Assembly: GCA_018266055.1 (NCBI GenBank)
Contig: JAFDYT010000016.1
Location: forward strand, 122,914 to 180,383
Direction: 5' to 3'
Origin: Bacteroidota bacterium
Lineage (GTDB): Bacteria > Bacteroidota > Bacteroidia > Cytophagales > Cyclobacteriaceae
DNA: 57,470 nucleotides
This document shows positions 1 to 57,470 of the stretch, piece by piece. The position numbers and the translations under genes were made by a program. The stretch's first letter is position 1, and every line of letters begins with the position of its first letter. The notes under the pieces were generated by a model. It saw nothing but the letters and a program-made list of their open reading frames with translations. It was not told the DNA's origin and made no database searches.

Positions 1-24
1 AGTTCGAGCCTCGTTTCCCGCTCT
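1..24 (+). repeat. Left attachment repeat: 3' end of tRNA-Gly
   Basis: These 24 bases hold most of the T arm and the 3' acceptor strand (TTCCCGCT) of a tRNA gene whose 5' part lies before the window. They recur exactly at 56812-56835, where the anticodon arm is also visible and reads CCC (Gly). An integrase lies next to the other copy, so this is read as the left junction of an element integrated at the tRNA 3' end. The true repeat may extend left of base 1. Confidence 0.85.
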
Positions 25-68
25 GATAATCAATAACTTACAGTAACTTCGAAAAATCAGATTGGTGA

Positions 69-92
69 TTTGCACAGCAATTTGCACAGCAC
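69..92 (+). repeat. Paired TTTGCACAGCA repeats, left arm-type sites
   Basis: TTTGCACAGCA occurs at 69-79 and TTTGCACAGCAC at 81-92. The same pair, in the same orientation, occurs at 56654-56676 next to the integrase start. Paired direct repeats just inside both ends are the arrangement expected of arm-type binding sites for a tyrosine recombinase. The match is seen directly; the function is inferred. Confidence 0.65.
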
Positions 93-193
93 TTTTCCAA
101 GCAGAAGATTTACAAATGATTGCTTCGGAAAGGAAATTTGACGAGCTAAACAATAACAACAATCAAGGAAGATTTAAAGGATAGAATGATAAG

Positions 194-850
194 TCAAATA
201 TTGAGATTGATGAATATATGAATCAATTCATAACTATCCTTATGTGTGCTTTTGCCTATGATGATGTTATTGCTATTTGAGCTTAAGGTTTTAATTGAAT
301 TTGGGCTTGCGATATAATCTGCTTTAAACGGAGTTTTCGGGAATATTTCTTTTTTATACTTAGTCCACGACTTTTTGAAATTTGCCTGCGTACCCTTGTA
401 ATAACAAACGATAAAACGAGGTATTGTTAAACTTGAGTAATCGAACACCTTCGTAAGGTGATCCCAGATATATTTTTGTGATCGACCATTGACGTGAAGA
501 CATTCGATTATTGCTATCTCTTCCTTATTGGATTGTATGATAATATCTCGCTCGCCAGCATCATTTCCTTTTCCAGATTTGTTTCCAGTTGAGTTGTCTT
601 TAACAAGCCAGTCAAGCATAGATATTCTTGCCTGCAATATTGTAGAGAAGAGATCATTGTATTTGGTCTCCTTTTTTATTTCATTGATTGATCTTACTCT
701 CTTTACCACTTCAAGAAGGCAATATTGAATTTCACCTGTGAGGAAAGTAGCCAGCGTATCTTGATAAGGATTGAGTTTATCTGGAATTATTTGAATTAGA
801 TCTTTTGGTGATTTAGCGAGAATCTGAAGGTAAGAAGCTTGGAGTGCCAT
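194..850 (-). CDS. Hypothetical protein with nuclease-like motif
   Basis: A 218-residue protein, mostly helical in composition over residues 1-95, followed by a core with G-E-R-D102 and, after two short hydrophobic strands, A-I-I-E116-C-L. The D-x13-E spacing between two strands resembles the PD-(D/E)xK nuclease fold, but the usual Lys after the Glu is Cys here, so activity is uncertain. No signal peptide or membrane segment. It stands alone at the left end of the element and reads away from rteC. A restriction or defence role is possible but only inferred from the motif and location. Confidence 0.5.
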   Translation of the reverse strand: MALQASYLQILAKSPKDLIQIIPDKLNPYQDTLATFLTGEIQYCLLEVVKRVRSINEIKKETKYNDLFSTILQARISMLDWLVKDNSTGNKSGKGNDAGERDIIIQSNKEEIAIIECLHVNGRSQKYIWDHLTKVFDYSSLTIPRFIVCYYKGTQANFKKSWTKYKKEIFPKTPFKADYIASPNSIKTLSSNSNNIIIGKSTHKDSYELIHIFINLNI

Positions 851-1021
851 TCTTCTTTTACATTGTTCATATTTACCTCATTCACTTGCTCGCGGCCGTG
901 GCTGCTCAGCTCACAGGGTTTGGCTGGCAACATGGGCGCTTGGAAAAGGTTTTGAACGCACCAATTTTGTACAATATCACCAACATCGTGTTACCAAATT
1001 TATTGATACACTATTTGCTCT

Positions 1022-1951
1022 TTCAATTGCCGAGCCCAAGAACACAAATCAAACCTAGCGTCTGAGATTTTCTTCTTTTACAACCAATTGGACGGCATTC
1101 TTGAATTGATCCAGGGTGAATTTGAGAGTTAGTTTGATTACGAAGCCAAAATACCCGATTCAAAAAAAGCTGAGATCAAGAAATCACTAGAGTGGAAATA
1201 TTCTCAAATCAAACCCATTCTGGAGGACAAGGAATTAGATGAGAATCTGTCAATCATTTTAAAACAATTCATCCAAAATTCCATTACTGAGAAAATATCG
1301 AAGTTAACCTTTAACAGGATCAACTACCTTGAAAGCCTTATTCAAGAGATCAGTGACATAACTGAACTAAGATATCCAAAGGACATGACGGATAAGTTGA
1401 AGTTATGCCTGTTTTCTTTAAATTTTAACTACAGGGGATTTTATATCTATTGTATCGACAAAATTCAGAATGAAGTATCAAGCATAGAGTTTGAAATCGA
1501 TCAGGTAGAAAAACTCAGTTACCACCTGAAGAATATCAATCAGATGCAAGCTAAGCCCGGCCTTAGTTATAATCGTAGGCTAGCTCCAATAAAAATTCAG
1601 CTATCTGATTGGCTGTTGGAAGAAATTCAATTCATTGATAAGAAATGTAAGTTAAGCACTGTCAGCAAAGAAAAAGACGATGATTTTTCGAAAAGGGATT
1701 TCAAACTGGAATTTGATATGTCAGTTTCGCAGTTTGCATTTTTTACAAAGACGCTTGTCGAGTCAGGAGTTATTCAGAATAAAAACGTTTCTGAATTAAT
1801 ACGTTTCCTTTCAAAGTTTGTAAAGACGAAACGATCAGGAAGCATTTCCCATGAAAGCTTCAGGATCAAATATTATAATGTAGAAGACAGTACAAAGGAT
1901 GCGGTTAGGAATACGCTCCATACCGCAATTGGATATATCAACAGGAACTAA
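1022..1951 (+). pseudogene. rteC: RteC-like regulator, interrupted by a stop
   Basis: The intact part from ATG 1385 is 188 residues whose C-terminal half matches the RteC pattern: a helical region, then a segment of the type 'LVESGVIQNKNVSELIRFL' and a final 'TAIGYI' helix. The same frame continues upstream of 1385 with similar charged helical sequence back to about 1022, broken by a TAG at 1130-1132. RteC proteins in CTnDOT-type elements activate excision and transfer genes. The gene is therefore probably inactive, although translation from 1385 could make a C-terminal fragment. The N-terminal boundary is not clear. Confidence 0.6.
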
Positions 1952-1965
1952 AACTCAAAAGAATT

Positions 1966-2391
1966 ATGTCAATACGATTTAACTTTATTGTCTGGCTAGC
2001 CTTCATAATTTTCTCCTGTAATAAACCGCGAGATACAAATGCAACGGATGAAATATGCGGAGCCTATACAAGGGAGTATTCTTTCAAAGTAATAAATCAA
2101 GAAACGGGAGTTGAGATCGGAATGAGAACCATCAGGGATACAATATTTATCCGTCAAATTGGAAATGAATTTCAGGTATCAAATAAAAAATGGAGGCTGA
2201 ATAATTATGACAAAGACGGTTGGCGTAATATGGAACATGATGACGACAGGCCGAAAGCAACTTATCTATCAGCGTACGTTTTCACGAACAAATCACTGGC
2301 GGCTGAAAATCATCCAACACTTTACATAGACACCAGCCCTCAAATGGTCTACTGGACTATCGAATCTAAATACAGGAAAATTGAAAATTAA
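1966..2391 (+). CDS. Hypothetical lipoprotein
   Basis: A 141-residue protein with a hydrophobic signal segment and lipobox ending F-S-C-N-K near residue 18, so it is predicted to be exported and lipid-anchored. The mature part is short and beta-rich in composition (alternating Thr, Ile, Val, aromatic residues) and ends with a WTIESKY-type strand. It starts 14 bp after the rteC remnant and may share its transcript. I do not recognise the family. Its size and style resemble the frameshifted lipoprotein at 54380 near the other end, but no clear sequence match is seen. Confidence 0.6.
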   Translation: MSIRFNFIVWLAFIIFSCNKPRDTNATDEICGAYTREYSFKVINQETGVEIGMRTIRDTIFIRQIGNEFQVSNKKWRLNNYDKDGWRNMEHDDDRPKATYLSAYVFTNKSLAAENHPTLYIDTSPQMVYWTIESKYRKIEN

Positions 2392-2506
2392 ATTTATCCA
2401 CTTAGGAGAGTCTCTCATTTCAATGTTTACATGCATAAGAATTCTTGATTTCTGGATAACTATCAGAGGCCAAGAGAAAAATGTATGACTAGATATTTCT
2501 ATCCCA

Positions 2507-4108
2507 TCACTTGACTCGCTTCCACAACTGTGATCGATAGAATGGCCCAAAATATCCGCGCACTTTCAGTGTGTCTGAGTCTAATAACCAAATAGAAGAC
2601 GCATACACATTGCCATTGCCTGGGTCGAGGATTTTTCCGTCCTGCCATTTGTCATCCTTTTGGGTGAACCCATAAAGAATTTTCATTCCCACGATTTTAG
2701 AATTTTTTAAGTTGTCTTTGCATTCGGTACAAACGGGATCAGTCCCCTCATTCGGTAGCAGAAAGATTTTACGGATGTATCCTTTCAGTTCTTCCTCATG
2801 CTCTACAATTTCAATCCGCGACTTTGCTTTATCCCAACGGTCATCGATGGCAAGCCAGACCCCGGTTACGGTTTTTTCTTTGGCATCTCCCTCGCGTTTC
2901 CATTTTTGTGTTCGATAGAAAAGGTTCATCGGTCCACCATAACCACGAACCACCAAGGTGTTCTCGTCTTCGAGCCAAAGCTTTGAATGGTAAACCTCCC
3001 CGTTCTGCGGATCGAGAATTTTCCCCTCGCCAAATGAGTTTCCATCTCTCTTGAAGCCCCAAAGAAAATTCATGCCCACCACCTTCTTGTTTTTTCTATC
3101 GCCCAGACATTTGACACAAATCGGATCTTCCCCCTGCCAGGGCTCGAGATAAACCTGTAATACTTTTCCCTCCACGCTGTTTCCCGATTTAACAATCTCA
3201 ACAACCGACAGTGGCGAACCCGTTTCTTCATTGAAGGTAGTCCATTTGCCTTGTACGGTTTGCGAATAAGAATTTACAATTGCGATAATCAACAAAATGG
3301 TTGTCGAGACAGATTGTTTTGATTTCACTCTCAATGCACATGCCTTCGGCCTCGATTTCACTTCATCAAACACTTCGTGGTATTTTTTATGTTCCGTCTT
3401 CATCCACTTGTCCCACCAGGTAAAGTATAATCCATAGTTGCTGTGAAAGTGTTCATGATGCATGTTGTGGTGCGTGATGGCCGTGTTCCAGTTTATCCAT
3501 TTGTTTTTTGTAAAGCCTTTCGGAAGTATTTCAAAACCCAGATGGCCAATTACGTTTCTCACGATCATGTAGGTGAGGAACAGGAAAATAGCAAGCGGAT
3601 GCAGTGGCATGACAAAGACCATGATGGGCAACACCATTGCCTGAACAAGCGCCTCCCACGGATGAAACGAATAAGCAGCCCAGGGCGAAGGATTGGTTGA
3701 CTCATGATGCACGCGATGTACATATTTGAAAATTTTCTTGTGATGCATGAGGCGATGTGTCCAGTAGAAATAGAAATCATGGAAGATGAGAGTGACAATA
3801 AAACTGAAAACCAAATACGCAACACCATAGTCGGTGAAGCGATAGTAAATGCGCGTGATACCCGCATGCTCGGCAGAATAAATTCCAAAACCAACGAGTG
3901 AGAAGATCACCACTGTGCTCATGGAATATCCAAACTCTTTCCAAAGTTGTCGCGACTTCGGAAAGTCTCTTTGAATGAATAAATGTCTCAGTCCATTTTT
4001 AGCGATCACCCAAAAGATCACAAAGGCAAGGCTGGCCGGAATGAAATATCGCAACAGATCAAATAAGTAAATGTGTGGCCACATTTCTGAGAATGATTTT
4101 GTTTCCAT
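2507..4108 (-). CDS. Sterol desaturase family protein fused to two DUF2147 domains
   Basis: A 533-residue protein. Residues 1-250 are a membrane fatty acid hydroxylase/sterol desaturase domain with the full histidine set: H-D-x-Y-x-Y-W-T-H-R-x-x-H-H, H-R-V-H-H, and H-H-N-M-H-H-E-H-F-H, which should bind a di-iron centre and hydroxylate a lipid using O2. Residues 290-410 and 420-533 are two copies of DUF2147, each with a G-K-I-L-D-P-x-N-G-x-V-Y core and an L-x-V-R-G-Y strand. DUF2147 normally occurs as a small secreted protein, so the fusion is unusual. It lies 3 bp after the secreted protein at 4111 and is probably co-transcribed with it. Confidence 0.8.
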   Translation of the reverse strand: METKSFSEMWPHIYLFDLLRYFIPASLAFVIFWVIAKNGLRHLFIQRDFPKSRQLWKEFGYSMSTVVIFSLVGFGIYSAEHAGITRIYYRFTDYGVAYLVFSFIVTLIFHDFYFYWTHRLMHHKKIFKYVHRVHHESTNPSPWAAYSFHPWEALVQAMVLPIMVFVMPLHPLAIFLFLTYMIVRNVIGHLGFEILPKGFTKNKWINWNTAITHHNMHHEHFHSNYGLYFTWWDKWMKTEHKKYHEVFDEVKSRPKACALRVKSKQSVSTTILLIIAIVNSYSQTVQGKWTTFNEETGSPLSVVEIVKSGNSVEGKVLQVYLEPWQGEDPICVKCLGDRKNKKVVGMNFLWGFKRDGNSFGEGKILDPQNGEVYHSKLWLEDENTLVVRGYGGPMNLFYRTQKWKREGDAKEKTVTGVWLAIDDRWDKAKSRIEIVEHEEELKGYIRKIFLLPNEGTDPVCTECKDNLKNSKIVGMKILYGFTQKDDKWQDGKILDPGNGNVYASSIWLLDSDTLKVRGYFGPFYRSQLWKRVK

Positions 4109-4110
4109 AA

Positions 4111-4497
4111 TTATTTGATAGTAAGTTTTAGAATGGAACCTTTTGTCTTGTAGTTCAAAGTAGCACTGAGGATTAATGAATAAGTGCCCGGCAATGCATT
4201 TGCGTTGGCAGAGACATTCACTTTCGTAGAATCGAAGTTGCCATTGTCGGGATCGAAAGTAATCTTAACGCCTTCTGGAACACTTGAGGACAGTCCCATT
4301 TTAACTTTCCCTTTGCGATAGCCTTCGCCTTTGAGGATGTTAATATCCATCTGGGTGGTTTCTCCACGGGCGAGTTCCATCTTGTCATTTGAAAAAGACA
4401 GGCTGAAATCCCTGTGCGGTATTTCAACATTCTGAGCACCAACCGTCAGGCTGATGGCCAATAATCCCAGAAGTAATTTGATTTTTCTGATCTCCAT
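4111..4497 (-). CDS. Secreted protein of unknown function
   Basis: A 128-residue protein with a clear signal peptide (cleavage expected after G-A-Q near residue 22). The mature part, about 105 residues, is rich in beta-strand patterns and looks like a single immunoglobulin-like domain: 'ARGETTQMDINILKGEGYRK' followed by strands ending in 'YSLILSATLNY'. It is the first gene of a pair with the desaturase fusion at 2507 and probably acts at the cell envelope. I cannot name a family. Confidence 0.6.
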   Translation of the reverse strand: MEIRKIKLLLGLLAISLTVGAQNVEIPHRDFSLSFSNDKMELARGETTQMDINILKGEGYRKGKVKMGLSSSVPEGVKITFDPDNGNFDSTKVNVSANANALPGTYSLILSATLNYKTKGSILKLTIK

Positions 4498-4594
4498 AAT
4501 TTTAAAATTTATGGAGCCAAACCTACCCGCAACCCAAACGAAAGTCTCCCTGATTGCGAAAAATGCTTGCTGATTTCGAAATCAGCAAGAAAAA

Positions 4595-5623
4595 TTAGTG
4601 TTGCTGTTCCTTGCGGTAGGCGGTAGGAGTAGTATTTTTCTGCTCCTTAAAGGCTTTGTTGAACGGCCCGATGGATTGATAGCCAAGGGCATAGGCAATT
4701 TCGAGGATAGTCTTTTGGTTTTGGGCGGGGTCAGACAATATTTCGCAAGCCTCCTTCACGCGGTATTGATTCAAAAAGTCGTTGAAATTTTTGAAACCCA
4801 ATTGCTGGTTTATCAATCTGCGGAGTTTGTGCTCCTGTGTGTTTATCGTGTCGGCAAGTTCTTTGATCGTAAGCCCCTCTTTCCGGTAGACTTTTTTCTC
4901 ATTCAGTTGGGTTTTCAATTCGTTTTCTAGCGAGAGGTCTTCATTGGAAACAATCGGCTTCGGCTTGGGAATCTCCCGAAAGAAAAAGCCAGGCTGGAAT
5001 TCAAAATTGCTGACGAGGAAATATCCTGTAAGCAAAAGAATGGACGAACGCTGGAGTACTTGCAATAAATCTTTCGACTGTTGAACTAACGGTGTAGCCT
5101 CGATGATTACTGTCATTCCGATCAACACCGCAGTGACTATAATAAATGCGTTTCGGAAGCGCAGCCGCGATTCAATCAGGTCAAACTGTTTGGTCTTGAA
5201 AGCTTCGTACATACCCGCAAATACAAACCCGAGCGATATGAGCTGATTCGTGATGTTGAGAATGAGCGTGAACTGGGGCGAAAGCCAAGAGCCACAATTA
5301 TAATAGTGGTGAAAATGCGGAGCAACCTGGAGCGCAAACCAACCCATCATGGACGGCTGAAATTTAAAATGATCATCGAAGATTGATTTCGACAGCATCC
5401 AGAAAAACACGGGCACGGAAATAGACCCCGTCATAATCAACCCGTGCACGACAGGTTGCTGAAGAAATGGAGCTTCAATAATCAGGTAGCAGAAAACACA
5501 CAATGTAAATCCGATGCCTGCCCACAAATGCATCGCGTATTTTGCCTGCCGATAAATCATCAGCGTTCCGAACAGCACCAAAGTAGCTGTCGCGACCTGA
5601 AGTATCGAATTGAGAAGGTGCAT
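4595..5623 (-). CDS. AraC family regulator with membrane sensor domain
   Basis: A 342-residue protein. The first 210 residues hold about six or seven hydrophobic segments, the 7TM type of sensor found in Bacteroidetes AraC regulators. After a linker, residues 240-338 form a double helix-turn-helix with 'IKELADTINTQEHKLRRLIN' and 'ILEIAYALGYQSIGPFNKAF', the standard AraC signature. It reads in the same direction as the desaturase pair downstream, which is a plausible target, and a 100 bp gap separates them. The signal sensed cannot be told from sequence. Confidence 0.85.
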   Translation of the reverse strand: MHLLNSILQVATATLVLFGTLMIYRQAKYAMHLWAGIGFTLCVFCYLIIEAPFLQQPVVHGLIMTGSISVPVFFWMLSKSIFDDHFKFQPSMMGWFALQVAPHFHHYYNCGSWLSPQFTLILNITNQLISLGFVFAGMYEAFKTKQFDLIESRLRFRNAFIIVTAVLIGMTVIIEATPLVQQSKDLLQVLQRSSILLLTGYFLVSNFEFQPGFFFREIPKPKPIVSNEDLSLENELKTQLNEKKVYRKEGLTIKELADTINTQEHKLRRLINQQLGFKNFNDFLNQYRVKEACEILSDPAQNQKTILEIAYALGYQSIGPFNKAFKEQKNTTPTAYRKEQQH

Positions 5624-5665
5624 TTGGATGGCAATGTTGGAGTCGGAGATTTTTAAAGACTTAAA

Positions 5666-6199
5666 CTACTTTGTCCTCTTCAAAGTTGCTTTCGAGTAGA
5701 GTTCAAAATCTTTTCCAGGTTCCGCTAACTCAAACGTTTCGGTGAACTCATTCTCGTTGATGATTTGATAAGTTTCCTTTGCACGAAAACCAGCAGCAAT
5801 ATTTTCAATGCTTTCTGAAAGGAAGACGATTGTTCTCTTATCTGCGGAAATAGACTCAATTCTGTATTGATTCACGAAGCCTTCCACATGAAACTGTCTT
5901 AACACAAAAGTCATCCTGATTTTGTCATAGCTGATGAAGCCGTGATCTTCATGCACTTCGCCTTTCATATTTTTCTGTGAAGGTGGATAGGTTGATTTGT
6001 TTTTTACCTCAATGAATTTCTTGTTCATGACAAACTCGTAGCTGCGTTCATATTTACCCTTGCCTGGTTGCCCTTCGGATTCACCTGTCCATTTACCAAC
6101 AAAAACTTTGAAGGGCTGCCACAGGCTATCCAGTTTAGTCGTTTGTGCAGTCGCAATCAACGGGCAGAGGAGGATAAGAGCGGTGACTGTTCGTTTCAT
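5666..6199 (-). CDS. Secreted beta-barrel protein, DUF1579/nitrobindin-like
   Basis: A 177-residue protein with a signal peptide ending A-T-A-Q near residue 19. The mature domain opens with F-V-G-K-W-T-G-E-S-E-G, the opening strand typical of DUF1579 and nitrobindin-type small beta-barrels, and continues as alternating strands. Nitrobindins bind heme and react with NO; I cannot see a convincing proximal histidine, so heme binding is not claimed. It lies 42 bp upstream of the AraC regulator on the same strand and may be transcribed with it. Confidence 0.5.
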   Translation of the reverse strand: MKRTVTALILLCPLIATAQTTKLDSLWQPFKVFVGKWTGESEGQPGKGKYERSYEFVMNKKFIEVKNKSTYPPSQKNMKGEVHEDHGFISYDKIRMTFVLRQFHVEGFVNQYRIESISADKRTIVFLSESIENIAAGFRAKETYQIINENEFTETFELAEPGKDFELYSKATLKRTK

Positions 6200-6310
6200 A
6201 CGGGACGATTTCGGAAAAACAAGTTAAGGTTTTTTAGTGGAGGAAGGAAAAACTCCAGAGCATCAAATGTTTGAATTCGACTTAAAAACAGGTGTCTAAA
6301 ACTCTTTTTT

Positions 6311-6338
6311 ATCTATTCAAGAACTTTATTGAATAGAT
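6311..6338. promoter_or_regulatory. Probable ArsR operator
   Basis: ATCTATTCAA (6311-6320) and TTGAATAGAT (6329-6338) form a perfect 10-bp inverted repeat with an 8-bp spacer, 44 bp before the arsR-rhodanese start. ArsR family proteins bind inverted repeats of this size and usually repress their own operon. The dyad is seen directly; its use by this regulator is inferred. Confidence 0.7.
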
Positions 6339-6381
6339 TTTTGTATATTCATCACCTCTTCAATACTATAAATCAAACAGG

Positions 6382-7050
6382 ATGAACAAAAGGCAATTCA
6401 AAGATGGTGTTTACAGCGAGCTCGCAAAGATTACCAAGTCATTGGCCAACCCACACCGCCTGGAGATCATAGAACTATTAGCGCAAGGCGATTGCCCAGT
6501 CGAGCAGATTGCAGAACAAACGCATCTATCGGTTGCCAACGCATCACAGCACCTGCAGGTTTTGAAGGCAGCACAGCTCGTTGATGTCGACCGCAAAGGC
6601 AATTTCATCCATTACAAACTCGCCAATGAAAATGTGTTCCAGACCTGGAAGGCGCTACGGGAGTTGGGCGTGGAGCGAATTGCAGCCGTTGAGAAGCTGG
6701 TAAAGGACTTTAGAAAATCCAAATTCGATTTTGTATCGGTAACGATCGATGAGCTAGTTAAAAAAATTGATACGGGAAGAGTCACCCTTGTAGACGTGCG
6801 TCCTGAGTCAGAATACAAGAAGGGACATATTGCGGATGCTATTTCCATTCCGCATGATCAGTTGTCCCAGCGACTGAAAGAACTTCCCAAACGCACGGAG
6901 ATCATCGCCTATTGCCGCGGGCCATTCTGCGTCTTCGCAGATGAAGCTGTGGCGCTTTTAAGAAAGGCTGGCTACAAAGCCTCACGACTTGAAGAAGGTT
7001 TCCCCGATTGGAAATTACAAAAGCTCCCGGTGGAAGTTTCGGTGAATTAA
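6382..7050 (+). CDS. ArsR family regulator fused to rhodanese domain
   Basis: A 222-residue protein. Residues 10-90 are an ArsR winged helix ('LANPHRLEIIELLAQGDC', 'TQHLSVANASQHLQVLK'-like recognition helix). Residues 125-215 are a rhodanese domain with active loop C-R-G-P-F-C, whose first Cys would carry a persulfide. The fusion suggests a repressor that senses sulfane sulfur or links regulation to persulfide transfer. It is first in an operon with a rhodanese-persulfide dioxygenase-like protein (14 bp gap) and an MFS transporter, all predicted to be controlled from the dyad at 6311. Confidence 0.88.
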   Translation: MNKRQFKDGVYSELAKITKSLANPHRLEIIELLAQGDCPVEQIAEQTHLSVANASQHLQVLKAAQLVDVDRKGNFIHYKLANENVFQTWKALRELGVERIAAVEKLVKDFRKSKFDFVSVTIDELVKKIDTGRVTLVDVRPESEYKKGHIADAISIPHDQLSQRLKELPKRTEIIAYCRGPFCVFADEAVALLRKAGYKASRLEEGFPDWKLQKLPVEVSVN

Positions 7051-7063
7051 AAAACCAAACAAT

Positions 7064-8176
7064 ATGATAACTGAAGAAGATTTGAAATTAGATGTGAGCA
7101 CGCTATCGACCTGGCTTGCCGAGAAGCGGCCTGTTACCGTGCTCGATGTGAGGCCAGTGAAGGAACGTGAAGAATGGAAGATACCGGGAAGCATTCATGC
7201 TGATGTATATGATAAATTAAAGGCGAATGATCAAACTGCTTTCGATAATATAAAATTGGATTCACGAAATCCAATTGTGACGGTGTGCGCTGCCGGAAAA
7301 ACAAGTATGAAGGCTGCGCTGATCTTAAAGGCGAAGGGTTTTGATGCTTTCTCCCTCGATGGCGGAATGAAAGCCTGGAACTTCGCATGGAACAAAGCCG
7401 AGACTACCATTCACGATGTTAAGGTTATTCAGATCAGGCGTTCGTCCAAAGGATGTCTCTCTTACATGATTGGCTCGGAAGATGAAGCTCTGGTCATTGA
7501 CGCTTCGCTCGCCCCGCAGGTATACATAGACTTTGCAAGGGAAAATGGTTGGTCAATCAAATACGTGACCGACACACATATTCACGCAGACTACTTATCC
7601 AGAACAAGAGAACTTGCAGAGGCAGCTTCTGCTGAACATATCCTGATTGACAAAGCAAATGTTGGATACGGTTTCTGGCCAATAAAAAATGAAGAGTTAA
7701 TTGAATTTGGAAATGCGAAGCTTAAAGTCATCCACACACCAGGCCATACGCTGGAAAGTACTTCCTTTCAATTGCGTGACGAGGTAATTTTCACAGGCGA
7801 CACCTTGTTTGTAGATGGTGTAGGCAGACCCGATCTCAAAGCAAATCAGGAAGAGGCAAAAGAAAAATCCAGGATGCTCTTTCACTCACTCCAACGAATC
7901 ATGAGCCTGAATTCGAACATGTGGGTGTTCCCTGCACACTTCTCACATGCGGTTCCATTTGATGATAACCTTGTAACGGAGACGATTGGCGGTTTGAAGG
8001 ATAAATTGAAAATGCTTTCGCTCAGTGAAGATGAGTTCATTGAATTCACGATGAAACGAATTCCGCCAACTCCACCGAACTACCTCATGATTGCTACTTT
8101 AAACAAACAAGGTTCTTATGAAGGTCACTCGCCATTGGAGTTGGAGGCGGGAGCTAATCGTTGCGCCATTGAATAA
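7064..8176 (+). CDS. Rhodanese / metallo-beta-lactamase protein, persulfide dioxygenase-like
   Basis: A 370-residue protein. Residues 10-110 are a rhodanese domain with active loop C-A-A-G-K-T-S. Residues 125-365 are an MBL-fold domain with T-H-I-H-A-D-Y, a later H-T-P-G-H-T and G-D-T-L-F, the metal-binding pattern of ETHE1-type persulfide dioxygenases (T-H-x-H-x-D). Fused enzymes of this kind oxidise persulfides to sulfite or thiosulfate in the cytoplasm. The domain order here (rhodanese first) differs from CstB, in which the MBL domain comes first. Overlaps the beginning of the MFS reading frame only if an upstream start were used. Confidence 0.85.
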   Translation: MITEEDLKLDVSTLSTWLAEKRPVTVLDVRPVKEREEWKIPGSIHADVYDKLKANDQTAFDNIKLDSRNPIVTVCAAGKTSMKAALILKAKGFDAFSLDGGMKAWNFAWNKAETTIHDVKVIQIRRSSKGCLSYMIGSEDEALVIDASLAPQVYIDFARENGWSIKYVTDTHIHADYLSRTRELAEAASAEHILIDKANVGYGFWPIKNEELIEFGNAKLKVIHTPGHTLESTSFQLRDEVIFTGDTLFVDGVGRPDLKANQEEAKEKSRMLFHSLQRIMSLNSNMWVFPAHFSHAVPFDDNLVTETIGGLKDKLKMLSLSEDEFIEFTMKRIPPTPPNYLMIATLNKQGSYEGHSPLELEAGANRCAIE

Positions 8177-8186
8177 AATCACCAAC

Positions 8187-9413
8187 ATGGAAAAAGAAAT
8201 ACGTCTTGGCTTGCGGGAAAACTGGAAACAGTTTACTCTTCTTGTTGTCATCAATGCATTTGTTGGGGGGATGATCGGTTTAGAGCGCACAATCATTCCT
8301 CAGATTGCTGAGAATGATTTCCTATTGGCCGCGAAGACAGCAATACTTTCTTTTATTGTTGTGTTTGGAGTTACGAAAGCCATTACCAATTATTACACGG
8401 GTGCGTTGGCAAACAAGCTGGGGAGAAGAAATCTACTGTTAGTTGGGTGGTTGTTTGCCCTTCCTGTTCCACTCATGCTCATCTATGCACCCAATTGGAA
8501 TTGGATTATTGCTGCAAATATTTTTCTCGGAATAAATCAAGGCCTCACTTGGTCAAGTACTGTGGTGATGAAAATTGATTTGGTAGGTGAGAAAAATCGC
8601 GGGTTAGCAATGGGCCTCAACGAATTCGCTGGTTATGTTGCATTGGCTCTTATCGCATTTTGTACTGGATGGATTGCGAACAACTATGGCCTGCGACCCT
8701 ATCCATTCTATATCGGAATTGGATTAAGTGTAGTAGGATTCGCACTGAGCTTCTTTGTAAAGGATACAAGTCATCATGTAAAATTGGAAGCCACTTCAAG
8801 CAAGATTCCGTTGATGAAAAATATTTTCTGGGAGACAACGTGGAAACACATGGATCTAGGCTCCATAACTCAGGCCGGCCTTGTCAACAATCTCAATGAT
8901 GGCATGGTATGGGGTTTGCTTCCTTTACTACTTGTTTCTAAGGGATTTGATCTTCATAAGATAGGAATCATTGTTGCCACCTATCCGGCAGTGTGGGGCA
9001 TAGGACAACTATACGCGGGAAAGCTCGCTGATCAATTTTGTAAAAAGACACTACTTTACGTTGGGATGTTTGTTCAAGGCATCGCGCTGCTCGGAATGAT
9101 TTGGGCGAAATCATTCTCATGGTTTATCATCTTGTCTTCATTGCTAGGTATTGGCACTGCCATTGTATATCCAACATTCCTTGCGGCAATTTCCGACTAC
9201 ACGCATCCTAATCAGCGCCCGCGGAGCATTGGCATATTCAGGCTGTGGAGAGATTTGGGATATTCTATCGGTGCCGTGCTCACAGGATTGATTGCAGATC
9301 GATTTGGATTGATTGCACCAATACTGGTTATTGGATTGCTTACTATCCTTTCGTCTCTGATTTTGAAATACCGGATGAGCTGTACTACAAAACACCATTT
9401 GGTGCTAACTTAA
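8187..9413 (+). CDS. MFS transporter
   Basis: A 408-residue inner-membrane protein with about 12 hydrophobic segments, a G-G-M-I-G-L-E-R start to TM1 and a loop 2-3 motif G-x-L-A-N-K-L-G-R-R typical of the major facilitator superfamily. The frame is open upstream to 8118, but ATG 8187, ten bases after the preceding stop codon, gives a normal N-terminus (MEKEIRLG) and was chosen. Third gene of the arsR-rhodanese operon, so the cargo may be a sulfur compound, but the substrate is unknown. Confidence 0.85.
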   Translation: MEKEIRLGLRENWKQFTLLVVINAFVGGMIGLERTIIPQIAENDFLLAAKTAILSFIVVFGVTKAITNYYTGALANKLGRRNLLLVGWLFALPVPLMLIYAPNWNWIIAANIFLGINQGLTWSSTVVMKIDLVGEKNRGLAMGLNEFAGYVALALIAFCTGWIANNYGLRPYPFYIGIGLSVVGFALSFFVKDTSHHVKLEATSSKIPLMKNIFWETTWKHMDLGSITQAGLVNNLNDGMVWGLLPLLLVSKGFDLHKIGIIVATYPAVWGIGQLYAGKLADQFCKKTLLYVGMFVQGIALLGMIWAKSFSWFIILSSLLGIGTAIVYPTFLAAISDYTHPNQRPRSIGIFRLWRDLGYSIGAVLTGLIADRFGLIAPILVIGLLTILSSLILKYRMSCTTKHHLVLT

Positions 9414-9560
9414 AAAACTCGACAAAGTATGAATCCAGAGAAACACTATTCATTTCTTAGTCTTGCGGAAGACGCCTCGTATTCCGGGTTGCGAAAAGGT
9501 TTCTGACAAAGAATGAAATGATTTTAGCAAGAAAATCACCAATTCGTGATGCTTGGAAGC

Positions 9561-9901
9561 CTATTTTTTCTTCTTAGATGACTTTGACTTTTTATTGAAC
9601 GTCAATGCAAGTCCTATCCAATCTTCAAACTCCGTTTCAGTTTTCATACCCGTATCATCCACCATTACATGCCTTTCATCGGTCGTTTGGTAAAATCCAT
9701 TGTTCGGCAACCAGTTTTTTCAATCGCTACTTCGTGAAGTTCAGGGTCTATACGGCACATCAACTCGTCTTTTATGATCCCGACACACATTTTATCATTT
9801 ACCATAAAAGTGAGTCCGCCCATCATTTGCTTCGCTTCAACTTTATTCACCGATGACAGTGCTTCCCGTATCCGGCTCGCAAGTTTCTCGCTGTAGGCCA
9901 T
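9561..9901 (-). pseudogene. TfoX family protein, frameshifted
   Basis: The first 78 codons from 9901 give a TfoX N-terminal domain (MAYSEKLASRIREAL, then MMGGLTFMVNDKMCVGI and RPMKGM) and run into a stop at about 9665. In another frame the sequence continues as the expected family C-terminus: MVDDTG..., FEDWIGLALTFN and a lysine-rich tail ending at 9561. One missing base after the GGCATGTA stretch would join them. This is either a real loss or a sequencing error. TfoX N-terminal proteins in this phylum are of unknown function. Confidence 0.75.
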
Positions 9902-9904
9902 AAC

Positions 9905-10360
9905 CTAATTTGAATTTGATTTCTCAACAAAGGATTTCAGTCCAGCCATAAATTTCTTGATTCCGATGTCGGATTGTTTACGAATCATGATTGCATCAAG
10001 TAACTTTCCGAGCAACCCAAATTTCACGCTATAATCCATCACTTGCTTCACTTTCACTTTGTTGTCTATTACTTCAAAGCTGTAGCTGTGCTTCAGTCTT
10101 TGCACCGGAAATGAGCGTGCGGTTAATTCATAGGTAAGCGCCTCATTCGGTTTGAACTCAGTCACCGATTCTTCAAACCAGTTTTTGCCATCCAGCATAT
10201 CCACTTTTCGTTTTGCTCCCATGCCGTTTTTGGCGGATGTTAGCGCAGTTGATTTTTTCACTGTTGGATCATATTGGTCAAGTAGATCGACCGTTGTAAG
10301 TGTATCCCAGATTTTAGTAATGGGAGCCTCTATAGTAATTTCGTTGTGTATAGTAGCCAT
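9905..10360 (-). CDS. SRPBCC family (polyketide cyclase-like) protein
   Basis: A 151-residue cytoplasmic protein with the START/SRPBCC layout: an N-terminal strand HNEITIEAPITKIWDTLTTV, a long antiparallel sheet with 'WFEESVTEFKPNEALTYELT', and a C-terminal helix 'FMAGLKSFVEK'. Such proteins bind small hydrophobic ligands in a deep cavity. It is 3 bp upstream of the tfoX remnant and divergent from hxlR. HxlR regulators are commonly paired with such divergent genes, so it is the likely target of the operators at 10409-10459. Confidence 0.8.
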   Translation of the reverse strand: MATIHNEITIEAPITKIWDTLTTVDLLDQYDPTVKKSTALTSAKNGMGAKRKVDMLDGKNWFEESVTEFKPNEALTYELTARSFPVQRLKHSYSFEVIDNKVKVKQVMDYSVKFGLLGKLLDAIMIRKQSDIGIKKFMAGLKSFVEKSNSN

Positions 10361-10408
10361 GTTCGTTTGTTAATTTTCAGAGTATTCCATGATGGGTTTT
10401 GAAAACCT

Positions 10409-10474
10409 ACTTGCTTTTTACAAGTGTAAAGTAAATTGATCTACTTGTAAAAAGCAAGTGCTTTGGTATCTTTG
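10409..10474. promoter_or_regulatory. HxlR operator pair and -7 promoter element
   Basis: ACTTGCTTTTTACAAGT (10409-10425) and its exact reverse complement (10443-10459) form a 17-bp inverted repeat; each half is itself a dyad, ACTTG-N7-CAAGT. TATCTTTG at 10467-10474 fits the Bacteroidetes -7 element, with TTG 19 bp upstream inside the second repeat. Bound regulator would block this promoter. The start of the divergent SRPBCC gene is 49 bp to the left. Confidence 0.7.
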
Positions 10475-10478
10475 TAAG

Positions 10479-10898
10479 ATGAAGAAAAAAATTGCCTTCC
10501 GTTCCACCTGCCCGATCAGCACCATGCTCGATATAACAGGCGACAAGTGGTCGCTGCTGATTGTGCGCGATCTGGCATTCAAGGGCAAAAATACCTACGG
10601 TGATTTTTTGAAGGCAGGCGAAGGAATCGCTACCAATGTATTGGCAGATAAGCTAACACAACTTGAAATAGGAGGCATTGTTACCAAAGAGAGGCACCCC
10701 CAAAGCAAGGCAAAGGTTCTCTACAGGCTCACCAAAAAGGGCATTGATTTGATACCCGCGCTGGTCGAAATTATTTTATGGAGCGAAAAGTACCACCATG
10801 TGCACGAGCAAGCGGTATCGTTTGCCTGGCAAGTGAGAAGAGATAAGATTGGAATGACAAAAATGTTGATGGATGGTGCAAAAAAGATAGAATTATAA
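10479..10898 (+). CDS. HxlR family transcriptional regulator
   Basis: A 139-residue winged-helix protein with the family opening: C-P-I-x-x-x-L-D-I-T-G-D-K-W-S-L-L-I-V-R-D-L, then 'GIATNVLADKLTQLE' and a wing 'RHPQSKAKVLYRLTKKG'. The frame is open back to 10458, but the ATG at 10479 gives the usual length. The -7 element ends only 4 bp before this ATG, so the mRNA may be leaderless. The single N-terminal Cys is the residue that senses electrophiles or disulfide stress in characterised relatives. Confidence 0.87.
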   Translation: MKKKIAFRSTCPISTMLDITGDKWSLLIVRDLAFKGKNTYGDFLKAGEGIATNVLADKLTQLEIGGIVTKERHPQSKAKVLYRLTKKGIDLIPALVEIILWSEKYHHVHEQAVSFAWQVRRDKIGMTKMLMDGAKKIEL

Positions 10899-11001
10899 AG
10901 TTTAGACCAAGGCAATTTCCAGGAACGCAAATCACACCAACTTAGAATTTCGTCATTCAAGCTGCATCCCTAACCGTGACAGTGGGCTGTTTGTCCAAAC
11001 C

Positions 11002-11211
11002 TTAATGGCAACAACTCTTGTTTTCTTGCATCGGTGGGCACTGTATTGTCCCGTAACTGCAATAAACACAACAGTCCCCGTGTCTAGGCTTTATAACTGT
11101 TTTGCAATTCTCACATTCATAGAAATATTGACAGGCGTCTGTTGGCATTTCTTCTTCTTTCTTGTGTCCGCAATTTGGACAGGTAATGACTGACTTGGTT
11201 ATTACTTCCAT
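11002..11211 (-). CDS. GDCCVxC domain protein
   Basis: A 69-residue cysteine-rich protein with a zinc-ribbon-like start (C-P-N-C-G-H-K), then C-E-N-C and the diagnostic G-D-C-C-V-Y-C-S-Y-G segment, ending K-S-C-C-H. The family is annotated elsewhere as GDCCVxC domain (seleno)protein; here the position is Cys, not Sec. It is last in an operon with arsR and merTP, its start touching the merTP stop at 11211, so a role in mercury or soft-metal handling is likely, but its biochemical function is not known. Confidence 0.8.
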   Translation of the reverse strand: MEVITKSVITCPNCGHKKEEEMPTDACQYFYECENCKTVIKPRHGDCCVYCSYGTIQCPPMQENKSCCH

Positions 11212-11810
11212 TACCTTGTTTGTTTAGCTGTCACGGTATAGCCTGTCGTATTGATCGCTGTTTCAATTTGAGAAATTGTTGTCTTTGAATTGTCGAATTG
11301 AACAATTGCGTTACCGTCCTCATATGAAGCGTCTGATTTTAAAATACCTGTCAACTTGTTTACTTCATGATTAACGTGTTCTGCACAACTGGTGCATGTC
11401 ATTCCGTCAATTTTAAATTCGACAGTTTCAATGTTATATTTTTCGACTACAATGATTTCTTTGTCGGACTTTGGATAAAAAATGTGAGCATAATTTGGGA
11501 ATGTAAGCATTAGAGCTGCAAATATCGTCACTAACCCGAGAAATGATTTTGATTGAATGAACTTTGGTTTCTCTTCAGTCTCACATTCACAGTCCACTTG
11601 CTTTTTAGGTCGAAATTTTTGATACCAGGCAAAGCTCAATACTAAAATTGTAAGTCCAATAAAACATAGTCTGAATGGTTCAATCCATGAAAAGATTGAA
11701 GCAATTCCGCTTGTCCCGGCAATGAGCGCAAGAACAGGTGTAATACAACACAATGACGCTGAAATAGCCGTCAAAATACCTACGGTCACTGCTTTGTTGT
11801 CAGAGTTCAT
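11211..11810 (-). CDS. merTP: Mercuric transport fusion protein MerTP
   Basis: A 199-residue protein. Residues 1-110 hold three hydrophobic segments with the vicinal cysteine pair S-L-C-C-I-T-P in the first, the MerT pattern for binding Hg(II) in the membrane. Residues 128-195 are a heavy-metal-associated domain with G-M-T-C-T-S-C-A-E-H, as in MerP. Fused MerTP occurs in Bacteroidetes. No merA is in the window, so uptake here is not visibly linked to reduction. Starts inside the arsR stop (4-bp overlap), showing translational coupling. Confidence 0.85.
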   Translation of the reverse strand: MNSDNKAVTVGILTAISASLCCITPVLALIAGTSGIASIFSWIEPFRLCFIGLTILVLSFAWYQKFRPKKQVDCECETEEKPKFIQSKSFLGLVTIFAALMLTFPNYAHIFYPKSDKEIIVVEKYNIETVEFKIDGMTCTSCAEHVNHEVNKLTGILKSDASYEDGNAIVQFDNSKTTISQIETAINTTGYTVTAKQTR

Positions 11811-12181
11811 ACAGTTTCTAAGATTTTGTTTTCGTCCAATATTTTAAAGAATGGCTTAAAGAGCTTTTCGTATGTCTTTGTCAAGGAATAGAAAATAGTT
11901 TGTGCCTTTCGGTCAGTCTGGATTATTTTTCTGTCCTTTAGCTTTCTCAGGTGTTGAGAAACAGAAGAAATTGTCATTCCCAAAATGTCGCTGAGGTCGC
12001 AAACGCAAAGTCTTCCTTCTTCATATAATAAATACAGAATTTTTAGTCTTACGTTATTGCCTGCCAACTCAAGTCCACTGGATAAACTGTCAAACGTGTC
12101 GTTAAGCTCAATAACTCTCTCTTTACAGCGGTTTATCTGTTTTATGTCGGCTTGAAGTCGAATACAAGAATTGTTGTCCAT
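11807..12181 (-). CDS. ArsR family metal-responsive regulator
   Basis: A 124-residue winged-helix protein with 'LAGNNVRLKILYLLYEEG', then C-V-C-D-L-S-D-I-L-G and recognition helix 'ISSVSQHLRKLKDRKI'. C-V-C-D-L in helix alpha3 is the metal-binding site of ArsR/CadC-type sensors, and the extra N-terminal C (NNSCIRLQ, NRCKERV) may complete it. First gene of the arsR-merTP-GDCCVxC operon and presumably its repressor. I could not identify an unambiguous operator dyad upstream. Confidence 0.85.
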   Translation of the reverse strand: MDNNSCIRLQADIKQINRCKERVIELNDTFDSLSSGLELAGNNVRLKILYLLYEEGRLCVCDLSDILGMTISSVSQHLRKLKDRKIIQTDRKAQTIFYSLTKTYEKLFKPFFKILDENKILETV

Positions 12182-12415
12182 AGGGCAAAATTAATCAAAT
12201 TGTTTATTTAAGCAAATGCTAAAATACAGAACATAAAAATTAACCGACTTGTTTCTTGTCGGTCGTTAATTCATTAGTCAAAATTTTCTTAACGGCCTTG
12301 CCGCCAAGGCATCAAGTATATACCGTGGAACAATATTATCAGAATTTTGTTCAATTGCGACTAACCAAAGTTATCTTGGCGTTACAAATCACAAAGCGGC
12401 CTGCAAAGTAAAATC
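12182..12415. other. Intergenic region with two hairpins
   Basis: Divergent region between the arsR operon and the sigma-factor gene. It holds a hairpin with arms TTAACCGAC and GTCGGTcGTTAA near 12240-12272 and a second, GCCTTG-CCGC-CAAGGC, near 12295-12310. Neither is followed by a T-tract, so terminator function is doubtful. No ORF of note is present. Confidence 0.4.
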
Positions 12416-12997
12416 ATGAGCGCTAAAGATATTTCCATCGAGGATGCCAAAATTTCAGACTGGGTCCATCAATACGGAGATCAGCTTTATCGATGGGCAG
12501 TGCAGCAGCTTAGAGATGAAGCCTCCGCGCAAGATCTTGTTCAGGAGACGTTCATTTCCGCATTTCAGAATTTTGGAAAGTTCAAAGGCGAGAGTTCTGC
12601 CAAAACATGGTTGTTCAGTATTTTGAAAAATAAGTTGACTGATCATTACCGGAAAATTTCTAGGCTGAAGTTAGAATCGTTGGATACCCACGATGACACA
12701 CTGTTTGATCCATTTGATGATGGCGGGAATTGGAAAAATAATTTTATCCCCAAAGATTGGATTAATGCCGAAGAGCATTTGCTCGATAACCCGGATTTTG
12801 AAAACGTGTTCGTGCACTGCCAGGAGGCTTTGCCGGATCTTTGGTCCTCGTGCGTTAAGCTCAAATACTTAAGTAAAAATGAAAGTGAAGAAATTTGTCA
12901 GCAATTGAATATTTCTGCGTCTAACCTTTGGCAGATTCTTCATCGCGCAAAATTGCAGTTGAGAAATTGCCTCGAAAAAAATTGGTTTTCAAAATAA
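12416..12997 (+). CDS. ECF-type RNA polymerase sigma factor
   Basis: A 193-residue sigma-70 family protein. Region 2 is seen as 'LYRWAVQQLRDEASAQDLVQETFISAFQNF' with the K-T-W-L-F-S-I-L-K-N-K-L-T-D-H-Y-R-K core, and region 4 as 'LNISASNLWQILHRAKLQLRNCLE'. It is followed 9 bp later by a zinc-finger-like anti-sigma gene and then by oxidant-defence genes, so it probably drives an envelope or redox stress operon including itself. Confidence 0.9.
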   Translation: MSAKDISIEDAKISDWVHQYGDQLYRWAVQQLRDEASAQDLVQETFISAFQNFGKFKGESSAKTWLFSILKNKLTDHYRKISRLKLESLDTHDDTLFDPFDDGGNWKNNFIPKDWINAEEHLLDNPDFENVFVHCQEALPDLWSSCVKLKYLSKNESEEICQQLNISASNLWQILHRAKLQLRNCLEKNWFSK

Positions 12998-13006
12998 TTA
13001 TCTGGT

Positions 13007-13270
13007 ATGATGAAGCGGCTCATGCTCTCGTGTAAAAAGGCGACCGAAATGATGGAAAAGAAAATCACATTCGGGCTTTCGCCTGTTGAGAAATTTCAAT
13101 TGTTTCTTCACACCACGATGTGCGATGCCTGCAAAACCTATCAGAAACAATCTGTTTTACTGGATAAATTTCTTACCAAACACAGTGAGCAGATGGAGTC
13201 CAAATCCAATTTGCCCACCCTTCCTGAAGAAGTAAAGGCCAAGATTATCAACGAATTAGAAAAACAATAG
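13007..13270 (+). CDS. Small anti-sigma factor-like protein
   Basis: An 87-residue soluble protein with C-K-K-A-T-E-M-M-E-K near the N-terminus and H-T-T-M-C-D-A-C-K-T-Y about 30 residues later, the H-x3-C-x2-C arrangement of zinc-binding anti-sigma domains. There is no membrane segment, so it would act as a soluble anti-sigma factor; cysteine oxidation could release the sigma factor encoded just upstream. Two start codons, 13007 and 13010, are possible. Confidence 0.75.
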   Translation: MMKRLMLSCKKATEMMEKKITFGLSPVEKFQLFLHTTMCDACKTYQKQSVLLDKFLTKHSEQMESKSNLPTLPEEVKAKIINELEKQ

Positions 13271-13335
13271 AATATTTTCTCCTCCCTTTGTCAGGACTGC
13301 AATGCGCCTCCGTCTAAACGGTATAAGCAAAACAA

Positions 13336-13812
13336 ATGGCAAAACGGAAATTTTTCAAGTGGCTGCTCATCCTAGTCATAGCAGGGGTAGTGGTGGCAGG
13401 AGGAATTGGACTTTACCTCTTTAACAAACCTCACCGCGATGTGCAGGCCTCCAGCATCGACTTCTCAATTTCGAGTGAAGCACTCGTTCAGGAGTTTCTA
13501 AACAATCCGTCAAACGCTAACGCAAAATATCTAGACGAAACGGGTGACTCCAAAATAATTGCAGTCACGGGCACCGTTCATTCCATCTCCAAAGATCTGA
13601 AAGATCAATTCGTTTTGCTTTTGAAAACCGACACGGCAAAGGTGGGTGTGAGTTGTACGTTTACACAGGACACAAATCTCAATGCAGAAAAAGTAAAATC
13701 AGGTGATCACGTTACGGTGAAGGGCGTGATTCGATCGGGTGCCGGATATGACCAAGACCTAGACTTATACGAGGACGTAGTGCTCGAAAAATGCGATTTA
13801 ATCAAAGAATAA
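13336..13812 (+). CDS. Membrane-anchored OB-fold protein
   Basis: A 158-residue protein with one N-terminal membrane segment (residues 7-30) and a periplasmic domain with the OB-fold order of 'tRNA_anti-like' proteins: V-T-G-T-V-H-S-I-S-K-D, 'FVLLLKTDTAKVGVSCTF' and a 'GDHVTVKGVIRSG' strand. Such domains occur in bacterial envelope proteins of unknown function. It sits 66 bp after the anti-sigma gene and 20 bp before the YceI gene, within the presumed sigma-factor operon. Confidence 0.7.
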   Translation: MAKRKFFKWLLILVIAGVVVAGGIGLYLFNKPHRDVQASSIDFSISSEALVQEFLNNPSNANAKYLDETGDSKIIAVTGTVHSISKDLKDQFVLLLKTDTAKVGVSCTFTQDTNLNAEKVKSGDHVTVKGVIRSGAGYDQDLDLYEDVVLEKCDLIKE

Positions 13813-13832
13813 ATTTTTAAACAATCATAATC

Positions 13833-14393
13833 ATGAAAAAAACAATCTTATCTCTGGCTGTAGTTTTAACTTTTGCTCTGACGGCTTTTAGCCCAGCCAC
13901 AAAGTTCATTACCAAAAATGGTCACATCTCTTTTTTCTCGCACACTCCGGTGGAAGATATCACCGCCAACAATTATAAAGTGGTTGGTACAATTGATCCC
14001 ACAAGTGGGGAAGTAGTTTTCTCAGTGCCCATGCAGTCATTCGAATTTGAAAAGGCATTGATGCAAGAACATTTTAACGGAAAAGATTTTCTGAATACGA
14101 AAGCATTTCCAAAAGCAAAGTTCCAGGGCAAAATTACTGATCTCACGTCCGTAGACTTTTCGAAAGACGGAACTTATACTGCTTCTGTTTCAGGCGAGCT
14201 AACCTTGAAGGAGGTTGCAAAACCTGTAAGTGCAAGCGGATCGATCACCGTAAAAGGAAGTGCTATTACGATTGAGGCAAAATTCCCTATCGCCCTTGCC
14301 GACTATGGCATCGTATTCAAGAAAGGAAAGCCATCCACCAACATAGCAAAATCAGTTGACGTAACGGTGAAGGCCGAATATCAACCTGAATAA
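13833..14393 (+). CDS. YceI family periplasmic lipid-binding protein
   Basis: A 186-residue protein with a signal peptide (first 22 residues) and the YceI lipocalin-like fold: 'NGHISFFSHTPVEDITANNY', 'VVFSVPMQSFEFEKALMQEH', 'FPKAKFQGKITD' and 'LTLKEVAKPVSASGSIT'. YceI proteins bind isoprenoid or polyprenyl lipids in the periplasm. It is followed with 1 bp between stop and start by a thioredoxin-like gene. Context with thiol-redox genes suggests a stress role. Confidence 0.88.
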   Translation: MKKTILSLAVVLTFALTAFSPATKFITKNGHISFFSHTPVEDITANNYKVVGTIDPTSGEVVFSVPMQSFEFEKALMQEHFNGKDFLNTKAFPKAKFQGKITDLTSVDFSKDGTYTASVSGELTLKEVAKPVSASGSITVKGSAITIEAKFPIALADYGIVFKKGKPSTNIAKSVDVTVKAEYQPE

Positions 14394-14394
14394 T

Positions 14395-14850
14395 ATGAAG
14401 AAAGCGAATCTCATTTTCTTTATCGCGTTGGCAATTGTTTCCTTCGGGTTTGTGTCCAACTATTTTACTGATGTGCCTGAGTCACCCGATGGTATCCATT
14501 TCTTCAAAGGCTCATGGAAAGAAGCGGTAGCAAAAGCAAAGGCGGAGAACAAACTCATCTTCCTGGATGTGTATGCCACCTGGTGTGGGCCCTGCCGTAT
14601 GTTGAAAAAGAAAACGTTTCCGGATAAAACCGCTGGACAATATTTCAACGATCACTATGTGAACGTCTCGATTGATGGAGAGACAGAAGAGGGCAGTACA
14701 CTGGTTCAGAAATATGCTCTTAGTGCGTATCCAAGTTTAGTCATCTTAAATGCTGAAGAGAAACCGGTGGCCATTGAGTTTGGCTATCACTCAGCGGATT
14801 GGTTGTTGGATTTTGGGAGAACAAATCTTGAAGAGCAAAACACTAAATGA
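14395..14850 (+). CDS. Thioredoxin-fold protein, exported
   Basis: A 151-residue protein with an N-terminal hydrophobic segment (residues 5-20, signal or anchor) and a thioredoxin fold containing D-V-Y-A-T-W-C-G-P-C-R-M-L-K-K, the classical C-G-P-C active site, and the cis-proline region 'ALSAYPSLVIL'. It should act as a disulfide reductase or oxidase in the periplasm. It overlaps the peroxiredoxin-like gene downstream by 4 bp, so the two are translationally coupled. Confidence 0.87.
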   Translation: MKKANLIFFIALAIVSFGFVSNYFTDVPESPDGIHFFKGSWKEAVAKAKAENKLIFLDVYATWCGPCRMLKKKTFPDKTAGQYFNDHYVNVSIDGETEEGSTLVQKYALSAYPSLVILNAEEKPVAIEFGYHSADWLLDFGRTNLEEQNTK

Positions 14851-15401
14851 AACTCCTCGTCAATACACCAGCCATAGATTTTTCTGTAAAAGATATTTAT
14901 GGCAACCCGATTAAATTATCCGACTTCAAAGGAAAGAAAATTCATCTCGGGTTTTTCAGGAATGTAAATTGTCCGTTCTGCAATCTTCGTGTTCATCAAC
15001 TATCCAAACTAAAGGATGCGTTCGAATCAAAAAATCTAAAGATGATTTACTTCTTTGAAAGCGATCCCAAGATTTTATATAAAAGTATCTTCCACCGCGA
15101 AATTTCTCCGATCCCTTTAGTGGGAGATCCAAAGAAAGAAATTTACGCGAGGTATGGAGTGGAGGCATCCATGATGAAAATGATGTCCACATTTCTGGTG
15201 CCTGGTACAATGCGCGACATGAAAGCCGGAAGTGCTCTCAATCTTCCGAAAGAAAAAGACAAAGACGCAACACAGAGCTTAATTCCTGCCGACTTTCTGA
15301 TCGATGAGCAGTTCATCATCCGCAAAGTGCATTATGGCAAAAATATAAACGATCACATTGCCATTGATGAGATCAAAAGATTTGCAGGCTTTGCTGTTTA
15401 A
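14847..15401 (+). CDS. Peroxiredoxin-like (AhpC/TSA) protein
   Basis: A 184-residue thioredoxin-fold protein: 'PAIDFSVKDIYGNPIKLSDF', then the redox loop F-R-N-V-N-C-P-F-C-N-L-R-V-H, and a later I-P-A-D-F-L-I-D strand. The C-P-F-C motif replaces the usual P-x-x-x-T-x-x-C of classical peroxiredoxins and is typical of the 'peroxiredoxin-like' subgroup in Bacteroidetes, which may rather be disulfide reductases. No signal peptide, so cytoplasmic. Starts within the stop of the thioredoxin gene. Confidence 0.82.
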   Translation: MKLLVNTPAIDFSVKDIYGNPIKLSDFKGKKIHLGFFRNVNCPFCNLRVHQLSKLKDAFESKNLKMIYFFESDPKILYKSIFHREISPIPLVGDPKKEIYARYGVEASMMKMMSTFLVPGTMRDMKAGSALNLPKEKDKDATQSLIPADFLIDEQFIIRKVHYGKNINDHIAIDEIKRFAGFAV

Positions 15402-15659
15402 ATGTTACACCAACCCTTACCACATGCTGTCATGAAAAAGCGATTATTGGAATTCTTAAAAAACAGGTTCCCGGAATTAGTTGGCGTCATCGGCTTTCAT
15501 CGCAAAGATGACTATTACATCGTAAACTGCCTCGCGATTGATCCGCGCGATTACGCACCCAATTGTGTCAGCGATCCCATCGGAGCTTCGTATTCGGTGG
15601 ACGTAGTTTCCTTTAAAAAATACATTCGCGACACCTTTGAAGCTTCTAAACTTTTCTAA
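15402..15659 (+). CDS. Hypothetical protein, 85 residues
   Basis: A small protein beginning immediately after the stop of the peroxiredoxin-like gene. An internal Met at residue 11 (15432) gives an alternative start, MKKRLLEFL. It has a basic N-terminal helix, then a short mixed domain with Y-Y-I-V-N-C-L-A-I-D-P-R-D-Y-A-P-N-C, two Cys 14 residues apart. No signal peptide or membrane segment. Its tight packing in the redox operon supports that it is real; I do not recognise the family. Confidence 0.6.
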   Translation: MLHQPLPHAVMKKRLLEFLKNRFPELVGVIGFHRKDDYYIVNCLAIDPRDYAPNCVSDPIGASYSVDVVSFKKYIRDTFEASKLF

Positions 15660-15681
15660 GCTAAACTCAGCTCTACTTATA

Positions 15682-16197
15682 ATGATAAAGTCTATTCAAA
15701 AAAACCTTGACTCACTGAGCGTCACAGTTGCTCATATTTCCGATGAAGAGTTCAATTCAAAATTGGAGATCTTGTCGGGTTCATCCGTTGGTGCACACGT
15801 TCGTCACGTGTTGGAGTTTTACATTGCTATTCTCCAGCGGAATAATTTCAACATCATTTGTTACGATGATCGTGAACGTGACATCCGCATTGAAACAGAC
15901 CGCGACTTTGCCCTCAGCACAATTGAAACCATCAAAGGGCAATTGAATAATATCACTTCTGATCGCAGCATGCTTTTGAAGTGCAATTTCAAAATAAACT
16001 CGGATGGTGGCATTTTATTAGAGTCAAGTCTTTTCCGTGAACTGGCCTACGCGTTTGAGCACAGCATCCATCACCAGGCTTTAATCAAAGTAGGAATTAA
16101 AACGCTGGGATTAGAAGGAATTCTCACGGATGAATTCGGAATAGCTCCGTCAACCATTCGCTTCAAAAGCAAAACACCAGCTCGCATCCACAACTGA
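15682..16197 (+). CDS. DinB-like four-helix protein
   Basis: A 171-residue protein starting at ATG 15682 (the frame is open from 15637, within the previous gene). It shows the DinB/YfiT pattern: S-V-G-A-H-V-R-H-V-L-E-F in one helix and Y-A-F-E-H-S-I-H-H-Q-A-L-I in a later one, supplying the histidine triad that binds a metal. Such enzymes are metal-dependent thiol transferases (bacillithiol or related) or of unknown activity. Its place after thioredoxin and peroxiredoxin genes fits a thiol-related role. Confidence 0.78.
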   Translation: MIKSIQKNLDSLSVTVAHISDEEFNSKLEILSGSSVGAHVRHVLEFYIAILQRNNFNIICYDDRERDIRIETDRDFALSTIETIKGQLNNITSDRSMLLKCNFKINSDGGILLESSLFRELAYAFEHSIHHQALIKVGIKTLGLEGILTDEFGIAPSTIRFKSKTPARIHN

Positions 16198-16211
16198 CAA
16201 AGATTTTCAAC

Positions 16212-16781
16212 ATGAGTTCGTTTGAGTATGTCACAGTGTTGATCTCGATTGTGCTCGGTTTGGGAATTACTCAAATCCTCACCGGCATTGCAAAACTGAT
16301 TCAAAGACGCACACGAGTAAAATTATATTGGCCACATCTGCTTTGGATATTATTCATTCTGTTCCTCCATATTCAGGAGTGGTGGGTGATGTATGAGCTG
16401 AAAGGCTATCAACAATGGCGCTTGCCTATTTTTCTTTTCATCATGCTTTATCCCGTGAATTTATTTGTGATGGCGAAGCTTCTCTTCCCCGACAGGATGA
16501 ACGGAAAAATAATTGATTTGAAAATATACTATTACGACAACTACAGAAGCATTTTTACTTTACTGGTACTTTCAGCAATCCTTTCTATCGTTTATAATTT
16601 GTGCATCCTCAATCTAAAAATCCCGGACCAGGTGTTGCAATTGTTGCTAGCAGTTAGCTTCTCACTTATAGTTGTGAAGGATTATTCAAATGAGAAACTG
16701 CATAAAGTCTTATCACTCGTTGTGGTGGTGATCATGTCACTCACGGTGATCATAGAGTGGGATGTGTGGTTGATTAATTGA
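16212..16781 (+). CDS. Multi-pass membrane protein of unknown function
   Basis: A 189-residue, very hydrophobic protein with about five or six membrane segments separated by short charged loops ('IQRRTRVKLYW', 'LFPDRMNGKIIDLKIYYYDNYRS'). It begins 14 bp after the DinB-like gene and is probably the last gene of the redox operon. The pattern 'FEYVTVLISIVLGLGITQILTG' at the N-terminus is common to a family of uncharacterised bacterial membrane proteins. Confidence 0.7.
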   Translation: MSSFEYVTVLISIVLGLGITQILTGIAKLIQRRTRVKLYWPHLLWILFILFLHIQEWWVMYELKGYQQWRLPIFLFIMLYPVNLFVMAKLLFPDRMNGKIIDLKIYYYDNYRSIFTLLVLSAILSIVYNLCILNLKIPDQVLQLLLAVSFSLIVVKDYSNEKLHKVLSLVVVVIMSLTVIIEWDVWLIN

Positions 16782-16852
16782 AGGAATGTCGTTTTGATGA
16801 CGCTTGATTAGTGCCATTAGAAATAAATTGAATGACTTTTCTAATTCACGTA

Positions 16853-16968
16853 TGAGACGAATTTTGTTATTGATCACACTTTCTTCAGGTTTATTCAACT
16901 ATGTCCTGAGTCAAGGGTGCAGTGACGCTGGCTTCTGCACACTGAACCCCTTCAAACCTCGACAGTGA
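16853..16968 (+). pseudogene. N-terminal fragment of an exported protein
   Basis: ATG 16853 opens a signal peptide (MRRILLLITLSSGLFNY...) followed by Q-G-C-S-D-A-G-F-C-T-L-N and stops after 38 codons at TGA 16966-16968. The stop falls where sequence of traJ type begins in another frame (from about 16953), so the two were probably joined by a deletion. The C-S-D-A-G-F-C-T start suggests the beginning of a larger secreted protein; its identity is unknown. Confidence 0.55.
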
Positions 16969-17657
16969 CCGGAACAGCCGCAATGGTTTCAGGTTCGAAT
17001 AATGCCATTGCGTATTTATTAAAACTAAAAGAAGAAGCAATAATGAAAACACCTGCGTGGCAAATGTATGTGGGTGTGGATGGAAGTGGTGATCGAGACA
17101 AATGGTATCGCTACACCCATCCTGACGGAACAGAAGAAGGAACACTGGACGGGCTTGGCAATGATATCAAGTTTGCCATGTCAAAGGCGTCCTACAATTT
17201 CCGCAACACTGTTAAACAATGGATGTCGGAGATACTTACATTCTTTATGAATCAGCTTCACTTTGCATTAACACGATCAGGACGTTTTATCGACATTCAA
17301 CAAGTCGCAAAATATGGAGATACGTTTTTTAGTGCCAACGACACTGCATACTTGATTTTTCTTGTCATGGGCATTGTGGGTTATTTCACCGTGCCGAGCG
17401 TGTCAAATTATATAGTTCATGCCGGAGGAGGAAACACGCTGCTATATAAAGCTTCAAATGTTTTCACAGGTGGCTCACAGGCTGTAGCGAGTACGGCAGC
17501 ATCAAGTGCGGGTAGTTTAATACCGTCTCCAAATCAAACTCAACCAAGCCAGAATCAACCAAGCCAAACATCCAAAACCGCGAACACTTCGAATCCTGAA
17601 AGCAATAGTTCAGGTGACTACATGCATGACAAACTATCTGGCAATAAAACTTCCTGA
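16965..17657 (+). pseudogene. traJ: Conjugative transposon TraJ, internally deleted
   Basis: The reading frame gives 'AIAYLLKLKEEAIMKTP', 'VGVDGSGDRDKWYRYTHPDG', 'GLGNDIKFAMSKASYNFRN' and, further on, 'GDTFFSANDTAYLIFLVMGI', 'GYFTVPSVSNYIVHAGGG'. All are hallmarks of the TraJ membrane protein of Bacteroidetes conjugative transposons. The N-terminus is missing, and the central membrane segments expected between W-M-S-E-I-L and the C-terminal part are absent, replaced by a short junction near 17245. The C-terminal tail is rich in Ser, Asn and Gln. Mating-pore assembly through this gene is therefore lost. Confidence 0.8.
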
Positions 17658-17661
17658 TCCA

Positions 17662-18282
17662 ATGTTCAGTCAATTAAAAAATATCGATACAGCGTTCAAG
17701 CACATCAAACTTTTTTCACTCGTGCTCATTCTCTCGTGCGCAACAATCTGTTGCTATTCCATCTACAAGAGTTTTGAAATGGTGACGCAAGTTCAAGAGC
17801 GCATTTACATCCTTGCCAATGGCAAAGCTTTGGAAGCATGGTCGGCAGAACGCAGAGACAACATTCCAGTGGAGGCAAGAGATCACGTGAAAATGTTTCA
17901 CTACTACTTTTTCACACTTGATCCAGATGATCGAGTTATTGAAGCTAACGTAACGAAGGCTCTATACCTAGCTGACGCGTCAGCAAAACGTCAGTATGAC
18001 AACCTGAAAGAAAGTAGGTACTACTCCAATATCATTTCAGGAAATATCAGTCAGGAGGTTGTTACGGATAGCATCAAAATTGAAGTGAATGACTATCCTT
18101 TCTACTTCCGATGCTATGCAAGACAGAAACTCATCCGCAAAACCTCCATTGTTACCCGAAGCTTAGTTACTGAGGGCTATCTAAGAAATGTTTCGCGCTC
18201 TGATAACAACCCTCATGGATTCCTCATTGAGAAATGGCACACACTTGAAAACAAAGACATCAAAACTGAGAACCGCTTATGA
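17662..18282 (+). CDS. traK: Conjugative transposon protein TraK
   Basis: A 206-residue protein with one N-terminal membrane segment (residues 18-38) and the conserved TraK body: F-K-H-I-K-L-F-S, 'ILANGKALEAWSAERRDNIP', 'VEARDHVKMFHYYFFTLDPD' and R-K-T-S-I-V-T-R-S-L-V-T-E-G-Y-L-R-N near the C-terminus. TraK is a VirB8-like scaffold of the type IV secretion system. ATG 17662 was chosen over 17614, which lies in the traJ remnant. It appears intact, although its neighbours are not, and it overlaps the next gene by 4 bp. Confidence 0.88.
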   Translation: MFSQLKNIDTAFKHIKLFSLVLILSCATICCYSIYKSFEMVTQVQERIYILANGKALEAWSAERRDNIPVEARDHVKMFHYYFFTLDPDDRVIEANVTKALYLADASAKRQYDNLKESRYYSNIISGNISQEVVTDSIKIEVNDYPFYFRCYARQKLIRKTSIVTRSLVTEGYLRNVSRSDNNPHGFLIEKWHTLENKDIKTENRL

Positions 18283-18605
18283 AAGATCACAAAACAAATC
18301 CAATAGACACTGCAAGGGATTCAATATCAACAAAGGTGTCCTTGAAATTAAATCAGTCTAAAAAAGCAATCGCTGATTTCTTGAACTCCAAATTCAATTC
18401 TCTCTCTGCCATGCACAAACGCACAACGCTCTTGTTGTTTGGTCTGATGATGGCCGTAGTGTGTGTTTCCCTTATTGTTCGGTCGATGAACGATGCACAA
18501 GATTCACTTTCATTACGTATCGAGCAGATCACTATTCCCAAAGACATTTATCAAAACCCAAACTATGTGAATAGTAATATTCAAAACGGAAATGACCGAA
18601 GCTGA
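18279..18605 (+). CDS. Conjugation protein remnant, TraL/TraM-like
   Basis: A 108-residue protein with a basic, soluble N-terminal 45 residues, one membrane segment 'TTLLLFGLMMAVVCVSLIVR' and a short periplasmic tail. In CTnDOT-type operons traK is followed by the small traL and then traM, both with a single N-terminal membrane segment. The tail here ends abruptly in sequence unlike either and overlaps the traN fragment by 14 bp, suggesting the region carrying most of traM was deleted. Confidence 0.5.
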   Translation: MKDHKTNPIDTARDSISTKVSLKLNQSKKAIADFLNSKFNSLSAMHKRTTLLLFGLMMAVVCVSLIVRSMNDAQDSLSLRIEQITIPKDIYQNPNYVNSNIQNGNDRS

Positions 18606-19032
18606 CATGGAAAAATATGCCACCAGCATCACTTCTATGAAAAAGAGGAGCATTGTTAAGGAAAGTGAGTACAAAATGAACCTAGCGTTACAAGGCATTT
18701 ACGTCAAGGATGACATCATGTTTTATCGAATCAGGATCGGAAATCAATCAAACATAAACTACAACATCGATTTCCTTAAATTTTCTGTCCGAGATAAAGT
18801 CAGGGTAAAACGCACCGCATCTCAGGAGTTGGCCATCAAGCCACTCTATATATATGGAGACAATCAAGAGGTGAACGGGAAATCCCACACTGACCTGGTT
18901 TATGTCCTTCCAAAATTTACAATACCAGATTCAAAATATCTGAATGTAGAATTATTTGAGGCGAACGGAGGAAGGCACTTTAACCTTGCGATCAAAAACA
19001 AAGACATCGTTAATGCGAGGTTATTGAAATAA
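18592..19032 (+). pseudogene. traN: Conjugative transposon TraN, N-terminally truncated
   Basis: A 146-residue frame carrying the C-terminal half of TraN (DUF4138): 'LQGIYVKDDIMFYRIRIGNQ', S-N-I-N-Y-N-I-D-F-L-K-F, R-T-A-S-Q-E-L-A-I-K-P-L-Y-I-Y-G and 'LPKFTIPDSKYLNVELFEAN'-G-G-R-H. Complete TraN proteins are about twice as long and begin with a signal peptide and a VirB9-like N-terminal domain, which are missing. The fragment has no export signal and cannot function as part of the mating channel. Confidence 0.82.
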
Positions 19033-19075
19033 CTCAAAAGAGTTTTCAACTATAAATCATTTAAATGTTTTATTT

Positions 19076-19879
19076 ATGAATCCTAAGAATTTAGAATTTC
19101 TGAAAGACGGCCTCAAGTATATGGGCTTCGGTGAAAAACTGTATGCTGATCTTGAAGCGAAAATAAATCAACAGCCCACTGAGTTTAATCTCTCGTTACA
19201 AGGTGAATTCAAAAAAGACGGAGTCACCGAAAAAGTGGATTACAAACTTGATTTTAAGAAGTCCGATCAGACGGACATGTATTTCTTTAACCGCTATCAG
19301 GCAACTTTAAAACATGACGATCCAACGCAGGAGAAATCGCAGACATTTTACATTACCAAAAATTCAGGTATCACTGCGAAGGAAGCCTACAACTTGTTAA
19401 GTGGTCGTTCAGTAAATAAAGACCTTACCACAAAAGAAGGCCAACCATTCAACGCGTGGCTACAGCTCGACTTCAATGAAAAAGATAAGAACGACAATTT
19501 CAAAGTGAAGCAACACCACACTGGCTATGGCTATGATCTTGAAGCAACCTTGAATAAATATCCGATCAAAGAATTGGCGAGCGAAGAAGAGAAAGGAAAA
19601 CTCATTAAGTCATTGGAAAAAGGAAATCAACATCCGGTGACTTTCCTAAAGGATGGCAAAGAAGAAAAGATGCATATCGAAGCCAATCCACAATTCAAGA
19701 CCCTGAATCTGTACGATGCTAAAATGCAAAAGGTCTTCCAGGGGATTGAAAAGAAAGAAGAAAAACAAGAACCAGAAAAATCCAAGGAAAAAAAAGAAAC
19801 ACAAAAACAGGAAGTTGACCAGGAGAGTGAGGCGAAATCGGAGAAGAAATCTAAGAAGGGAAAAGGGGTTGGGGTTTAA
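19076..19879 (+). CDS. Conjugative-element hypothetical protein
   Basis: A 267-residue soluble protein: residues 1-215 form a mixed domain with 'FLKDGLKYMGFGEKLYADLE', 'RYQATLKHDDPTQEKSQTFY' and 'GNQHPVTFLKDGKEEKMHIE'; residues 220-267 are an extremely charged Lys/Glu tail. Proteins of this kind are common passengers of Bacteroidetes conjugative elements and part of the sequence recalls DUF3945. Function unknown. It follows traN by 43 bp and ends before a good terminator. Confidence 0.7.
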   Translation: MNPKNLEFLKDGLKYMGFGEKLYADLEAKINQQPTEFNLSLQGEFKKDGVTEKVDYKLDFKKSDQTDMYFFNRYQATLKHDDPTQEKSQTFYITKNSGITAKEAYNLLSGRSVNKDLTTKEGQPFNAWLQLDFNEKDKNDNFKVKQHHTGYGYDLEATLNKYPIKELASEEEKGKLIKSLEKGNQHPVTFLKDGKEEKMHIEANPQFKTLNLYDAKMQKVFQGIEKKEEKQEPEKSKEKKETQKQEVDQESEAKSEKKSKKGKGVGV

Positions 19880-19904
19880 GGTTAACTCCTATAGTATAAC
19901 AAAG

Positions 19905-19932
19905 ACCTGTCTCGACAAAGGCAGGTTTTTTA
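19905..19932 (+). terminator. Rho-independent terminator after the tra remnant
   Basis: ACCTGTC (19905-19911) pairs with GGCAGGT (19920-19926), one G-T pair, with an 8-base loop and followed by a run of T to 19932. It lies 26 bp after the 19076 gene and closes the tra-remnant operon. Confidence 0.75.
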
Positions 19933-20128
19933 TTTGGGCTCTGACTTAAAAGAAGAAGATAGTTTAGATGCATGTAACTGAGGGAATTTTTGACTTCAAG
20001 TTGCGAAATGAACAATAATTTCTGTTTTACATTTTGATTCGGTTAACTCGATTAATAAATACAAGTATCAACGGAATTCTGAGGTTCCATAAACCTGAAA
20101 CCTATTGAAGAAAAAGCAAATAAAAACA

Positions 20129-20158
20129 TAGGATATATTTATCTTTTATTTAGGTTTG
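20129..20158 (+). promoter_or_regulatory. norZ promoter with AGGATA-N4-TATCTT box
   Basis: TAGGTTTG at 20151-20158 fits the Bacteroidetes -7 element, 21 bp before the norZ start. Upstream, AGGATA (20130-20135) and TATCTT (20140-20145) form a dyad with one mismatch, centred 13.5 bp before the -7 element. Boxes of the same type and nearly the same placement lie before 35046 and 42326. The position between -33 and -7 is more typical of a repressor site. Confidence 0.65.
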
Positions 20159-20179
20159 TAATACGAAAAAGCATTAGCT

Positions 20180-22543
20180 ATGTCGAAAACGAAAGGTTTC
20201 ATTTTTGTGTTTCTTAACTCACGCTATTGGTGGGTTTCATTGACGGTAATTTTTCTGATTAGTTTATTTGGTGTATCTCAGATAGGAATCCATACTTACA
20301 CTGAAGCACCTCCTATTCCGGATTTCAAGGGGCAGGGAGGTGTAATTATCTTTGATTCTCAAAATATCAAATCGGGCCAGCAGGTGTTCCAAAAATATTC
20401 CCTAATGGAATATGGGTCAATGTTTGGAGACGGGGCAAATCGCGGCCCTGACTATACTGCTGAAGCGCTGCATCAAGTTGCTATTTTTATGCAAGATTAC
20501 TATCTTAAGTCGATAGCCACAAGCGCAGAAGACCAAACTCTGCAACGCCATGGGATTGCCGACTTAGTAAAGCGGGAAATCAAGGCCAATAATTACAACT
20601 CTGCGACCAATGCCGTTTTGTTAACCGAGGCGCAGGTATTCGCGGCCGTAGAGTTGGAAAAATTCTACCAAAATGCATTTATGGGCGAAGCTGGAAAACG
20701 ATCTGGAAAGCCTGGACGGTATATTCAGAGTTCAGAAGAGATAAAATCATTAACTGCTTTTTTTTTCTGGGGAAGTTGGGTGTGCGGGGTGGAGCGTCCC
20801 GGAAAAGACTACAGCTACACCCATAACTGGCCGTTTGATCCTGAGGCTGGCAACACTCCTAGTTCTGCAATTATTATCTGGAGTATTATAGGATCATTTA
20901 GTCTTATTTTGGTGCTGGGCGCAGTATTATATTACCATGGAAGATTAGAGAATCTGGACGATGAGACGTTTACAAAAAACGCCCACCCATTAATGACCCG
21001 CAAAGACGTGTCGGCCTTCCGCCCGAATACCTTGCAACGAGCTACCTACAGATTTTTTTACGCTGCCATCATTTTGTTCTCCGTGCAAGTGTTGGCTGGT
21101 ATTTTAACGGTACACGATTTTGTAGGGTTTGTGCGATTTTTTGGAGTTGATGTTTCTGAACTGCTCCCCATAACGATCACCCGTAGCTGGCATGTGCAGC
21201 TTTCACTTCTTTGGATTTCAGCTTGCTGGATTGGCGCCTCTTTATTTGTTATGCCTATGCTGTCACCGAAGCAACCCAGAAGGCAATTACTTTGCATCAA
21301 TATTCTTTTTTCATTGATTGTGGTTTTGGTTGCCGGTGGTTTGGTGGGCATGTTTATAGGCCCGAAAGGATTGGCCGGAGGCAACTGGTACTGGTGGGGC
21401 CACCAAGGGTGGGAATACTTAGAACCGGGAAAAGTGTGGCAAATACTTCTGTACGGAATTTTTGCACTTTGGGTATTCATCCTCTATCGTGGACTTGGGC
21501 CAGTAGTTAGTTTAAAGCAGCCTTGGGCTTTGCCCAACTGGCTGATCTACGCCACCACCTGTATTCTCGTTCTTCTTGCCTCCGGGTTTTTGTTCAATCC
21601 AACAACCAACTTTGTCATATCCGATTTTTGGCGTTGGATGGTCATCCACATGTGGGCAGAAGCATTTTTTGAAGTGTTTACCACCATATTGATCGGATAC
21701 TTTATGGTATTGATGGGTTTAGTAAGTTCACAGGCAGTCACGCGCGTTATCTTTATTGCATGTGTGCTGTTTTTGGGCTCGGGGCTGTTGGGCATTTCCC
21801 ATAATTTTTATTGGAACGCGAAGCCTGTTTTTACAATGGCACTAGGGGCAGTGTTTTCCACTCTGCAAGTTGTTCCTCTTATTTTATTGACTCTTGAGGC
21901 CTGGAGATTTAGGAAACTCCCGCATGCACTTTCGGGTCTCCCTATGGCAAGTACGTCATCTCACGCCTTTGGCTTCCCACAAGTGTTTTTGTTTTTGCTG
22001 GGGGTTAATTTCTGGAATTTTTTTGGTGCGGGACTCATGGGCTTTATCATTAATCTCCCAGTTGCCAACTATTATGAACACGGAACTTACCTGACGGTGA
22101 ATCACGGTCATGCTGCGTTGATGGGGGTTTATGGCAATCTTTCGCTCGCAGCTGTATTGTTTTGTTGTCAATTGATATTTCGCTCTGATAGATGGAATGA
22201 TCAACTAGTTGCTACTGCTTTTTGGAGTATTAATGTTGGTTTGTTGCTAATGGTACTTTTGGATTTGTTCCCGGCAGGGATGCTGCAACTTTCGTCAGTG
22301 ATAGAAAAAGGATTATGGTTTGCCCGAAGCGCTGAGTTTATTGAGAGCACTGCATTTCAGACACTCACATGGCTGCGGATAATTGGAGGTGCAACTTTTG
22401 TGATAGGCGGAGTTATTCCGCTCACCTGGTTTGTGGTCTCAAGAAGTAAAAATCTAAAGAAGCCGAAACAAGAAGTGCGTACGATAAATGGACGGAGCAT
22501 GAATCATTCTGAAATGATGCTGCAAGCTGAAGAAGCTGAGTAA
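20180..22543 (+). CDS. norZ: Quinol-dependent nitric oxide reductase, atypical FeB ligand
   Basis: A 787-residue inner-membrane protein with the qNOR layout: an N-terminal TM, a periplasmic domain ('GQQVFQKYSLMEYGSMFGDG', G-P-D-Y-T-A-E), then about 13 TMs of heme-copper oxidase type. It reduces 2 NO to N2O with quinol electrons. Heme ligands are visible at H338 (S-W-H-V-Q-L) and H642/H644 (N-H-G-H). For the non-heme iron, H490 and E494 (H-M-W-A-E) are present, but the usual H-H pair is H541-N542 (S-H-N-F-Y-W), so one FeB histidine is replaced by Asn. No norC partner nearby, as expected of qNOR. Confidence 0.9.
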   Translation: MSKTKGFIFVFLNSRYWWVSLTVIFLISLFGVSQIGIHTYTEAPPIPDFKGQGGVIIFDSQNIKSGQQVFQKYSLMEYGSMFGDGANRGPDYTAEALHQVAIFMQDYYLKSIATSAEDQTLQRHGIADLVKREIKANNYNSATNAVLLTEAQVFAAVELEKFYQNAFMGEAGKRSGKPGRYIQSSEEIKSLTAFFFWGSWVCGVERPGKDYSYTHNWPFDPEAGNTPSSAIIIWSIIGSFSLILVLGAVLYYHGRLENLDDETFTKNAHPLMTRKDVSAFRPNTLQRATYRFFYAAIILFSVQVLAGILTVHDFVGFVRFFGVDVSELLPITITRSWHVQLSLLWISACWIGASLFVMPMLSPKQPRRQLLCINILFSLIVVLVAGGLVGMFIGPKGLAGGNWYWWGHQGWEYLEPGKVWQILLYGIFALWVFILYRGLGPVVSLKQPWALPNWLIYATTCILVLLASGFLFNPTTNFVISDFWRWMVIHMWAEAFFEVFTTILIGYFMVLMGLVSSQAVTRVIFIACVLFLGSGLLGISHNFYWNAKPVFTMALGAVFSTLQVVPLILLTLEAWRFRKLPHALSGLPMASTSSHAFGFPQVFLFLLGVNFWNFFGAGLMGFIINLPVANYYEHGTYLTVNHGHAALMGVYGNLSLAAVLFCCQLIFRSDRWNDQLVATAFWSINVGLLLMVLLDLFPAGMLQLSSVIEKGLWFARSAEFIESTAFQTLTWLRIIGGATFVIGGVIPLTWFVVSRSKNLKKPKQEVRTINGRSMNHSEMMLQAEEAE

Positions 22544-22614
22544 AATGGGTTTGTATTTGAATAAAGATTTTGGATCAATGAATACATTTTTTAATCTTCA
22601 AAAAACCACTACTT

Positions 22615-24465
22615 ATGGAACTCAACCAACAAATCTTGAGCGACATTGTCGTTCATATGAAATATGCGCGCTATATCCCTGAACTGCAACGCAGGGAACT
22701 ATGGCCGGAAATATGTGCGCGCTATGAGCTGATGATGATCGGAAAGTATCCGCTTATTGCTGATGAGATTCGTGAAGTCATGCAGTTTGTGCATGAGAAA
22801 AAAGTGTTGCCCTCCATGCGGGCGATGCAGTTTTCAGGTACACCAATCATCAAGAACAACAGCCGTATCTATAATTGCGCTTACATGCCGTTAGATGATA
22901 TCCGTGCTTTTAGCGAGGCTATGTTTTTGTTGCTTGGCGGAACGGGCGTAGGCTTCTCAGTGCAAACGCATCACGTTGCAAAACTGCCATGCATCAGCAA
23001 GGCTCAAAAACAGCGAAGATATTTGATTGGCGACAGCCTTGAGGGCTGGGCAGACTCCATTAAAATGATAATGAAGGCCTATTTTGGCCAAAGTGAAGCC
23101 ATGCCCCAATTCGACTATTCTGACATTAGACCCAAGGGAGCCCGATTGGTGACAGCAGGTGGTAAAGCGCCAGGCCCTGAGCCGCTGAAAGTTTGCCATG
23201 CTCACGTTACGGCAGTGCTTGATAGGAAAGAAAATGGTGAGCGCCTTTCACCACTCGAATGCCACGACATCATGTGCCATATTGCCAACGCGGTGCTGGC
23301 CGGAGGCATACGCAGGTCGGCCATGATTTCTTTGTTTTCGCCAACCGATGAAGAAATGCTAACATGCAAATTCGGCAAATGGTGGGAGCTCAACGAACAA
23401 CGTGGTCGAGCCAATAATTCTGTAGTACTATCTCGCGAGTTTACCACGCGGGAAGAGTTTTCTGAGTTGTGGAAAAAGATTGAATTGTCTGGGGCTGGTG
23501 AACCGGGATTTTATTTTAGCAACCATCCCGACTGGGGCACAAATCCATGTTGCGAAATCGCATTGCGCCCGTTTCAATTCTGTAACCTTTGCGAAATCAA
23601 TGTGTCTGATGTGGAATCTCAGGACGAACTAAATGCGCGCGCACGTGCTGCTAGTTTTCTTGGCACGTTGCAGGCAGGCTTTACTGACTTTCATTATTTG
23701 CGTGAAGTATGGAAGCACACCACGGAGCAAGATGCGCTCATCGGTGTCGGCATGACCGGTATTGCCAGTGGACGTGTGTTCAAGCTGGATCTCCGCGAAG
23801 CAGCAGACGAAGTAAAACATGTAAACTCTGTTGTCTCAAAAAAAATAAATATTGAATTCGCAGCCCGATGCACCACCATCAAACCATCAGGCACAAGTTC
23901 CTTGGTTCTAGGAACATCTTCAGGCATACACGCATGGCATAATGATTTTTATCTCCGAAGAATGCGCATTGGCAAAAACGAGGCGCTGTATGAATATCTC
24001 GCTGCTCATCATTCCGAATTAATAGAGGATGACCTACTCAATAGTAAACAAGCGATTGTGCGCATACCACAGAAAGCACCTGATAACAGTATTCTTAGAA
24101 ATGAAAACGTTATGGATCTGCTTAACCGTATCAAAGCCTTCAACTTGGAGTGGGTGCGCAGCGGGTATCGATTGGGCAATAATGCCAACAATGTATCCGC
24201 TACAGTCTCCATTAAAGATGATGAATGGGAAGAGGTAGGCGAGTGGATGTGGAATAACAAGGCGTCTTACAACGGCCTCAGCGTTCTTCCGTTTGACAAC
24301 GGAAATTATAAACAGGCACCGTTTGAAGATATCACTGCGGGGGTATTTTATGATCTTGAAAAATCTCTTAAAAATATAGATCTCTCCTTAGTGTTCGAAC
24401 CTGATGATGCTACAGACTTGCAGGCGGAAGCCGCGTGTGCAGGCGGAGCATGTGCTGTTGTTTAA
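22615..24465 (+). CDS. nrdJ: Class II (B12-dependent) ribonucleotide reductase
   Basis: A 616-residue enzyme that makes deoxyribonucleotides using an adenosylcobalamin radical, with no need for oxygen. Active-site residues match the monomeric Lactobacillus-type enzyme: C88 (I-Y-N-C), the N-P-C312-C-E314 motif with the third Cys 11 residues after the first (C323), and a C-terminal redox pair C608/C613 (C-A-G-G-A-C). P-S-M-R-A-M-Q and 'GIRRSAMISLF' are family motifs. At 616 residues it is shorter than the 739 of the L. leichmannii enzyme, probably lacking the N-terminal allosteric region. It follows norZ by 71 bp and is likely expressed with it. Confidence 0.88.
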   Translation: MELNQQILSDIVVHMKYARYIPELQRRELWPEICARYELMMIGKYPLIADEIREVMQFVHEKKVLPSMRAMQFSGTPIIKNNSRIYNCAYMPLDDIRAFSEAMFLLLGGTGVGFSVQTHHVAKLPCISKAQKQRRYLIGDSLEGWADSIKMIMKAYFGQSEAMPQFDYSDIRPKGARLVTAGGKAPGPEPLKVCHAHVTAVLDRKENGERLSPLECHDIMCHIANAVLAGGIRRSAMISLFSPTDEEMLTCKFGKWWELNEQRGRANNSVVLSREFTTREEFSELWKKIELSGAGEPGFYFSNHPDWGTNPCCEIALRPFQFCNLCEINVSDVESQDELNARARAASFLGTLQAGFTDFHYLREVWKHTTEQDALIGVGMTGIASGRVFKLDLREAADEVKHVNSVVSKKINIEFAARCTTIKPSGTSSLVLGTSSGIHAWHNDFYLRRMRIGKNEALYEYLAAHHSELIEDDLLNSKQAIVRIPQKAPDNSILRNENVMDLLNRIKAFNLEWVRSGYRLGNNANNVSATVSIKDDEWEEVGEWMWNNKASYNGLSVLPFDNGNYKQAPFEDITAGVFYDLEKSLKNIDLSLVFEPDDATDLQAEAACAGGACAVV

Positions 24466-24474
24466 TGAGCGCCT

Positions 24475-24508
24475 TAATAGACGAAGGTCCTCTTAGGTCT
24501 ATTATTTT
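24475..24508 (+). terminator. Probable terminator after nrdJ
   Basis: TAATAGAC (24475-24482) and GTCTATTA (24497-24504) form a perfect 8-bp stem with a 14-base loop followed by TTTT, ten bases after the nrdJ stop. The long loop and short T-run make it moderate. The rest of 24510-24720 shows no gene. Confidence 0.5.
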
Positions 24509-24721
24509 GATGGATATATCAAAAACCAATCAAACACTGGTTCTGACAGGAGGATAGAAATCGTAGCGCCCTAAAACTCGTTGCCGGAGACATCTACTGG
24601 TAAATAGTATGTTCAATGAATTTCGCAAAGAACTGTGAACGTTAAGAGTTATAGAATGATGACCAAAATCATGGCTTTAGAAACGTCAACATGATAATTT
24701 TATAAACTTCAAAGCAATTTT

Positions 24722-25129
24722 TTGCAAAAGATGCATCCACTGGCCGAAAATGCAGCAACGTTATTAATCGAACTTAGTCCAGTTGGAGAGATAACTTTTG
24801 CAAACGAAGCTTTTTGGATGATTACTAAATATAAAACTGGTGAATTAATTGGGCAGGATTGCGCCATTATTAATCACCCGGATATGCCAGACCAGCTCCT
24901 CAGAACAGTTTGGGAAACCATTAGCGAAGGCAAAATTTTCAGGGGTGTAATAAAGTTTAAGGCAAAGGATGACAGTGCATTTTGGGCTAGTGTTACAATT
25001 CTTCCGGTGCAAGAAGGGGGAAAAGGAATTGGTAAGCACATCGAAATTTTACAAACCATTTGTGATTCAAAAGTTGCCGGTGAGCGTTTTGAAAAGCAAA
25101 TGTTATCGTTCTATTTAGATCTCAAATAA
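24722..25129 (+). CDS. PAS domain protein
   Basis: A 135-residue protein, a single PAS domain: 'LIELSPVGEITFANEAFWMI', Y-K-T-G-E-L-I-G-Q-D, 'NHPDMPDQLLRTVWETISEG', F-R-G-V-I-K-F-K-A-K-D-D-S-A-F-W, ending 'ILQTICDSKVAGERFEKQML'. This resembles the Aer-type PAS that binds FAD and senses redox state. There is no output domain, so it must act through a partner. Starts may be TTG 24722 or ATG 24731. It stands alone between nrdJ and the convergent ndh gene. Confidence 0.75.
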   Translation: MQKMHPLAENAATLLIELSPVGEITFANEAFWMITKYKTGELIGQDCAIINHPDMPDQLLRTVWETISEGKIFRGVIKFKAKDDSAFWASVTILPVQEGGKGIGKHIEILQTICDSKVAGERFEKQMLSFYLDLK

Positions 25130-25252
25130 AATCGCAAGATTACCAACTCATGCTTAGTTGATAAGCATCATGCAATGGTTTTCTTAATGACTTCTTTTGC
25201 ATGGGGAATAAGGTTGAAAATCATTAGATAAATAAATACCTAAAGCAGAGGT

Positions 25253-26506
25253 TTACCTATCGGGTGGTTTCAATATCAGCCGCAAAGCGCTATTCTTTGA
25301 GAAATAATTCCACGCCCAATTAATAAAAATAATAAGCTTGTTGCGAACTGATAGAATGAACATTAAATGCAGGGACAACCAAACAATCCAAGCAAAATAT
25401 CCTTTGAAACTTGCAAAGGGAAGATCGACAACGGCTTTGCCTCTACCTATGGTAGCCATCGTTCCAATATCTCTATACTCGTAACAAACCATGGGTTTTC
25501 CTGTTAAAATACGCTTAAGGTTCACAGCTAACAATTTTGCCTGGCTAATGGCGACATTGGCTACTTGCGGGTGACCGTCACTAAATTTTGGAGTCTTCAT
25601 CAGGGCAATGTCTCCCACCGCAAAAATATTTTGGAAGCCTTGTACTTGATTGTAGCGGTTTACTAGAAGTCGGCTGTTGTTTACCCAGAGATGTTCAGGC
25701 ATACCTGGAATTTTATTCCCCACCACACCGGCTGCCCAAATGAGCGTACGCGTGGCTATTTCGGTTCCATCCGATAAGGAGGCCGTTTGGCCGTCATAGT
25801 TTTTTACAAAAACCCCAGTGATCACCTTCACACCAATTTTTGATAAGTACATGGCAGATGCCTTGCGGGCGAAACTGCTCATGCCGTTAAGAGCATGTTG
25901 TGCGGCTTCAATCAAATAAATAGTGAACTCAGAAAAATCAATATCGGGGTAATCTTTCGGCAAGATCATATTTTTTATTTCAGCAAAGGCCCCGGCCAAT
26001 TCAACTCCAGTGGGGCCAGCACCAACAATCACTAAATTCAGCAGACTCTTTTTATCTGATCGTGAAGCATTGTAAGTTTCCTCAAACGTTGTTAGGATTT
26101 GATTGCGTATAGTTATGGCATCATAAGTGCTCTTGAGTGTTAAGGCATGCTGAGATATCGCATTATTATTAAAAAAATTCGTTTTACATCCCGTTGCAAT
26201 TATCAGATAGTCATATTCAAATACACCTTGATTTGTGATAACAGAGTCTTCGTAATGCTTTATTTCTATTACTTCCCCTAGCCGTATTTGCGTAGCCTCA
26301 TATCCCTTAAAAACATTTCTCAGTGGAAAAGAAATGCTAGATGGCTCAATTTGAGAAGTTGCTACTTGATAAAAAAGGGGTTGAAATTGGTGGTGATTAA
26401 CTCTGTCTATAAGAAGAACATCGTAAAATTTTCTATTAAGTCGTCTCACTATTTGAAGTCCTGCAAAACCACCCCCCACCACAATTACTTTTTTTTTCAT
26501 TTCCAA
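25253..26506 (-). CDS. ndh: Type II NADH:quinone oxidoreductase
   Basis: A 417-residue flavoprotein that oxidises NADH and reduces quinone without pumping protons. It starts with V-I-V-V-G-G-G-F-A-G-L-Q-I-V-R-R-L, the FAD dinucleotide fold; a second fold is 'LVIVGAGPTGVELAGAFAEI' for NADH; A-V-G-D-I-A-L is the second FAD contact. The C-terminal 'FAWIVWLSLHLMFILSVR' is the membrane helix. It is the last gene of the NO-response operon starting at ric and overlaps the hemerythrin gene by 10 bp (4 bp if ATG 26500 is the start). It can feed quinol to norZ. Confidence 0.9.
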   Translation of the reverse strand: MEMKKKVIVVGGGFAGLQIVRRLNRKFYDVLLIDRVNHHQFQPLFYQVATSQIEPSSISFPLRNVFKGYEATQIRLGEVIEIKHYEDSVITNQGVFEYDYLIIATGCKTNFFNNNAISQHALTLKSTYDAITIRNQILTTFEETYNASRSDKKSLLNLVIVGAGPTGVELAGAFAEIKNMILPKDYPDIDFSEFTIYLIEAAQHALNGMSSFARKASAMYLSKIGVKVITGVFVKNYDGQTASLSDGTEIATRTLIWAAGVVGNKIPGMPEHLWVNNSRLLVNRYNQVQGFQNIFAVGDIALMKTPKFSDGHPQVANVAISQAKLLAVNLKRILTGKPMVCYEYRDIGTMATIGRGKAVVDLPFASFKGYFAWIVWLSLHLMFILSVRNKLIIFINWAWNYFSKNSALRLILKPPDR

Positions 26507-26952
26507 AATAGGTCAGTTTCATTGTCAACAAATTCCTCCGCTTCATGGAAAGCTAACATTCCTTTTTGCAGTTTACCCGCCACTTGGATGGAATTAAAAA
26601 GAACTCTTTCTTCAAACCGGATGTGAATTTCTAATGCCTCAGCAAACTTAATTAGCGTTTCAAAACTGAGCTCATCCTCAAAAAAGGATTTCAGCGAGTA
26701 ATGGTCATGCAGGGCTATTAGCAAATTGGGATCAGTTTTATCAAATAATGTAAAAACATATTTTTCTTCTATTTCAAAGTGTTGCTTTAAATGATTTTTA
26801 TAGAACCAGATTGTATATGCTGCAATTCTATTTGGGGCAATTAGTTTTGAGATGCCCATTTTTATTTTCCAGCAGAGAAGCAAAGCATGATGATGATCTT
26901 TACTCAAACTAATCAATTCCTCTGCTCGCTTCAAAGGTTTTATTTCTTTCAT
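26497..26952 (-). CDS. Hemerythrin domain protein
   Basis: A 151-residue four-helix protein: 'LSKDHHHALLLCWKIKMGIS', 'FYKNHLKQHFEIEEKYVFTL', 'IALHDHYSLKSFFE' and 'LEIHIRFEERVLFNSIQ'. The H...H-x3-E...H...H-x4 pattern supplies a di-iron site able to bind O2 or NO. Within an operon of NO-response genes, a role in NO or oxygen sensing, storage or iron-sulfur repair is likely. 28 bp separate it from the upstream rrf2 gene. Confidence 0.85.
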   Translation of the reverse strand: MKEIKPLKRAEELISLSKDHHHALLLCWKIKMGISKLIAPNRIAAYTIWFYKNHLKQHFEIEEKYVFTLFDKTDPNLLIALHDHYSLKSFFEDELSFETLIKFAEALEIHIRFEERVLFNSIQVAGKLQKGMLAFHEAEEFVDNETDLFWK

Positions 26953-26980
26953 TTTATTCTCATTGTCATATTAATGAATG

Positions 26981-27412
26981 TCATCGACCAACCCAGGCCA
27001 ACCCTTTCTCCACATCATTGCAAAAATCTTCAATTGTGTTTTCGTCACACATCCCACGAAATTGCTCGCGTATTTTTTTGAAGTCTTCGTGAAAGGGACA
27101 TGGACGAGTTTCATTACAACTGGGGAACCCCAAGCCGCACTGCTTAAAAATATCAAGGCCATCAATAGCAGCCACCACCTCAATTATATACTGATTTTTC
27201 TGTTTTGCGGAAATAAAGAACCCACCGTATGGCCCTTTACTGCTGTTGATTAGATTTGCCCGCACTAACTTTTGCAGAACCTTGCCCACTGTATGTTCAT
27301 TCTCATTAATGTAGTGAGCTATATCTTTTATTCCAGCATAATCGTCAGGTTTCAATCTTGATCCTAAATAAATCACTGCCTTTACGGCTGCTTTGCAACT
27401 AACTGTTAACAT
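26981..27412 (-). CDS. Rrf2 family regulator, NsrR-like
   Basis: A 143-residue winged-helix protein with 'KAVIYLGSRLKPDDYAGIKD', a recognition helix region 'INENEHTVGKVLQKLVRANL' and the wing 'SSKGPYGGFFIS'. Residues near 93-106 hold three cysteines spaced C-x6-C-x5-C followed by P-F-H, the pattern that binds an iron-sulfur cluster in NsrR/IscR-type proteins. Since NO damages such a cluster, it probably senses NO and controls its own operon and others on the island. A paralogue lies at 36955. Confidence 0.88.
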   Translation of the reverse strand: MLTVSCKAAVKAVIYLGSRLKPDDYAGIKDIAHYINENEHTVGKVLQKLVRANLINSSKGPYGGFFISAKQKNQYIIEVVAAIDGLDIFKQCGLGFPSCNETRPCPFHEDFKKIREQFRGMCDENTIEDFCNDVEKGLAWVGR

Positions 27413-27416
27413 AAGA

Positions 27417-27734
27417 TTATTGTCTTAAAAAATGGCGACCGTGTTCGGATATCCTCTCTTCGTTCCATGGTGGTTCGAAAGTTAGTTCAATCTCAACTTG
27501 ATAACCCTCAAAAGTATTTTGCAGCGCTTCATGAACCCCATCAAGGATCACTTCACCCATAGGGCAAAACTGAGACGTAAGAGTCATCCTGCAAACAATT
27601 TTGCCTTCTTCCAAGTTGAGTTCGTAAAGCAAACCTAAATCGACAATGTTCAGACCAATTTCAGGATCAATAACATTACGAAGCTGCTTCAATGATTGAT
27701 TACAGAATTTCTCGTTGTTGGTTAGGATATTCAT
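27417..27734 (-). CDS. MIP18/SufT-like metal-sulfur cluster assembly protein
   Basis: A 105-residue DUF59 protein: 'LRNVIDPEIGLNIVDLGLLY', then M-T-L-T-S-Q-F-C-P-M-G-E-V-I with the conserved Cys, and 'LTFEPPWNEERISEHGRHFL'. DUF59 proteins such as SufT and CIA2/MIP18 help mature iron-sulfur proteins. In this NO-response operon it may help rebuild nitrosylated clusters. It overlaps the NnrS-like gene by 4 bp and is 4 bp from rrf2. Confidence 0.87.
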   Translation of the reverse strand: MNILTNNEKFCNQSLKQLRNVIDPEIGLNIVDLGLLYELNLEEGKIVCRMTLTSQFCPMGEVILDGVHEALQNTFEGYQVEIELTFEPPWNEERISEHGRHFLRQ

Positions 27735-29011
27735 TTGAGCTTGTGAAAGATTACCAGTGAGACATTAACATTGTAGAATAGAGTAGACAATAGTAAGAAT
27801 CCTGCTCCTATTTGTAGAACGCCATCCAGGCCCGGAACCAAAATACCCAAAACAAACAAAGCGAATCCGATCAAATAGGTAACGGACATTGCCTTGAAAA
27901 GTCTTGAGTTCACCATGTCTTTCGGATTGGGAGTATTTTTCTGTGCCATTCGATGGTGATACACCTTGTTCCAAATAATAAAAGGAAGTGTTTTGAATGT
28001 CATCCCGAAAATAATGGCTGTGATCCATCCAAAAAAAATCATAAATCCATAAGCAAGTATGAGGTTTGCTTTTTCACCCTTTGAGATTAGTATCGAAGTA
28101 ATAATTATCATTAACATCAAAATGGGCAATGCTGCCATGGCAATTGAAAGAAGGGAGAGTCGCATTGGCCCATCCACATGGTTTCTGATACGGCTGCGAA
28201 ATGCCTGAAAACAATAACGAATAAATAATAGAATTGAGATCAGTAGTAAAATTCCCGGTAAGACTACCCATCTGGAATCATCAACAAAATAGAAAATGAT
28301 AACATAACTAATTAACGCACTATTGATCAAATAATAGATGGCCCACAACAAACGTGTATTATTATATTTTGAAATCAAGAACATGGGTATAAGTCTCGAT
28401 CCCACACCCATAACAAGTAACAAAAACCAACCCACCACTCCAGCATGTGCATGCAGGGGGAGATAATGCAACGAATCATGCGGCATAACGGGATAAGTGA
28501 AATTGTAAACCAGTGCAAGGCCAAAGAAGACCGTCAGGAACAACCACGCGGCAGCAGTAAAAACAAATACGGCATGTACATTTTCGCTTTCCCCATTCGA
28601 AATGGTTTTTCCCAGATTTATCAAGTAACTGAAGGCAGAAAGAAGTACCAGACGACCACCCCATTTGGCCGGGTCGCCCATATTGAATTTAAAAAAACCA
28701 TACGCCAACAAAGGGATACCCACGGCAGCAAGCATGAAGGATAAGTAAGCGAGTTTTTCACTGTACAATTTACCTTCACTGATCACCGGCACTAATTGAT
28801 GGCTGGCTCCAAGCACCATCATCGTTCCCCATCCGATGGCCATGAGGTGGGTAATCGCCAGCACTCGCGGATGGAAATAGTGCTGTTGAAATGCATGAGT
28901 TGATAGAAACAGCAGTATAGTAGAAATAAGCAAGCAACCGGCCGCGTAAACATAAAAAGGGATCACCACTCTCGGAGAAGTATGAGTTGATGAGTCCTTT
29001 GTTGCTGTCAT
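27731..29011 (-). CDS. NnrS/heme-copper oxidase-like membrane protein
   Basis: A 426-residue protein with about 12 membrane segments. 'ITHLMAIGWGTMMVLGASHQ'-L-V-P-V and 'LPLHAHAGVVGWFLLLVMGV'-G-S-R-L-I-P are the two best conserved segments; their histidines are placed like heme ligands in heme-copper oxidase subunit I, but the CuB/FeB ligands are absent. Related proteins are found with NO-response genes (NnrS and cbb3-like groups) and relieve nitrosative stress. It is coupled by overlap to genes on both sides. Confidence 0.75.
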   Translation of the reverse strand: MTATKDSSTHTSPRVVIPFYVYAAGCLLISTILLFLSTHAFQQHYFHPRVLAITHLMAIGWGTMMVLGASHQLVPVISEGKLYSEKLAYLSFMLAAVGIPLLAYGFFKFNMGDPAKWGGRLVLLSAFSYLINLGKTISNGESENVHAVFVFTAAAWLFLTVFFGLALVYNFTYPVMPHDSLHYLPLHAHAGVVGWFLLLVMGVGSRLIPMFLISKYNNTRLLWAIYYLINSALISYVIIFYFVDDSRWVVLPGILLLISILLFIRYCFQAFRSRIRNHVDGPMRLSLLSIAMAALPILMLMIIITSILISKGEKANLILAYGFMIFFGWITAIIFGMTFKTLPFIIWNKVYHHRMAQKNTPNPKDMVNSRLFKAMSVTYLIGFALFVLGILVPGLDGVLQIGAGFLLLSTLFYNVNVSLVIFHKLK

Positions 29012-29820
29012 GATTGTTTTTTAAAGATTAACAAATGAACTTCTGTGTCGCTGATTTCGCGGATGCGATAGTTAAATTTACGCTCCTTCAACTCTGGTAA
29101 CAGAAAAACAGGGACTCTTTTATGAAAAACAAATAGTGCATGGTCATCCGGCAGCCTGTCTAATTCCTGTATAATAGTGTGCATCGGCATTGGCATTTCC
29201 ATCTGCCTTACATCTGTCTCAATTATTTTTCCTTCAAAGATTCGCAGTGCTTCATTCCAATTCACGTTGTCGCTTTGCGGTGTCTCAAACTCTATTTCAC
29301 CACTATCCCCCTTATCGAAATAAGTAACCACATAATTTTTACCCATGTGTTCAACATGATGTTTGAAACCTTTTTGTTCGAGAAGTTCAATTAAAGGCAT
29401 AGGTTCAAAACTGTTTATAAGCTTGAATATTTGCCCCTGTTTAAGCTCATTAATTTTTCCCATAATCAGTTTGAAGGGATCTTTACCGGCATCAATAACC
29501 GGACGGACATCTAACTCACTTATCGATTCAACGTTCAAATTTTGCATAAAAGTTGGTTTATGGTCGGTGGTAGTATTGGAAATAGAAACTGAGGCTTTTT
29601 CGAATGTAAAGCCGAACGGCTTCAATTTTTCAGAAAAATCTTCGACTCTACAACCCGAAATCTGACATGCCATTTTAATCGTTGCTCGCGATGCCATTAT
29701 TTTTCGCAATAATGGATTCCGAAGCTTGGTAAAATGGGGCGACAGACTGACAATGGCTTCTAATGCTTCGGGCCGGGCTTTTAATATGACACCAATTTTC
29801 GTATCGCTAGTAACGATCAT
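29008..29820 (-). CDS. DUF1858 and DUF2249 domain protein
   Basis: A 270-residue soluble protein. Residues 5-70 resemble DUF1858 ('IGVILKARPEALEAIVSLSP', 'LLRKIMASRATIKMACQISG'-C), a domain found with hybrid-cluster and NO-related proteins. Residues 95-175 and 195-268 are two DUF2249 modules (E-L-D-V-R-P-V-I-D-A-G-K-D-P-F, later 'LDRLPDDHALFVFHKRVPVF'). DUF2249 is a SirA/TusA-like fold of unknown function. Overlaps ric by 4 bp and the NnrS-like gene by 4 bp. Confidence 0.82.
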   Translation of the reverse strand: MIVTSDTKIGVILKARPEALEAIVSLSPHFTKLRNPLLRKIMASRATIKMACQISGCRVEDFSEKLKPFGFTFEKASVSISNTTTDHKPTFMQNLNVESISELDVRPVIDAGKDPFKLIMGKINELKQGQIFKLINSFEPMPLIELLEQKGFKHHVEHMGKNYVVTYFDKGDSGEIEFETPQSDNVNWNEALRIFEGKIIETDVRQMEMPMPMHTIIQELDRLPDDHALFVFHKRVPVFLLPELKERKFNYRIREISDTEVHLLIFKKQS

Positions 29821-30782
29821 AAAGCTGAGACCATTCTTTTTTCTAATTGAATGGCTTTAGGGAATAGAATATTGTTTTCAAGGTGGATGTGAAGGTGCAG
29901 ATCAGCCTCGAACTCGGCCATCAGCCGGTACAACAAGTTGTAAGAAGCACACGCATCATCCGGGATCGAATAACCATCGGTCGCTTTTCTGATTTCCTCA
30001 AAGTATTTTCCCACCATTTCATGCTCCCTCTCCATCATTGAGATGGGATTGCGTACTGTCCCGAAGGGCGCTGTTACTTTTGATTTAGAGTTGGAGGCCG
30101 CAACGAGCGATTTAATAAATGGAAATAGGATGTGCTCTTCCTTTAAGAGGTGTTCATTGAGTTCTGCTGCAGAAGCCTCAACCAATTCATGCACAAGGTT
30201 CAACTCCGGATGGCGGCTACCATGTACTCTCATCACTTTGTGCGCATATTGTTGCAGATCAGGTAAGTTCTTTTTAATGTAACTATGATGAACCTGTACA
30301 ATATAGTCAGCTAAAAGGTCCAAGCTCCATTCATCATAGAAAAGCTCGCGGCCGGAAGTCTTCAGGTGGTCTGTATGTTGCAGGTCAGTCTCAACAGCTT
30401 CTACATCAATGCCTTTTTCCACGCATGCCTGTTTCAACGTTTTCTTTCCCCCACAGCAAAAATCCAGGCCGTATTTTTTAAAGACCTGTGCTTTGCGAAG
30501 GTCTTCTGCTGCCAGTTGCCCTAGGGTCTTTTCAAGATCACCACTTTTGTTCTTTGAGATCCTTACCTTCCAGATTTCAGGGCCTTGCTCAACGTATTCC
30601 CACTGAAATATGTTTCCACGCTCATTGATCAATTGATAATAGAGTGGCTTGGGGTCATGGTCATTGAGCAATATCAATGACTCATTTTCTTCAAGCAGGT
30701 CAAATTTCTCAAATATGGTTGGATGCTTTAACCTGGGGTCGATTAGGGTTACGTTTAGAGTACTTTCTTCTTTTGTGCTCAT
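29817..30782 (-). CDS. ric: DUF2249-fused iron-sulfur repair di-iron protein
   Basis: A 321-residue protein. Residues 10-75 are a DUF2249 domain ('DLLEENESLILLNDHDPKPL'). Residues 85-140 are the ScdA/RIC N-terminal domain with 'FKKYGLDFCCGGKKTLKQAC', and residues 160-315 are a hemerythrin-like domain with H-H-S-Y-I-K, H-E-L-V-E, L-L-K-E-E-H-I-L-F-P and E-R-E-H-E-M. RIC proteins donate iron to repair iron-sulfur clusters damaged by NO or peroxide. It is the first gene of a seven-gene operon ending with ndh, controlled from the dyad at 30837. Confidence 0.9.
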   Translation of the reverse strand: MSTKEESTLNVTLIDPRLKHPTIFEKFDLLEENESLILLNDHDPKPLYYQLINERGNIFQWEYVEQGPEIWKVRISKNKSGDLEKTLGQLAAEDLRKAQVFKKYGLDFCCGGKKTLKQACVEKGIDVEAVETDLQHTDHLKTSGRELFYDEWSLDLLADYIVQVHHSYIKKNLPDLQQYAHKVMRVHGSRHPELNLVHELVEASAAELNEHLLKEEHILFPFIKSLVAASNSKSKVTAPFGTVRNPISMMEREHEMVGKYFEEIRKATDGYSIPDDACASYNLLYRLMAEFEADLHLHIHLENNILFPKAIQLEKRMVSAL

Positions 30783-30817
30783 AATTTAAAGTTGTTTGAT
30801 TCGTCATATTGACAAAA

Positions 30818-30866
30818 CAAAAATACAATAAATATCTTAATAAAAGTATTTATATACTTTTATTAA
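30818..30866 (-). promoter_or_regulatory. ric operon promoter with TAAAAGTAT dyad
   Basis: On the minus strand TATTTTTG (30825-30818) fits the -7 element, 36 bp before ric. Upstream, TTAATAAAAGTAT (30837-30849) and its exact complement ATACTTTTATTAA (30854-30866) form a 13-bp inverted repeat with a 4-bp spacer, centred about 26 bp before the -7 box, near -40 from the expected transcript start. The same 9-bp core arms occur before nirK. This is the position of a class II activator site of CRP/FNR type. Confidence 0.7.
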
Positions 30867-30907
30867 TTACACAAGACTTCTCTTGTTAGAATTGCTATAT
30901 CTCTATC

Positions 30908-31316
30908 TCAAAACTTATACCCTATACCTATCCCCACATTCCACTGCCCATCAGCAGTGGAATGTGGGGATTGTAATAAAATGGCACCTGAAGAGCAAAA
31001 TGCCTCGTAACGAAGGTCAACCCAACTCCTGTGGTAGGTTGGATGGTTGAGTTTGTCTTGGCGGGCGGCAAAGAATTATCAGCCTTTATGCGTAGTGTTG
31101 GAAGCATTCCAACACTTATGGACCAATTTGGCTTTTTAACAAAACGAAGTGACGGGCCAACAAAATTGATATAAGCGCCATTGTCAACATACCCTACTAC
31201 GATAACCCCTTCGGCAAGGATGATTGTAGGTTTCTTGCTTTCTGAATTTGAGTTGCCTTGAGCTTTTACAAATGCAAAAGAAAATATAATGCAGAGAGTA
31301 GATAAATTGTTTTCAT
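30908..31316 (-). pseudogene. Outer-membrane beta-barrel-like protein with two frameshifts
   Basis: From ATG 31316 a signal peptide (MKTIYLLSALYF) runs into a stop, but another frame continues it as F-S-F-A-F-V-K-A-Q-G and then about 100 codons with barrel-like strands (V-G-Y-V-D-N-G-A-Y-I-N-F-V-G-P, 'TFVTRHFALQVPFYYNP'). At the 3' end a further shift is needed to reach the typical aromatic outer-membrane ending W-N-V-G-I-G-I-G-Y-K-F and TGA at 30908. Two shifts in one gene argue for a pseudogene. Family unknown. It separates the ric and nirK operons. Confidence 0.6.
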
Positions 31317-31403
31317 CGGTTTAGGATTTTTAATTTAGGATCGGGTAGAGCCGTCAGTCTTAATATTTTTAATGATCATATTTTATGGTTCAAAAGCTTT
31401 GTG

Positions 31404-31988
31404 CTACAATAGCTTCTTGATGGAATCAATCATCAACTTTGGATCACCTTCAATTCCTTCTTGTTGAAAGAAAATATTTCCATTTTGATCGATGACGGAT
31501 ATAATATTGGAATGAGAAAATTCTATCGGGGAAGTTCTTTTATACTTCACTCCAAGCAGAGCACTCATTTCATGGGTCGTTTCCTGGTCTGCCGTAAGCA
31601 ACGTCCAGTGTTCCAAAGGCAAATGATGTTCAATGGCATAAGATTTTAATCGCTGAGGCACGTCATATTCAGGATCAATTGTACACAACACGAAAGTCAC
31701 TTCCTTCAAAGAATTTTTGTCGAGTCCCTTTTCAATGGATTGAACATCGGCCACTAACCTTGGGCAAGAAGCCCTGCAGGAAGTAAACATCATGGCAATC
31801 ACCACTACTTTACCCTTAAAATCCTTAAGCCGCATATCTTTTCCATCTTGGTTTTTCCAATGGTTATTCATCCAATAAATTGAAGACTCGGGCACTATCG
31901 AACTATCTTGATCTATTGAGGATTGTTTTGAACTGCAAAAGGCCAATAAAAAGACTGATAATATCAATAGACTATTTTTCATTTTCAT
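31404..31988 (-). CDS. SCO1/SenC copper-chaperone lipoprotein
   Basis: A 194-residue protein, lipid-anchored by a signal ending L-L-A-F-C-S-S. It has the thioredoxin-like SCO fold: 'LKDFKGKVVVIAMMFTSCRA'-S-C-P with the copper-binding C-x3-C, and the third ligand His in 'FSHSNIISVIDQNG'. SCO proteins deliver copper to oxidases and, in nitrite-reducing clusters, plausibly to NirK. ATG 31988 starts inside the end of nirV (overlap 17 bp). The frame is open to 32015. Third gene of the nirK operon. Confidence 0.88.
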   Translation of the reverse strand: MKMKNSLLILSVFLLAFCSSKQSSIDQDSSIVPESSIYWMNNHWKNQDGKDMRLKDFKGKVVVIAMMFTSCRASCPRLVADVQSIEKGLDKNSLKEVTFVLCTIDPEYDVPQRLKSYAIEHHLPLEHWTLLTADQETTHEMSALLGVKYKRTSPIEFSHSNIISVIDQNGNIFFQQEGIEGDPKLMIDSIKKLL

Positions 31989-32745
31989 GGTAATTACGGG
32001 CACATCTAAACCCAAGGTTGTTCAAACAGTAATTCCCTTTTAGGCTGCTGCGAAAAGCGTAACGCATGAAGCCCGCATAATTTGTCAGATCTTTAGCACC
32101 TACCGCGCCACCTGAGCAAAAAAGATTTTTATCCTCGCCCTTGTCTTTGCGACTTTCACCACTTAACATGATGGAATTAAAATCATCAGTCCATTCCCAA
32201 ACGAGACCGTGCATATCAAATATGCCATACACATTTTTGAATGTCTGCCCAACGGCAGGTAATGGATAATAGACAGGCTTTTCGTACCAGTCCAACAGAT
32301 ATTGATAGAATGTGCTATCAAGTGTTGCATCCTTTTTAGTGGCATTGGCGCGCCCCACATATTCCCATTCATCGGTTGTTGGCAGTCTTTTGTTCAGCCA
32401 CTTTGCGTATGCACGGGCAGCAAACCAAGAAACATTTGTAACAGGAGAATTTAATGGGGAATTCTCCCCAGGAGTGAGATCTCCCTGCCAGTTTCGCAGA
32501 TACGCCTTGTCTGCGAAAACCGATTTCACTTTAGATTTTTGCCAAGACGGGTTGGCTTTTACAAACAGCAGAAACTGTTCATTAGTTACGGGATATTTAT
32601 CAAGGAAAAAATCTGCTACCTCTACAGAGAATTCCTTTTTGGTTTGTCCGTATAATGGCTTATAACTTCCGCCAATGATAGGTTGCATTTCTCCTGAAGT
32701 GCTTTGAATAAGCAGCAACAGCGCAATGGTTTTTGTCACCGACAT
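31972..32745 (-). CDS. nirV: NirV-like formylglycine-enzyme family protein
   Basis: A 257-residue exported protein (signal peptide, first 18 residues) of the SUMF1/FGE-sulfatase family: 'IGGSYKPLYGQTKKEFSVEV', 'FFLDKYPVTNEQFLLFVKAN', N-V-S-W-F-A-A-R-A-Y-A-K-W-L-N-K-R-L-P-T-T-D-E-W-E-Y and 'GFMRYAFRSSLKGNYCLNNL'-G-F-R-C-A. Proteins of this family next to nirK are called NirV; their role in nitrite reduction is not established. Starts 22 bp after the nirK stop and is co-transcribed. Confidence 0.83.
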   Translation of the reverse strand: MSVTKTIALLLLIQSTSGEMQPIIGGSYKPLYGQTKKEFSVEVADFFLDKYPVTNEQFLLFVKANPSWQKSKVKSVFADKAYLRNWQGDLTPGENSPLNSPVTNVSWFAARAYAKWLNKRLPTTDEWEYVGRANATKKDATLDSTFYQYLLDWYEKPVYYPLPAVGQTFKNVYGIFDMHGLVWEWTDDFNSIMLSGESRKDKGEDKNLFCSGGAVGAKDLTNYAGFMRYAFRSSLKGNYCLNNLGFRCARNYHENEK

Positions 32746-32767
32746 AAATGCGAACGGTAGGTTAAGA

Positions 32768-34225
32768 TTACTTACGTGCCGCCTTTACTTGCTCAGGCTT
32801 TACTTCGCCTCCTTTATTGCCAAAATTGTTGAGTACATAGGTGATTACATAAGATAATTCCTCGTCACTAAATACTTGCTTTGGCATAATATTATTGTAT
32901 TTAGTACCATTCACGGTAACCTCCCCACTTAGCCCATTTGTAACTGCATTAATGATTTTACTCACGTCTTTGGCAAAATAATCCGACTTCGCCAATGGTG
33001 GGAATGCAGCAGGCACGCCTTGTCCTTCAGCTTGATGGCAGGCGATACAACTTTGGGCAAAAATTTGTTTGCCACGTGCAATTCTTTCGTCTAAGGTCTT
33101 GGGGATATTAACGGTCGTCTTTTCGCTTGGAATTTCATGAACACCTCCGCCTTCGGGTGCGTAAATATTGTCCGTTTCTTTTCCGGAATAGATCGCTTTA
33201 TTTTCAGGGCCATCGGCTTTTAACATACCTAGTGCACCTTTGTTAAATGCCCGAGTGATTGAATGATCTACCAAGATATATGTACCCGGTACATCTATCT
33301 TAAACTCACAAACAGTAGCTCCACCCGAGGGTATCAGCGTAGTTTGAACATTATAATTAACTGCCTTAGTACCTCCTTCTATATAAACCTTATCAAAGAT
33401 TTCGCCAATCAAATGAAAGGATGAAACCAAGTTTGGCCCGCCATTTCCTATGAACAAACGCACTGTTTCTCCAACATTTGCTTTCAGTGCATTGTCATCG
33501 GATAGGGAACCTACAGATCCATTAAACACAACATAATCTGGCTTCTCATCTACTTCCTTTTGCATGTCAAAAGGCTGAAGTCCTGCTTCACCATTTTTTC
33601 CCTTGGTGTAGAAGTCACCTTGCATAATATAAAATTCTTTGTCCACTTTGGGCAAGCCCTCCTTTGGTTCTACCAATATCAGCCCATACATCCCCTGCGC
33701 AATATGCATTCCAACCGGGGCGGTGGCGCAGTGATAAACAAATAAACCTTGATTTAATAATTTAAAATTGAACACCGACTCATGACCAGGAGCAGTGAAT
33801 GAAGCAGCAGCCCCACCACCTGGTCCTGTCACAGCGTGTAAATCAATATTGTGGGGGAGCTTGTTATTCGGGCTGTTCTTCAAATGAAACTCAATTTCAT
33901 CTCCCAGGCGGGTGCGGATAAAACTACCAGGTACTGTTCCTCCGAATGTCCAGAAATTATATTCAACTCCACCTGTCATTTTCATGACTTTCTCAATGAC
34001 CTCGAGTTCTACAATCCATTTAACTGGCTTGCGCTTTCCAACTAACTGCCGGGGAACAAATGGAGGGCTTGTAAGTTCAGCCTTACGAGTTTCATGAATT
34101 TCTTCCTTGGCGACTTCAGTAGTCTTTGGCTCATCTGAATCGCTTGATTGTTTTGACTTGCACCCAACGATGGATGATGCAGCAAATAGCAACGCGCAAA
34201 TTGAAATTGTACTTGGTTTTAACAT
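32768..34225 (-). CDS. nirK: Copper nitrite reductase fused to cytochrome c, lipoprotein
   Basis: A 485-residue periplasmic enzyme reducing nitrite to NO. ATG 34225 gives a lipoprotein signal ending S-S-I-V-G-C-K; the frame is open to 34255. Two cupredoxin domains carry the type 1 copper ligands (P-H-N; Y-H-C; G-M-H; Q-G-M) and type 2 copper ligands (D-L-H; V-Y-H; V-D-H-S), with the catalytic Asp in H-N-I-D and His in S-S-F-H. Residues 385-475 form a cytochrome c domain with C-I-A-C-H and N-I-M-P-K as distal Met. The fused cytochrome should feed electrons directly. First gene of nirK-nirV-sco. Confidence 0.93.
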
Positions 34226-34293
34226 AAGTGGTAAATTAAAAATTGAGGACCTCAAGTTTCTCTCTTATAAAAGGATAATTTATTCCGATATAT

Positions 34294-34336
34294 CAAAGGT
34301 AGTAATATTACTATAAAAGTATGTAAATACTTTTAT
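34294..34336 (-). promoter_or_regulatory. nirK promoter with TAAAAGTAT dyad
   Basis: On the minus strand TACCTTTG (34301-34294) fits the -7 element, 69 bp before nirK. ATAAAAGTAT (34313-34322) and ATACTTTTAT (34327-34336) form a perfect 10-bp inverted repeat with a 4-bp spacer, centred 23.5 bp upstream of the -7 box. The core matches the dyad before ric. A further small palindrome, AGTAATATTACT, lies at 34301-34312. Confidence 0.7.
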
Positions 34337-34361
34337 TTATTTAATGTCAAAAGACAAATCC

Positions 34362-34978
34362 CTACAAAATGCCAAACGATTTCCCGCCATTACAAAAGTA
34401 TGCCATATGGTGTGGTTAAAGGGAATTTTTTTTGAAAGATAAAATATTACGCCCAAAGAGAAAAAGACTCATCCGGCAATGATGCACATCAAAATCAAAA
34501 AAAAGACAGTATAATGAAGTTTGCCCAACAGAAATACAGCTATCCAGCCTATTGCCAAGTACAAAACCGTTGATAAAATATTCCTTTTCTCCAATAAACA
34601 GACCTTGAATAGGTCCCAAATGCAACTAAGCTCCATTGCACCATAAGCCGTGGAAATCCAGTATCTTATGACAGTGCCAAAATCAAAAACGAGTATAAGT
34701 GCCCGCTACTTTTTTTACGCAAATGGAAATACGGTCAACATCCGAAACAATCGTTTCCATCTCACATTTTTTATGGCATGGTAGAGCGTGGATGATGCAT
34801 ACAGTAATATCAAGGAAGTAGTATATACAACTATACTCAACCATCTCAACCGGCTTACACTGTTGTTTTGTGTCAGGGAAACGTAGAGGTAAATGGATCC
34901 GACTATGCTCAACACAAACGCCAAAGCATGAGTAAGCCAATTAGCAAGTTCTCCATTTTTATAATTCACTTCTTTCAT
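34362..34978 (-). pseudogene. Hemolysin III (TrhA/YqfA) family protein, frameshifted
   Basis: ATG 34978 opens 'GELANWLTHALAFVLSIVGS', 'TSLILLYASSTLYHAIKNVR' and R-L-F-R-M-L, the N-terminal half of a hemolysin III/PAQR-type membrane protein. The frame then ends, but homologous sequence goes on in other frames: I-S-I... V-A-G-T-Y-T, later A-G-W-I-A-V-F and '[20 protein letters not shown]'-F-V-M-A-G near 34380. Several shifts and a stop are needed, so the gene is dead. The right boundary with nirK regulatory DNA is approximate. Confidence 0.75.
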
Positions 34979-35002
34979 TTTCGTAAATCAGTGCGTATAT
35001 AT

Positions 35003-35031
35003 AAGGATAATATTATCTTTTATTACCTTTG
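35003..35031 (+). promoter_or_regulatory. Promoter of the 607-residue gene with AGGATA box
   Basis: AAGGATAAT (35003-35011) and ATTATCTTT (35012-35020) form a near-perfect dyad whose core is AGGATA-N4-TATCTT. TACCTTTG at 35024-35031 is an exact -7 element, 14 bp before the start codon. The box centre is 12.5 bp before the -7 element, much as before norZ and spt. Confidence 0.65.
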
Positions 35032-35045
35032 CTAAAACAATTACC

Positions 35046-36869
35046 ATGAGCACTTCTAACCACACCTTTCACATCCCCGTTATGGGATTAGCTTTTACCA
35101 TAGACTCTCCAATAAAAGTCGCGCGTTTTGGCATTTCATCTGTTATTTCAATTGTTGAAGATAACTTGATTGAAAAAATGCGGCAATACTATTATGGACA
35201 ACGCAATGAACCATATACACCCATTACAAATAAGATGCATGATCATCGCGCCAGGCGGATAACGGACTATCTGAATCTCGTTCATCGGATCGTAAAAGAT
35301 CAGCTTCAGGAAATGACAAAACAATCGTTTGAGAAAGGTAGTGAGTTATCTAAGTATTTCGAAATGTTGCCGAGCCATCATAGTTTGCATCGTCTCTTCA
35401 AAACGATGATGAGCACAGATGCCGCCCCTCAAAAAGTAACAATAGGGAATTACTTAAGGCAGCAAGTAAAGCCAGGCTCTATTGATGCTAACATTATGAC
35501 CAAGCTCGATCGAAATCAAGTTGATGAAAATGGCAATACAGTTCCAAATTCTTCCGATGCTCTCAGTGCCCTCAGAGGATATGCTAATAGCACGCTTGAC
35601 AATTCTTCAATTGTGCTTTCCGCTGGGATGAACCCTAGACTTTTCAATTATATGGAGACACTCCCCTCGTTCGATCGGAATGAAAACGGAGAATTTGGCA
35701 AAAAGATCATTATTAAGGTTTCTGATTATAGGTCAGCCTACATCCAAGGAAAGGTATTGGCAAAGAAAGGACTTTGGGTGAGTGAGTTTCGAATAGAATC
35801 GGGTCTGAATTGTGGAGGGCACGCATTTGCAACAGACGGGCTTTTGATCGGCCCTATTCTTGAAGAATTTAAAAACAAAAGAAATTCGCTTGTTCAGGAG
35901 CTATTTGGGCTTTATAACCGTGCCCTGGCTGAAAAAGGAAGAAGGTGTCATCCTTCGGCACCTGCTCTTTCGATTTCTTTCCAAGGTGGTATTGGCACGG
36001 CCGATGAAGATGAATTCTTGAGAAATTACTATGGCATTGACAGCACTGGCTGGGGTACCCCATTTTTGTTGGTGCCTGAAGCCACCACAGTTGACAACCC
36101 TACCTTAAACCTTTTAAGCAAAGCTACCGAGGCTGACATTTTTTTAAGCAAAAACTCCCCATTGGGAATTCGATTTCATTATTTGAGAGGCACCTCGGCT
36201 GAAAATGAAAAATTCAATCGCATCGAAAAAAAAAGACCGGGCAGCCCTTGCACCGAAAAGTACCTTGAATCAAATACAGAGTTTACTACTGAGCCTATAT
36301 GCACCGCCTCAAGGAAATATCAGGAACGGAAAATAGCCCAACTTCAAAGCTTGGATTTGCCACAAGAAGAATATAAAAGGCAAGTACAAGAGGTGTTAGC
36401 CAAGGAGTGCCTCTGCATTGGGTTAAGCAATGCAGCGGTAAACAAATATCATTTGAAACCTTTCAAAAAATTAGACGCTGTGAATATTTGCCCTGGTCCC
36501 AACATCGCCTACTTTTCAAAAATCCTTTCATTGCAAGAAATGGTTAACCACATCTATGGAAAGATCAATGTGATCACGCATAAATCACGCCCTTCGATTT
36601 TCATCAAGGAGCTTTCTCTTTATCTCGATTACCTAAAAGAAATGATTGCAAAAGCCAGACAAGCGGTGGATGAAAAGAATGAAAAACAAATACAAACTTT
36701 TCAAAAGAATATTAGCGAAGGCGTGGCCTACTATAAGGATCTTTTAGGAAAAATGGACAACCAAAAAATTGAGTTGGCTGCCAAATTGCAAGAAGGTCTG
36801 GATGAACTGGAGAATCAAATTCTTAAACCTATTTTTTGGTTCTGCGATGCGGCTTCTACCTTGAAATAG
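35046..36869 (+). CDS. Conserved protein of unknown function, TIM-barrel-like
   Basis: A 607-residue soluble protein. The start has 'IPVMGLAFTIDSPIKVARFG'-I-S-S-V; the middle has G-L-N-C-G-G-H-A-F, then F-Q-G-G-I-G-T-A-D-E-D-E-F-L and 'GWGTPFLLVPEATTVDNPTL', a glycine-rich loop order resembling the phosphate-binding end of FMN-dependent TIM barrels such as nitronate monooxygenase. The C-terminal third has clustered cysteines (C-T-E-K, I-C-T-A, E-C-L-C-I-G, I-C-P-G-P-N) that could bind an iron-sulfur cluster. Its promoter carries the same box as norZ, so it belongs to the island's NO/anaerobic regulon. Reaction unknown. Confidence 0.7.
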   Translation: MSTSNHTFHIPVMGLAFTIDSPIKVARFGISSVISIVEDNLIEKMRQYYYGQRNEPYTPITNKMHDHRARRITDYLNLVHRIVKDQLQEMTKQSFEKGSELSKYFEMLPSHHSLHRLFKTMMSTDAAPQKVTIGNYLRQQVKPGSIDANIMTKLDRNQVDENGNTVPNSSDALSALRGYANSTLDNSSIVLSAGMNPRLFNYMETLPSFDRNENGEFGKKIIIKVSDYRSAYIQGKVLAKKGLWVSEFRIESGLNCGGHAFATDGLLIGPILEEFKNKRNSLVQELFGLYNRALAEKGRRCHPSAPALSISFQGGIGTADEDEFLRNYYGIDSTGWGTPFLLVPEATTVDNPTLNLLSKATEADIFLSKNSPLGIRFHYLRGTSAENEKFNRIEKKRPGSPCTEKYLESNTEFTTEPICTASRKYQERKIAQLQSLDLPQEEYKRQVQEVLAKECLCIGLSNAAVNKYHLKPFKKLDAVNICPGPNIAYFSKILSLQEMVNHIYGKINVITHKSRPSIFIKELSLYLDYLKEMIAKARQAVDEKNEKQIQTFQKNISEGVAYYKDLLGKMDNQKIELAAKLQEGLDELENQILKPIFWFCDAASTLK

Positions 36870-36954
36870 GCAGGTGATGTACTAAGTAGCAAAGTGAAAA
36901 TCTAATTTATTAGTTTTACGGCAATTCATTACCAATTCTCACAAACTAACTACA

Positions 36955-37395
36955 ATGTTTTCAAAAGCTTGCGAATATGCTATCAGGGCAGCACTGTACA
37001 TAGCCATTCGAAGTGCCGATGGTACCAAATTGAACGTGCCTGAAATTGCCCGTGAAATTGACGCTCCACGGGCATTCACTGCAAAAGTTCTTCAGGTTTT
37101 AGTTCGGGAAGGGATGATTCAATCAGTAAAAGGACCAAATGGGGGTTTTTTCATTAAGCAAAAATCAAAGCCTGTTTATCTAAACTCAATTGTTCATGCT
37201 ATTGATGGACAGGATATTCTACAAACCTGTGTGTTAGGGTTAAAAGAATGTTCGGACAAATTTCCGTGCCCTGTTCACAACGAGATAAAATCAAGCAAGC
37301 ATCAAATGCGTGACATTTTGAGGGGAAAGACGGTTCAAGAATTGGCCAACGAATATGCAAAAGGCAAAACTTTTCTGAAAAACTATAAACTTTAA
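36955..37395 (+). CDS. Rrf2 family regulator, second copy
   Basis: A 146-residue winged-helix protein with 'SKACEYAIRAALYIAIRSAD', 'IDAPRAFTAKVLQVLVREGM' and wing 'SVKGPNGGFFIKQ'. Three cysteines spaced C-x6-C-x5-C (T-C-V-L-G-L-K-E-C-S-D-K-F-P-C-P-V-H) should hold an iron-sulfur cluster, as in NsrR or IscR. A small palindrome, CTAATTTATTAG (36902-36913), precedes it and could be an autoregulatory site. It follows the 607-residue gene by 85 bp and is convergent with nadB. Confidence 0.87.
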   Translation: MFSKACEYAIRAALYIAIRSADGTKLNVPEIAREIDAPRAFTAKVLQVLVREGMIQSVKGPNGGFFIKQKSKPVYLNSIVHAIDGQDILQTCVLGLKECSDKFPCPVHNEIKSSKHQMRDILRGKTVQELANEYAKGKTFLKNYKL

Positions 37396-37415
37396 AGGGG
37401 AGAGTTCTCGGATTC

Positions 37416-39008
37416 TTACTTATTCGGCAATGCAGCCACCCCCACTAAATCGACATTATAAAACGTGCCTTGATTCACTTTTTTGTTCATCGAATCTTCC
37501 ACAACCATCTGTGCAACTGTAACGAGGTTTCTAAGTTCGCATGTGTCAACAGAAATTGCATGATTACGATAATCCGCTTCCACTACTACTTTTAATTTCA
37601 ATATCTTAACGAGAGCTTCCCTTAAACCGACATCGGATCGCACAATTGCGGCCTTCTTGCTCATTAGCTCGTTGAGTTCAGCTCTAAGAAGTTTCACATT
37701 CAGGGTTGTACTACAATCAGTATCACTTACTCTAAATGGTTGAGGTTTTTGTTCTGTAAAATCCAGTTGACTGAGTTTTTCACTAATGTCGATGAAGCAA
37801 TGATGAGCATACACCATGGCCTCCAAAAGGGAATTGGATGCCAACCTATTTGCGCCATGCAGGCCGGTGCAGGCGCATTCACCACACGCATACAACTTGT
37901 CAATCGATGAACGACCTTTAAGATCAACGTCAATACCACCGCAAAAATAATGAGCGGCTGGCTCTACAGGTATCAAGTCCTGTTGTGGATCTAGTTTATT
38001 AATCTGGCACTGCTCAACGATGGTCGGGAATTTCATTTTAAGATCAGCTTGATCTAAATGACGGCAGTCAAGAAATATGTAATGGTCATTACTTTTCTTC
38101 TCTTGTTCTATTGCGCGGCTTACGATGTCGCGCGGAGCCAACTCTCCACGAACATCATATCTAAACATAAAACGTTCTACCTGTGCATTTACAAGATGCG
38201 CCCCATATCCTCGCACTGCTTCTGAAATTAAAAACGAAGATCCTTTGCCAGATGAAGAAAATCCTGTGGGATGAAATTGAACAAACGCCATGTCTTTAAT
38301 GCGCGCGTGAGCACGATGGGCCATCGCAACACCATCACCGGTGGCGATGGCCGGGTTCGTGGTTGTTCGATACACCTGACCTGCGCCCCCAGTGGCAAGA
38401 ATTGTAACTTTTGAAACATAGGTCTCAATCAAACCAGACTCTTCGTTTAACACATAGGCACCTAAACATTTCGTCCTCCAATCGCTTCCGGTACTTTTTT
38501 CTTCAGAAACCGCAGTGATTAGATCCAGTGCAAAGCGATGTGATGCTATTTTCAAATTTGATAGGGTTGCCGCTTTTCTTAACAAAACAATTTCTAGGTG
38601 CAATCCGGTAAAGTCCTTTACGTGAACGATTCTTTTTGCGGTATGACCTCCTTCCAGGCCAAGGCTCAATTCACCTGTTGCAACGCGATCAAACTCGGCT
38701 CCCCATTCGATGATTTCGTTTAGTCGTTCTTGGGCTTCATTAATTACCATTTCCACCACATTTTTGTCGCATGCCCCACCGCCAGCGAGCAATGTGTCGT
38801 CAATATGCTTTTCTAATGAATCATTTAATAAATCGATCACTACCGCGATTCCGCCTTGTGTATATCGAGTGTTTGATTCGTTGGAATTTTTTGTGATGAC
38901 AACAACACTATGTTGGGGAAAAGCTTGCGCAAGCTTGATGGCCGCGGTTAGGCCGGCTATACCCGACCCAATAATCAATACATCAACTTCATTATAGTTT
39001 TCCTTCAT
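37416..39008 (-). CDS. nadB: L-aspartate oxidase
   Basis: A 530-residue flavoenzyme that oxidises aspartate to iminoaspartate, the first step of de novo NAD synthesis, using O2 or fumarate as acceptor. FAD motif: 'VDVLIIGSGIAGLTAAIKLA'; substrate region 'NTRYTQGGIAVVIDLLNDSL', E-G-G-H-T-A-K-R-I-V-H and R-G-E-L-A-P-R-D-I-V-S-R-A-I; later 'HYFCGGIDVDLKGRSSIDKL'-Y-A-C-G-E and 'ANRLASNSLLEAMVYAH'. Full length for the family. Last gene of the norC-norB-queD-nadA-nadB operon, 3 bp after nadA. Confidence 0.92.
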   Translation of the reverse strand: MKENYNEVDVLIIGSGIAGLTAAIKLAQAFPQHSVVVITKNSNESNTRYTQGGIAVVIDLLNDSLEKHIDDTLLAGGGACDKNVVEMVINEAQERLNEIIEWGAEFDRVATGELSLGLEGGHTAKRIVHVKDFTGLHLEIVLLRKAATLSNLKIASHRFALDLITAVSEEKSTGSDWRTKCLGAYVLNEESGLIETYVSKVTILATGGAGQVYRTTTNPAIATGDGVAMAHRAHARIKDMAFVQFHPTGFSSSGKGSSFLISEAVRGYGAHLVNAQVERFMFRYDVRGELAPRDIVSRAIEQEKKSNDHYIFLDCRHLDQADLKMKFPTIVEQCQINKLDPQQDLIPVEPAAHYFCGGIDVDLKGRSSIDKLYACGECACTGLHGANRLASNSLLEAMVYAHHCFIDISEKLSQLDFTEQKPQPFRVSDTDCSTTLNVKLLRAELNELMSKKAAIVRSDVGLREALVKILKLKVVVEADYRNHAISVDTCELRNLVTVAQMVVEDSMNKKVNQGTFYNVDLVGVAALPNK

Positions 39009-39016
39009 ATCCCGCT

Positions 39017-40012
39017 TTATCTATTCTCCATCTCCGGCTTTGATAGTTCTAGCATGCGCTGGATAGGTAAGATCGCTTTATGACGAATCGTGTCGGGAAT
39101 ATGTATCTCGTGCCGCTCCTCGACTAAACAATGGTAGAGATTCTCTAGTGTATTCATTTTCATGAACCCACATTCGCTGCATGCGCACGTATTATTTTCA
39201 TTGGAAGGAGCAGCAAGCAACTCCTTATGAGGAGCCGCTTCCTTCATCTTGTGCAAAATACCAGCTTCCGTGGCTACGATATATTTTTGTGCCTCGTCAT
39301 TCCGAGCATAATCGATCAGGGCCGCAGTAGATCCAATAAAATTGGCAACTTTCAAGATGTGACCCTCAGCTTCAGGATGAGCAATAATTTTTGCATCAGG
39401 ATGTTGCTGGTAAAGGTTGAGTAATTTGTCGATAGCGAACGATTCATGGACGATGCAGCTCCCATGCCAAAGCTTCATTGTTCGACCTGTTTTTTCAATT
39501 AGGTAGCGGCCTAAGTTTTTGTCTGGAGCAAAGATGATGGGTTGCCATTCGGGAATGGAATCGATAATTCTCTCTGCATTGGATGAAGTGCAGACAAGAT
39601 CACTCATAGCTTTGATTTCTGCCGAGCAATTGATGTAGGTAACAACAAGGTGCCCAGGATTTTCGCTGATAAATTTTTTAAAGCCAACAGGCGGGGCAGA
39701 GTCGGCCAGGGAACAACCCGCTTCCAACGTGGGTACAATTACCTTTTTTTCGGGATTCAAAATTTTGGCTGTCTCGGCCATAAACAGAACCCCCGCAAAA
39801 ACAATAATATCCGCGCTGGTTCCAGCTGCTTGCTGCGAAAGCCCCAAACTATCTCCCACGTAATCGGCTAAATCCTGAATTTCGGGAACCTGATAGTAAT
39901 GAGCCAGAAGAACTGCGTTTTTGGACTTCTTCAGTTCTCTGATTTTGTTCTGCAATGCAGGCTGGTCCACATTCGTAGCCAAACGATGCCCTCTGGTTTC
40001 CACCCGGCTCAT
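39017..40012 (-). CDS. nadA: Quinolinate synthase
   Basis: A 331-residue [4Fe-4S] enzyme that condenses iminoaspartate with dihydroxyacetone phosphate to quinolinate. Motifs: 'KNAVLLAHYYQVPEIQDLAD'-Y-V-G-D-S, 'VPTLEAGCSLADSAPP', 'TYINCSAEIKAMSDLVCTSS', W-H-G-S-C-I-V-H and C-A-C-S-E-C-G-F-M-K-M-N. The conserved cysteines (G-C-S-L, I-N-C-S or V-C-T, S-E-C-G) supply the cluster. The frame is open to 40069, but ATG 40012 overlaps the queD stop as ATGA and gives a normal N-terminus, so it is preferred. Confidence 0.92.
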   Translation of the reverse strand: MSRVETRGHRLATNVDQPALQNKIRELKKSKNAVLLAHYYQVPEIQDLADYVGDSLGLSQQAAGTSADIIVFAGVLFMAETAKILNPEKKVIVPTLEAGCSLADSAPPVGFKKFISENPGHLVVTYINCSAEIKAMSDLVCTSSNAERIIDSIPEWQPIIFAPDKNLGRYLIEKTGRTMKLWHGSCIVHESFAIDKLLNLYQQHPDAKIIAHPEAEGHILKVANFIGSTAALIDYARNDEAQKYIVATEAGILHKMKEAAPHKELLAAPSNENNTCACSECGFMKMNTLENLYHCLVEERHEIHIPDTIRHKAILPIQRMLELSKPEMENR

Positions 40013-40455
40013 AAAGGAAATGAATTGGGTTTGTTGATCCATTCTGCATAGGAGTCTTTCGTTTCCCAAAGGATGAGTCGTTGAAGCTTAACCGTATCGG
40101 GTATCTGTGTTTGTATCCGATCCCTGAAGTAGATCACCAAATTTTCAGCGGTTGGTTCAGCATCCATAACTAACAGTTCATCCTCATTTACAGCGACAGC
40201 TCGCTTCTTAACGCTCGTTTTTGAAAGCAACAGTTTATGATCGAATTGATTAACCACCTCTAAAACTATTTTTTTTAAGTCTTTAAAATCGTAGATGATG
40301 CCCAACTTTTCGATATAAGTTGACGTATCCACATCTTTTGAGATTACCGTTACATGCAGTTCGTACGAATGTCCATGAATGTTGGCGCACGCACCCGGAT
40401 ATTCATGAATGGCGTGCGCAGCATCAAACCTGAAAATTTTTGTTAATGAAATCAT
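40009..40455 (-). CDS. queD: 6-carboxy-tetrahydropterin synthase/PTPS family
   Basis: A 148-residue enzyme of the QueD/PTPS family: 'IFRFDAAHAIHEYPGACANI'-H-G-H-S-Y-E-L-H-V, where His, H-G-H and the nearby Cys are the zinc site and catalytic thiol, then 'GIIYDFKDLKKIVLEVVNQF'-D-H-K and 'PTAENLVIYFRDRIQTQIPD'. QueD makes the queuosine precursor from dihydroneopterin triphosphate. Placement between nor and nad genes is not explained by queuosine. ATGA overlaps join it to norB before and nadA after. Confidence 0.87.
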   Translation of the reverse strand: MISLTKIFRFDAAHAIHEYPGACANIHGHSYELHVTVISKDVDTSTYIEKLGIIYDFKDLKKIVLEVVNQFDHKLLLSKTSVKKRAVAVNEDELLVMDAEPTAENLVIYFRDRIQTQIPDTVKLQRLILWETKDSYAEWINKPNSFPL

Positions 40456-41831
40456 TCGACTGCTGGTTGAATCTTCAACTTGAGACTTAAAAAGTTGACT
40501 GCACTACAAGCCAGAGCATTCTTCATAATAGGATAGACAATGACAATAAAACTTGCAAAGAGCGCAACTCCTGACAGGGCAAATACCAAAAAATAAGGTA
40601 GCGATTCGTTCATCATGACCGAGAAAGGTATTGTACGATCACTCATTTGCCAATGCGTGCGTTTAATGCCCGCCATCGTTAGCGCAGTGACAAACACGAG
40701 CAAAGAAATGTTGGCCGAGATCAGCCCCGCTGTGATCTGTCTTTGATACGATAGCAAAGAACCACACGCTTTGTTCATAACATCGGTAATCACGGCCAGT
40801 AATATCATTGAGTTGATTCCGATGGTCGCGCCCATCACATGAGCAACGGTGATGTGCGTGCCGTGCGTGTAGAGGTTAATTCCCGGTACTGAAATAAATA
40901 TGGCCAACGAAAGGTTGATGAATATCCACAAATCTGCAGCCATTAAAAACCTGCAAGGAAGCAGATGCCTGTACCGCAATGCAGAAGTTACAGTAGCCTT
41001 CCATTTATAAATAATTCGTCCTAATATAAAAAGTTCCGTCATGCTGATCAGATAACCCAGGTGTTTAACAAACGATGCCGCTGGAAGTGTATAAATATGG
41101 TGACTCCAATTGAACATCAGGTTTGTCAAACCAATGAAGAATAGCAAAAAACTCACTCTCGAACGTGCGTAAGTTTTATCCCCTGAAATTTTCTGCATTA
41201 AATAAATGCTGGAACCGTAAATCAACATATTCCAGCACCCCACCATTGCTCCATACGATTTCCATTGCACTGACATATCACGAACAATATTTCTTTGAAA
41301 GTAGGGGAATAACCACAGGTATGATTCCGAAAACGTGATCAGAAAGCCAACTGCCCCCGTGATCCACATCCAAACATATACCGGTCGATCTTTCAACTTC
41401 TTTGTTGACCGAACGACATTGATCGTGAACAAAATCCAACCGGCCATTACCGGAATAGCCAGCACCGGATGAAACTCCCAATATTCCCTTCCACCAAAAA
41501 TGCCGATCGAATAGGAGACCAGGATAGCTACCACTGATACTAGAAAAACAATCCATTGTCCTTGTGTCAAGCGATTTTGATCAATCTTGCCCGCTAGCTC
41601 ATCAAGGTAAGACAGGGTGCCGCCCGTGGCGGCCATCAGAATCCAAAAAATAGCAGAAGTGACATGGAGAGGTCTTATCTTTTCAAAGGATAAAAAAGTC
41701 TTATACAATCCGGGGACTACATATTGAAAACTACCAATAACTCCAAAAGTCATCGCCAGCAGAAGCATGACGAGGGCTGATAGAATAAGTTTTTTCGGAG
41801 GAGAGATATTAGTTTGAGGCAATCGTTCCAT
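40452..41831 (-). CDS. norB: NorB-like heme-copper oxidase subunit, atypical ligands
   Basis: A 459-residue membrane protein with about 12 TMs, partner of the norC-like gene upstream. H56 (R-P-L-H) is a low-spin heme ligand, H244-H245 (S-H-H-I-Y) match two FeB histidines and H331 (V-A-H) the high-spin heme ligand. Where cNOR has H-x3-E for FeB, this protein has Y193-G-A-M-V197, so that His and Glu are missing, and H-G-H near the end is H331-V-M333. It is thus NorB-like by context and fold, but an NO reductase activity is inferred. ATG 41831 is used; the frame is open to 41882. Confidence 0.75.
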   Translation of the reverse strand: MERLPQTNISPPKKLILSALVMLLLAMTFGVIGSFQYVVPGLYKTFLSFEKIRPLHVTSAIFWILMAATGGTLSYLDELAGKIDQNRLTQGQWIVFLVSVVAILVSYSIGIFGGREYWEFHPVLAIPVMAGWILFTINVVRSTKKLKDRPVYVWMWITGAVGFLITFSESYLWLFPYFQRNIVRDMSVQWKSYGAMVGCWNMLIYGSSIYLMQKISGDKTYARSRVSFLLFFIGLTNLMFNWSHHIYTLPAASFVKHLGYLISMTELFILGRIIYKWKATVTSALRYRHLLPCRFLMAADLWIFINLSLAIFISVPGINLYTHGTHITVAHVMGATIGINSMILLAVITDVMNKACGSLLSYQRQITAGLISANISLLVFVTALTMAGIKRTHWQMSDRTIPFSVMMNESLPYFLVFALSGVALFASFIVIVYPIMKNALACSAVNFLSLKLKIQPAVE

Positions 41832-42207
41832 TAAGGTTAATTTTAAATCTCCGCGGATCAGATCGCCCCGTCTCATCCACATGCTTAAGAAATTCGATGA
41901 GCGATTTCAATTCATTGTCAGAGAGGATAAAAGCGGGCATTGTTGCCGTACCTCCTTGAACAAAAGATTTTATATAATCAGGGCCTTTAGCTGAGTAGAT
42001 ATTGGTAAGATCCGGCCCAAGGAAGCCACCTAGACCATACAACTGATGACAGGCTGTGCAATTTTTCTTTTGCCATATCATTTTTCCGGCCTGCACAGCT
42101 GGGTCGCTACCGTCCGTGGTGGGCGTCAAATAGATGTGGCCCGAATAGACTCCGAAAAGGCAAACCAGCAACACTAAGACCGCTCTTCGAATCATAAACG
42201 ATTGCAC
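41809..42207 (-). CDS. norC: NorC-like membrane-anchored cytochrome c
   Basis: A 132-residue protein with one N-terminal membrane segment (residues 5-26) and a periplasmic class I cytochrome c domain: 'KMIWQKKNCTACHQLYGLGG' with C-T-A-C-H for heme c and T-A-T-M-P-A-F as the distal Met loop. This is the usual build of NorC, which passes electrons to NorB. It overlaps the norB start by 23 bp. Starts at 42207 or at Met5 (42195). Divergent from spt across a shared regulatory region. Confidence 0.85.
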   Translation of the reverse strand: MQSFMIRRAVLVLLVCLFGVYSGHIYLTPTTDGSDPAVQAGKMIWQKKNCTACHQLYGLGGFLGPDLTNIYSAKGPDYIKSFVQGGTATMPAFILSDNELKSLIEFLKHVDETGRSDPRRFKINLNGTIASN

Positions 42208-42263
42208 CAGAAGATCATCTAACGTCAGTAAAATGTTGCAATTTATAAGTTTTAATTTTATTT

Positions 42264-43540
<1,277 letters not shown>

Positions 43541-43545
43541 GTGCA

Positions 43546-44667
43546 ATGAGTTTGCAAATCAAGGAAGTCTTAACCAAACGACAGCTAAAAGACTTTGTCA
43601 ATTTCCCCTATAGCTTGTATAAGGCCAATCCTTTTTTCGTACCCCCATTGCGGTTTGATGAAATGGCCACCTTGCGAAAGGATAAAAATCCGGCATTTGA
43701 TTACTGTGAAGCACGCTATTGGATGGCCTACCGCGATGATGTGCCCGTGGGGCGGATTGCCGGTATCATTAATCATGCCTTTATTGAAAGATGGAATAAA
43801 AATTATGTCCGATTTGGTTGGATTGATTTTATTGAGGATAAATCAGTTGCGCTGGCACTACTTTCTCAAGTTGAGAATTGGGCGAGCGAAAGAAACATGG
43901 AAGCCATTCATGGTCCATTGGGATTTACTGACCTAGATCACGAAGGGATGCTAGTGGAGGGCTTTGATAAGAGGGGTACCCTTGCCACGATTTACAACTA
44001 TTCTTATTACCCGCGCTATGTGGAAGAATTGGGATACGCCAAAGATGCAGACTGGCTCGAATTCTTAATTAAAATTCCGAAGGAGGTTCCTAAAAATCTC
44101 GAGCGCATAACAGAACTGGTCAAAAAAAGATTTCAATTACAGATCGTTCGATTGCGCAAGCCGAAAGATATATTACCCTATGCCCAACAAATATTTCAAC
44201 TCATCAATATTGCTTTTGCCGAACTCTATGGGGTAGTGCCGCTCACCCAGCGACAGATGGACTACTATACACGTCAATACTTTTCATTTATTAGAACTGA
44301 CTATGTTTCGTTAGTTACAGACCACGAGGGGAAACTGGCAGGGTTTGGCATCACTATGCCATCTCTTTCCAAGGCTCTTCAAAAAGGCCAAGGACGTTTG
44401 TTGCCCTTCGGGGCGATACACCTTCTTAAAGCGCTGCACACCAATACAATCATTGATTTATACCTGATAGCCATCCGGCCTGATTTGCAAGGTAAGGGGG
44501 TTAACGCCATCATTATGAGTGAAATCACCCGTTCATGCATACGCAATGGAATTCAGTTTGCCGAAACCAATCCCGAGTTGGAAAAAAATAACAAAGTTCA
44601 GGCGCTGTGGGAATATTATGAAGCACTTCAACACAAGCGAAGAAGATGCTACATTAAGTACCTTTGA
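43546..44667 (+). CDS. GNAT-fold acyltransferase, probable bacterial ceramide synthase
   Basis: A 373-residue cytoplasmic protein. It begins 'QIKEVLTKRQLKDFVNFPYS'-L-Y-K and has an acyltransferase core: G-P-L-G-F-T-D-L-D-H-E-G, 'TIYNYSYYPRYVEELGYAKD', 'IDLYLIAIRPDLQGKGVNAI' and 'FAETNPELEKNNKVQALWEY'. Proteins of this family encoded beside spt and an epimerase-like reductase act as bacterial ceramide synthase in Caulobacter, N-acylating the long-chain base. The identification rests on family and operon. Starts at ATG 43546, just after the spt stop; GTG 43537 is an alternative. Confidence 0.75.
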   Translation: MSLQIKEVLTKRQLKDFVNFPYSLYKANPFFVPPLRFDEMATLRKDKNPAFDYCEARYWMAYRDDVPVGRIAGIINHAFIERWNKNYVRFGWIDFIEDKSVALALLSQVENWASERNMEAIHGPLGFTDLDHEGMLVEGFDKRGTLATIYNYSYYPRYVEELGYAKDADWLEFLIKIPKEVPKNLERITELVKKRFQLQIVRLRKPKDILPYAQQIFQLINIAFAELYGVVPLTQRQMDYYTRQYFSFIRTDYVSLVTDHEGKLAGFGITMPSLSKALQKGQGRLLPFGAIHLLKALHTNTIIDLYLIAIRPDLQGKGVNAIIMSEITRSCIRNGIQFAETNPELEKNNKVQALWEYYEALQHKRRRCYIKYL

Positions 44668-44677
44668 TTTTTTTGTA

Positions 44678-45685
44678 ATGCAAGAAAAGATATTGATTAC
44701 CGGGGCTAGCGGTTTCATTGGAAGTTCCCTGGTGGATGAGGCAATCGCGCGTGGTTTAAATGTCTATGCTGCTGTTCGAAAGTCTAGCTCTAAACAATTT
44801 CTTCAAGACAAATCCATTTCATTTTTTGAAATTGACTTGACCAATTCAGAAAATACCAATAGGCAGATGAAGAAATTTTTTGACCGTGTTGGATCGTTCG
44901 ATTACGTTGTGCACTGCGCAGGTGCCACATCGGCAAAGAGCAAAAAGGATTTCGATAAGATCAATTATGAGGGCACTCGAAATCTGGTTCACGCGCTTGG
45001 TGCGTCTGGAATGGAAATCAAAAAATTTCTACTGATTAGTTCTCTCGCTACCTATGGCCCAGGAAATGCAGCCACTCGGAAACCCATTGACATGACAGAC
45101 ATAGAGCACCCTTTATCTGCTTACGCGCGCAGCAAACAAAAGGCCGAGCAATTTGTAAAATCGATAGGTATTTTTCCGGTCATTATTTTAAAGCCAACTG
45201 CTGTGCTCGGACCACGTGACCGCGATTTTCTGGTGCTATTCAGAACCATTTCGAAAGGGTTTGAAATTTCAATTGGAAGAGAGCCGCAAAAGATTTCGCT
45301 AATCCATGTCCGCGATTTGGCGCGCGTTGCAATTTCCCTACTTGAGATTTCCACAAAATCCACAACCTACATTGTTTCAGACGGATTGAATTATGAAAAA
45401 AGAGAACTGAATTTGGCCATCCGCCATGCGTTAGGTAAAAAAACAATTCACATTAATATCCCTTATTTTCTGGGGCTTCTTTTAGTAAACATAAACGAGA
45501 TGATCCATCGAATGTTCGGTAAACTTCCCTTCCTTCACTCGGAAAAATTTGCTGAGGTAACAGCCGCCAACTGGGCTTGCAATAGCCAGCCAGTTTGGGA
45601 AGCTCTTGATGACTACTCAACCTATACTCTTCAGCAAGCGGTAGATGACACAGCAGAATGGTATAAAAAAAACGGTTGGCTATAG
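44678..45685 (+). CDS. NAD(P)-dependent reductase, probable ceramide reductase CerR
   Basis: A 335-residue extended short-chain dehydrogenase: M-Q-E-K-I-L-I-T-G-A-S-G-F-I-G-S-S-L (dinucleotide motif), V-H-C-A-G-A-T, S-S-L-A-T-Y-G-P-G and the catalytic Y-A-R-S-K. As third gene of spt-acyltransferase-reductase it probably reduces the 3-keto group of the sphingoid product, as CerR does. ATG 44678, 10 bp after the previous stop, was chosen; the frame is open further upstream inside the acyltransferase gene. Confidence 0.78.
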   Translation: MQEKILITGASGFIGSSLVDEAIARGLNVYAAVRKSSSKQFLQDKSISFFEIDLTNSENTNRQMKKFFDRVGSFDYVVHCAGATSAKSKKDFDKINYEGTRNLVHALGASGMEIKKFLLISSLATYGPGNAATRKPIDMTDIEHPLSAYARSKQKAEQFVKSIGIFPVIILKPTAVLGPRDRDFLVLFRTISKGFEISIGREPQKISLIHVRDLARVAISLLEISTKSTTYIVSDGLNYEKRELNLAIRHALGKKTIHINIPYFLGLLLVNINEMIHRMFGKLPFLHSEKFAEVTAANWACNSQPVWEALDDYSTYTLQQAVDDTAEWYKKNGWL

Positions 45686-45808
45686 TTTTAACTTTTATCA
45701 CTCTAAATTCTTGGAAAGGGCAAATTATTCCAACTCCATTTTTCCTCCCATTTCTCATCGTAACTTACTGGGAATTCTTACACGATGAAGACTTTTTGTT
45801 TTGCAGTT

Positions 45809-46761
45809 GCGCCACCTCCATTTGGTGGAAACCAACGAACGATTCTGATCAAAGCCGATCCTGAACGAATGAAAAGTTCTGGGCTCACTCCCGATGATCT
45901 TGTGATGGCGATTGCAAAAAACAATACTATTTCGCCTGCTGGCAATGTTCGCATTGGAGATTATACTTTAATCACGCCATCAAATAGTGTGATTGATAAT
46001 TTTAAAGAGTTAGAAACCATTCCGCTAAAGACAGTCAACGGAGCTTCGATGTTTGTTCGTGATGTTGCAACAATCGAAAATGGCGCAGACGTTACAACGG
46101 GCTATGCGCTCACCAACGGAAAGAGATCGGTTTATATACCCGTAACCAAACGAGCGGATGCTGGGACGTAGTGCAGCGAATCAAAAAAGCGTTGCCCGAC
46201 ATGCAAGCGGCAATTCCCGATGACATAAAAGTTTCGTACGAGTTCGATCAATCAGGTTATGTGATCAATTCCCTTCAAAGTTTAATATTCGAAGGAGGAT
46301 TAGGAGCAATCCTCACGGGGTTAATGGTTTTTTTGTTTTTAGGAGACAAGCGAAGCGCTTTGATTGTGATTTTTACAATTCCGTTGGCTCTACTATCTGC
46401 CGCAGTCTTTCTCTACCTCTTTGATCAAACCATCAACATTATGACGTTAGGAGGACTTGCTCTTGCAGTTGGAATATTGGTGGATGAAGCTACAGTTACA
46501 GTAGAAAACATTCACCATCATCAGGAACAGGGAAAGCCGAAAGCAAAAGCGATCATCGATGCTTGCAAAGAGATTGCCTTACCGAAGCTACTGATCCTCT
46601 TTAGCGTGTTGGCTGTATTTGTTCCCTCTCTGTTTATGACCGGAGTTCCCAGGGCAATGTTTCTTGCTCTTTCGCTCGCAGTTGGCTTCGCAATGATTGC
46701 TTCATTCCTTCTGTCGCAGACTTTCGTTCCTGTTGTTTCAAACTGGTTGTTGAAAGCCTAA
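45809..46761 (+). pseudogene. RND efflux pump fragment
   Basis: A central piece of an AcrB/CusA-type RND transporter: from 'PPPFGGNQRTILIKADPERM', through 'GLTPDDLVMAIAKNNTISPA', into membrane segments 'GGLGAILTGLMVFLFLGDKR' and 'TLGGLALAVGILVDEATVTV'-E-N-I, ending at N-W-L-L-K-A. The N-terminal quarter and C-terminal half are missing. A 7-bp deletion near 46167 (expected D-A-G-T-W-D-V-V-Q-R) adds a stop and frameshift. Residual of an inserted or deleted cassette; cannot encode a pump. Confidence 0.85.
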
Positions 46762-46913
46762 ATGCAAATCCTGACTTGCAAAATGTTCTGGATCGAATTG
46801 AAAAATCTGGAGGCAAGATTTCAATGCCAAAAACTTCTATCGGACTGAATGGATTTATGGCTTTTTTCAATGACACTGAAGGAAACAACATGGCACTTCA
46901 TTCAAATAGTTGA
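46758..46913 (+). pseudogene. VOC/glyoxalase family C-terminal fragment
   Basis: An open frame of 51 codons overlapping the end of the RND fragment: N-P-D-L-Q-N-V-L-D-R-I-E-K-S-G-G-K-I, then 'GLNGFMAFFNDTEGNNMALH'-S, the last beta-alpha-beta unit of a VOC (glyoxalase/bleomycin resistance) protein with its metal-ligand Glu (D-T-E-G). There is no start codon or N-terminal half. The seam with the RND piece lies at about 46758 and marks a recombination joint. Confidence 0.75.
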
Positions 46914-46935
46914 CAACGGAATTCGACAGGTTAGC

Positions 46936-47145
46936 CTAAAATTTTGGTCTTATCTGCTTCTTTTTTTTGACGTCAGCTATGAGCTTCGCTGCTTTTTCGT
47001 TCAGCTTTTTTATTTCCTCATCCGGATTCAATCCTTCTTCTATAAAGAACTGACGGATATGAGCATCGTCCTGACTTGAATGCTCTGCCAGAGATTTAAC
47101 GAACTTTGTAAGAAAGTCCTTGTCATATTTTTGTCTCTTACTCAT
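46936..47145 (-). CDS. Small hypothetical protein after sigma factor
   Basis: A 69-residue, highly charged, helical protein (MSKRQKYDKDFLTKFVKSLA..., ending K-K-K-K-Q-I-R-P-K-F). Its ATG overlaps the stop of the sigma-factor-like gene by 4 bp, so the two are made together. That arrangement fits an anti-sigma factor or co-regulator, but no known anti-sigma motif is visible. Confidence 0.6.
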   Translation of the reverse strand: MSKRQKYDKDFLTKFVKSLAEHSSQDDAHIRQFFIEEGLNPDEEIKKLNEKAAKLIADVKKKKQIRPKF

Positions 47146-47708
47146 GCTCTCTTCTTTCTTATGCCAAATTTTTTGCTTGCCTTTTCAAAAGCAGTATTAA
47201 GTCGATCCATTCCCAGATCATAATCTTTGAGCTCTAAATTATGTCTCTTTGCAATTTCTCCCCTCTTCAGGCCTTCGTGATATTTGTCAAAAAAAACAAT
47301 GGTTGCAATCTTGTCATCTTTAATGTCATTTTCTATATAAGTGAAAAATGACTCATAATCCATTTGGTCGTCTATGTATGTGTTAACAATGAAACCATCT
47401 TCAATTTTTTCATCAATGTCACCTTCCTTCAAGGATAGAATCTTATTCGATATTTCACTTGACTTAAACAGATCTTTTATAAATGACCTTGAGACACAAT
47501 TTATAAGATAAGTTTCAAGGCTTGCTTTATCACCATCAAATTTCTTGATGTCTTCGTAATGCCTTGTCAGGGTTTCAGCTACAAGATCGTCAATCCCTAC
47601 ACCCTTAATAAGAATATTGCTAGTACCTGTGAAACCCTTATATTTTTTCTTGAAGTGAACAGTTAGCTTTTTGAGTAAATACAGGAGATCTATATCAGGT
47701 TCTGCCAT
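47142..47708 (-). CDS. Sigma-70 family-like protein
   Basis: A 188-residue soluble protein with an RNA polymerase sigma layout: region 2-like 'GIDDLVAETLTRHYEDIKKF'-D-G-D-K-A-S-L-E-T-Y-L-I-N-C-V-S-R-S-F-I-K-D-L-F and a C-terminal HTH 'GEIAKRHNLELKDYDLGMDR'. The match to ECF sigma factors is clear in order but weak in detail, and the linker is long. It stands divergent from the mobilization genes and may control transfer or maintenance functions of the element. Confidence 0.65.
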   Translation of the reverse strand: MAEPDIDLLYLLKKLTVHFKKKYKGFTGTSNILIKGVGIDDLVAETLTRHYEDIKKFDGDKASLETYLINCVSRSFIKDLFKSSEISNKILSLKEGDIDEKIEDGFIVNTYIDDQMDYESFFTYIENDIKDDKIATIVFFDKYHEGLKRGEIAKRHNLELKDYDLGMDRLNTAFEKASKKFGIRKKRA

Positions 47709-47838
47709 CTATCAAACATAAATTAGAGTGAAGTAAAAATATTTATTTTCAGGTAATTCCCCAAAAATGGGTTTATGATTCCCATATATCATTGAAAACT
47801 GGAGAAAGGATAAGAAAACTTCAGTAAATCAAAGAAGT

Positions 47839-48132
47839 ATGGAGAAAGAACTTGTTTTAACATCTTTAACCAAAGATGAATTACGGAGCATAATCAAATC
47901 GGTCTTCTTAGAAGTCTCAGGGACAGAGATGGACAAAGACGAGCTTCCCATTAGTCAGAAGGAGGCTCTGAAAATTCTTGATTGTTCAGCCCCGACACTT
48001 TTGCACTGGCGCTCGCTAGGCCTGATTCCATTTGAAAAGCCTTATCCGGGCAGCAGGAAGGTGCGCTATTATAAATCACAGTTGAAGGTAGCTCTGCTTC
48101 AAAACGCTCATTTGTTAAAGCGAGTTAAATAG
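47839..48132 (+). CDS. Helix-turn-helix DNA-binding protein, excisionase-like
   Basis: A 97-residue protein with an N-terminal helix and a MerR/Xis-type winged helix: 'PISQKEALKILDCSAPTLLH'-W-R-S-L-G-L-I-P-F-E-K-P... 'RKVRYYKSQLKVALLQ'. Proteins of this kind in Bacteroidetes elements act as excisionases or as regulators of excision and mobilization. It is the first gene of the mobilization operon, 27 bp before the ParA-like gene. Confidence 0.8.
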   Translation: MEKELVLTSLTKDELRSIIKSVFLEVSGTEMDKDELPISQKEALKILDCSAPTLLHWRSLGLIPFEKPYPGSRKVRYYKSQLKVALLQNAHLLKRVK

Positions 48133-48159
48133 AGAGAGTAAGTATTAAACCAAATAAAT

Positions 48160-48846
48160 ATGACAAAGAAAATAATTTCGATTACCCAAGCTAAGGGAGG
48201 TATTGGCAAGAGTGTTTTAACTTTTCTGGTCGCGGAAAAGCATCTGGACTCTCTTGTTATTGACAGCGATGATGCCACAACATCTATTTCAAAACATCTG
48301 GCTTATCGCGATCCAGTCAAAGTCTCATTCCTCGATCGTGAAACCAAGAGGATAGATAGAAGTGCCTTCAACTCACTTTTTGAAAGTGTAGCTGCAGCAA
48401 ATAGGAAGCTGTTTATTGTGGACAATGGCGCGAGCGTTGCTGAGCAGCTTCCAAAATATTTCGCAGCAAGTAATCCAGGCAATGTGAGGGAGATGCTGGA
48501 TATGTCTGGCATTGAGCTGCTAATTGTGTGCGTGGTAGCCGGAGGAAATAATTTCAAGGCTACAATGAAGTACTTGGTTGAGTTGGTAGGTTCAGTTGAA
48601 GGTCAATTCCAAGTAGTCATTGCAAGAAATAATCATTTCCCAATGTCAATCGAGCAATTATCTGTATTTGAAAAATATTGCCATGACAATGAATTGGAAT
48701 CATTTAGCTATGATCTGGTCAATGATAAGGGTGAGCTTGCCATGAGAACAGCAGAAAACGTTCTTCAAAATGGCATGGGGCTTTCGGGCTTGAGCCCTTT
48801 CAAAGCTGTTTATTTTAAGGGGTGCGTGGAAAGCATTCCACTCTGA
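48160..48846 (+). CDS. ParA-like ATPase
   Basis: A 228-residue protein with a deviant Walker A loop A-K-G-G-I-G-K-S-V and switch regions V-I-D-S-D-D-A-T-T and F-I-V-D-N-G-A-S, typical of ParA/MinD-like ATPases encoded upstream of mobilization genes in Bacteroides-type elements. No ParB partner is seen. It may position the relaxosome or help stable inheritance of the excised circle. Confidence 0.82.
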   Translation: MTKKIISITQAKGGIGKSVLTFLVAEKHLDSLVIDSDDATTSISKHLAYRDPVKVSFLDRETKRIDRSAFNSLFESVAAANRKLFIVDNGASVAEQLPKYFAASNPGNVREMLDMSGIELLIVCVVAGGNNFKATMKYLVELVGSVEGQFQVVIARNNHFPMSIEQLSVFEKYCHDNELESFSYDLVNDKGELAMRTAENVLQNGMGLSGLSPFKAVYFKGCVESIPL

Positions 48847-48849
48847 GCC

Positions 48850-49371
48850 ATGAATGATAAACAAGAAAAACTTCTCAGGATTTATTGCGCACAAATTTTG
48901 GTGAAGTACGGCTTTGAATTTAGCCCACATGATCCAGTTGTTCCGGCACTTTATACAATTCATTGTGAACTTAATTCAAACAAAACCGGAAATGAGCAAG
49001 TCGCCAAGAGCATCGGAGAAGCAATGAAAAAAATCAACCCTACGGTGTATAATTTTAGTGAACGTGGTGAAGCTTGGAAATTCAAATTCGCGGAATCACT
49101 TCGGTGGTTATTCATCGGCTTGAGCGTTGTTTTAGTAGTTGTGGTTTCCCTCATTTGGTGGAGCCAGTACAACGACATTCGGAGAGCAACACTGATAATT
49201 GCGGCTTCCAAGGGAGCAAATGAAACCTTCATACGATCCGCGAAGAGAGACAGTCAAGGTTATGTCTATCTCGAATTCTCAAGAGCCAAAGGAAACGTAG
49301 TTGACTTTTGGACCGACTATGAGGAGGTAAAGAAAGATACAATTCGTGTTTATGTTGGCAAAGCTGAGTAG
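48850..49371 (+). CDS. Single-pass membrane protein, mobilization operon
   Basis: A 173-residue protein: an acidic-basic cytoplasmic part (residues 1-85), one membrane helix 'WLFIGLSVVLVVVVSLIWW', and a periplasmic tail of about 65 residues with 'FIRSAKRDSQGYVYLEFSRA'. Starts 3 bp after the ParA-like stop, so it is co-translated. Unknown family; the location suggests a role in docking the mobilization complex or in maintenance of the element. Confidence 0.65.
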   Translation: MNDKQEKLLRIYCAQILVKYGFEFSPHDPVVPALYTIHCELNSNKTGNEQVAKSIGEAMKKINPTVYNFSERGEAWKFKFAESLRWLFIGLSVVLVVVVSLIWWSQYNDIRRATLIIAASKGANETFIRSAKRDSQGYVYLEFSRAKGNVVDFWTDYEEVKKDTIRVYVGKAE

Positions 49372-49392
49372 GGAGTCTTAAAAAATATCCAA

Positions 49393-49722
49393 ATGAAAAA
49401 GAACCTAATAGTCCAATTCCTAAAAGAGAAAAACAAAAACGTTTACGATGCCATTGTCGATGAATATGCAACGATCATATTGGGATGGCCAATAAACCTT
49501 CTCAAAAGAGTAATCGAGGTCGACCTTGAAAGACAAACTGGAGAGGCAGTAAGGCTCAACTATTTCAGCTTATGTAAAGCTGTGAAGAAATTCAAAAAGA
49601 AACGTCCTGTGCTGGAAAAGAAGCCCTCATCAACCCCTCGTGCTAATTCCAAATACGAATTCAAAGATGCACACGAACTCGAAACGGAATCTACAACGCC
49701 CGGGAGTTTCACGATAAAATAA
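49393..49722 (+). CDS. Hypothetical protein, mobilization operon
   Basis: A 109-residue protein, strongly basic. The N-terminal 70 residues are helical ('VQFLKEKNKNVYDAIVDEYA'), and the tail is disordered, rich in Lys, Ser, Thr and Glu. Proteins of this size are common between parA-like and mob genes, and DNA binding is plausible from charge. It ends just before the putative oriT. Not recognised. Confidence 0.55.
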   Translation: MKKNLIVQFLKEKNKNVYDAIVDEYATIILGWPINLLKRVIEVDLERQTGEAVRLNYFSLCKAVKKFKKKRPVLEKKPSSTPRANSKYEFKDAHELETESTTPGSFTIK

Positions 49723-49739
49723 TTCAATCTCATCCATCA

Positions 49740-49950
49740 TAATCAAACATAGTTCAATTCATTGATGCATAGTTCAGGGAAATCAAAAATAAGCCAACTA
49801 TGGTAAATCGAAGTCAATATAGTTCAGTAAGGTTAAAATTTTTGAGTGCTGGCAAGATTAAAAACCGAAACGGTTTTTGGATCTTGTTTTCTCCGCTGCG
49901 CTACGAAAAGGGACTTTGCCCCAGCGGCAAGCCGCTTCCCCGGATGTTCA
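49740..49950. other. Putative origin of transfer (oriT)
   Basis: A gene-free stretch before the mobilization genes. It has three copies of CATAGTTCA or ATAGTTCA (near 49748, 49766 and 49819), a hairpin AAACCG-AAA-CGGTTT (49861-49875) and, 45 bp on, a perfect hairpin AGCGGC-AA-GCCGCT preceded by CTTTGCCCC. Direct repeats plus hairpins directly 5' to a relaxase operon fit an oriT; the nick site cannot be identified by eye. Confidence 0.6.
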
Positions 49951-49954
49951 GGCT

Positions 49955-50287
49955 ATGAACAAGAAAAAGAATCCTGACTTAGTTCGGAACATCCATTATT
50001 TGCTCAGGCTAAACAAAATTGAAAATGATGCATTTGTGGAGCGTGTTAAAATGGCAAATGGCATGAAGCCCATTGATTTTTTGCGGAAGCTATCTCAAGA
50101 AACTATAATCATTGCACCTCAGAAAAAAGAAGAGCTGGCCTTTGATGAAAAATTACTATCAATACTTATTGAATATCGAAATAACTTTAAGCGACTTAGT
50201 AATTTGATCAAAGCCCATGATCCAGGTTTGAATAATGAAATCGAGGCTTTGGTAAGGTCGATCCAAAGGATCATAGATAAGGTATGA
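49955..50287 (+). CDS. mobA: Mobilization accessory protein, MobA-like
   Basis: A 110-residue basic protein from ATG 49955 (the frame is open from 49877, over the putative oriT). It has 'LVRNIHYLLRLNKIENDAFV'-E-R-V and 'GMKPIDFLRKLSQETIIIAP', the pattern of plasmid mobilization relaxosome proteins in Bacteroidetes. These proteins bind oriT and recruit the relaxase. It overlaps the relaxase gene by 4 bp. Confidence 0.82.
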   Translation: MNKKKNPDLVRNIHYLLRLNKIENDAFVERVKMANGMKPIDFLRKLSQETIIIAPQKKEELAFDEKLLSILIEYRNNFKRLSNLIKAHDPGLNNEIEALVRSIQRIIDKV

Positions 50288-52116
50288 TCGCCAAGATGAA
50301 ATCAAATCTCAGTGTCGAAGAAACGCTGTTATATAATGACCGTGAAAAGTCGGAAATCATTTCTATCAAAAACCTTGTAGGTGAAAACTTTAGGGACGTA
50401 GAAAAGCAAATGGCTATGCGCCAGAAATTATTTGCTGGCAGAGCTAAAAATCTCACAGCGCATATTATTATTTCCCCAAGTATTGATGACGGAAAACGAC
50501 AAACCCGATTGGATTGGAAAGAGATCGGAGACTCCTTCTTGAAAAAAGCTGAGCTTAACTCTTATCAGTCGATTGCCTATCTCCATAAGGACAAGGAGCA
50601 TTTTCACCTTCATATTGTAGTGAATCGAATTGACCCAAACGGAAAGATTTTCAGGCACAAGAACGAGCTTGCATTGAGCCAGCGACTTGGTGATGAGATT
50701 GCAATTGAGCGCGGACTGAAAAGAGCCTCAGAAATTAGGCGTCAAAGAAGATTGGGGAGAGATGAGAGTAAAATAAATCCTGAAGTCGGCATTGTTGCTC
50801 AAATCAGAAAAGTAGCTTCAAAGGCTTCAGTGCTGGCTTTTGTAAGCGGAAAGTTTGATCAAAAAAAATATTTCGAATGTATCAAAGGCGAAGGGCTTGA
50901 GGTGCGATTGTTTTTTAAAAAAGATAGTGACGAAGTTCGTGGGTATGCTATTGGAAAAAAGGGTGAGCGCTTGATCAACGCCTCTCAGATTGGATCTGAG
51001 TTTACATTGAGAAGACTGAAGCAAGGAACTGACGATTCAAAACTTTCAGTGGAATTTTTCAATTCCAAAATCCGGGATGTAATAGAGACCAGTTTTCAGA
51101 AAACTATAATGGACAAAAAGAGATTTGAGCCTCAGTTGTTTCTAAATGAGTTAAGGTCAACTGGCCATGTCATTAAGGAATATTACAACAAAGACACAGG
51201 TAAACTTCGTGGCTATGGATTTGAGATTGATCAGAAAATCATTAACTCATCAGAAATCGGCTCTGAGTTTACATTAACAAATTTGAAAAGGAAATTTGAG
51301 CAAAATACTCTGTCTAATAAACAGAGGAGTGCTTGTTCAAAAGTTAATGAACCAAAATTAGAACCTGGTTTACATCACAATCTGGAAGAAGATATTTCAA
51401 AGGAGCTAAGGCGAGCAATTGATATTCGGCTACTATCATCCGAACTGCACGACTTGACCAGTGGACATCGTTATAGATCACAAGATGATTTTATAAAGGC
51501 AGTTGAGGAAAAAGGTTATCATGTTCATTTGAGATATGACCAAGGTAGTCTTTCTGGCTTTACTTTGCACAAAGGCACGGAGCACTACCACGATCATGAG
51601 ATTAGTAATGGAGAATTCCAAATTCATCAATTGATAAAACAAGGAACGTTTAAAAATTTTCATCCTGAAACTATTGACAAAACACCCCAAACAACCAGTG
51701 CGATAATCACTGGTACATCTCTGGAAGATACTTCAACAGGTCAAAGTCCAGTGTACGTTGAAACCCAAAATGTTTCCAATGACATCTTTCTTCATTTTGT
51801 TAAACGTGAATCAAAAAAGAAAAGAGATTCCGAACGAGAACGGATCAGACAAATCATTGCCAAGGAACTGGCGAGACACATCCAGATATTTTATGAGAAA
51901 GGTCTATCATTTGGTGTTGAAAAATATTTAGATGGACTTCAAGCAGATGGATACAAAATAACCAGGCACTTTAACAAAGAGAACAGTTCAATTAGAGGTT
52001 ACAACCTGGAGAAATATGGTTTTAATTTTCATGCTTCCGAAGTGGGCAGAGAGTTTACTTTGAAATATTTAGGTGGTTCTTCGATTCAGACCAAGAAAAT
52101 TTCGAGACACTCTTAG
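50284..52116 (+). CDS. mobB: MOBP-type relaxase with four C-terminal repeats
   Basis: A 610-residue relaxase. Residues 1-170 carry the relaxase domain: 'GRAKNLTAHIIISPSIDDGK', Y-Q-S-I-A-Y-L-H-K-D-K-E-H-F-H-L-H-I-V-V-N-R-I (the H-x-H-x3-N metal motif) and the tyrosine region near the N-terminus. From residue 180 on are four related modules of about 55-60 residues, each ending in G-[YF]-x-[IL]-x(6)...S-E-I-G-S-E-F-T-L-x-x-L-K or a variant (last one A-S-E-V-G-R-E-F-T-L). These repeats are unusual in length and number. It should nick oriT for mobilization by a helper element. Confidence 0.88.
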   Translation: MIAKMKSNLSVEETLLYNDREKSEIISIKNLVGENFRDVEKQMAMRQKLFAGRAKNLTAHIIISPSIDDGKRQTRLDWKEIGDSFLKKAELNSYQSIAYLHKDKEHFHLHIVVNRIDPNGKIFRHKNELALSQRLGDEIAIERGLKRASEIRRQRRLGRDESKINPEVGIVAQIRKVASKASVLAFVSGKFDQKKYFECIKGEGLEVRLFFKKDSDEVRGYAIGKKGERLINASQIGSEFTLRRLKQGTDDSKLSVEFFNSKIRDVIETSFQKTIMDKKRFEPQLFLNELRSTGHVIKEYYNKDTGKLRGYGFEIDQKIINSSEIGSEFTLTNLKRKFEQNTLSNKQRSACSKVNEPKLEPGLHHNLEEDISKELRRAIDIRLLSSELHDLTSGHRYRSQDDFIKAVEEKGYHVHLRYDQGSLSGFTLHKGTEHYHDHEISNGEFQIHQLIKQGTFKNFHPETIDKTPQTTSAIITGTSLEDTSTGQSPVYVETQNVSNDIFLHFVKRESKKKRDSERERIRQIIAKELARHIQIFYEKGLSFGVEKYLDGLQADGYKITRHFNKENSSIRGYNLEKYGFNFHASEVGREFTLKYLGGSSIQTKKISRHS

Positions 52117-52155
52117 AAAGTCGAGCGGCAGGATGACCTTTATTTTACTTCGTAC

Positions 52156-52917
52156 CTACTGTCTCCATTTTAATCCAAATTCAAGGCCAAGATACTCCCT
52201 CGTTATTTTAAGCATCAGGGATTGGGCCTCTTTTAAATTCATGCTCTTTTTTGGTGTCGCAAATTTTTTGTCACCGTGCCTTGCAACCACACCAAGCAAC
52301 CCAAAATTATTGGCAATACCTGTGAAGGTATTTAAGTCACTTTTAGCAATACCACAGTTTGAAAGAACTGTTGAAAATTTATTCTTAGAGCAATAAGTTT
52401 CTAATGAATCTAGAATTGCATACAAATTTATCCAACCTAAACCATTTCCAAATTGAAGAAGCAAATTTCTAATCTTTGTTTCTCTTCGTGATTTGTAAAT
52501 TGAGTTATTGATAAAATGAGAACTCGGGGATTCAAAAATCAAAAGGGGGCAATTGATTTTTTCTTCGTTGAACGGGTCTTCAGGTGTGATTAAATGTGGG
52601 TTGTCTGGTGTGATATTTTCAGGCTCTCCCCAGTAGTATAATCTGACGAATGAGAGTCGGCTTTCAAAATCTAACGCGGAAAAAGGATCGATGGTGCAGA
52701 TATTTGAGGCCCCTTTGTAAAGCGCTAGCAGATACAGTCCTTTGGCCCAAACCTCCTTTGGGTCTGTAAGGTCGTCCAAATGCTTCGAAGTAAAGAAAAA
52801 TTCAGGTGGAGAGTCATCTTCCTCAATCCGAACAATAGAAACGTCAATTCCAATCAATGATGAGTGAGATTCAGTTCGGGTATTTAAATGATCTACTGTA
52901 AATAAGTATTTGGGCAT
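52156..52917 (-). CDS. Hypothetical protein, 253 residues
   Basis: A soluble protein without recognisable domain. ATG 52917 gives M-P-K-Y-L-F-T-V-D-H-L-N-T; the frame is open to 52935. The middle has 'ICTIDPFSALDFESRLSFVR'-L-Y-Y-W-G-E-P and the C-terminal part is helical with 'FTGIANNFGLLGVVARHGDK'. The composition is that of a real gene. It is convergent with mobB and lies near the XRE regulator and the gene at 53356, which may form a functional group with it. Function unknown. Confidence 0.55.
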   Translation of the reverse strand: MPKYLFTVDHLNTRTESHSSLIGIDVSIVRIEEDDSPPEFFFTSKHLDDLTDPKEVWAKGLYLLALYKGASNICTIDPFSALDFESRLSFVRLYYWGEPENITPDNPHLITPEDPFNEEKINCPLLIFESPSSHFINNSIYKSRRETKIRNLLLQFGNGLGWINLYAILDSLETYCSKNKFSTVLSNCGIAKSDLNTFTGIANNFGLLGVVARHGDKKFATPKKSMNLKEAQSLMLKITREYLGLEFGLKWRQ

Positions 52918-53027
52918 AGCGAACTCCTCTGACAAAAATAATCACGATTTCATTTCACAGACTTTTGCACTATAGCAGCCCTCCATGTGGCATTTCCAAA
53001 GGCTCAATAGGTTTAAGTCAGCTAAGC

Positions 53028-53258
53028 TTACCTGACTTGATTTTCAACCCGTGCAAGAAATTCACTTGGTTTGATTTCAAGCAATGCACAAATTTTGAAC
53101 ACTACAGCGACAGAAGGAGTTCCAATGCCTCGTTCAATTCGTGAGATAAAAGAGCGATCTACGTCAGCATAATCCCCAAGTTCTTGCTGGCTCATTCTCT
53201 TGTTCTCCCTCAGTTCCTTTAAAACTTTCCCAAGCGCCTTATTTAGATCCCTTTTCAC
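53028..53258 (-). CDS. XRE family transcriptional regulator
   Basis: A 76-residue Cro/CI-type HTH protein: 'LGKVLKELRENKRMSQQELG'-D-Y-A-D-V-D-R-S-F-I-S-R-I-E-R-G-I-G-T-P-S and 'VFKICALLEIKPSEFL'. It is divergent from the gene at 53356, with a perfect 20-bp palindrome between them (53291-53310), so it probably represses both itself and that gene. Confidence 0.88.
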   Translation of the reverse strand: MKRDLNKALGKVLKELRENKRMSQQELGDYADVDRSFISRIERGIGTPSVAVVFKICALLEIKPSEFLARVENQVR

Positions 53259-53290
53259 AAAGGCAATCTATTGGGCGGGCATAATTTTAA

Positions 53291-53310
53291 TTGAGGATAA
53301 TTATCCTCAA
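53291..53310. promoter_or_regulatory. Perfect 20-bp palindrome, probable XRE operator
   Basis: TTGAGGATAATTATCCTCAA reads identically on both strands. It lies 33 bp upstream of the XRE gene and 46 bp before the gene at 53356. It contains AGGATA and TATCCT arms, but with a 2-bp spacer rather than the 4 bp of the island's other boxes, so it is treated as a separate operator. Confidence 0.75.
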
Positions 53311-53355
53311 TTTTTTATATTTGTCAGACTGTTTCGCGAAACCAGAAAACTTTAA

Positions 53356-54360
53356 ATGATGGAGGAATATCCACTGGAGAAATTCACAAACGAGGAGTTC
53401 TATTATATGATTTCATCGCTTCTAAGTCTTGGCGACCCTGGCTTCGTGCCAGAGCGCCTGTACATGTCATTTGATCAGAATCAATTGGGCCCAGTACAAG
53501 ACATAAAGTTCCTGTTCTTGACTAAGAACCTCATTTATACCGATGAAGGTGAGAAAGAAGTGACAGAGTACAGCGTTGGAAAAATTGACCAGGAATTTGA
53601 TAACATCGAGATATACAGGTGGCAATGTGATCCAAAAGTGATGTCCCCAGAAAGACCAAAGGTTAATGTTAACTTGGTTAGGTCAACTTTGTGCTGTCAA
53701 AATTCCCCACTCCCTTTCCGACCGGTTTCTTTCCTGAAAGGAGTAAATAGAATCAAATGTGAAAATGAATTCGACAAGCGAAATGACAACGACCTGTTCA
53801 ATTTAAAATGGCATCTTGATATCGCTTGTGGAATTCAACATCAATTTGATTTCGGAGAAATCGGCAGGCTTGGAACAAATTTCTCTGGCAACTACTTTCT
53901 TATTGTGCAGCCCGACAAGGTGAATACAGGGCGGTTAATCGTAAATACTTTTCATGTAAGCCTTGTTCAAGTGGAAGGACTGTTAACACTTGACAGCGAA
54001 AGAGTTCATGTGAGCGAGAATTTTATTGACAGTACTTCAATTCAACTATATGATAGCGGTGGCTCGAATACCACAATTGCAATTTCCCGTAGACAAAATG
54101 CTAAACGCTATCAAGAGCATAAAAACAACATGATGTCTGTATTAACCGAAACTGTGTTGAGCCTGTTACTGGATCTATCGCCTTCTATGCGCGAAAAATT
54201 GCTGGAAAATGAAACGCCTGAGGAGTTAATAATTTTTTGTAAAGAAAAGTATGATAGTGAATTTGATCTTAATGTCGACTCTCTCGGTATTGCGGGAGCG
54301 CACGAAATCGCTTGGCTAGAAGCTCTTGCCATTTTAAAAGTTGATCAACCTGAATTTTAA
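53356..54360 (+). CDS. Hypothetical protein, 334 residues
   Basis: A soluble, acidic protein. The N-terminal half has many aromatic strands ('MEEYPLEKFTNEEFYYMISS', 'KFLFLTKNLIYTDEGEKEVT'); the C-terminal 80 residues are helical ('LTETVLSLLLDLSPSMREKL', 'LGIAGAHEIAWLEALAIL'). No domain is recognised. An XRE regulator is divergent from it across a perfect palindrome, the layout of a controlled accessory function such as a toxin or defence gene, but sequence gives no direct support for either. Confidence 0.55.
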   Translation: MMEEYPLEKFTNEEFYYMISSLLSLGDPGFVPERLYMSFDQNQLGPVQDIKFLFLTKNLIYTDEGEKEVTEYSVGKIDQEFDNIEIYRWQCDPKVMSPERPKVNVNLVRSTLCCQNSPLPFRPVSFLKGVNRIKCENEFDKRNDNDLFNLKWHLDIACGIQHQFDFGEIGRLGTNFSGNYFLIVQPDKVNTGRLIVNTFHVSLVQVEGLLTLDSERVHVSENFIDSTSIQLYDSGGSNTTIAISRRQNAKRYQEHKNNMMSVLTETVLSLLLDLSPSMREKLLENETPEELIIFCKEKYDSEFDLNVDSLGIAGAHEIAWLEALAILKVDQPEF

Positions 54361-54379
54361 TCAAACTATTGAAACCAAT

Positions 54380-55074
54380 ATGAACGCCAAAACCATATGT
54401 TCTATTTTTACGCTGACTTTACTTTTAGCGATCTCGTGCTCAAGAAAATCAGAGAAAGATTATGTTGGCACTTACAAGACCTTCTATGCAACAAAGATAG
54501 AACTAGGCAATGCAGTCACTGGCTTCCTTTTTGGCGGGAGGGGGAGTAAAGTGGAAATCACAGCTAAGTCATTCAATGATCTAGGTGAAATAAGTATCGA
54601 ATTATTTGAAGGCAGGAATGGCCTTCAGGAGAGGGGGCATTGGTTGTCAAAAAAGCACAAAACTTGTCATTCAATCCTTCTGAGACAATTAAGAAAATGT
54701 CTTTTGATTTTTCTAATTTCAGAATGAACAGGGACACGCTCGTATTCTCTCTTGATAACGAACTGTGGAGACTCGAAGGAAAGAAGCTTAAGGGGATGAT
54801 TGTTAAAAATGAATCTGGAATTTTTCTTGGCATAGACAAAGCAGCGGGACTCAATACTGTGAATTGTCCCTTTGATGCTTCTGAAAAGGATGGTGTAAAG
54901 TTCTTTAAGTGTTTTGAAAAATCGAGGGCACATGAATTGGCAATTGAATTCTTCAGAATCCAGGAAAGAGAACTTCTTGCAGGTATAAAAAATGAACCTA
55001 AAACAAGCACCAGAAAAGTACTTGAGAACAGCTTGAATGAAGTAAGAAAACAGATGGCTTCGTTCGGTTTGTAA
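54380..55074 (+). pseudogene. Lipoprotein gene with a frameshift at a G run
   Basis: From ATG 54380 a lipoprotein signal (MNAKTICSIFTLTLLLAISC) is followed by 'YVGTYKTFYATKIELGNAVT'-G-F and 'AKSFNDLGEISIELFEG', then the frame derails after GAGAGGGGGCA near 54635. The next frame continues from that point as L-V-V-K-K-A-Q-N-L-S-F... 'MNRDTLVFSLDNELWRLEGK' and ends at 55074. One extra G in the run would join the two into about 231 codons. Could be a sequencing error, a real loss or slippage. Family unknown. Confidence 0.6.
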
Positions 55075-55122
55075 GAAATTTCTAACCACGAAAATTAAGA
55101 AATAGTACCTAAAATTACTGGA

Positions 55123-55386
55123 TCAAGAACTTTGCATCAGCTCCTTTAGCTCGTTAGAAAATTTGCTAATTGCAGCTTCCTTGAAATCGATCGGTTCGTA
55201 AAAAATGGTCCTTAATAACTTGCTGATTTCTTTTCCACGCTCGGAATAGGACTGAATTTTTTCAGAGTCCGGTTTTTTTGACTCTCCTTCCAAATGGGCG
55301 AGAACAGCATAACGGCCTCGCAGACGAGTCATGATAGAATTGAGTGTTTCGTCTCTTGCGAATTCTTCCATCATGAAATAACTCAT
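55123..55386 (-). CDS. Hypothetical protein, 87 residues
   Basis: A small, helical, highly charged protein: 'DETLNSIMTRLRGRYAVLAH' and 'SERGKEISKLLRTIFYEPID'. It begins with MSYFMM, where Met5 or Met6 are other possible starts. It lies 17 bp downstream of the integrase gene on the same strand, so it may be made with it. Its size and place would suit a recombination directionality factor, but no HTH is visible. Confidence 0.55.
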   Translation of the reverse strand: MSYFMMEEFARDETLNSIMTRLRGRYAVLAHLEGESKKPDSEKIQSYSERGKEISKLLRTIFYEPIDFKEAAISKFSNELKELMQSS

Positions 55387-55403
55387 GTCACAAATTTAAA
55401 ATT

Positions 55404-56654
55404 TTAAGCAAGTTTTTTTAGGGAAATTGACTTTTCAAAAATTGATGCCCTCAATTCATCTTCAAATTCAGAAAGGTAGTTTTCTGTTGTCTGTTTATCT
55501 GCATGACCTAGTGTTTCTTGAATGAATTCTGTACTAACACCACTGTTTTTAAGACTATTGGCAAGTGAGTGCCTACTTTTGCGCATAGATATTTTCTTAT
55601 TGATGCCCAGTTCCTTCATGATCTTTCTAATAAGCTTGCTCATGTTTGAATTAAGGCTTCTAATGGCATTCCAATTTTCTTCCTGCGACAGGCGGGGATT
55701 GCGAAGTGGAAAAATAAAGTTTTCAGGCGCGTGGTTCTGATTACCAATTTTGTCAATAATATCTTTTAAGTCCGTGGTCATGTAAATTTTTATATAGGGT
55801 CTATATTCTCGAAGAGTGTTTTTTGTTTTCTCCCTATAGAAGATAATAAAATCGCCCTGAATATTCTTGTATCGAAAATTGGCGATGTCCGACAAATATG
55901 CGCCATTGCAGAAATAGCAGGCAAGCCAATAATCTCGGGCTGTTATCCTTTCTTTTGAAGTAGAGCTGTATTCATATAAAAGTCTGATTTCGGCAGGGGT
56001 CAAAAAATCCTTTGGCTTGCGCTCATAGGGAGGTATGTAGTTATCAAACGGATAGCATTCCATAGGAATATACTTTTTCTTTTTCCGAGCGTAATTAAAC
56101 ATTGCTCGTAGTGTCCTTGTAATAATTCCTACGGAGTTCGTTTGCCTTCCAAGTTCACGCATCCACTTTTCGTACTTTATCAGAAAGGATGGAGTAATTT
56201 CTTCAAAATATAAATTCTTTTTGCTGGAGAAGTCGAGGATAGAGTTTACAGCTTGTTTATATATGTGAAGGTTTCCAAGTTGTTCTCGTAATTTCATTTC
56301 TCCGGCCATTTCATTATAAACAAACAGTAGCGTTGATTTTTCATATGATTGCGGCTCTTCATAATTCTGATTAAACTTATTCTTAAAAGAATCGTAGTTG
56401 AAGAATGGCATCAAGCCATCAATTATCCCTTCTGCTTTCTTGACGATGAGGTCAATTGAATTTCGTATCTCTCTGAACTTGTATTTGGGATTTCGCTCAA
56501 AGGATTTTTCAAATTCATCTTCGGAGAGATCAATTCCGGTAGAGTAAGATCGATTATCATCTCTTGTCATTGAAACCCGAATCTTAACTGGGTAGAGATC
56601 GTTGCCTTTTTTTCTTCTTTTGTCCAGAGTAACAGTTACAGTTGGCTTTTTCAT
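55404..56654 (-). CDS. int: Tyrosine recombinase (integrase)
   Basis: A 416-residue site-specific recombinase of the Bacteroidetes type. N-terminal arm-binding domain ('VTVTLDKRRKKGNDLYPVKI'-R-V-S), SAM-like core-binding domain ('YEKWMRELGRQTNSVGIITR'), and a catalytic domain with R-K-S-R-H-S-L-A-N, L-G-H-A-D-K-Q-T-T-E-N-Y-L. The place of the first catalytic Arg is taken by C-N-G-A-Y-L-S-D-I-A-N-F, so it is missing, as in the CTnDOT integrase. ATG 56654 is preferred; extension to 56678 would translate the repeats. It should excise and integrate the element at tRNA-Gly. Confidence 0.92.
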   Translation of the reverse strand: MKKPTVTVTLDKRRKKGNDLYPVKIRVSMTRDDNRSYSTGIDLSEDEFEKSFERNPKYKFREIRNSIDLIVKKAEGIIDGLMPFFNYDSFKNKFNQNYEEPQSYEKSTLLFVYNEMAGEMKLREQLGNLHIYKQAVNSILDFSSKKNLYFEEITPSFLIKYEKWMRELGRQTNSVGIITRTLRAMFNYARKKKKYIPMECYPFDNYIPPYERKPKDFLTPAEIRLLYEYSSTSKERITARDYWLACYFCNGAYLSDIANFRYKNIQGDFIIFYREKTKNTLREYRPYIKIYMTTDLKDIIDKIGNQNHAPENFIFPLRNPRLSQEENWNAIRSLNSNMSKLIRKIMKELGINKKISMRKSRHSLANSLKNSGVSTEFIQETLGHADKQTTENYLSEFEDELRASIFEKSISLKKLA

Positions 56655-56676
56655 TTGCACAGCATTTGCACAGCAC
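56654..56676 (+). repeat. Paired TTTGCACAGCA repeats, right arm-type sites
   Basis: TTTGCACAGCA at 56654-56664 and TTTGCACAGCAC at 56665-56676, in direct order and matching the pair at 69-92. They cover the 5' edge of int and its likely promoter, so binding of Int here could also repress its own gene. Confidence 0.65.
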
Positions 56677-56783
56677 AACCTATAAAATGTGACGAAGCTG
56701 AAAAAATTATTTCGACTTTATTTTCTGATTATCAACACTTTGTGTAAGTTGAATTAAGTTCGGAAAAGTTGATTAAAGCATAT

Positions 56784-56835
56784 GCATCAGCTTCCCAAGC
56801 TGAGGGTCGCGAGTTCGAGCCTCGTTTCCCGCTCT
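56784..56835 (+). repeat. Right attachment site: tRNA-Gly(CCC) 3' fragment
   Basis: The bases contain a complete anticodon arm (TCAGC, loop TTCCCAA, GCTGA), T arm (GCGAG, TTCGAGC, CTCGT) and 3' acceptor strand TTCCCGCT. No D arm or 5' acceptor matching GCGGGAA precedes it, so this is a non-functional fragment left at the far end of the element. Its last 24 bases equal bases 1-24. Confidence 0.85.
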
Positions 56836-57195
56836 TTTTAGAATGTTAATCGTTGTCTGTTATTAGTTAATTGTAATCCAGAGTAAACTATACGATTAAT
56901 TTGCTCCTTGAGACGTTATCTGTTATTTGTTAATCGTGATCAGCAACTAACCAATAGCGGATCACTATTCACAATTAACGAATAACGATTAACCGATAGC
57001 ATCTTCAAAGGGGCACCGGATCACGCGCTTTCCACTGCGCAAAAACCCGTCCGGTGTGACAGCGTAATGGTGAAGGCTAAGCTATTGCATAAGCATTAGT
57101 ATGAAAACTCATCTTCCAATTTAATTGTCTTGCCGGACAGTCAGGCGTGGGGCAAGTGTGCGATCCGGCATCCCGTTTTGGGTGACTGTAAAACA
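56836..57195. other. Flanking intergenic DNA with inverted repeat
   Basis: About 410 bp beyond the element before the next gene. GTTAATCGTT ... TTAGTTAATTGT (56845-56875) is related to the reverse complement of ACAATTAACGAATAACGATTAAC (56971-56993), with a third related copy near 56918-56938. These TTAATCGTTAT-type repeats look like a dispersed intergenic family. No gene is visible in the rest of the stretch. Confidence 0.5.
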
Positions 57196-57231
57196 AAAAA
57201 AAGCCTTCCGCGTCCGGAGGGCTTTTTATAA
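57196..57231. terminator. Bidirectional rho-independent terminator
   Basis: AGCCTTCCG and CGGAGGGCT form a 9-bp stem with one G-T pair and a 4-base loop, flanked by an A run on the left and a T run on the right. It lies 17 bp after the stop of the fibronectin gene and would work on both strands. Confidence 0.8.
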
Positions 57232-57247
57232 TCCAGGGAGCCTAGAC

Positions 57248-57470
57248 TTAGGCTGCCACGTACACACTGCGCACTTCACTCCATTCAGAGCGACCGGCAG
57301 GGGTAATCACACGAGCGCGGAAATAATAGCGCATGTTGAGGGCCAGACCGCTTTTGACAACTCGCCCACGAGTACCGGCTTCAAACGTAGTCCAGTTTGC
57401 CTCGTTGGTGAGGTCTGTGCAGATCTGAAACTCATACGCGCCACGTTTCACCGCCTTGTATTGCAGTCTT
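57248..57470 (-). CDS. Fibronectin type III domain protein, C-terminal part
   Basis: The frame is open through the right edge of the window (R-L-Q-Y-K-A-V-K-R-G-A-Y-E-F-Q...), so the start lies outside and the protein is partial. The visible 74 residues show a fibronectin type III half: Y-E-F-Q-I-C-T-D, W-T-T-F-E-A-G-T-R-G, 'LNMRYYFRARVITPAGRSEW'-S-E-V and a final strand. It belongs to the chromosome beyond the element. Confidence 0.78.
   Translation of the reverse strand, partial: RLQYKAVKRGAYEFQICTDLTNEANWTTFEAGTRGRVVKSGLALNMRYYFRARVITPAGRSEWSEVRSVYVAA

Follow-up and report, generated by a model that had tools for sequence, protein, structure and literature searches.

Rrf2-family proteins such as NsrR are a known type of regulator of NO regulons, and both the iron-sulfur cluster of quinolinate synthase (NadA) and iron dioxygenases are NO-sensitive. 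According to PMC4217691, the two routes to NAD are nearly exclusive in bacteria. The kynurenine route has three O2-dependent steps, which nadA and nadB bypass in yeast, NadB being able to use fumarate, and anaerobic fungi have lost this route, the NadB-NadA aspartate route standing in for it (as given in PMC8262920). With regard to NO chemistry, the NO dismutase signature of PMC3413370 is the replacement of an FeB His by Asn and of the catalytic Glu by Gln, and newer NO reductase (NOR) families bear the active-site letters E, N, Q, and D in PMC8756737.

In the window analysed here (the whole stretch of DNA, 57,470 nucleotides), five genes in the order norC-like, norB-like, queD, nadA, and nadB run along the minus strand from 42207 to 37416, within a nitrite/NO cluster. 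The first-pass annotation had described them as one operon-like run that brings NAD synthesis together with NO genes; Pfam and NCBIfam models confirm all five families, and the tie recurs in relatives. The norC-like gene (41809..42207) encodes a membrane-anchored cytochrome c of the PF13442 (2.5e-11) and PF00034 families with one CxxCH heme motif, CTACH, and the norB-like gene (40452..41882, likely start 41831) encodes a heme-copper superfamily subunit without a complete FeB site (PF00115, 1.7e-32). They are followed by queD, of the PTPS family (40009..40455; PF01242, 3e-30), by nadA, for quinolinate synthase (39017..40069, likely start 40012; NF006878, 2e-128; TIGR00550, 8e-113, 376.6 bits, cut-off 262.9), and by nadB, for L-aspartate oxidase (37416..39008; TIGR00551, 3e-144, 481.5 over a cut-off of 452.75), which scores 351 with the SdhA/FrdA model TIGR01812, below its 567. 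The NadA cluster cysteines, read by eye, are presumably those in CSLADSA, GSCIVHE, and CACSECG. The likely norB Met at 41831 precedes the end of norC at 41809, so that both genes overlap, and an ATGA is common to norB and queD (40452-40455) and to queD and nadA (40009-40012), the latter provided that NadA begins at Met20 of the listed ORF; these junctions are as first described, whereas the nadA-nadB gap measures 8 bp instead of 4 bp. The five genes would be read as one transcript. The complete order is found again in G001 (L032/L042), and norC-norB with queD and nadA nearby in G013, G024, and G028, thus the order seems to be more than chance. Rfam and tRNA scans of the whole window gave no match.

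We consider, with a probability of about 0.7, that these genes form a single operon within an NO/anoxia regulon under Rrf2 control, in which nadAB would be an oxygen-independent NAD supply. The operon nadA is the only copy in the host genome, where no second NadA was matched, and the operon nadB is the only clear one, a single further NadB match being 28% identical; in the case of queD, three further PTPS-family genes are present. The host also contains, in one cluster, genes for kynureninase (9.5e-140), HAAO (7.9e-76), and a FAD monooxygenase taken for KMO. The earlier proposal that the operon replaces NadA finds no other NadA to replace, and it is more probably the oxygen-dependent kynurenine route that is bypassed. 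As in the anaerobic fungi of PMC8262920, the aspartate route could stand in for three O2-requiring steps, but here both routes are retained, with the anaerobic one placed in a cluster of NO genes. Among the 36 genomes of the same genus that were searched, nadA occurs in 6 and HAAO in 34. Across the 390 genomes of the order, nadA is found in 119, HAAO in 252, and both in 25 (lists compared by eye), a mutual avoidance with a Fisher p of 7.6e-33, in which HAAO acts as a stand-in for the whole kynurenine route in most genomes. Set against the distribution given in PMC4217691, 25 of the 390 genomes carry markers of both routes, and in 17 of these nadA is linked to NO genes. No nadB was found in G013, G024, and G026 at E<=1e-50, nor near nadA in G292, so their route is without a known first step.

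Linkage was defined as an NO marker no farther than 6.5 kb from nadA. It applies to 17 of the 25 dual genomes and to all five further duals of the same genus, but to none of 68 nadA-only loci sampled from 94 such genomes (p 6e-13); this contrast is partly confounded with family, since 67 of the 68 controls lie outside family f1, and within the f1 draw linkage was seen in 6/8 duals and in 0/1 nadA-only genomes. Ten of the 17 linked duals represent one clade. The eight without a primary NO marker are G319, G355 (rrf2 only), G037, G232, G206, G262, G165 (queD only), and G237 (a 4.4-kb contig), and distant families may be under-detected because the markers were sought with the proteins of this window. 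Ten genomes of family f13 share the order ric-hhe-DUF2249-nnrS-like-rrf2-nadA-nadB, with NadA 35-39% identical to that of the host and with NadA and NadB confirmed in the example G348. In the NadA tree, linked and unlinked rows are mixed, and the linked state needs six changes, at least two of them forced by well-supported branches. That related bacteria hold separate versions of this arrangement suggests a switch used when oxygen is absent. Of the 22 linked cases, 5 have a class II or III ribonucleotide reductase gene no more than 8 kb from nadA, compared with none of 76 others. Of the two halves of the refuting case put forward in the first-pass annotation, a lack of further nadA and nadB copies in the host is borne out, whereas a simply ancestral order with no nor genes beside it in relatives is not, since nor and NO genes adjoin nadA there. 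In the open-access literature, to which the search was confined, no earlier report of the arrangement is known.

The surrounding genes are in line with a setting of nitrite and NO metabolism. A copper nitrite reductase with a cytochrome c domain is encoded by nirK (32768..34255, minus strand; TIGR02376, 350.7 over 296.3; PF00034), and a RIC/ScdA-type iron-sulfur repair protein fused to DUF2249 by 29817..30782 (minus strand; PF04405, PF10006, PF01814), after which come a DUF2249-like gene (29008-29820) and a gene that we take to be NnrS-like (27731-29011), with only a partial COX1 match in Pfam. On the plus strand, a qNOR-like protein (20180..22543) exhibits the His to Asn and Glu to Gln changes of the NO dismutase of PMC3413370, a likeness at the level of sequence, and SHNFYW and STLQV are kept in all 10 same-genus homologues, that of the host included. 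It is adjoined by a gene for an adenosylcobalamin-type, oxygen-independent class II ribonucleotide reductase (22615..24465, plus strand; TIGR02505, 264 bits, under the cut-off of 340). A conserved 607-aa protein (35046..36869, plus strand) has no Pfam or NCBIfam match; its weak Foldseek matches to PfaD, FabK, and nitronate monooxygenase come from a poor AlphaFold model (mean pLDDT of 56), and it is possibly an FMN TIM barrel. The idea of a UfaA-like anaerobic unsaturated-fatty-acid enzyme found no support in the literature search. The window also carries a conjugative-transposon TraJ gene.

Between the 607-aa ORF and nadB lies the gene for an Rrf2-family regulator with three cysteines (C-x6-C-x5-C; 36955..37395, plus strand; TIGR00738, 89.0 bits over a cut-off of 73.3), a candidate NO/redox-sensing repressor. 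An Rrf2 gene is near the module in relatives too and adjoins the 607-aa ORF in the same-genus loci holding both. As in NsrR/Rrf2 NO regulons, an Rrf2 protein with three cysteines is found by nirK, RIC, and NO genes, with a palindromic A+T-rich operator; however, this protein reaches 35.2 bits with the NsrR model PRK11014, far below its 182, so that only the Rrf2 superfamily cut-off is passed, and the proposed targets would include NAD synthesis. The proposed Rrf2-type operator is a 16-bp perfect palindrome, AGGATAAAATTATCCT (42264..42279), the sole exact match in the 4.79-Mb genome, located 57 bp upstream of norC and 46 bp upstream of a divergent serine palmitoyltransferase gene. Near copies precede the NO-dismutase-like gene (20130-20145 in the host) and the 607-aa ORF (35004..35019, one mismatch) in host and relatives, as well as nadA in five relatives, and a weak site with three mismatches precedes nirK (34272..34287), scored at 13.6 by a matrix of which it is itself a training site. 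The matrix applied to the regions upstream of nadA was trained only on sites before the 607-aa ORF and the NO-dismutase-like gene and gave 14.8-20.8 in 5 of 22 linked cases; a score of at least 14, a threshold chosen after the scores were known, was reached in none of the 8 unlinked duals and 68 nadA-only loci and in 5 of 1960 shuffled upstreams. The other 17 linked cases, f13 included, have no operator before nadA, and before norC a score of 16 is attained in just 11 of 25. Genome-wide, the palindrome with two mismatches occurs 26 times versus 17 for the reversed pattern, a modest enrichment, and the mismatch count was discarded as a genome-wide regulon finder, several of the 15 sites inspected falling inside genes.

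In the proposed mechanism, NAD would be made in air from tryptophan via the kynurenine route with its three O2-consuming steps. During nitrite respiration, NO or the loss of O2 would lift the repression exerted by an Rrf2-type protein at the AGGATAA-N2-TTATCCT operator. NadB would then oxidize aspartate using an acceptor other than O2, for instance fumarate, and NadA would supply quinolinate and, thus, NAD without O2. The class II or III ribonucleotide reductase could be a sister member of the regulon, likewise an O2-independent stand-in for O2-dependent enzymes, and tyrosine phenol-lyase/tryptophanase perhaps another. As counterpoints, the NO-dismutase-like protein might itself be an O2 supplier, and NadA carries a cluster that NO can damage. 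The QueD and NorCB-like proteins lie outside what this explanation accounts for.

The alternative that survives best, though unlikely, is that NO inhibition and not the lack of O2 is decisive, with NO poisoning the iron dioxygenases of the kynurenine route, heme and non-heme alike, and shifting synthesis to NadB and NadA even in the presence of O2. Linkage is indeed to NO genes (RIC, nirK, Rrf2, and others), and the adjoining RIC could repair the NadA cluster; nevertheless, that cluster should be no less sensitive to NO than the dioxygenases, and the nearby oxygen-independent ribonucleotide reductase genes suggest that what is missing is O2.

A still smaller chance is left to the proposal of the first-pass annotation that NorCB removes NO and protects the NadA cluster, or that the operon replaces NO-damaged NadA. 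The same operon in host and G001 speaks for it, as does G292, where a genuine cNOR norB (5.5e-112 to 3o0r) lies some 6-7 kb from nadA. However, the host has a single nadA, and the NorB-like subunit lacks FeB ligands. As in cNOR, the pair consists of a cytochrome c and a heme-copper subunit encoded by overlapping genes, a norC match adjoining norB in every NorB-like locus examined; the profile matches cNOR 4xyd at 8.1e-23, and the predicted fold resembles CcoN (1.9e-11) and cNOR (8.7e-11) in Foldseek. The HH pair of helix VII (H261/H262) is kept, and so are the heme ligands H73 and H348. In contrast to cNOR, an invariant Gly (G211) aligns with the helix-VI FeB His, a gap with the neighboring Glu, and an invariant Met (M350) with the second His of the low-spin heme b, in all rows of a 30-row alignment of which four are copies or fragments of others, whereas the control cNOR of G292 retains HLWVEG and HH. 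NO reduction by this subunit is therefore doubtful, without the helix-VI iron ligand and one heme-b histidine, and its heme b could be His/Met-ligated. Nor is the pair a specific partner of NadA. A NorB-like match beside nadA is missing from 16 of the 17 linked duals, and the 15 NorB-like loci taken from other Bacteroidota records (L046-L060, viewed over as much as 10 kb on either side, less for L055 and L056) include a single one with nadA, L058, where it lies ~6.5 kb from norC.

The host has a second norC-norB pair and two high-scoring COX1-family genes (C2, C20), presumably oxidases. Compared with eNOR, sNOR, gNOR, nNOR, and bNOR, the NorB-like family could not be matched to the active-site letters E, N, Q, and D as PMC8756737 presents them. 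It is tentatively conceivable that the pair forms a new heme-copper branch, with FeB dismantled and heme b His/Met-ligated, serving as an NO-binding sensor or a cytochrome c-linked electron conduit for anaerobic cofactor synthesis, for which QueD would make a pterin, in a regulon that swaps O2-dependent for O2-independent enzymes on an NO cue. QueD itself, with 85.8 bits slightly below the TIGR03367 cut-off of 89.25, may serve queuosine supply under NO or make another pterin. Its CANIHGH sequence fits CxxxHGH, which we take to be the QueD motif, and is shared by the QueD of the second locus, the other two host PTPS genes having CX5HGH; CX3HGH is present in all 13 cluster QueDs compared.

Least probable of all is that nadAB hitch-hikes on mobile denitrification islands with no functional tie, as the patchy distribution, the mixed NadA tree, and TraJ would allow, since linkage tracks the O2-dependent route (17/25 vs 0/68, with family as a partial confounder), NadA was recruited in two dissimilar types, and an operator-like site precedes nadA itself in five genomes.

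An oxygen-independent NAD supply within an Rrf2-controlled regulon would be a case of a cofactor pathway exchanged together with the electron acceptor. A set of genomes repeatedly holds markers of both NAD routes, and the likely reason is the placement of the O2-free route among NO and nitrite genes. The conserved NorB-like family resembles NO reductase and probably should not be counted as one, and the context of nadA might allow genome readers to predict the anaerobic competence of supposed aerobes.

The minus strand carries norC-like, norB-like, queD, nadA and nadB genes between 42207 and 37416, and family models recognise each of them, the norC-like product as a membrane-anchored cytochrome c, the norB-like product as a heme-copper-type subunit and the queD product as a PTPS/QueD protein. 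The gene overlaps described in the first-pass annotation are present in the window sequence, whereas the spacing between nadA and nadB is 8 bp rather than 4 bp. Around this operon the window holds genes for an Rrf2 regulator, a conserved 607-aa protein (35046-36869), NirK, RIC (iron-sulphur repair) with DUF2249, an adenosylcobalamin-type ribonucleotide reductase, a qNOR-like protein and a product that is presumably NnrS-like, for which Pfam gives no more than a partial match to COX1. Opposite norC and transcribed divergently, sharing its intergenic region with the putative operator, are genes for a serine palmitoyltransferase, an acetyltransferase and an epimerase (42326-45685), which we take to be a ceramide-synthesis-like set. 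The 607-aa protein, which matches no known family, is linked to an Rrf2 gene and a NorCB-like module in many loci, and modelling weakly suggests a possible FMN TIM barrel. Moreover, a few kb from the qNOR-like gene lies a Bacteroides conjugative-transposon gene of the TraJ type (16965-17657; PF07863, 2.6e-19), a hint of past or present mobility in part of the window.

In the host assembly (4.79 Mb, 21 contigs), genome searches found one nadA and one clear nadB, the other NadB match being 28% identical, together with two norCB-like pairs. The second pair, on contig 17, is accompanied by its own serine palmitoyltransferase, queD, rrf2 and 607-aa genes, and no nadA occurs in the 18 kb fetched around it; like the first, it is flanked by a serine palmitoyltransferase and an epimerase. 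Four PTPS-family genes are present, with CANIHGH in both norCB-adjacent copies and CX5HGH in the remaining two, and all 13 cluster QueDs compared, including the second host copy, carry CX3HGH.

Ordinarily the host would make NAD by an oxygen-requiring route: the genes for kynureninase, HAAO (marker of the O2-requiring kynurenine route to NAD) and an FAD monooxygenase, taken for KMO, adjoin one another on host contig 17. According to PMC8262920, oxygen is required at three steps of the kynurenine route, and fumarate can serve aspartate oxidases as an acceptor. HAAO occurs in 34 of the 36 same-genus genomes searched (in G013 and G014 only as pieces) and NadA in 6; the two genomes without HAAO, G004 and G019, are 77% and 84% complete. 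Across 58 genomes the counts are 51 for HAAO, 8 for NadA and 5 for NadB, and in an order-level draw of 390 genomes NadA occurs in 119 and HAAO in 252, both being found in 25, by comparing the two lists by eye, vs ~77 by chance (p 7.6e-33). NadB was not found at E<=1e-50 in three genomes with nadA (G013, G024, G026), in each of which nadA sits inside an NO cluster (L037, L039, L138).

The surroundings of nadA were compared in all 25 genomes with both markers (window included) and in 68 of the 94 with NadA only. A primary NO marker (RIC, DUF2249, NnrS-like, nirK, 607-aa ORF, norB-like or NO-dismutase-like) lies within 6.5 kb of nadA in 17/25 of the former vs 0/68 of the latter (p 6e-13), although contig ends shorten several control stretches (e.g. 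L193, L242, L252, L253); the 607-aa ORF is a marker solely by its linkage in the window, and among the 17 G301 alone depends on it. Five additional same-genus dual genomes outside the draw are all linked. Eight duals have no such marker within that distance (G319, G355, G037, G232, G206, G262, G165, G237), the nadA contig of G237 being 4.4 kb long; in G355 rrf2 adjoins nadB, and in G165 queD is near nadA, as it is in G292, G361 and G389. However, the Fisher values overstate the evidence, since dual and NadA-only genomes mostly belong to different families and one clade of family f13 supplies 10 of the 17 linked genomes. Within the host family, 6/8 duals and 0/1 NadA-only genomes (G277, its only control) are linked, while both f19 duals (G206, G232), like the f19 controls, are unlinked. 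The ten f13 genomes share the order ric-hhe-DUF2249-nnrS-like-rrf2-nadA-nadB; their NadA is 35-39% identical to that of the window in one comparison and 39-43% in another, and in G348 the pair was confirmed to be NadA and NadB. On a quick NadA tree of 98 rows with several long branches, the linked label must change 6 times, and well-supported branches force 2 or more of these changes; nadA was probably recruited to NO-gene contexts independently.

The 16-bp palindrome 5' of norC (42264-42279), a putative operator, has no other exact copy in the host genome, with near copies at 35004, before the 607-aa ORF, and 20130, before the qNOR-like gene, and a weak copy at 34272, before nirK. Its count alone is not significant (6 matches at <=3 mismatches vs 3.1 expected; 10/100 shuffles reach it); placement carries the weight: comparable sites stand at comparable distances 5' of the same three genes (607-aa ORF, qNOR-like, norC) in relatives, including two Chryseobacterium records, although before norC only 11/25 reach a score of 16 and G028 has just a weak site there. 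A matrix trained solely on the 607-aa-ORF and qNOR-like sites scores 17.2 to 20.8 5' of nadA in G292, G013, G026 and G024 and 14.8 in G361, vs a maximum of 8.0 among 68 NadA-only upstreams. In the scan that gave the norC scores, 16/398 unlabelled background genes score >=13; 12 of these have the site in common with a labelled gene, whereas the other 4 do not. In the window and G001, nadA has no site of its own, as expected for a gene internal to an operon; f13 loci also lack one before nadA.

The first-pass annotation suggested that co-transcription with NorCB may protect or replace NadA, whose iron-sulfur cluster is NO-sensitive. A genuine cNOR ~6-7 kb from nadA in G292 leaves room for NO removal near nadA in that genome. 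Profile searches (4xyd 8.1e-23, 3o0r 4e-19, CcoN 3.4e-18) and fold (model pLDDT 81.5) place the NorB-like subunit in the heme-copper superfamily, and it retains the HH pair, the histidine of heme b3 and the glutamate in helix VIII. It might conceivably be an unusual NO reductase. An ordinary one is unlikely because, in an alignment of 30 rows from 26 distinct loci, with 28 to 30 of the rows filled at these columns and part of the residue roles presumed, an invariant glycine replaces the helix-VI FeB/CuB histidine, an invariant methionine replaces the second heme-b histidine, and the nearby FeB glutamate is missing. At 15 NorB-like loci of other records (L046-L060), norC adjoins the norB-like gene in 15, a queD is present in 4 (one 29% identical) and nadA in 1.

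The qNOR-like protein (20180-22543) carries the signature reported for NO dismutase, in which Asn replaces an FeB histidine and Gln the catalytic glutamate, as do all homologues in 9 other same-genus genomes (64-77% identical). Its gene occurs in 7/9 same-genus NorB-like genomes vs 3/27 others. Among the other host COX1-family genes, all but two of which were checked, there is no clear ordinary NOR; the host may convert NO to N2 and O2, in which case oxygen might be available after all.

Genes for other oxygen-free enzymes lie near nadA or in the NO cluster. The class II ribonucleotide reductase of the window directly follows the NO-dismutase-like gene; class II reductases occur near nadA in G026 and G013, and NrdD and NrdG (class III, anaerobic) adjoin it in G313, G361 and G389. 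Either class lies <=8 kb from nadA in 5/22 linked vs 0/76 other loci, although control stretches extend only ~6.6 kb per side and a limit of 6.5 kb leaves 4 linked loci (the G013 gene is 6.7 kb off). Moreover, tyrosine phenol-lyase/tryptophanase-type genes, possibly for oxygen-free breakdown of aromatic amino acids, occur near nadA in G001, G013 and G028 and adjoin the NO-dismutase/NorCB cluster in relatives (L037 10473-13295; L032 1832-4616; L036 1-780).

We consider it probable, at about 0.70 (instead of 0.72, owing to the family confounding), that these genes form an NO/anoxia regulon, in which O2-independent enzymes would stand in for O2-dependent biosynthesis and nadAB would be the arm supplying NAD.
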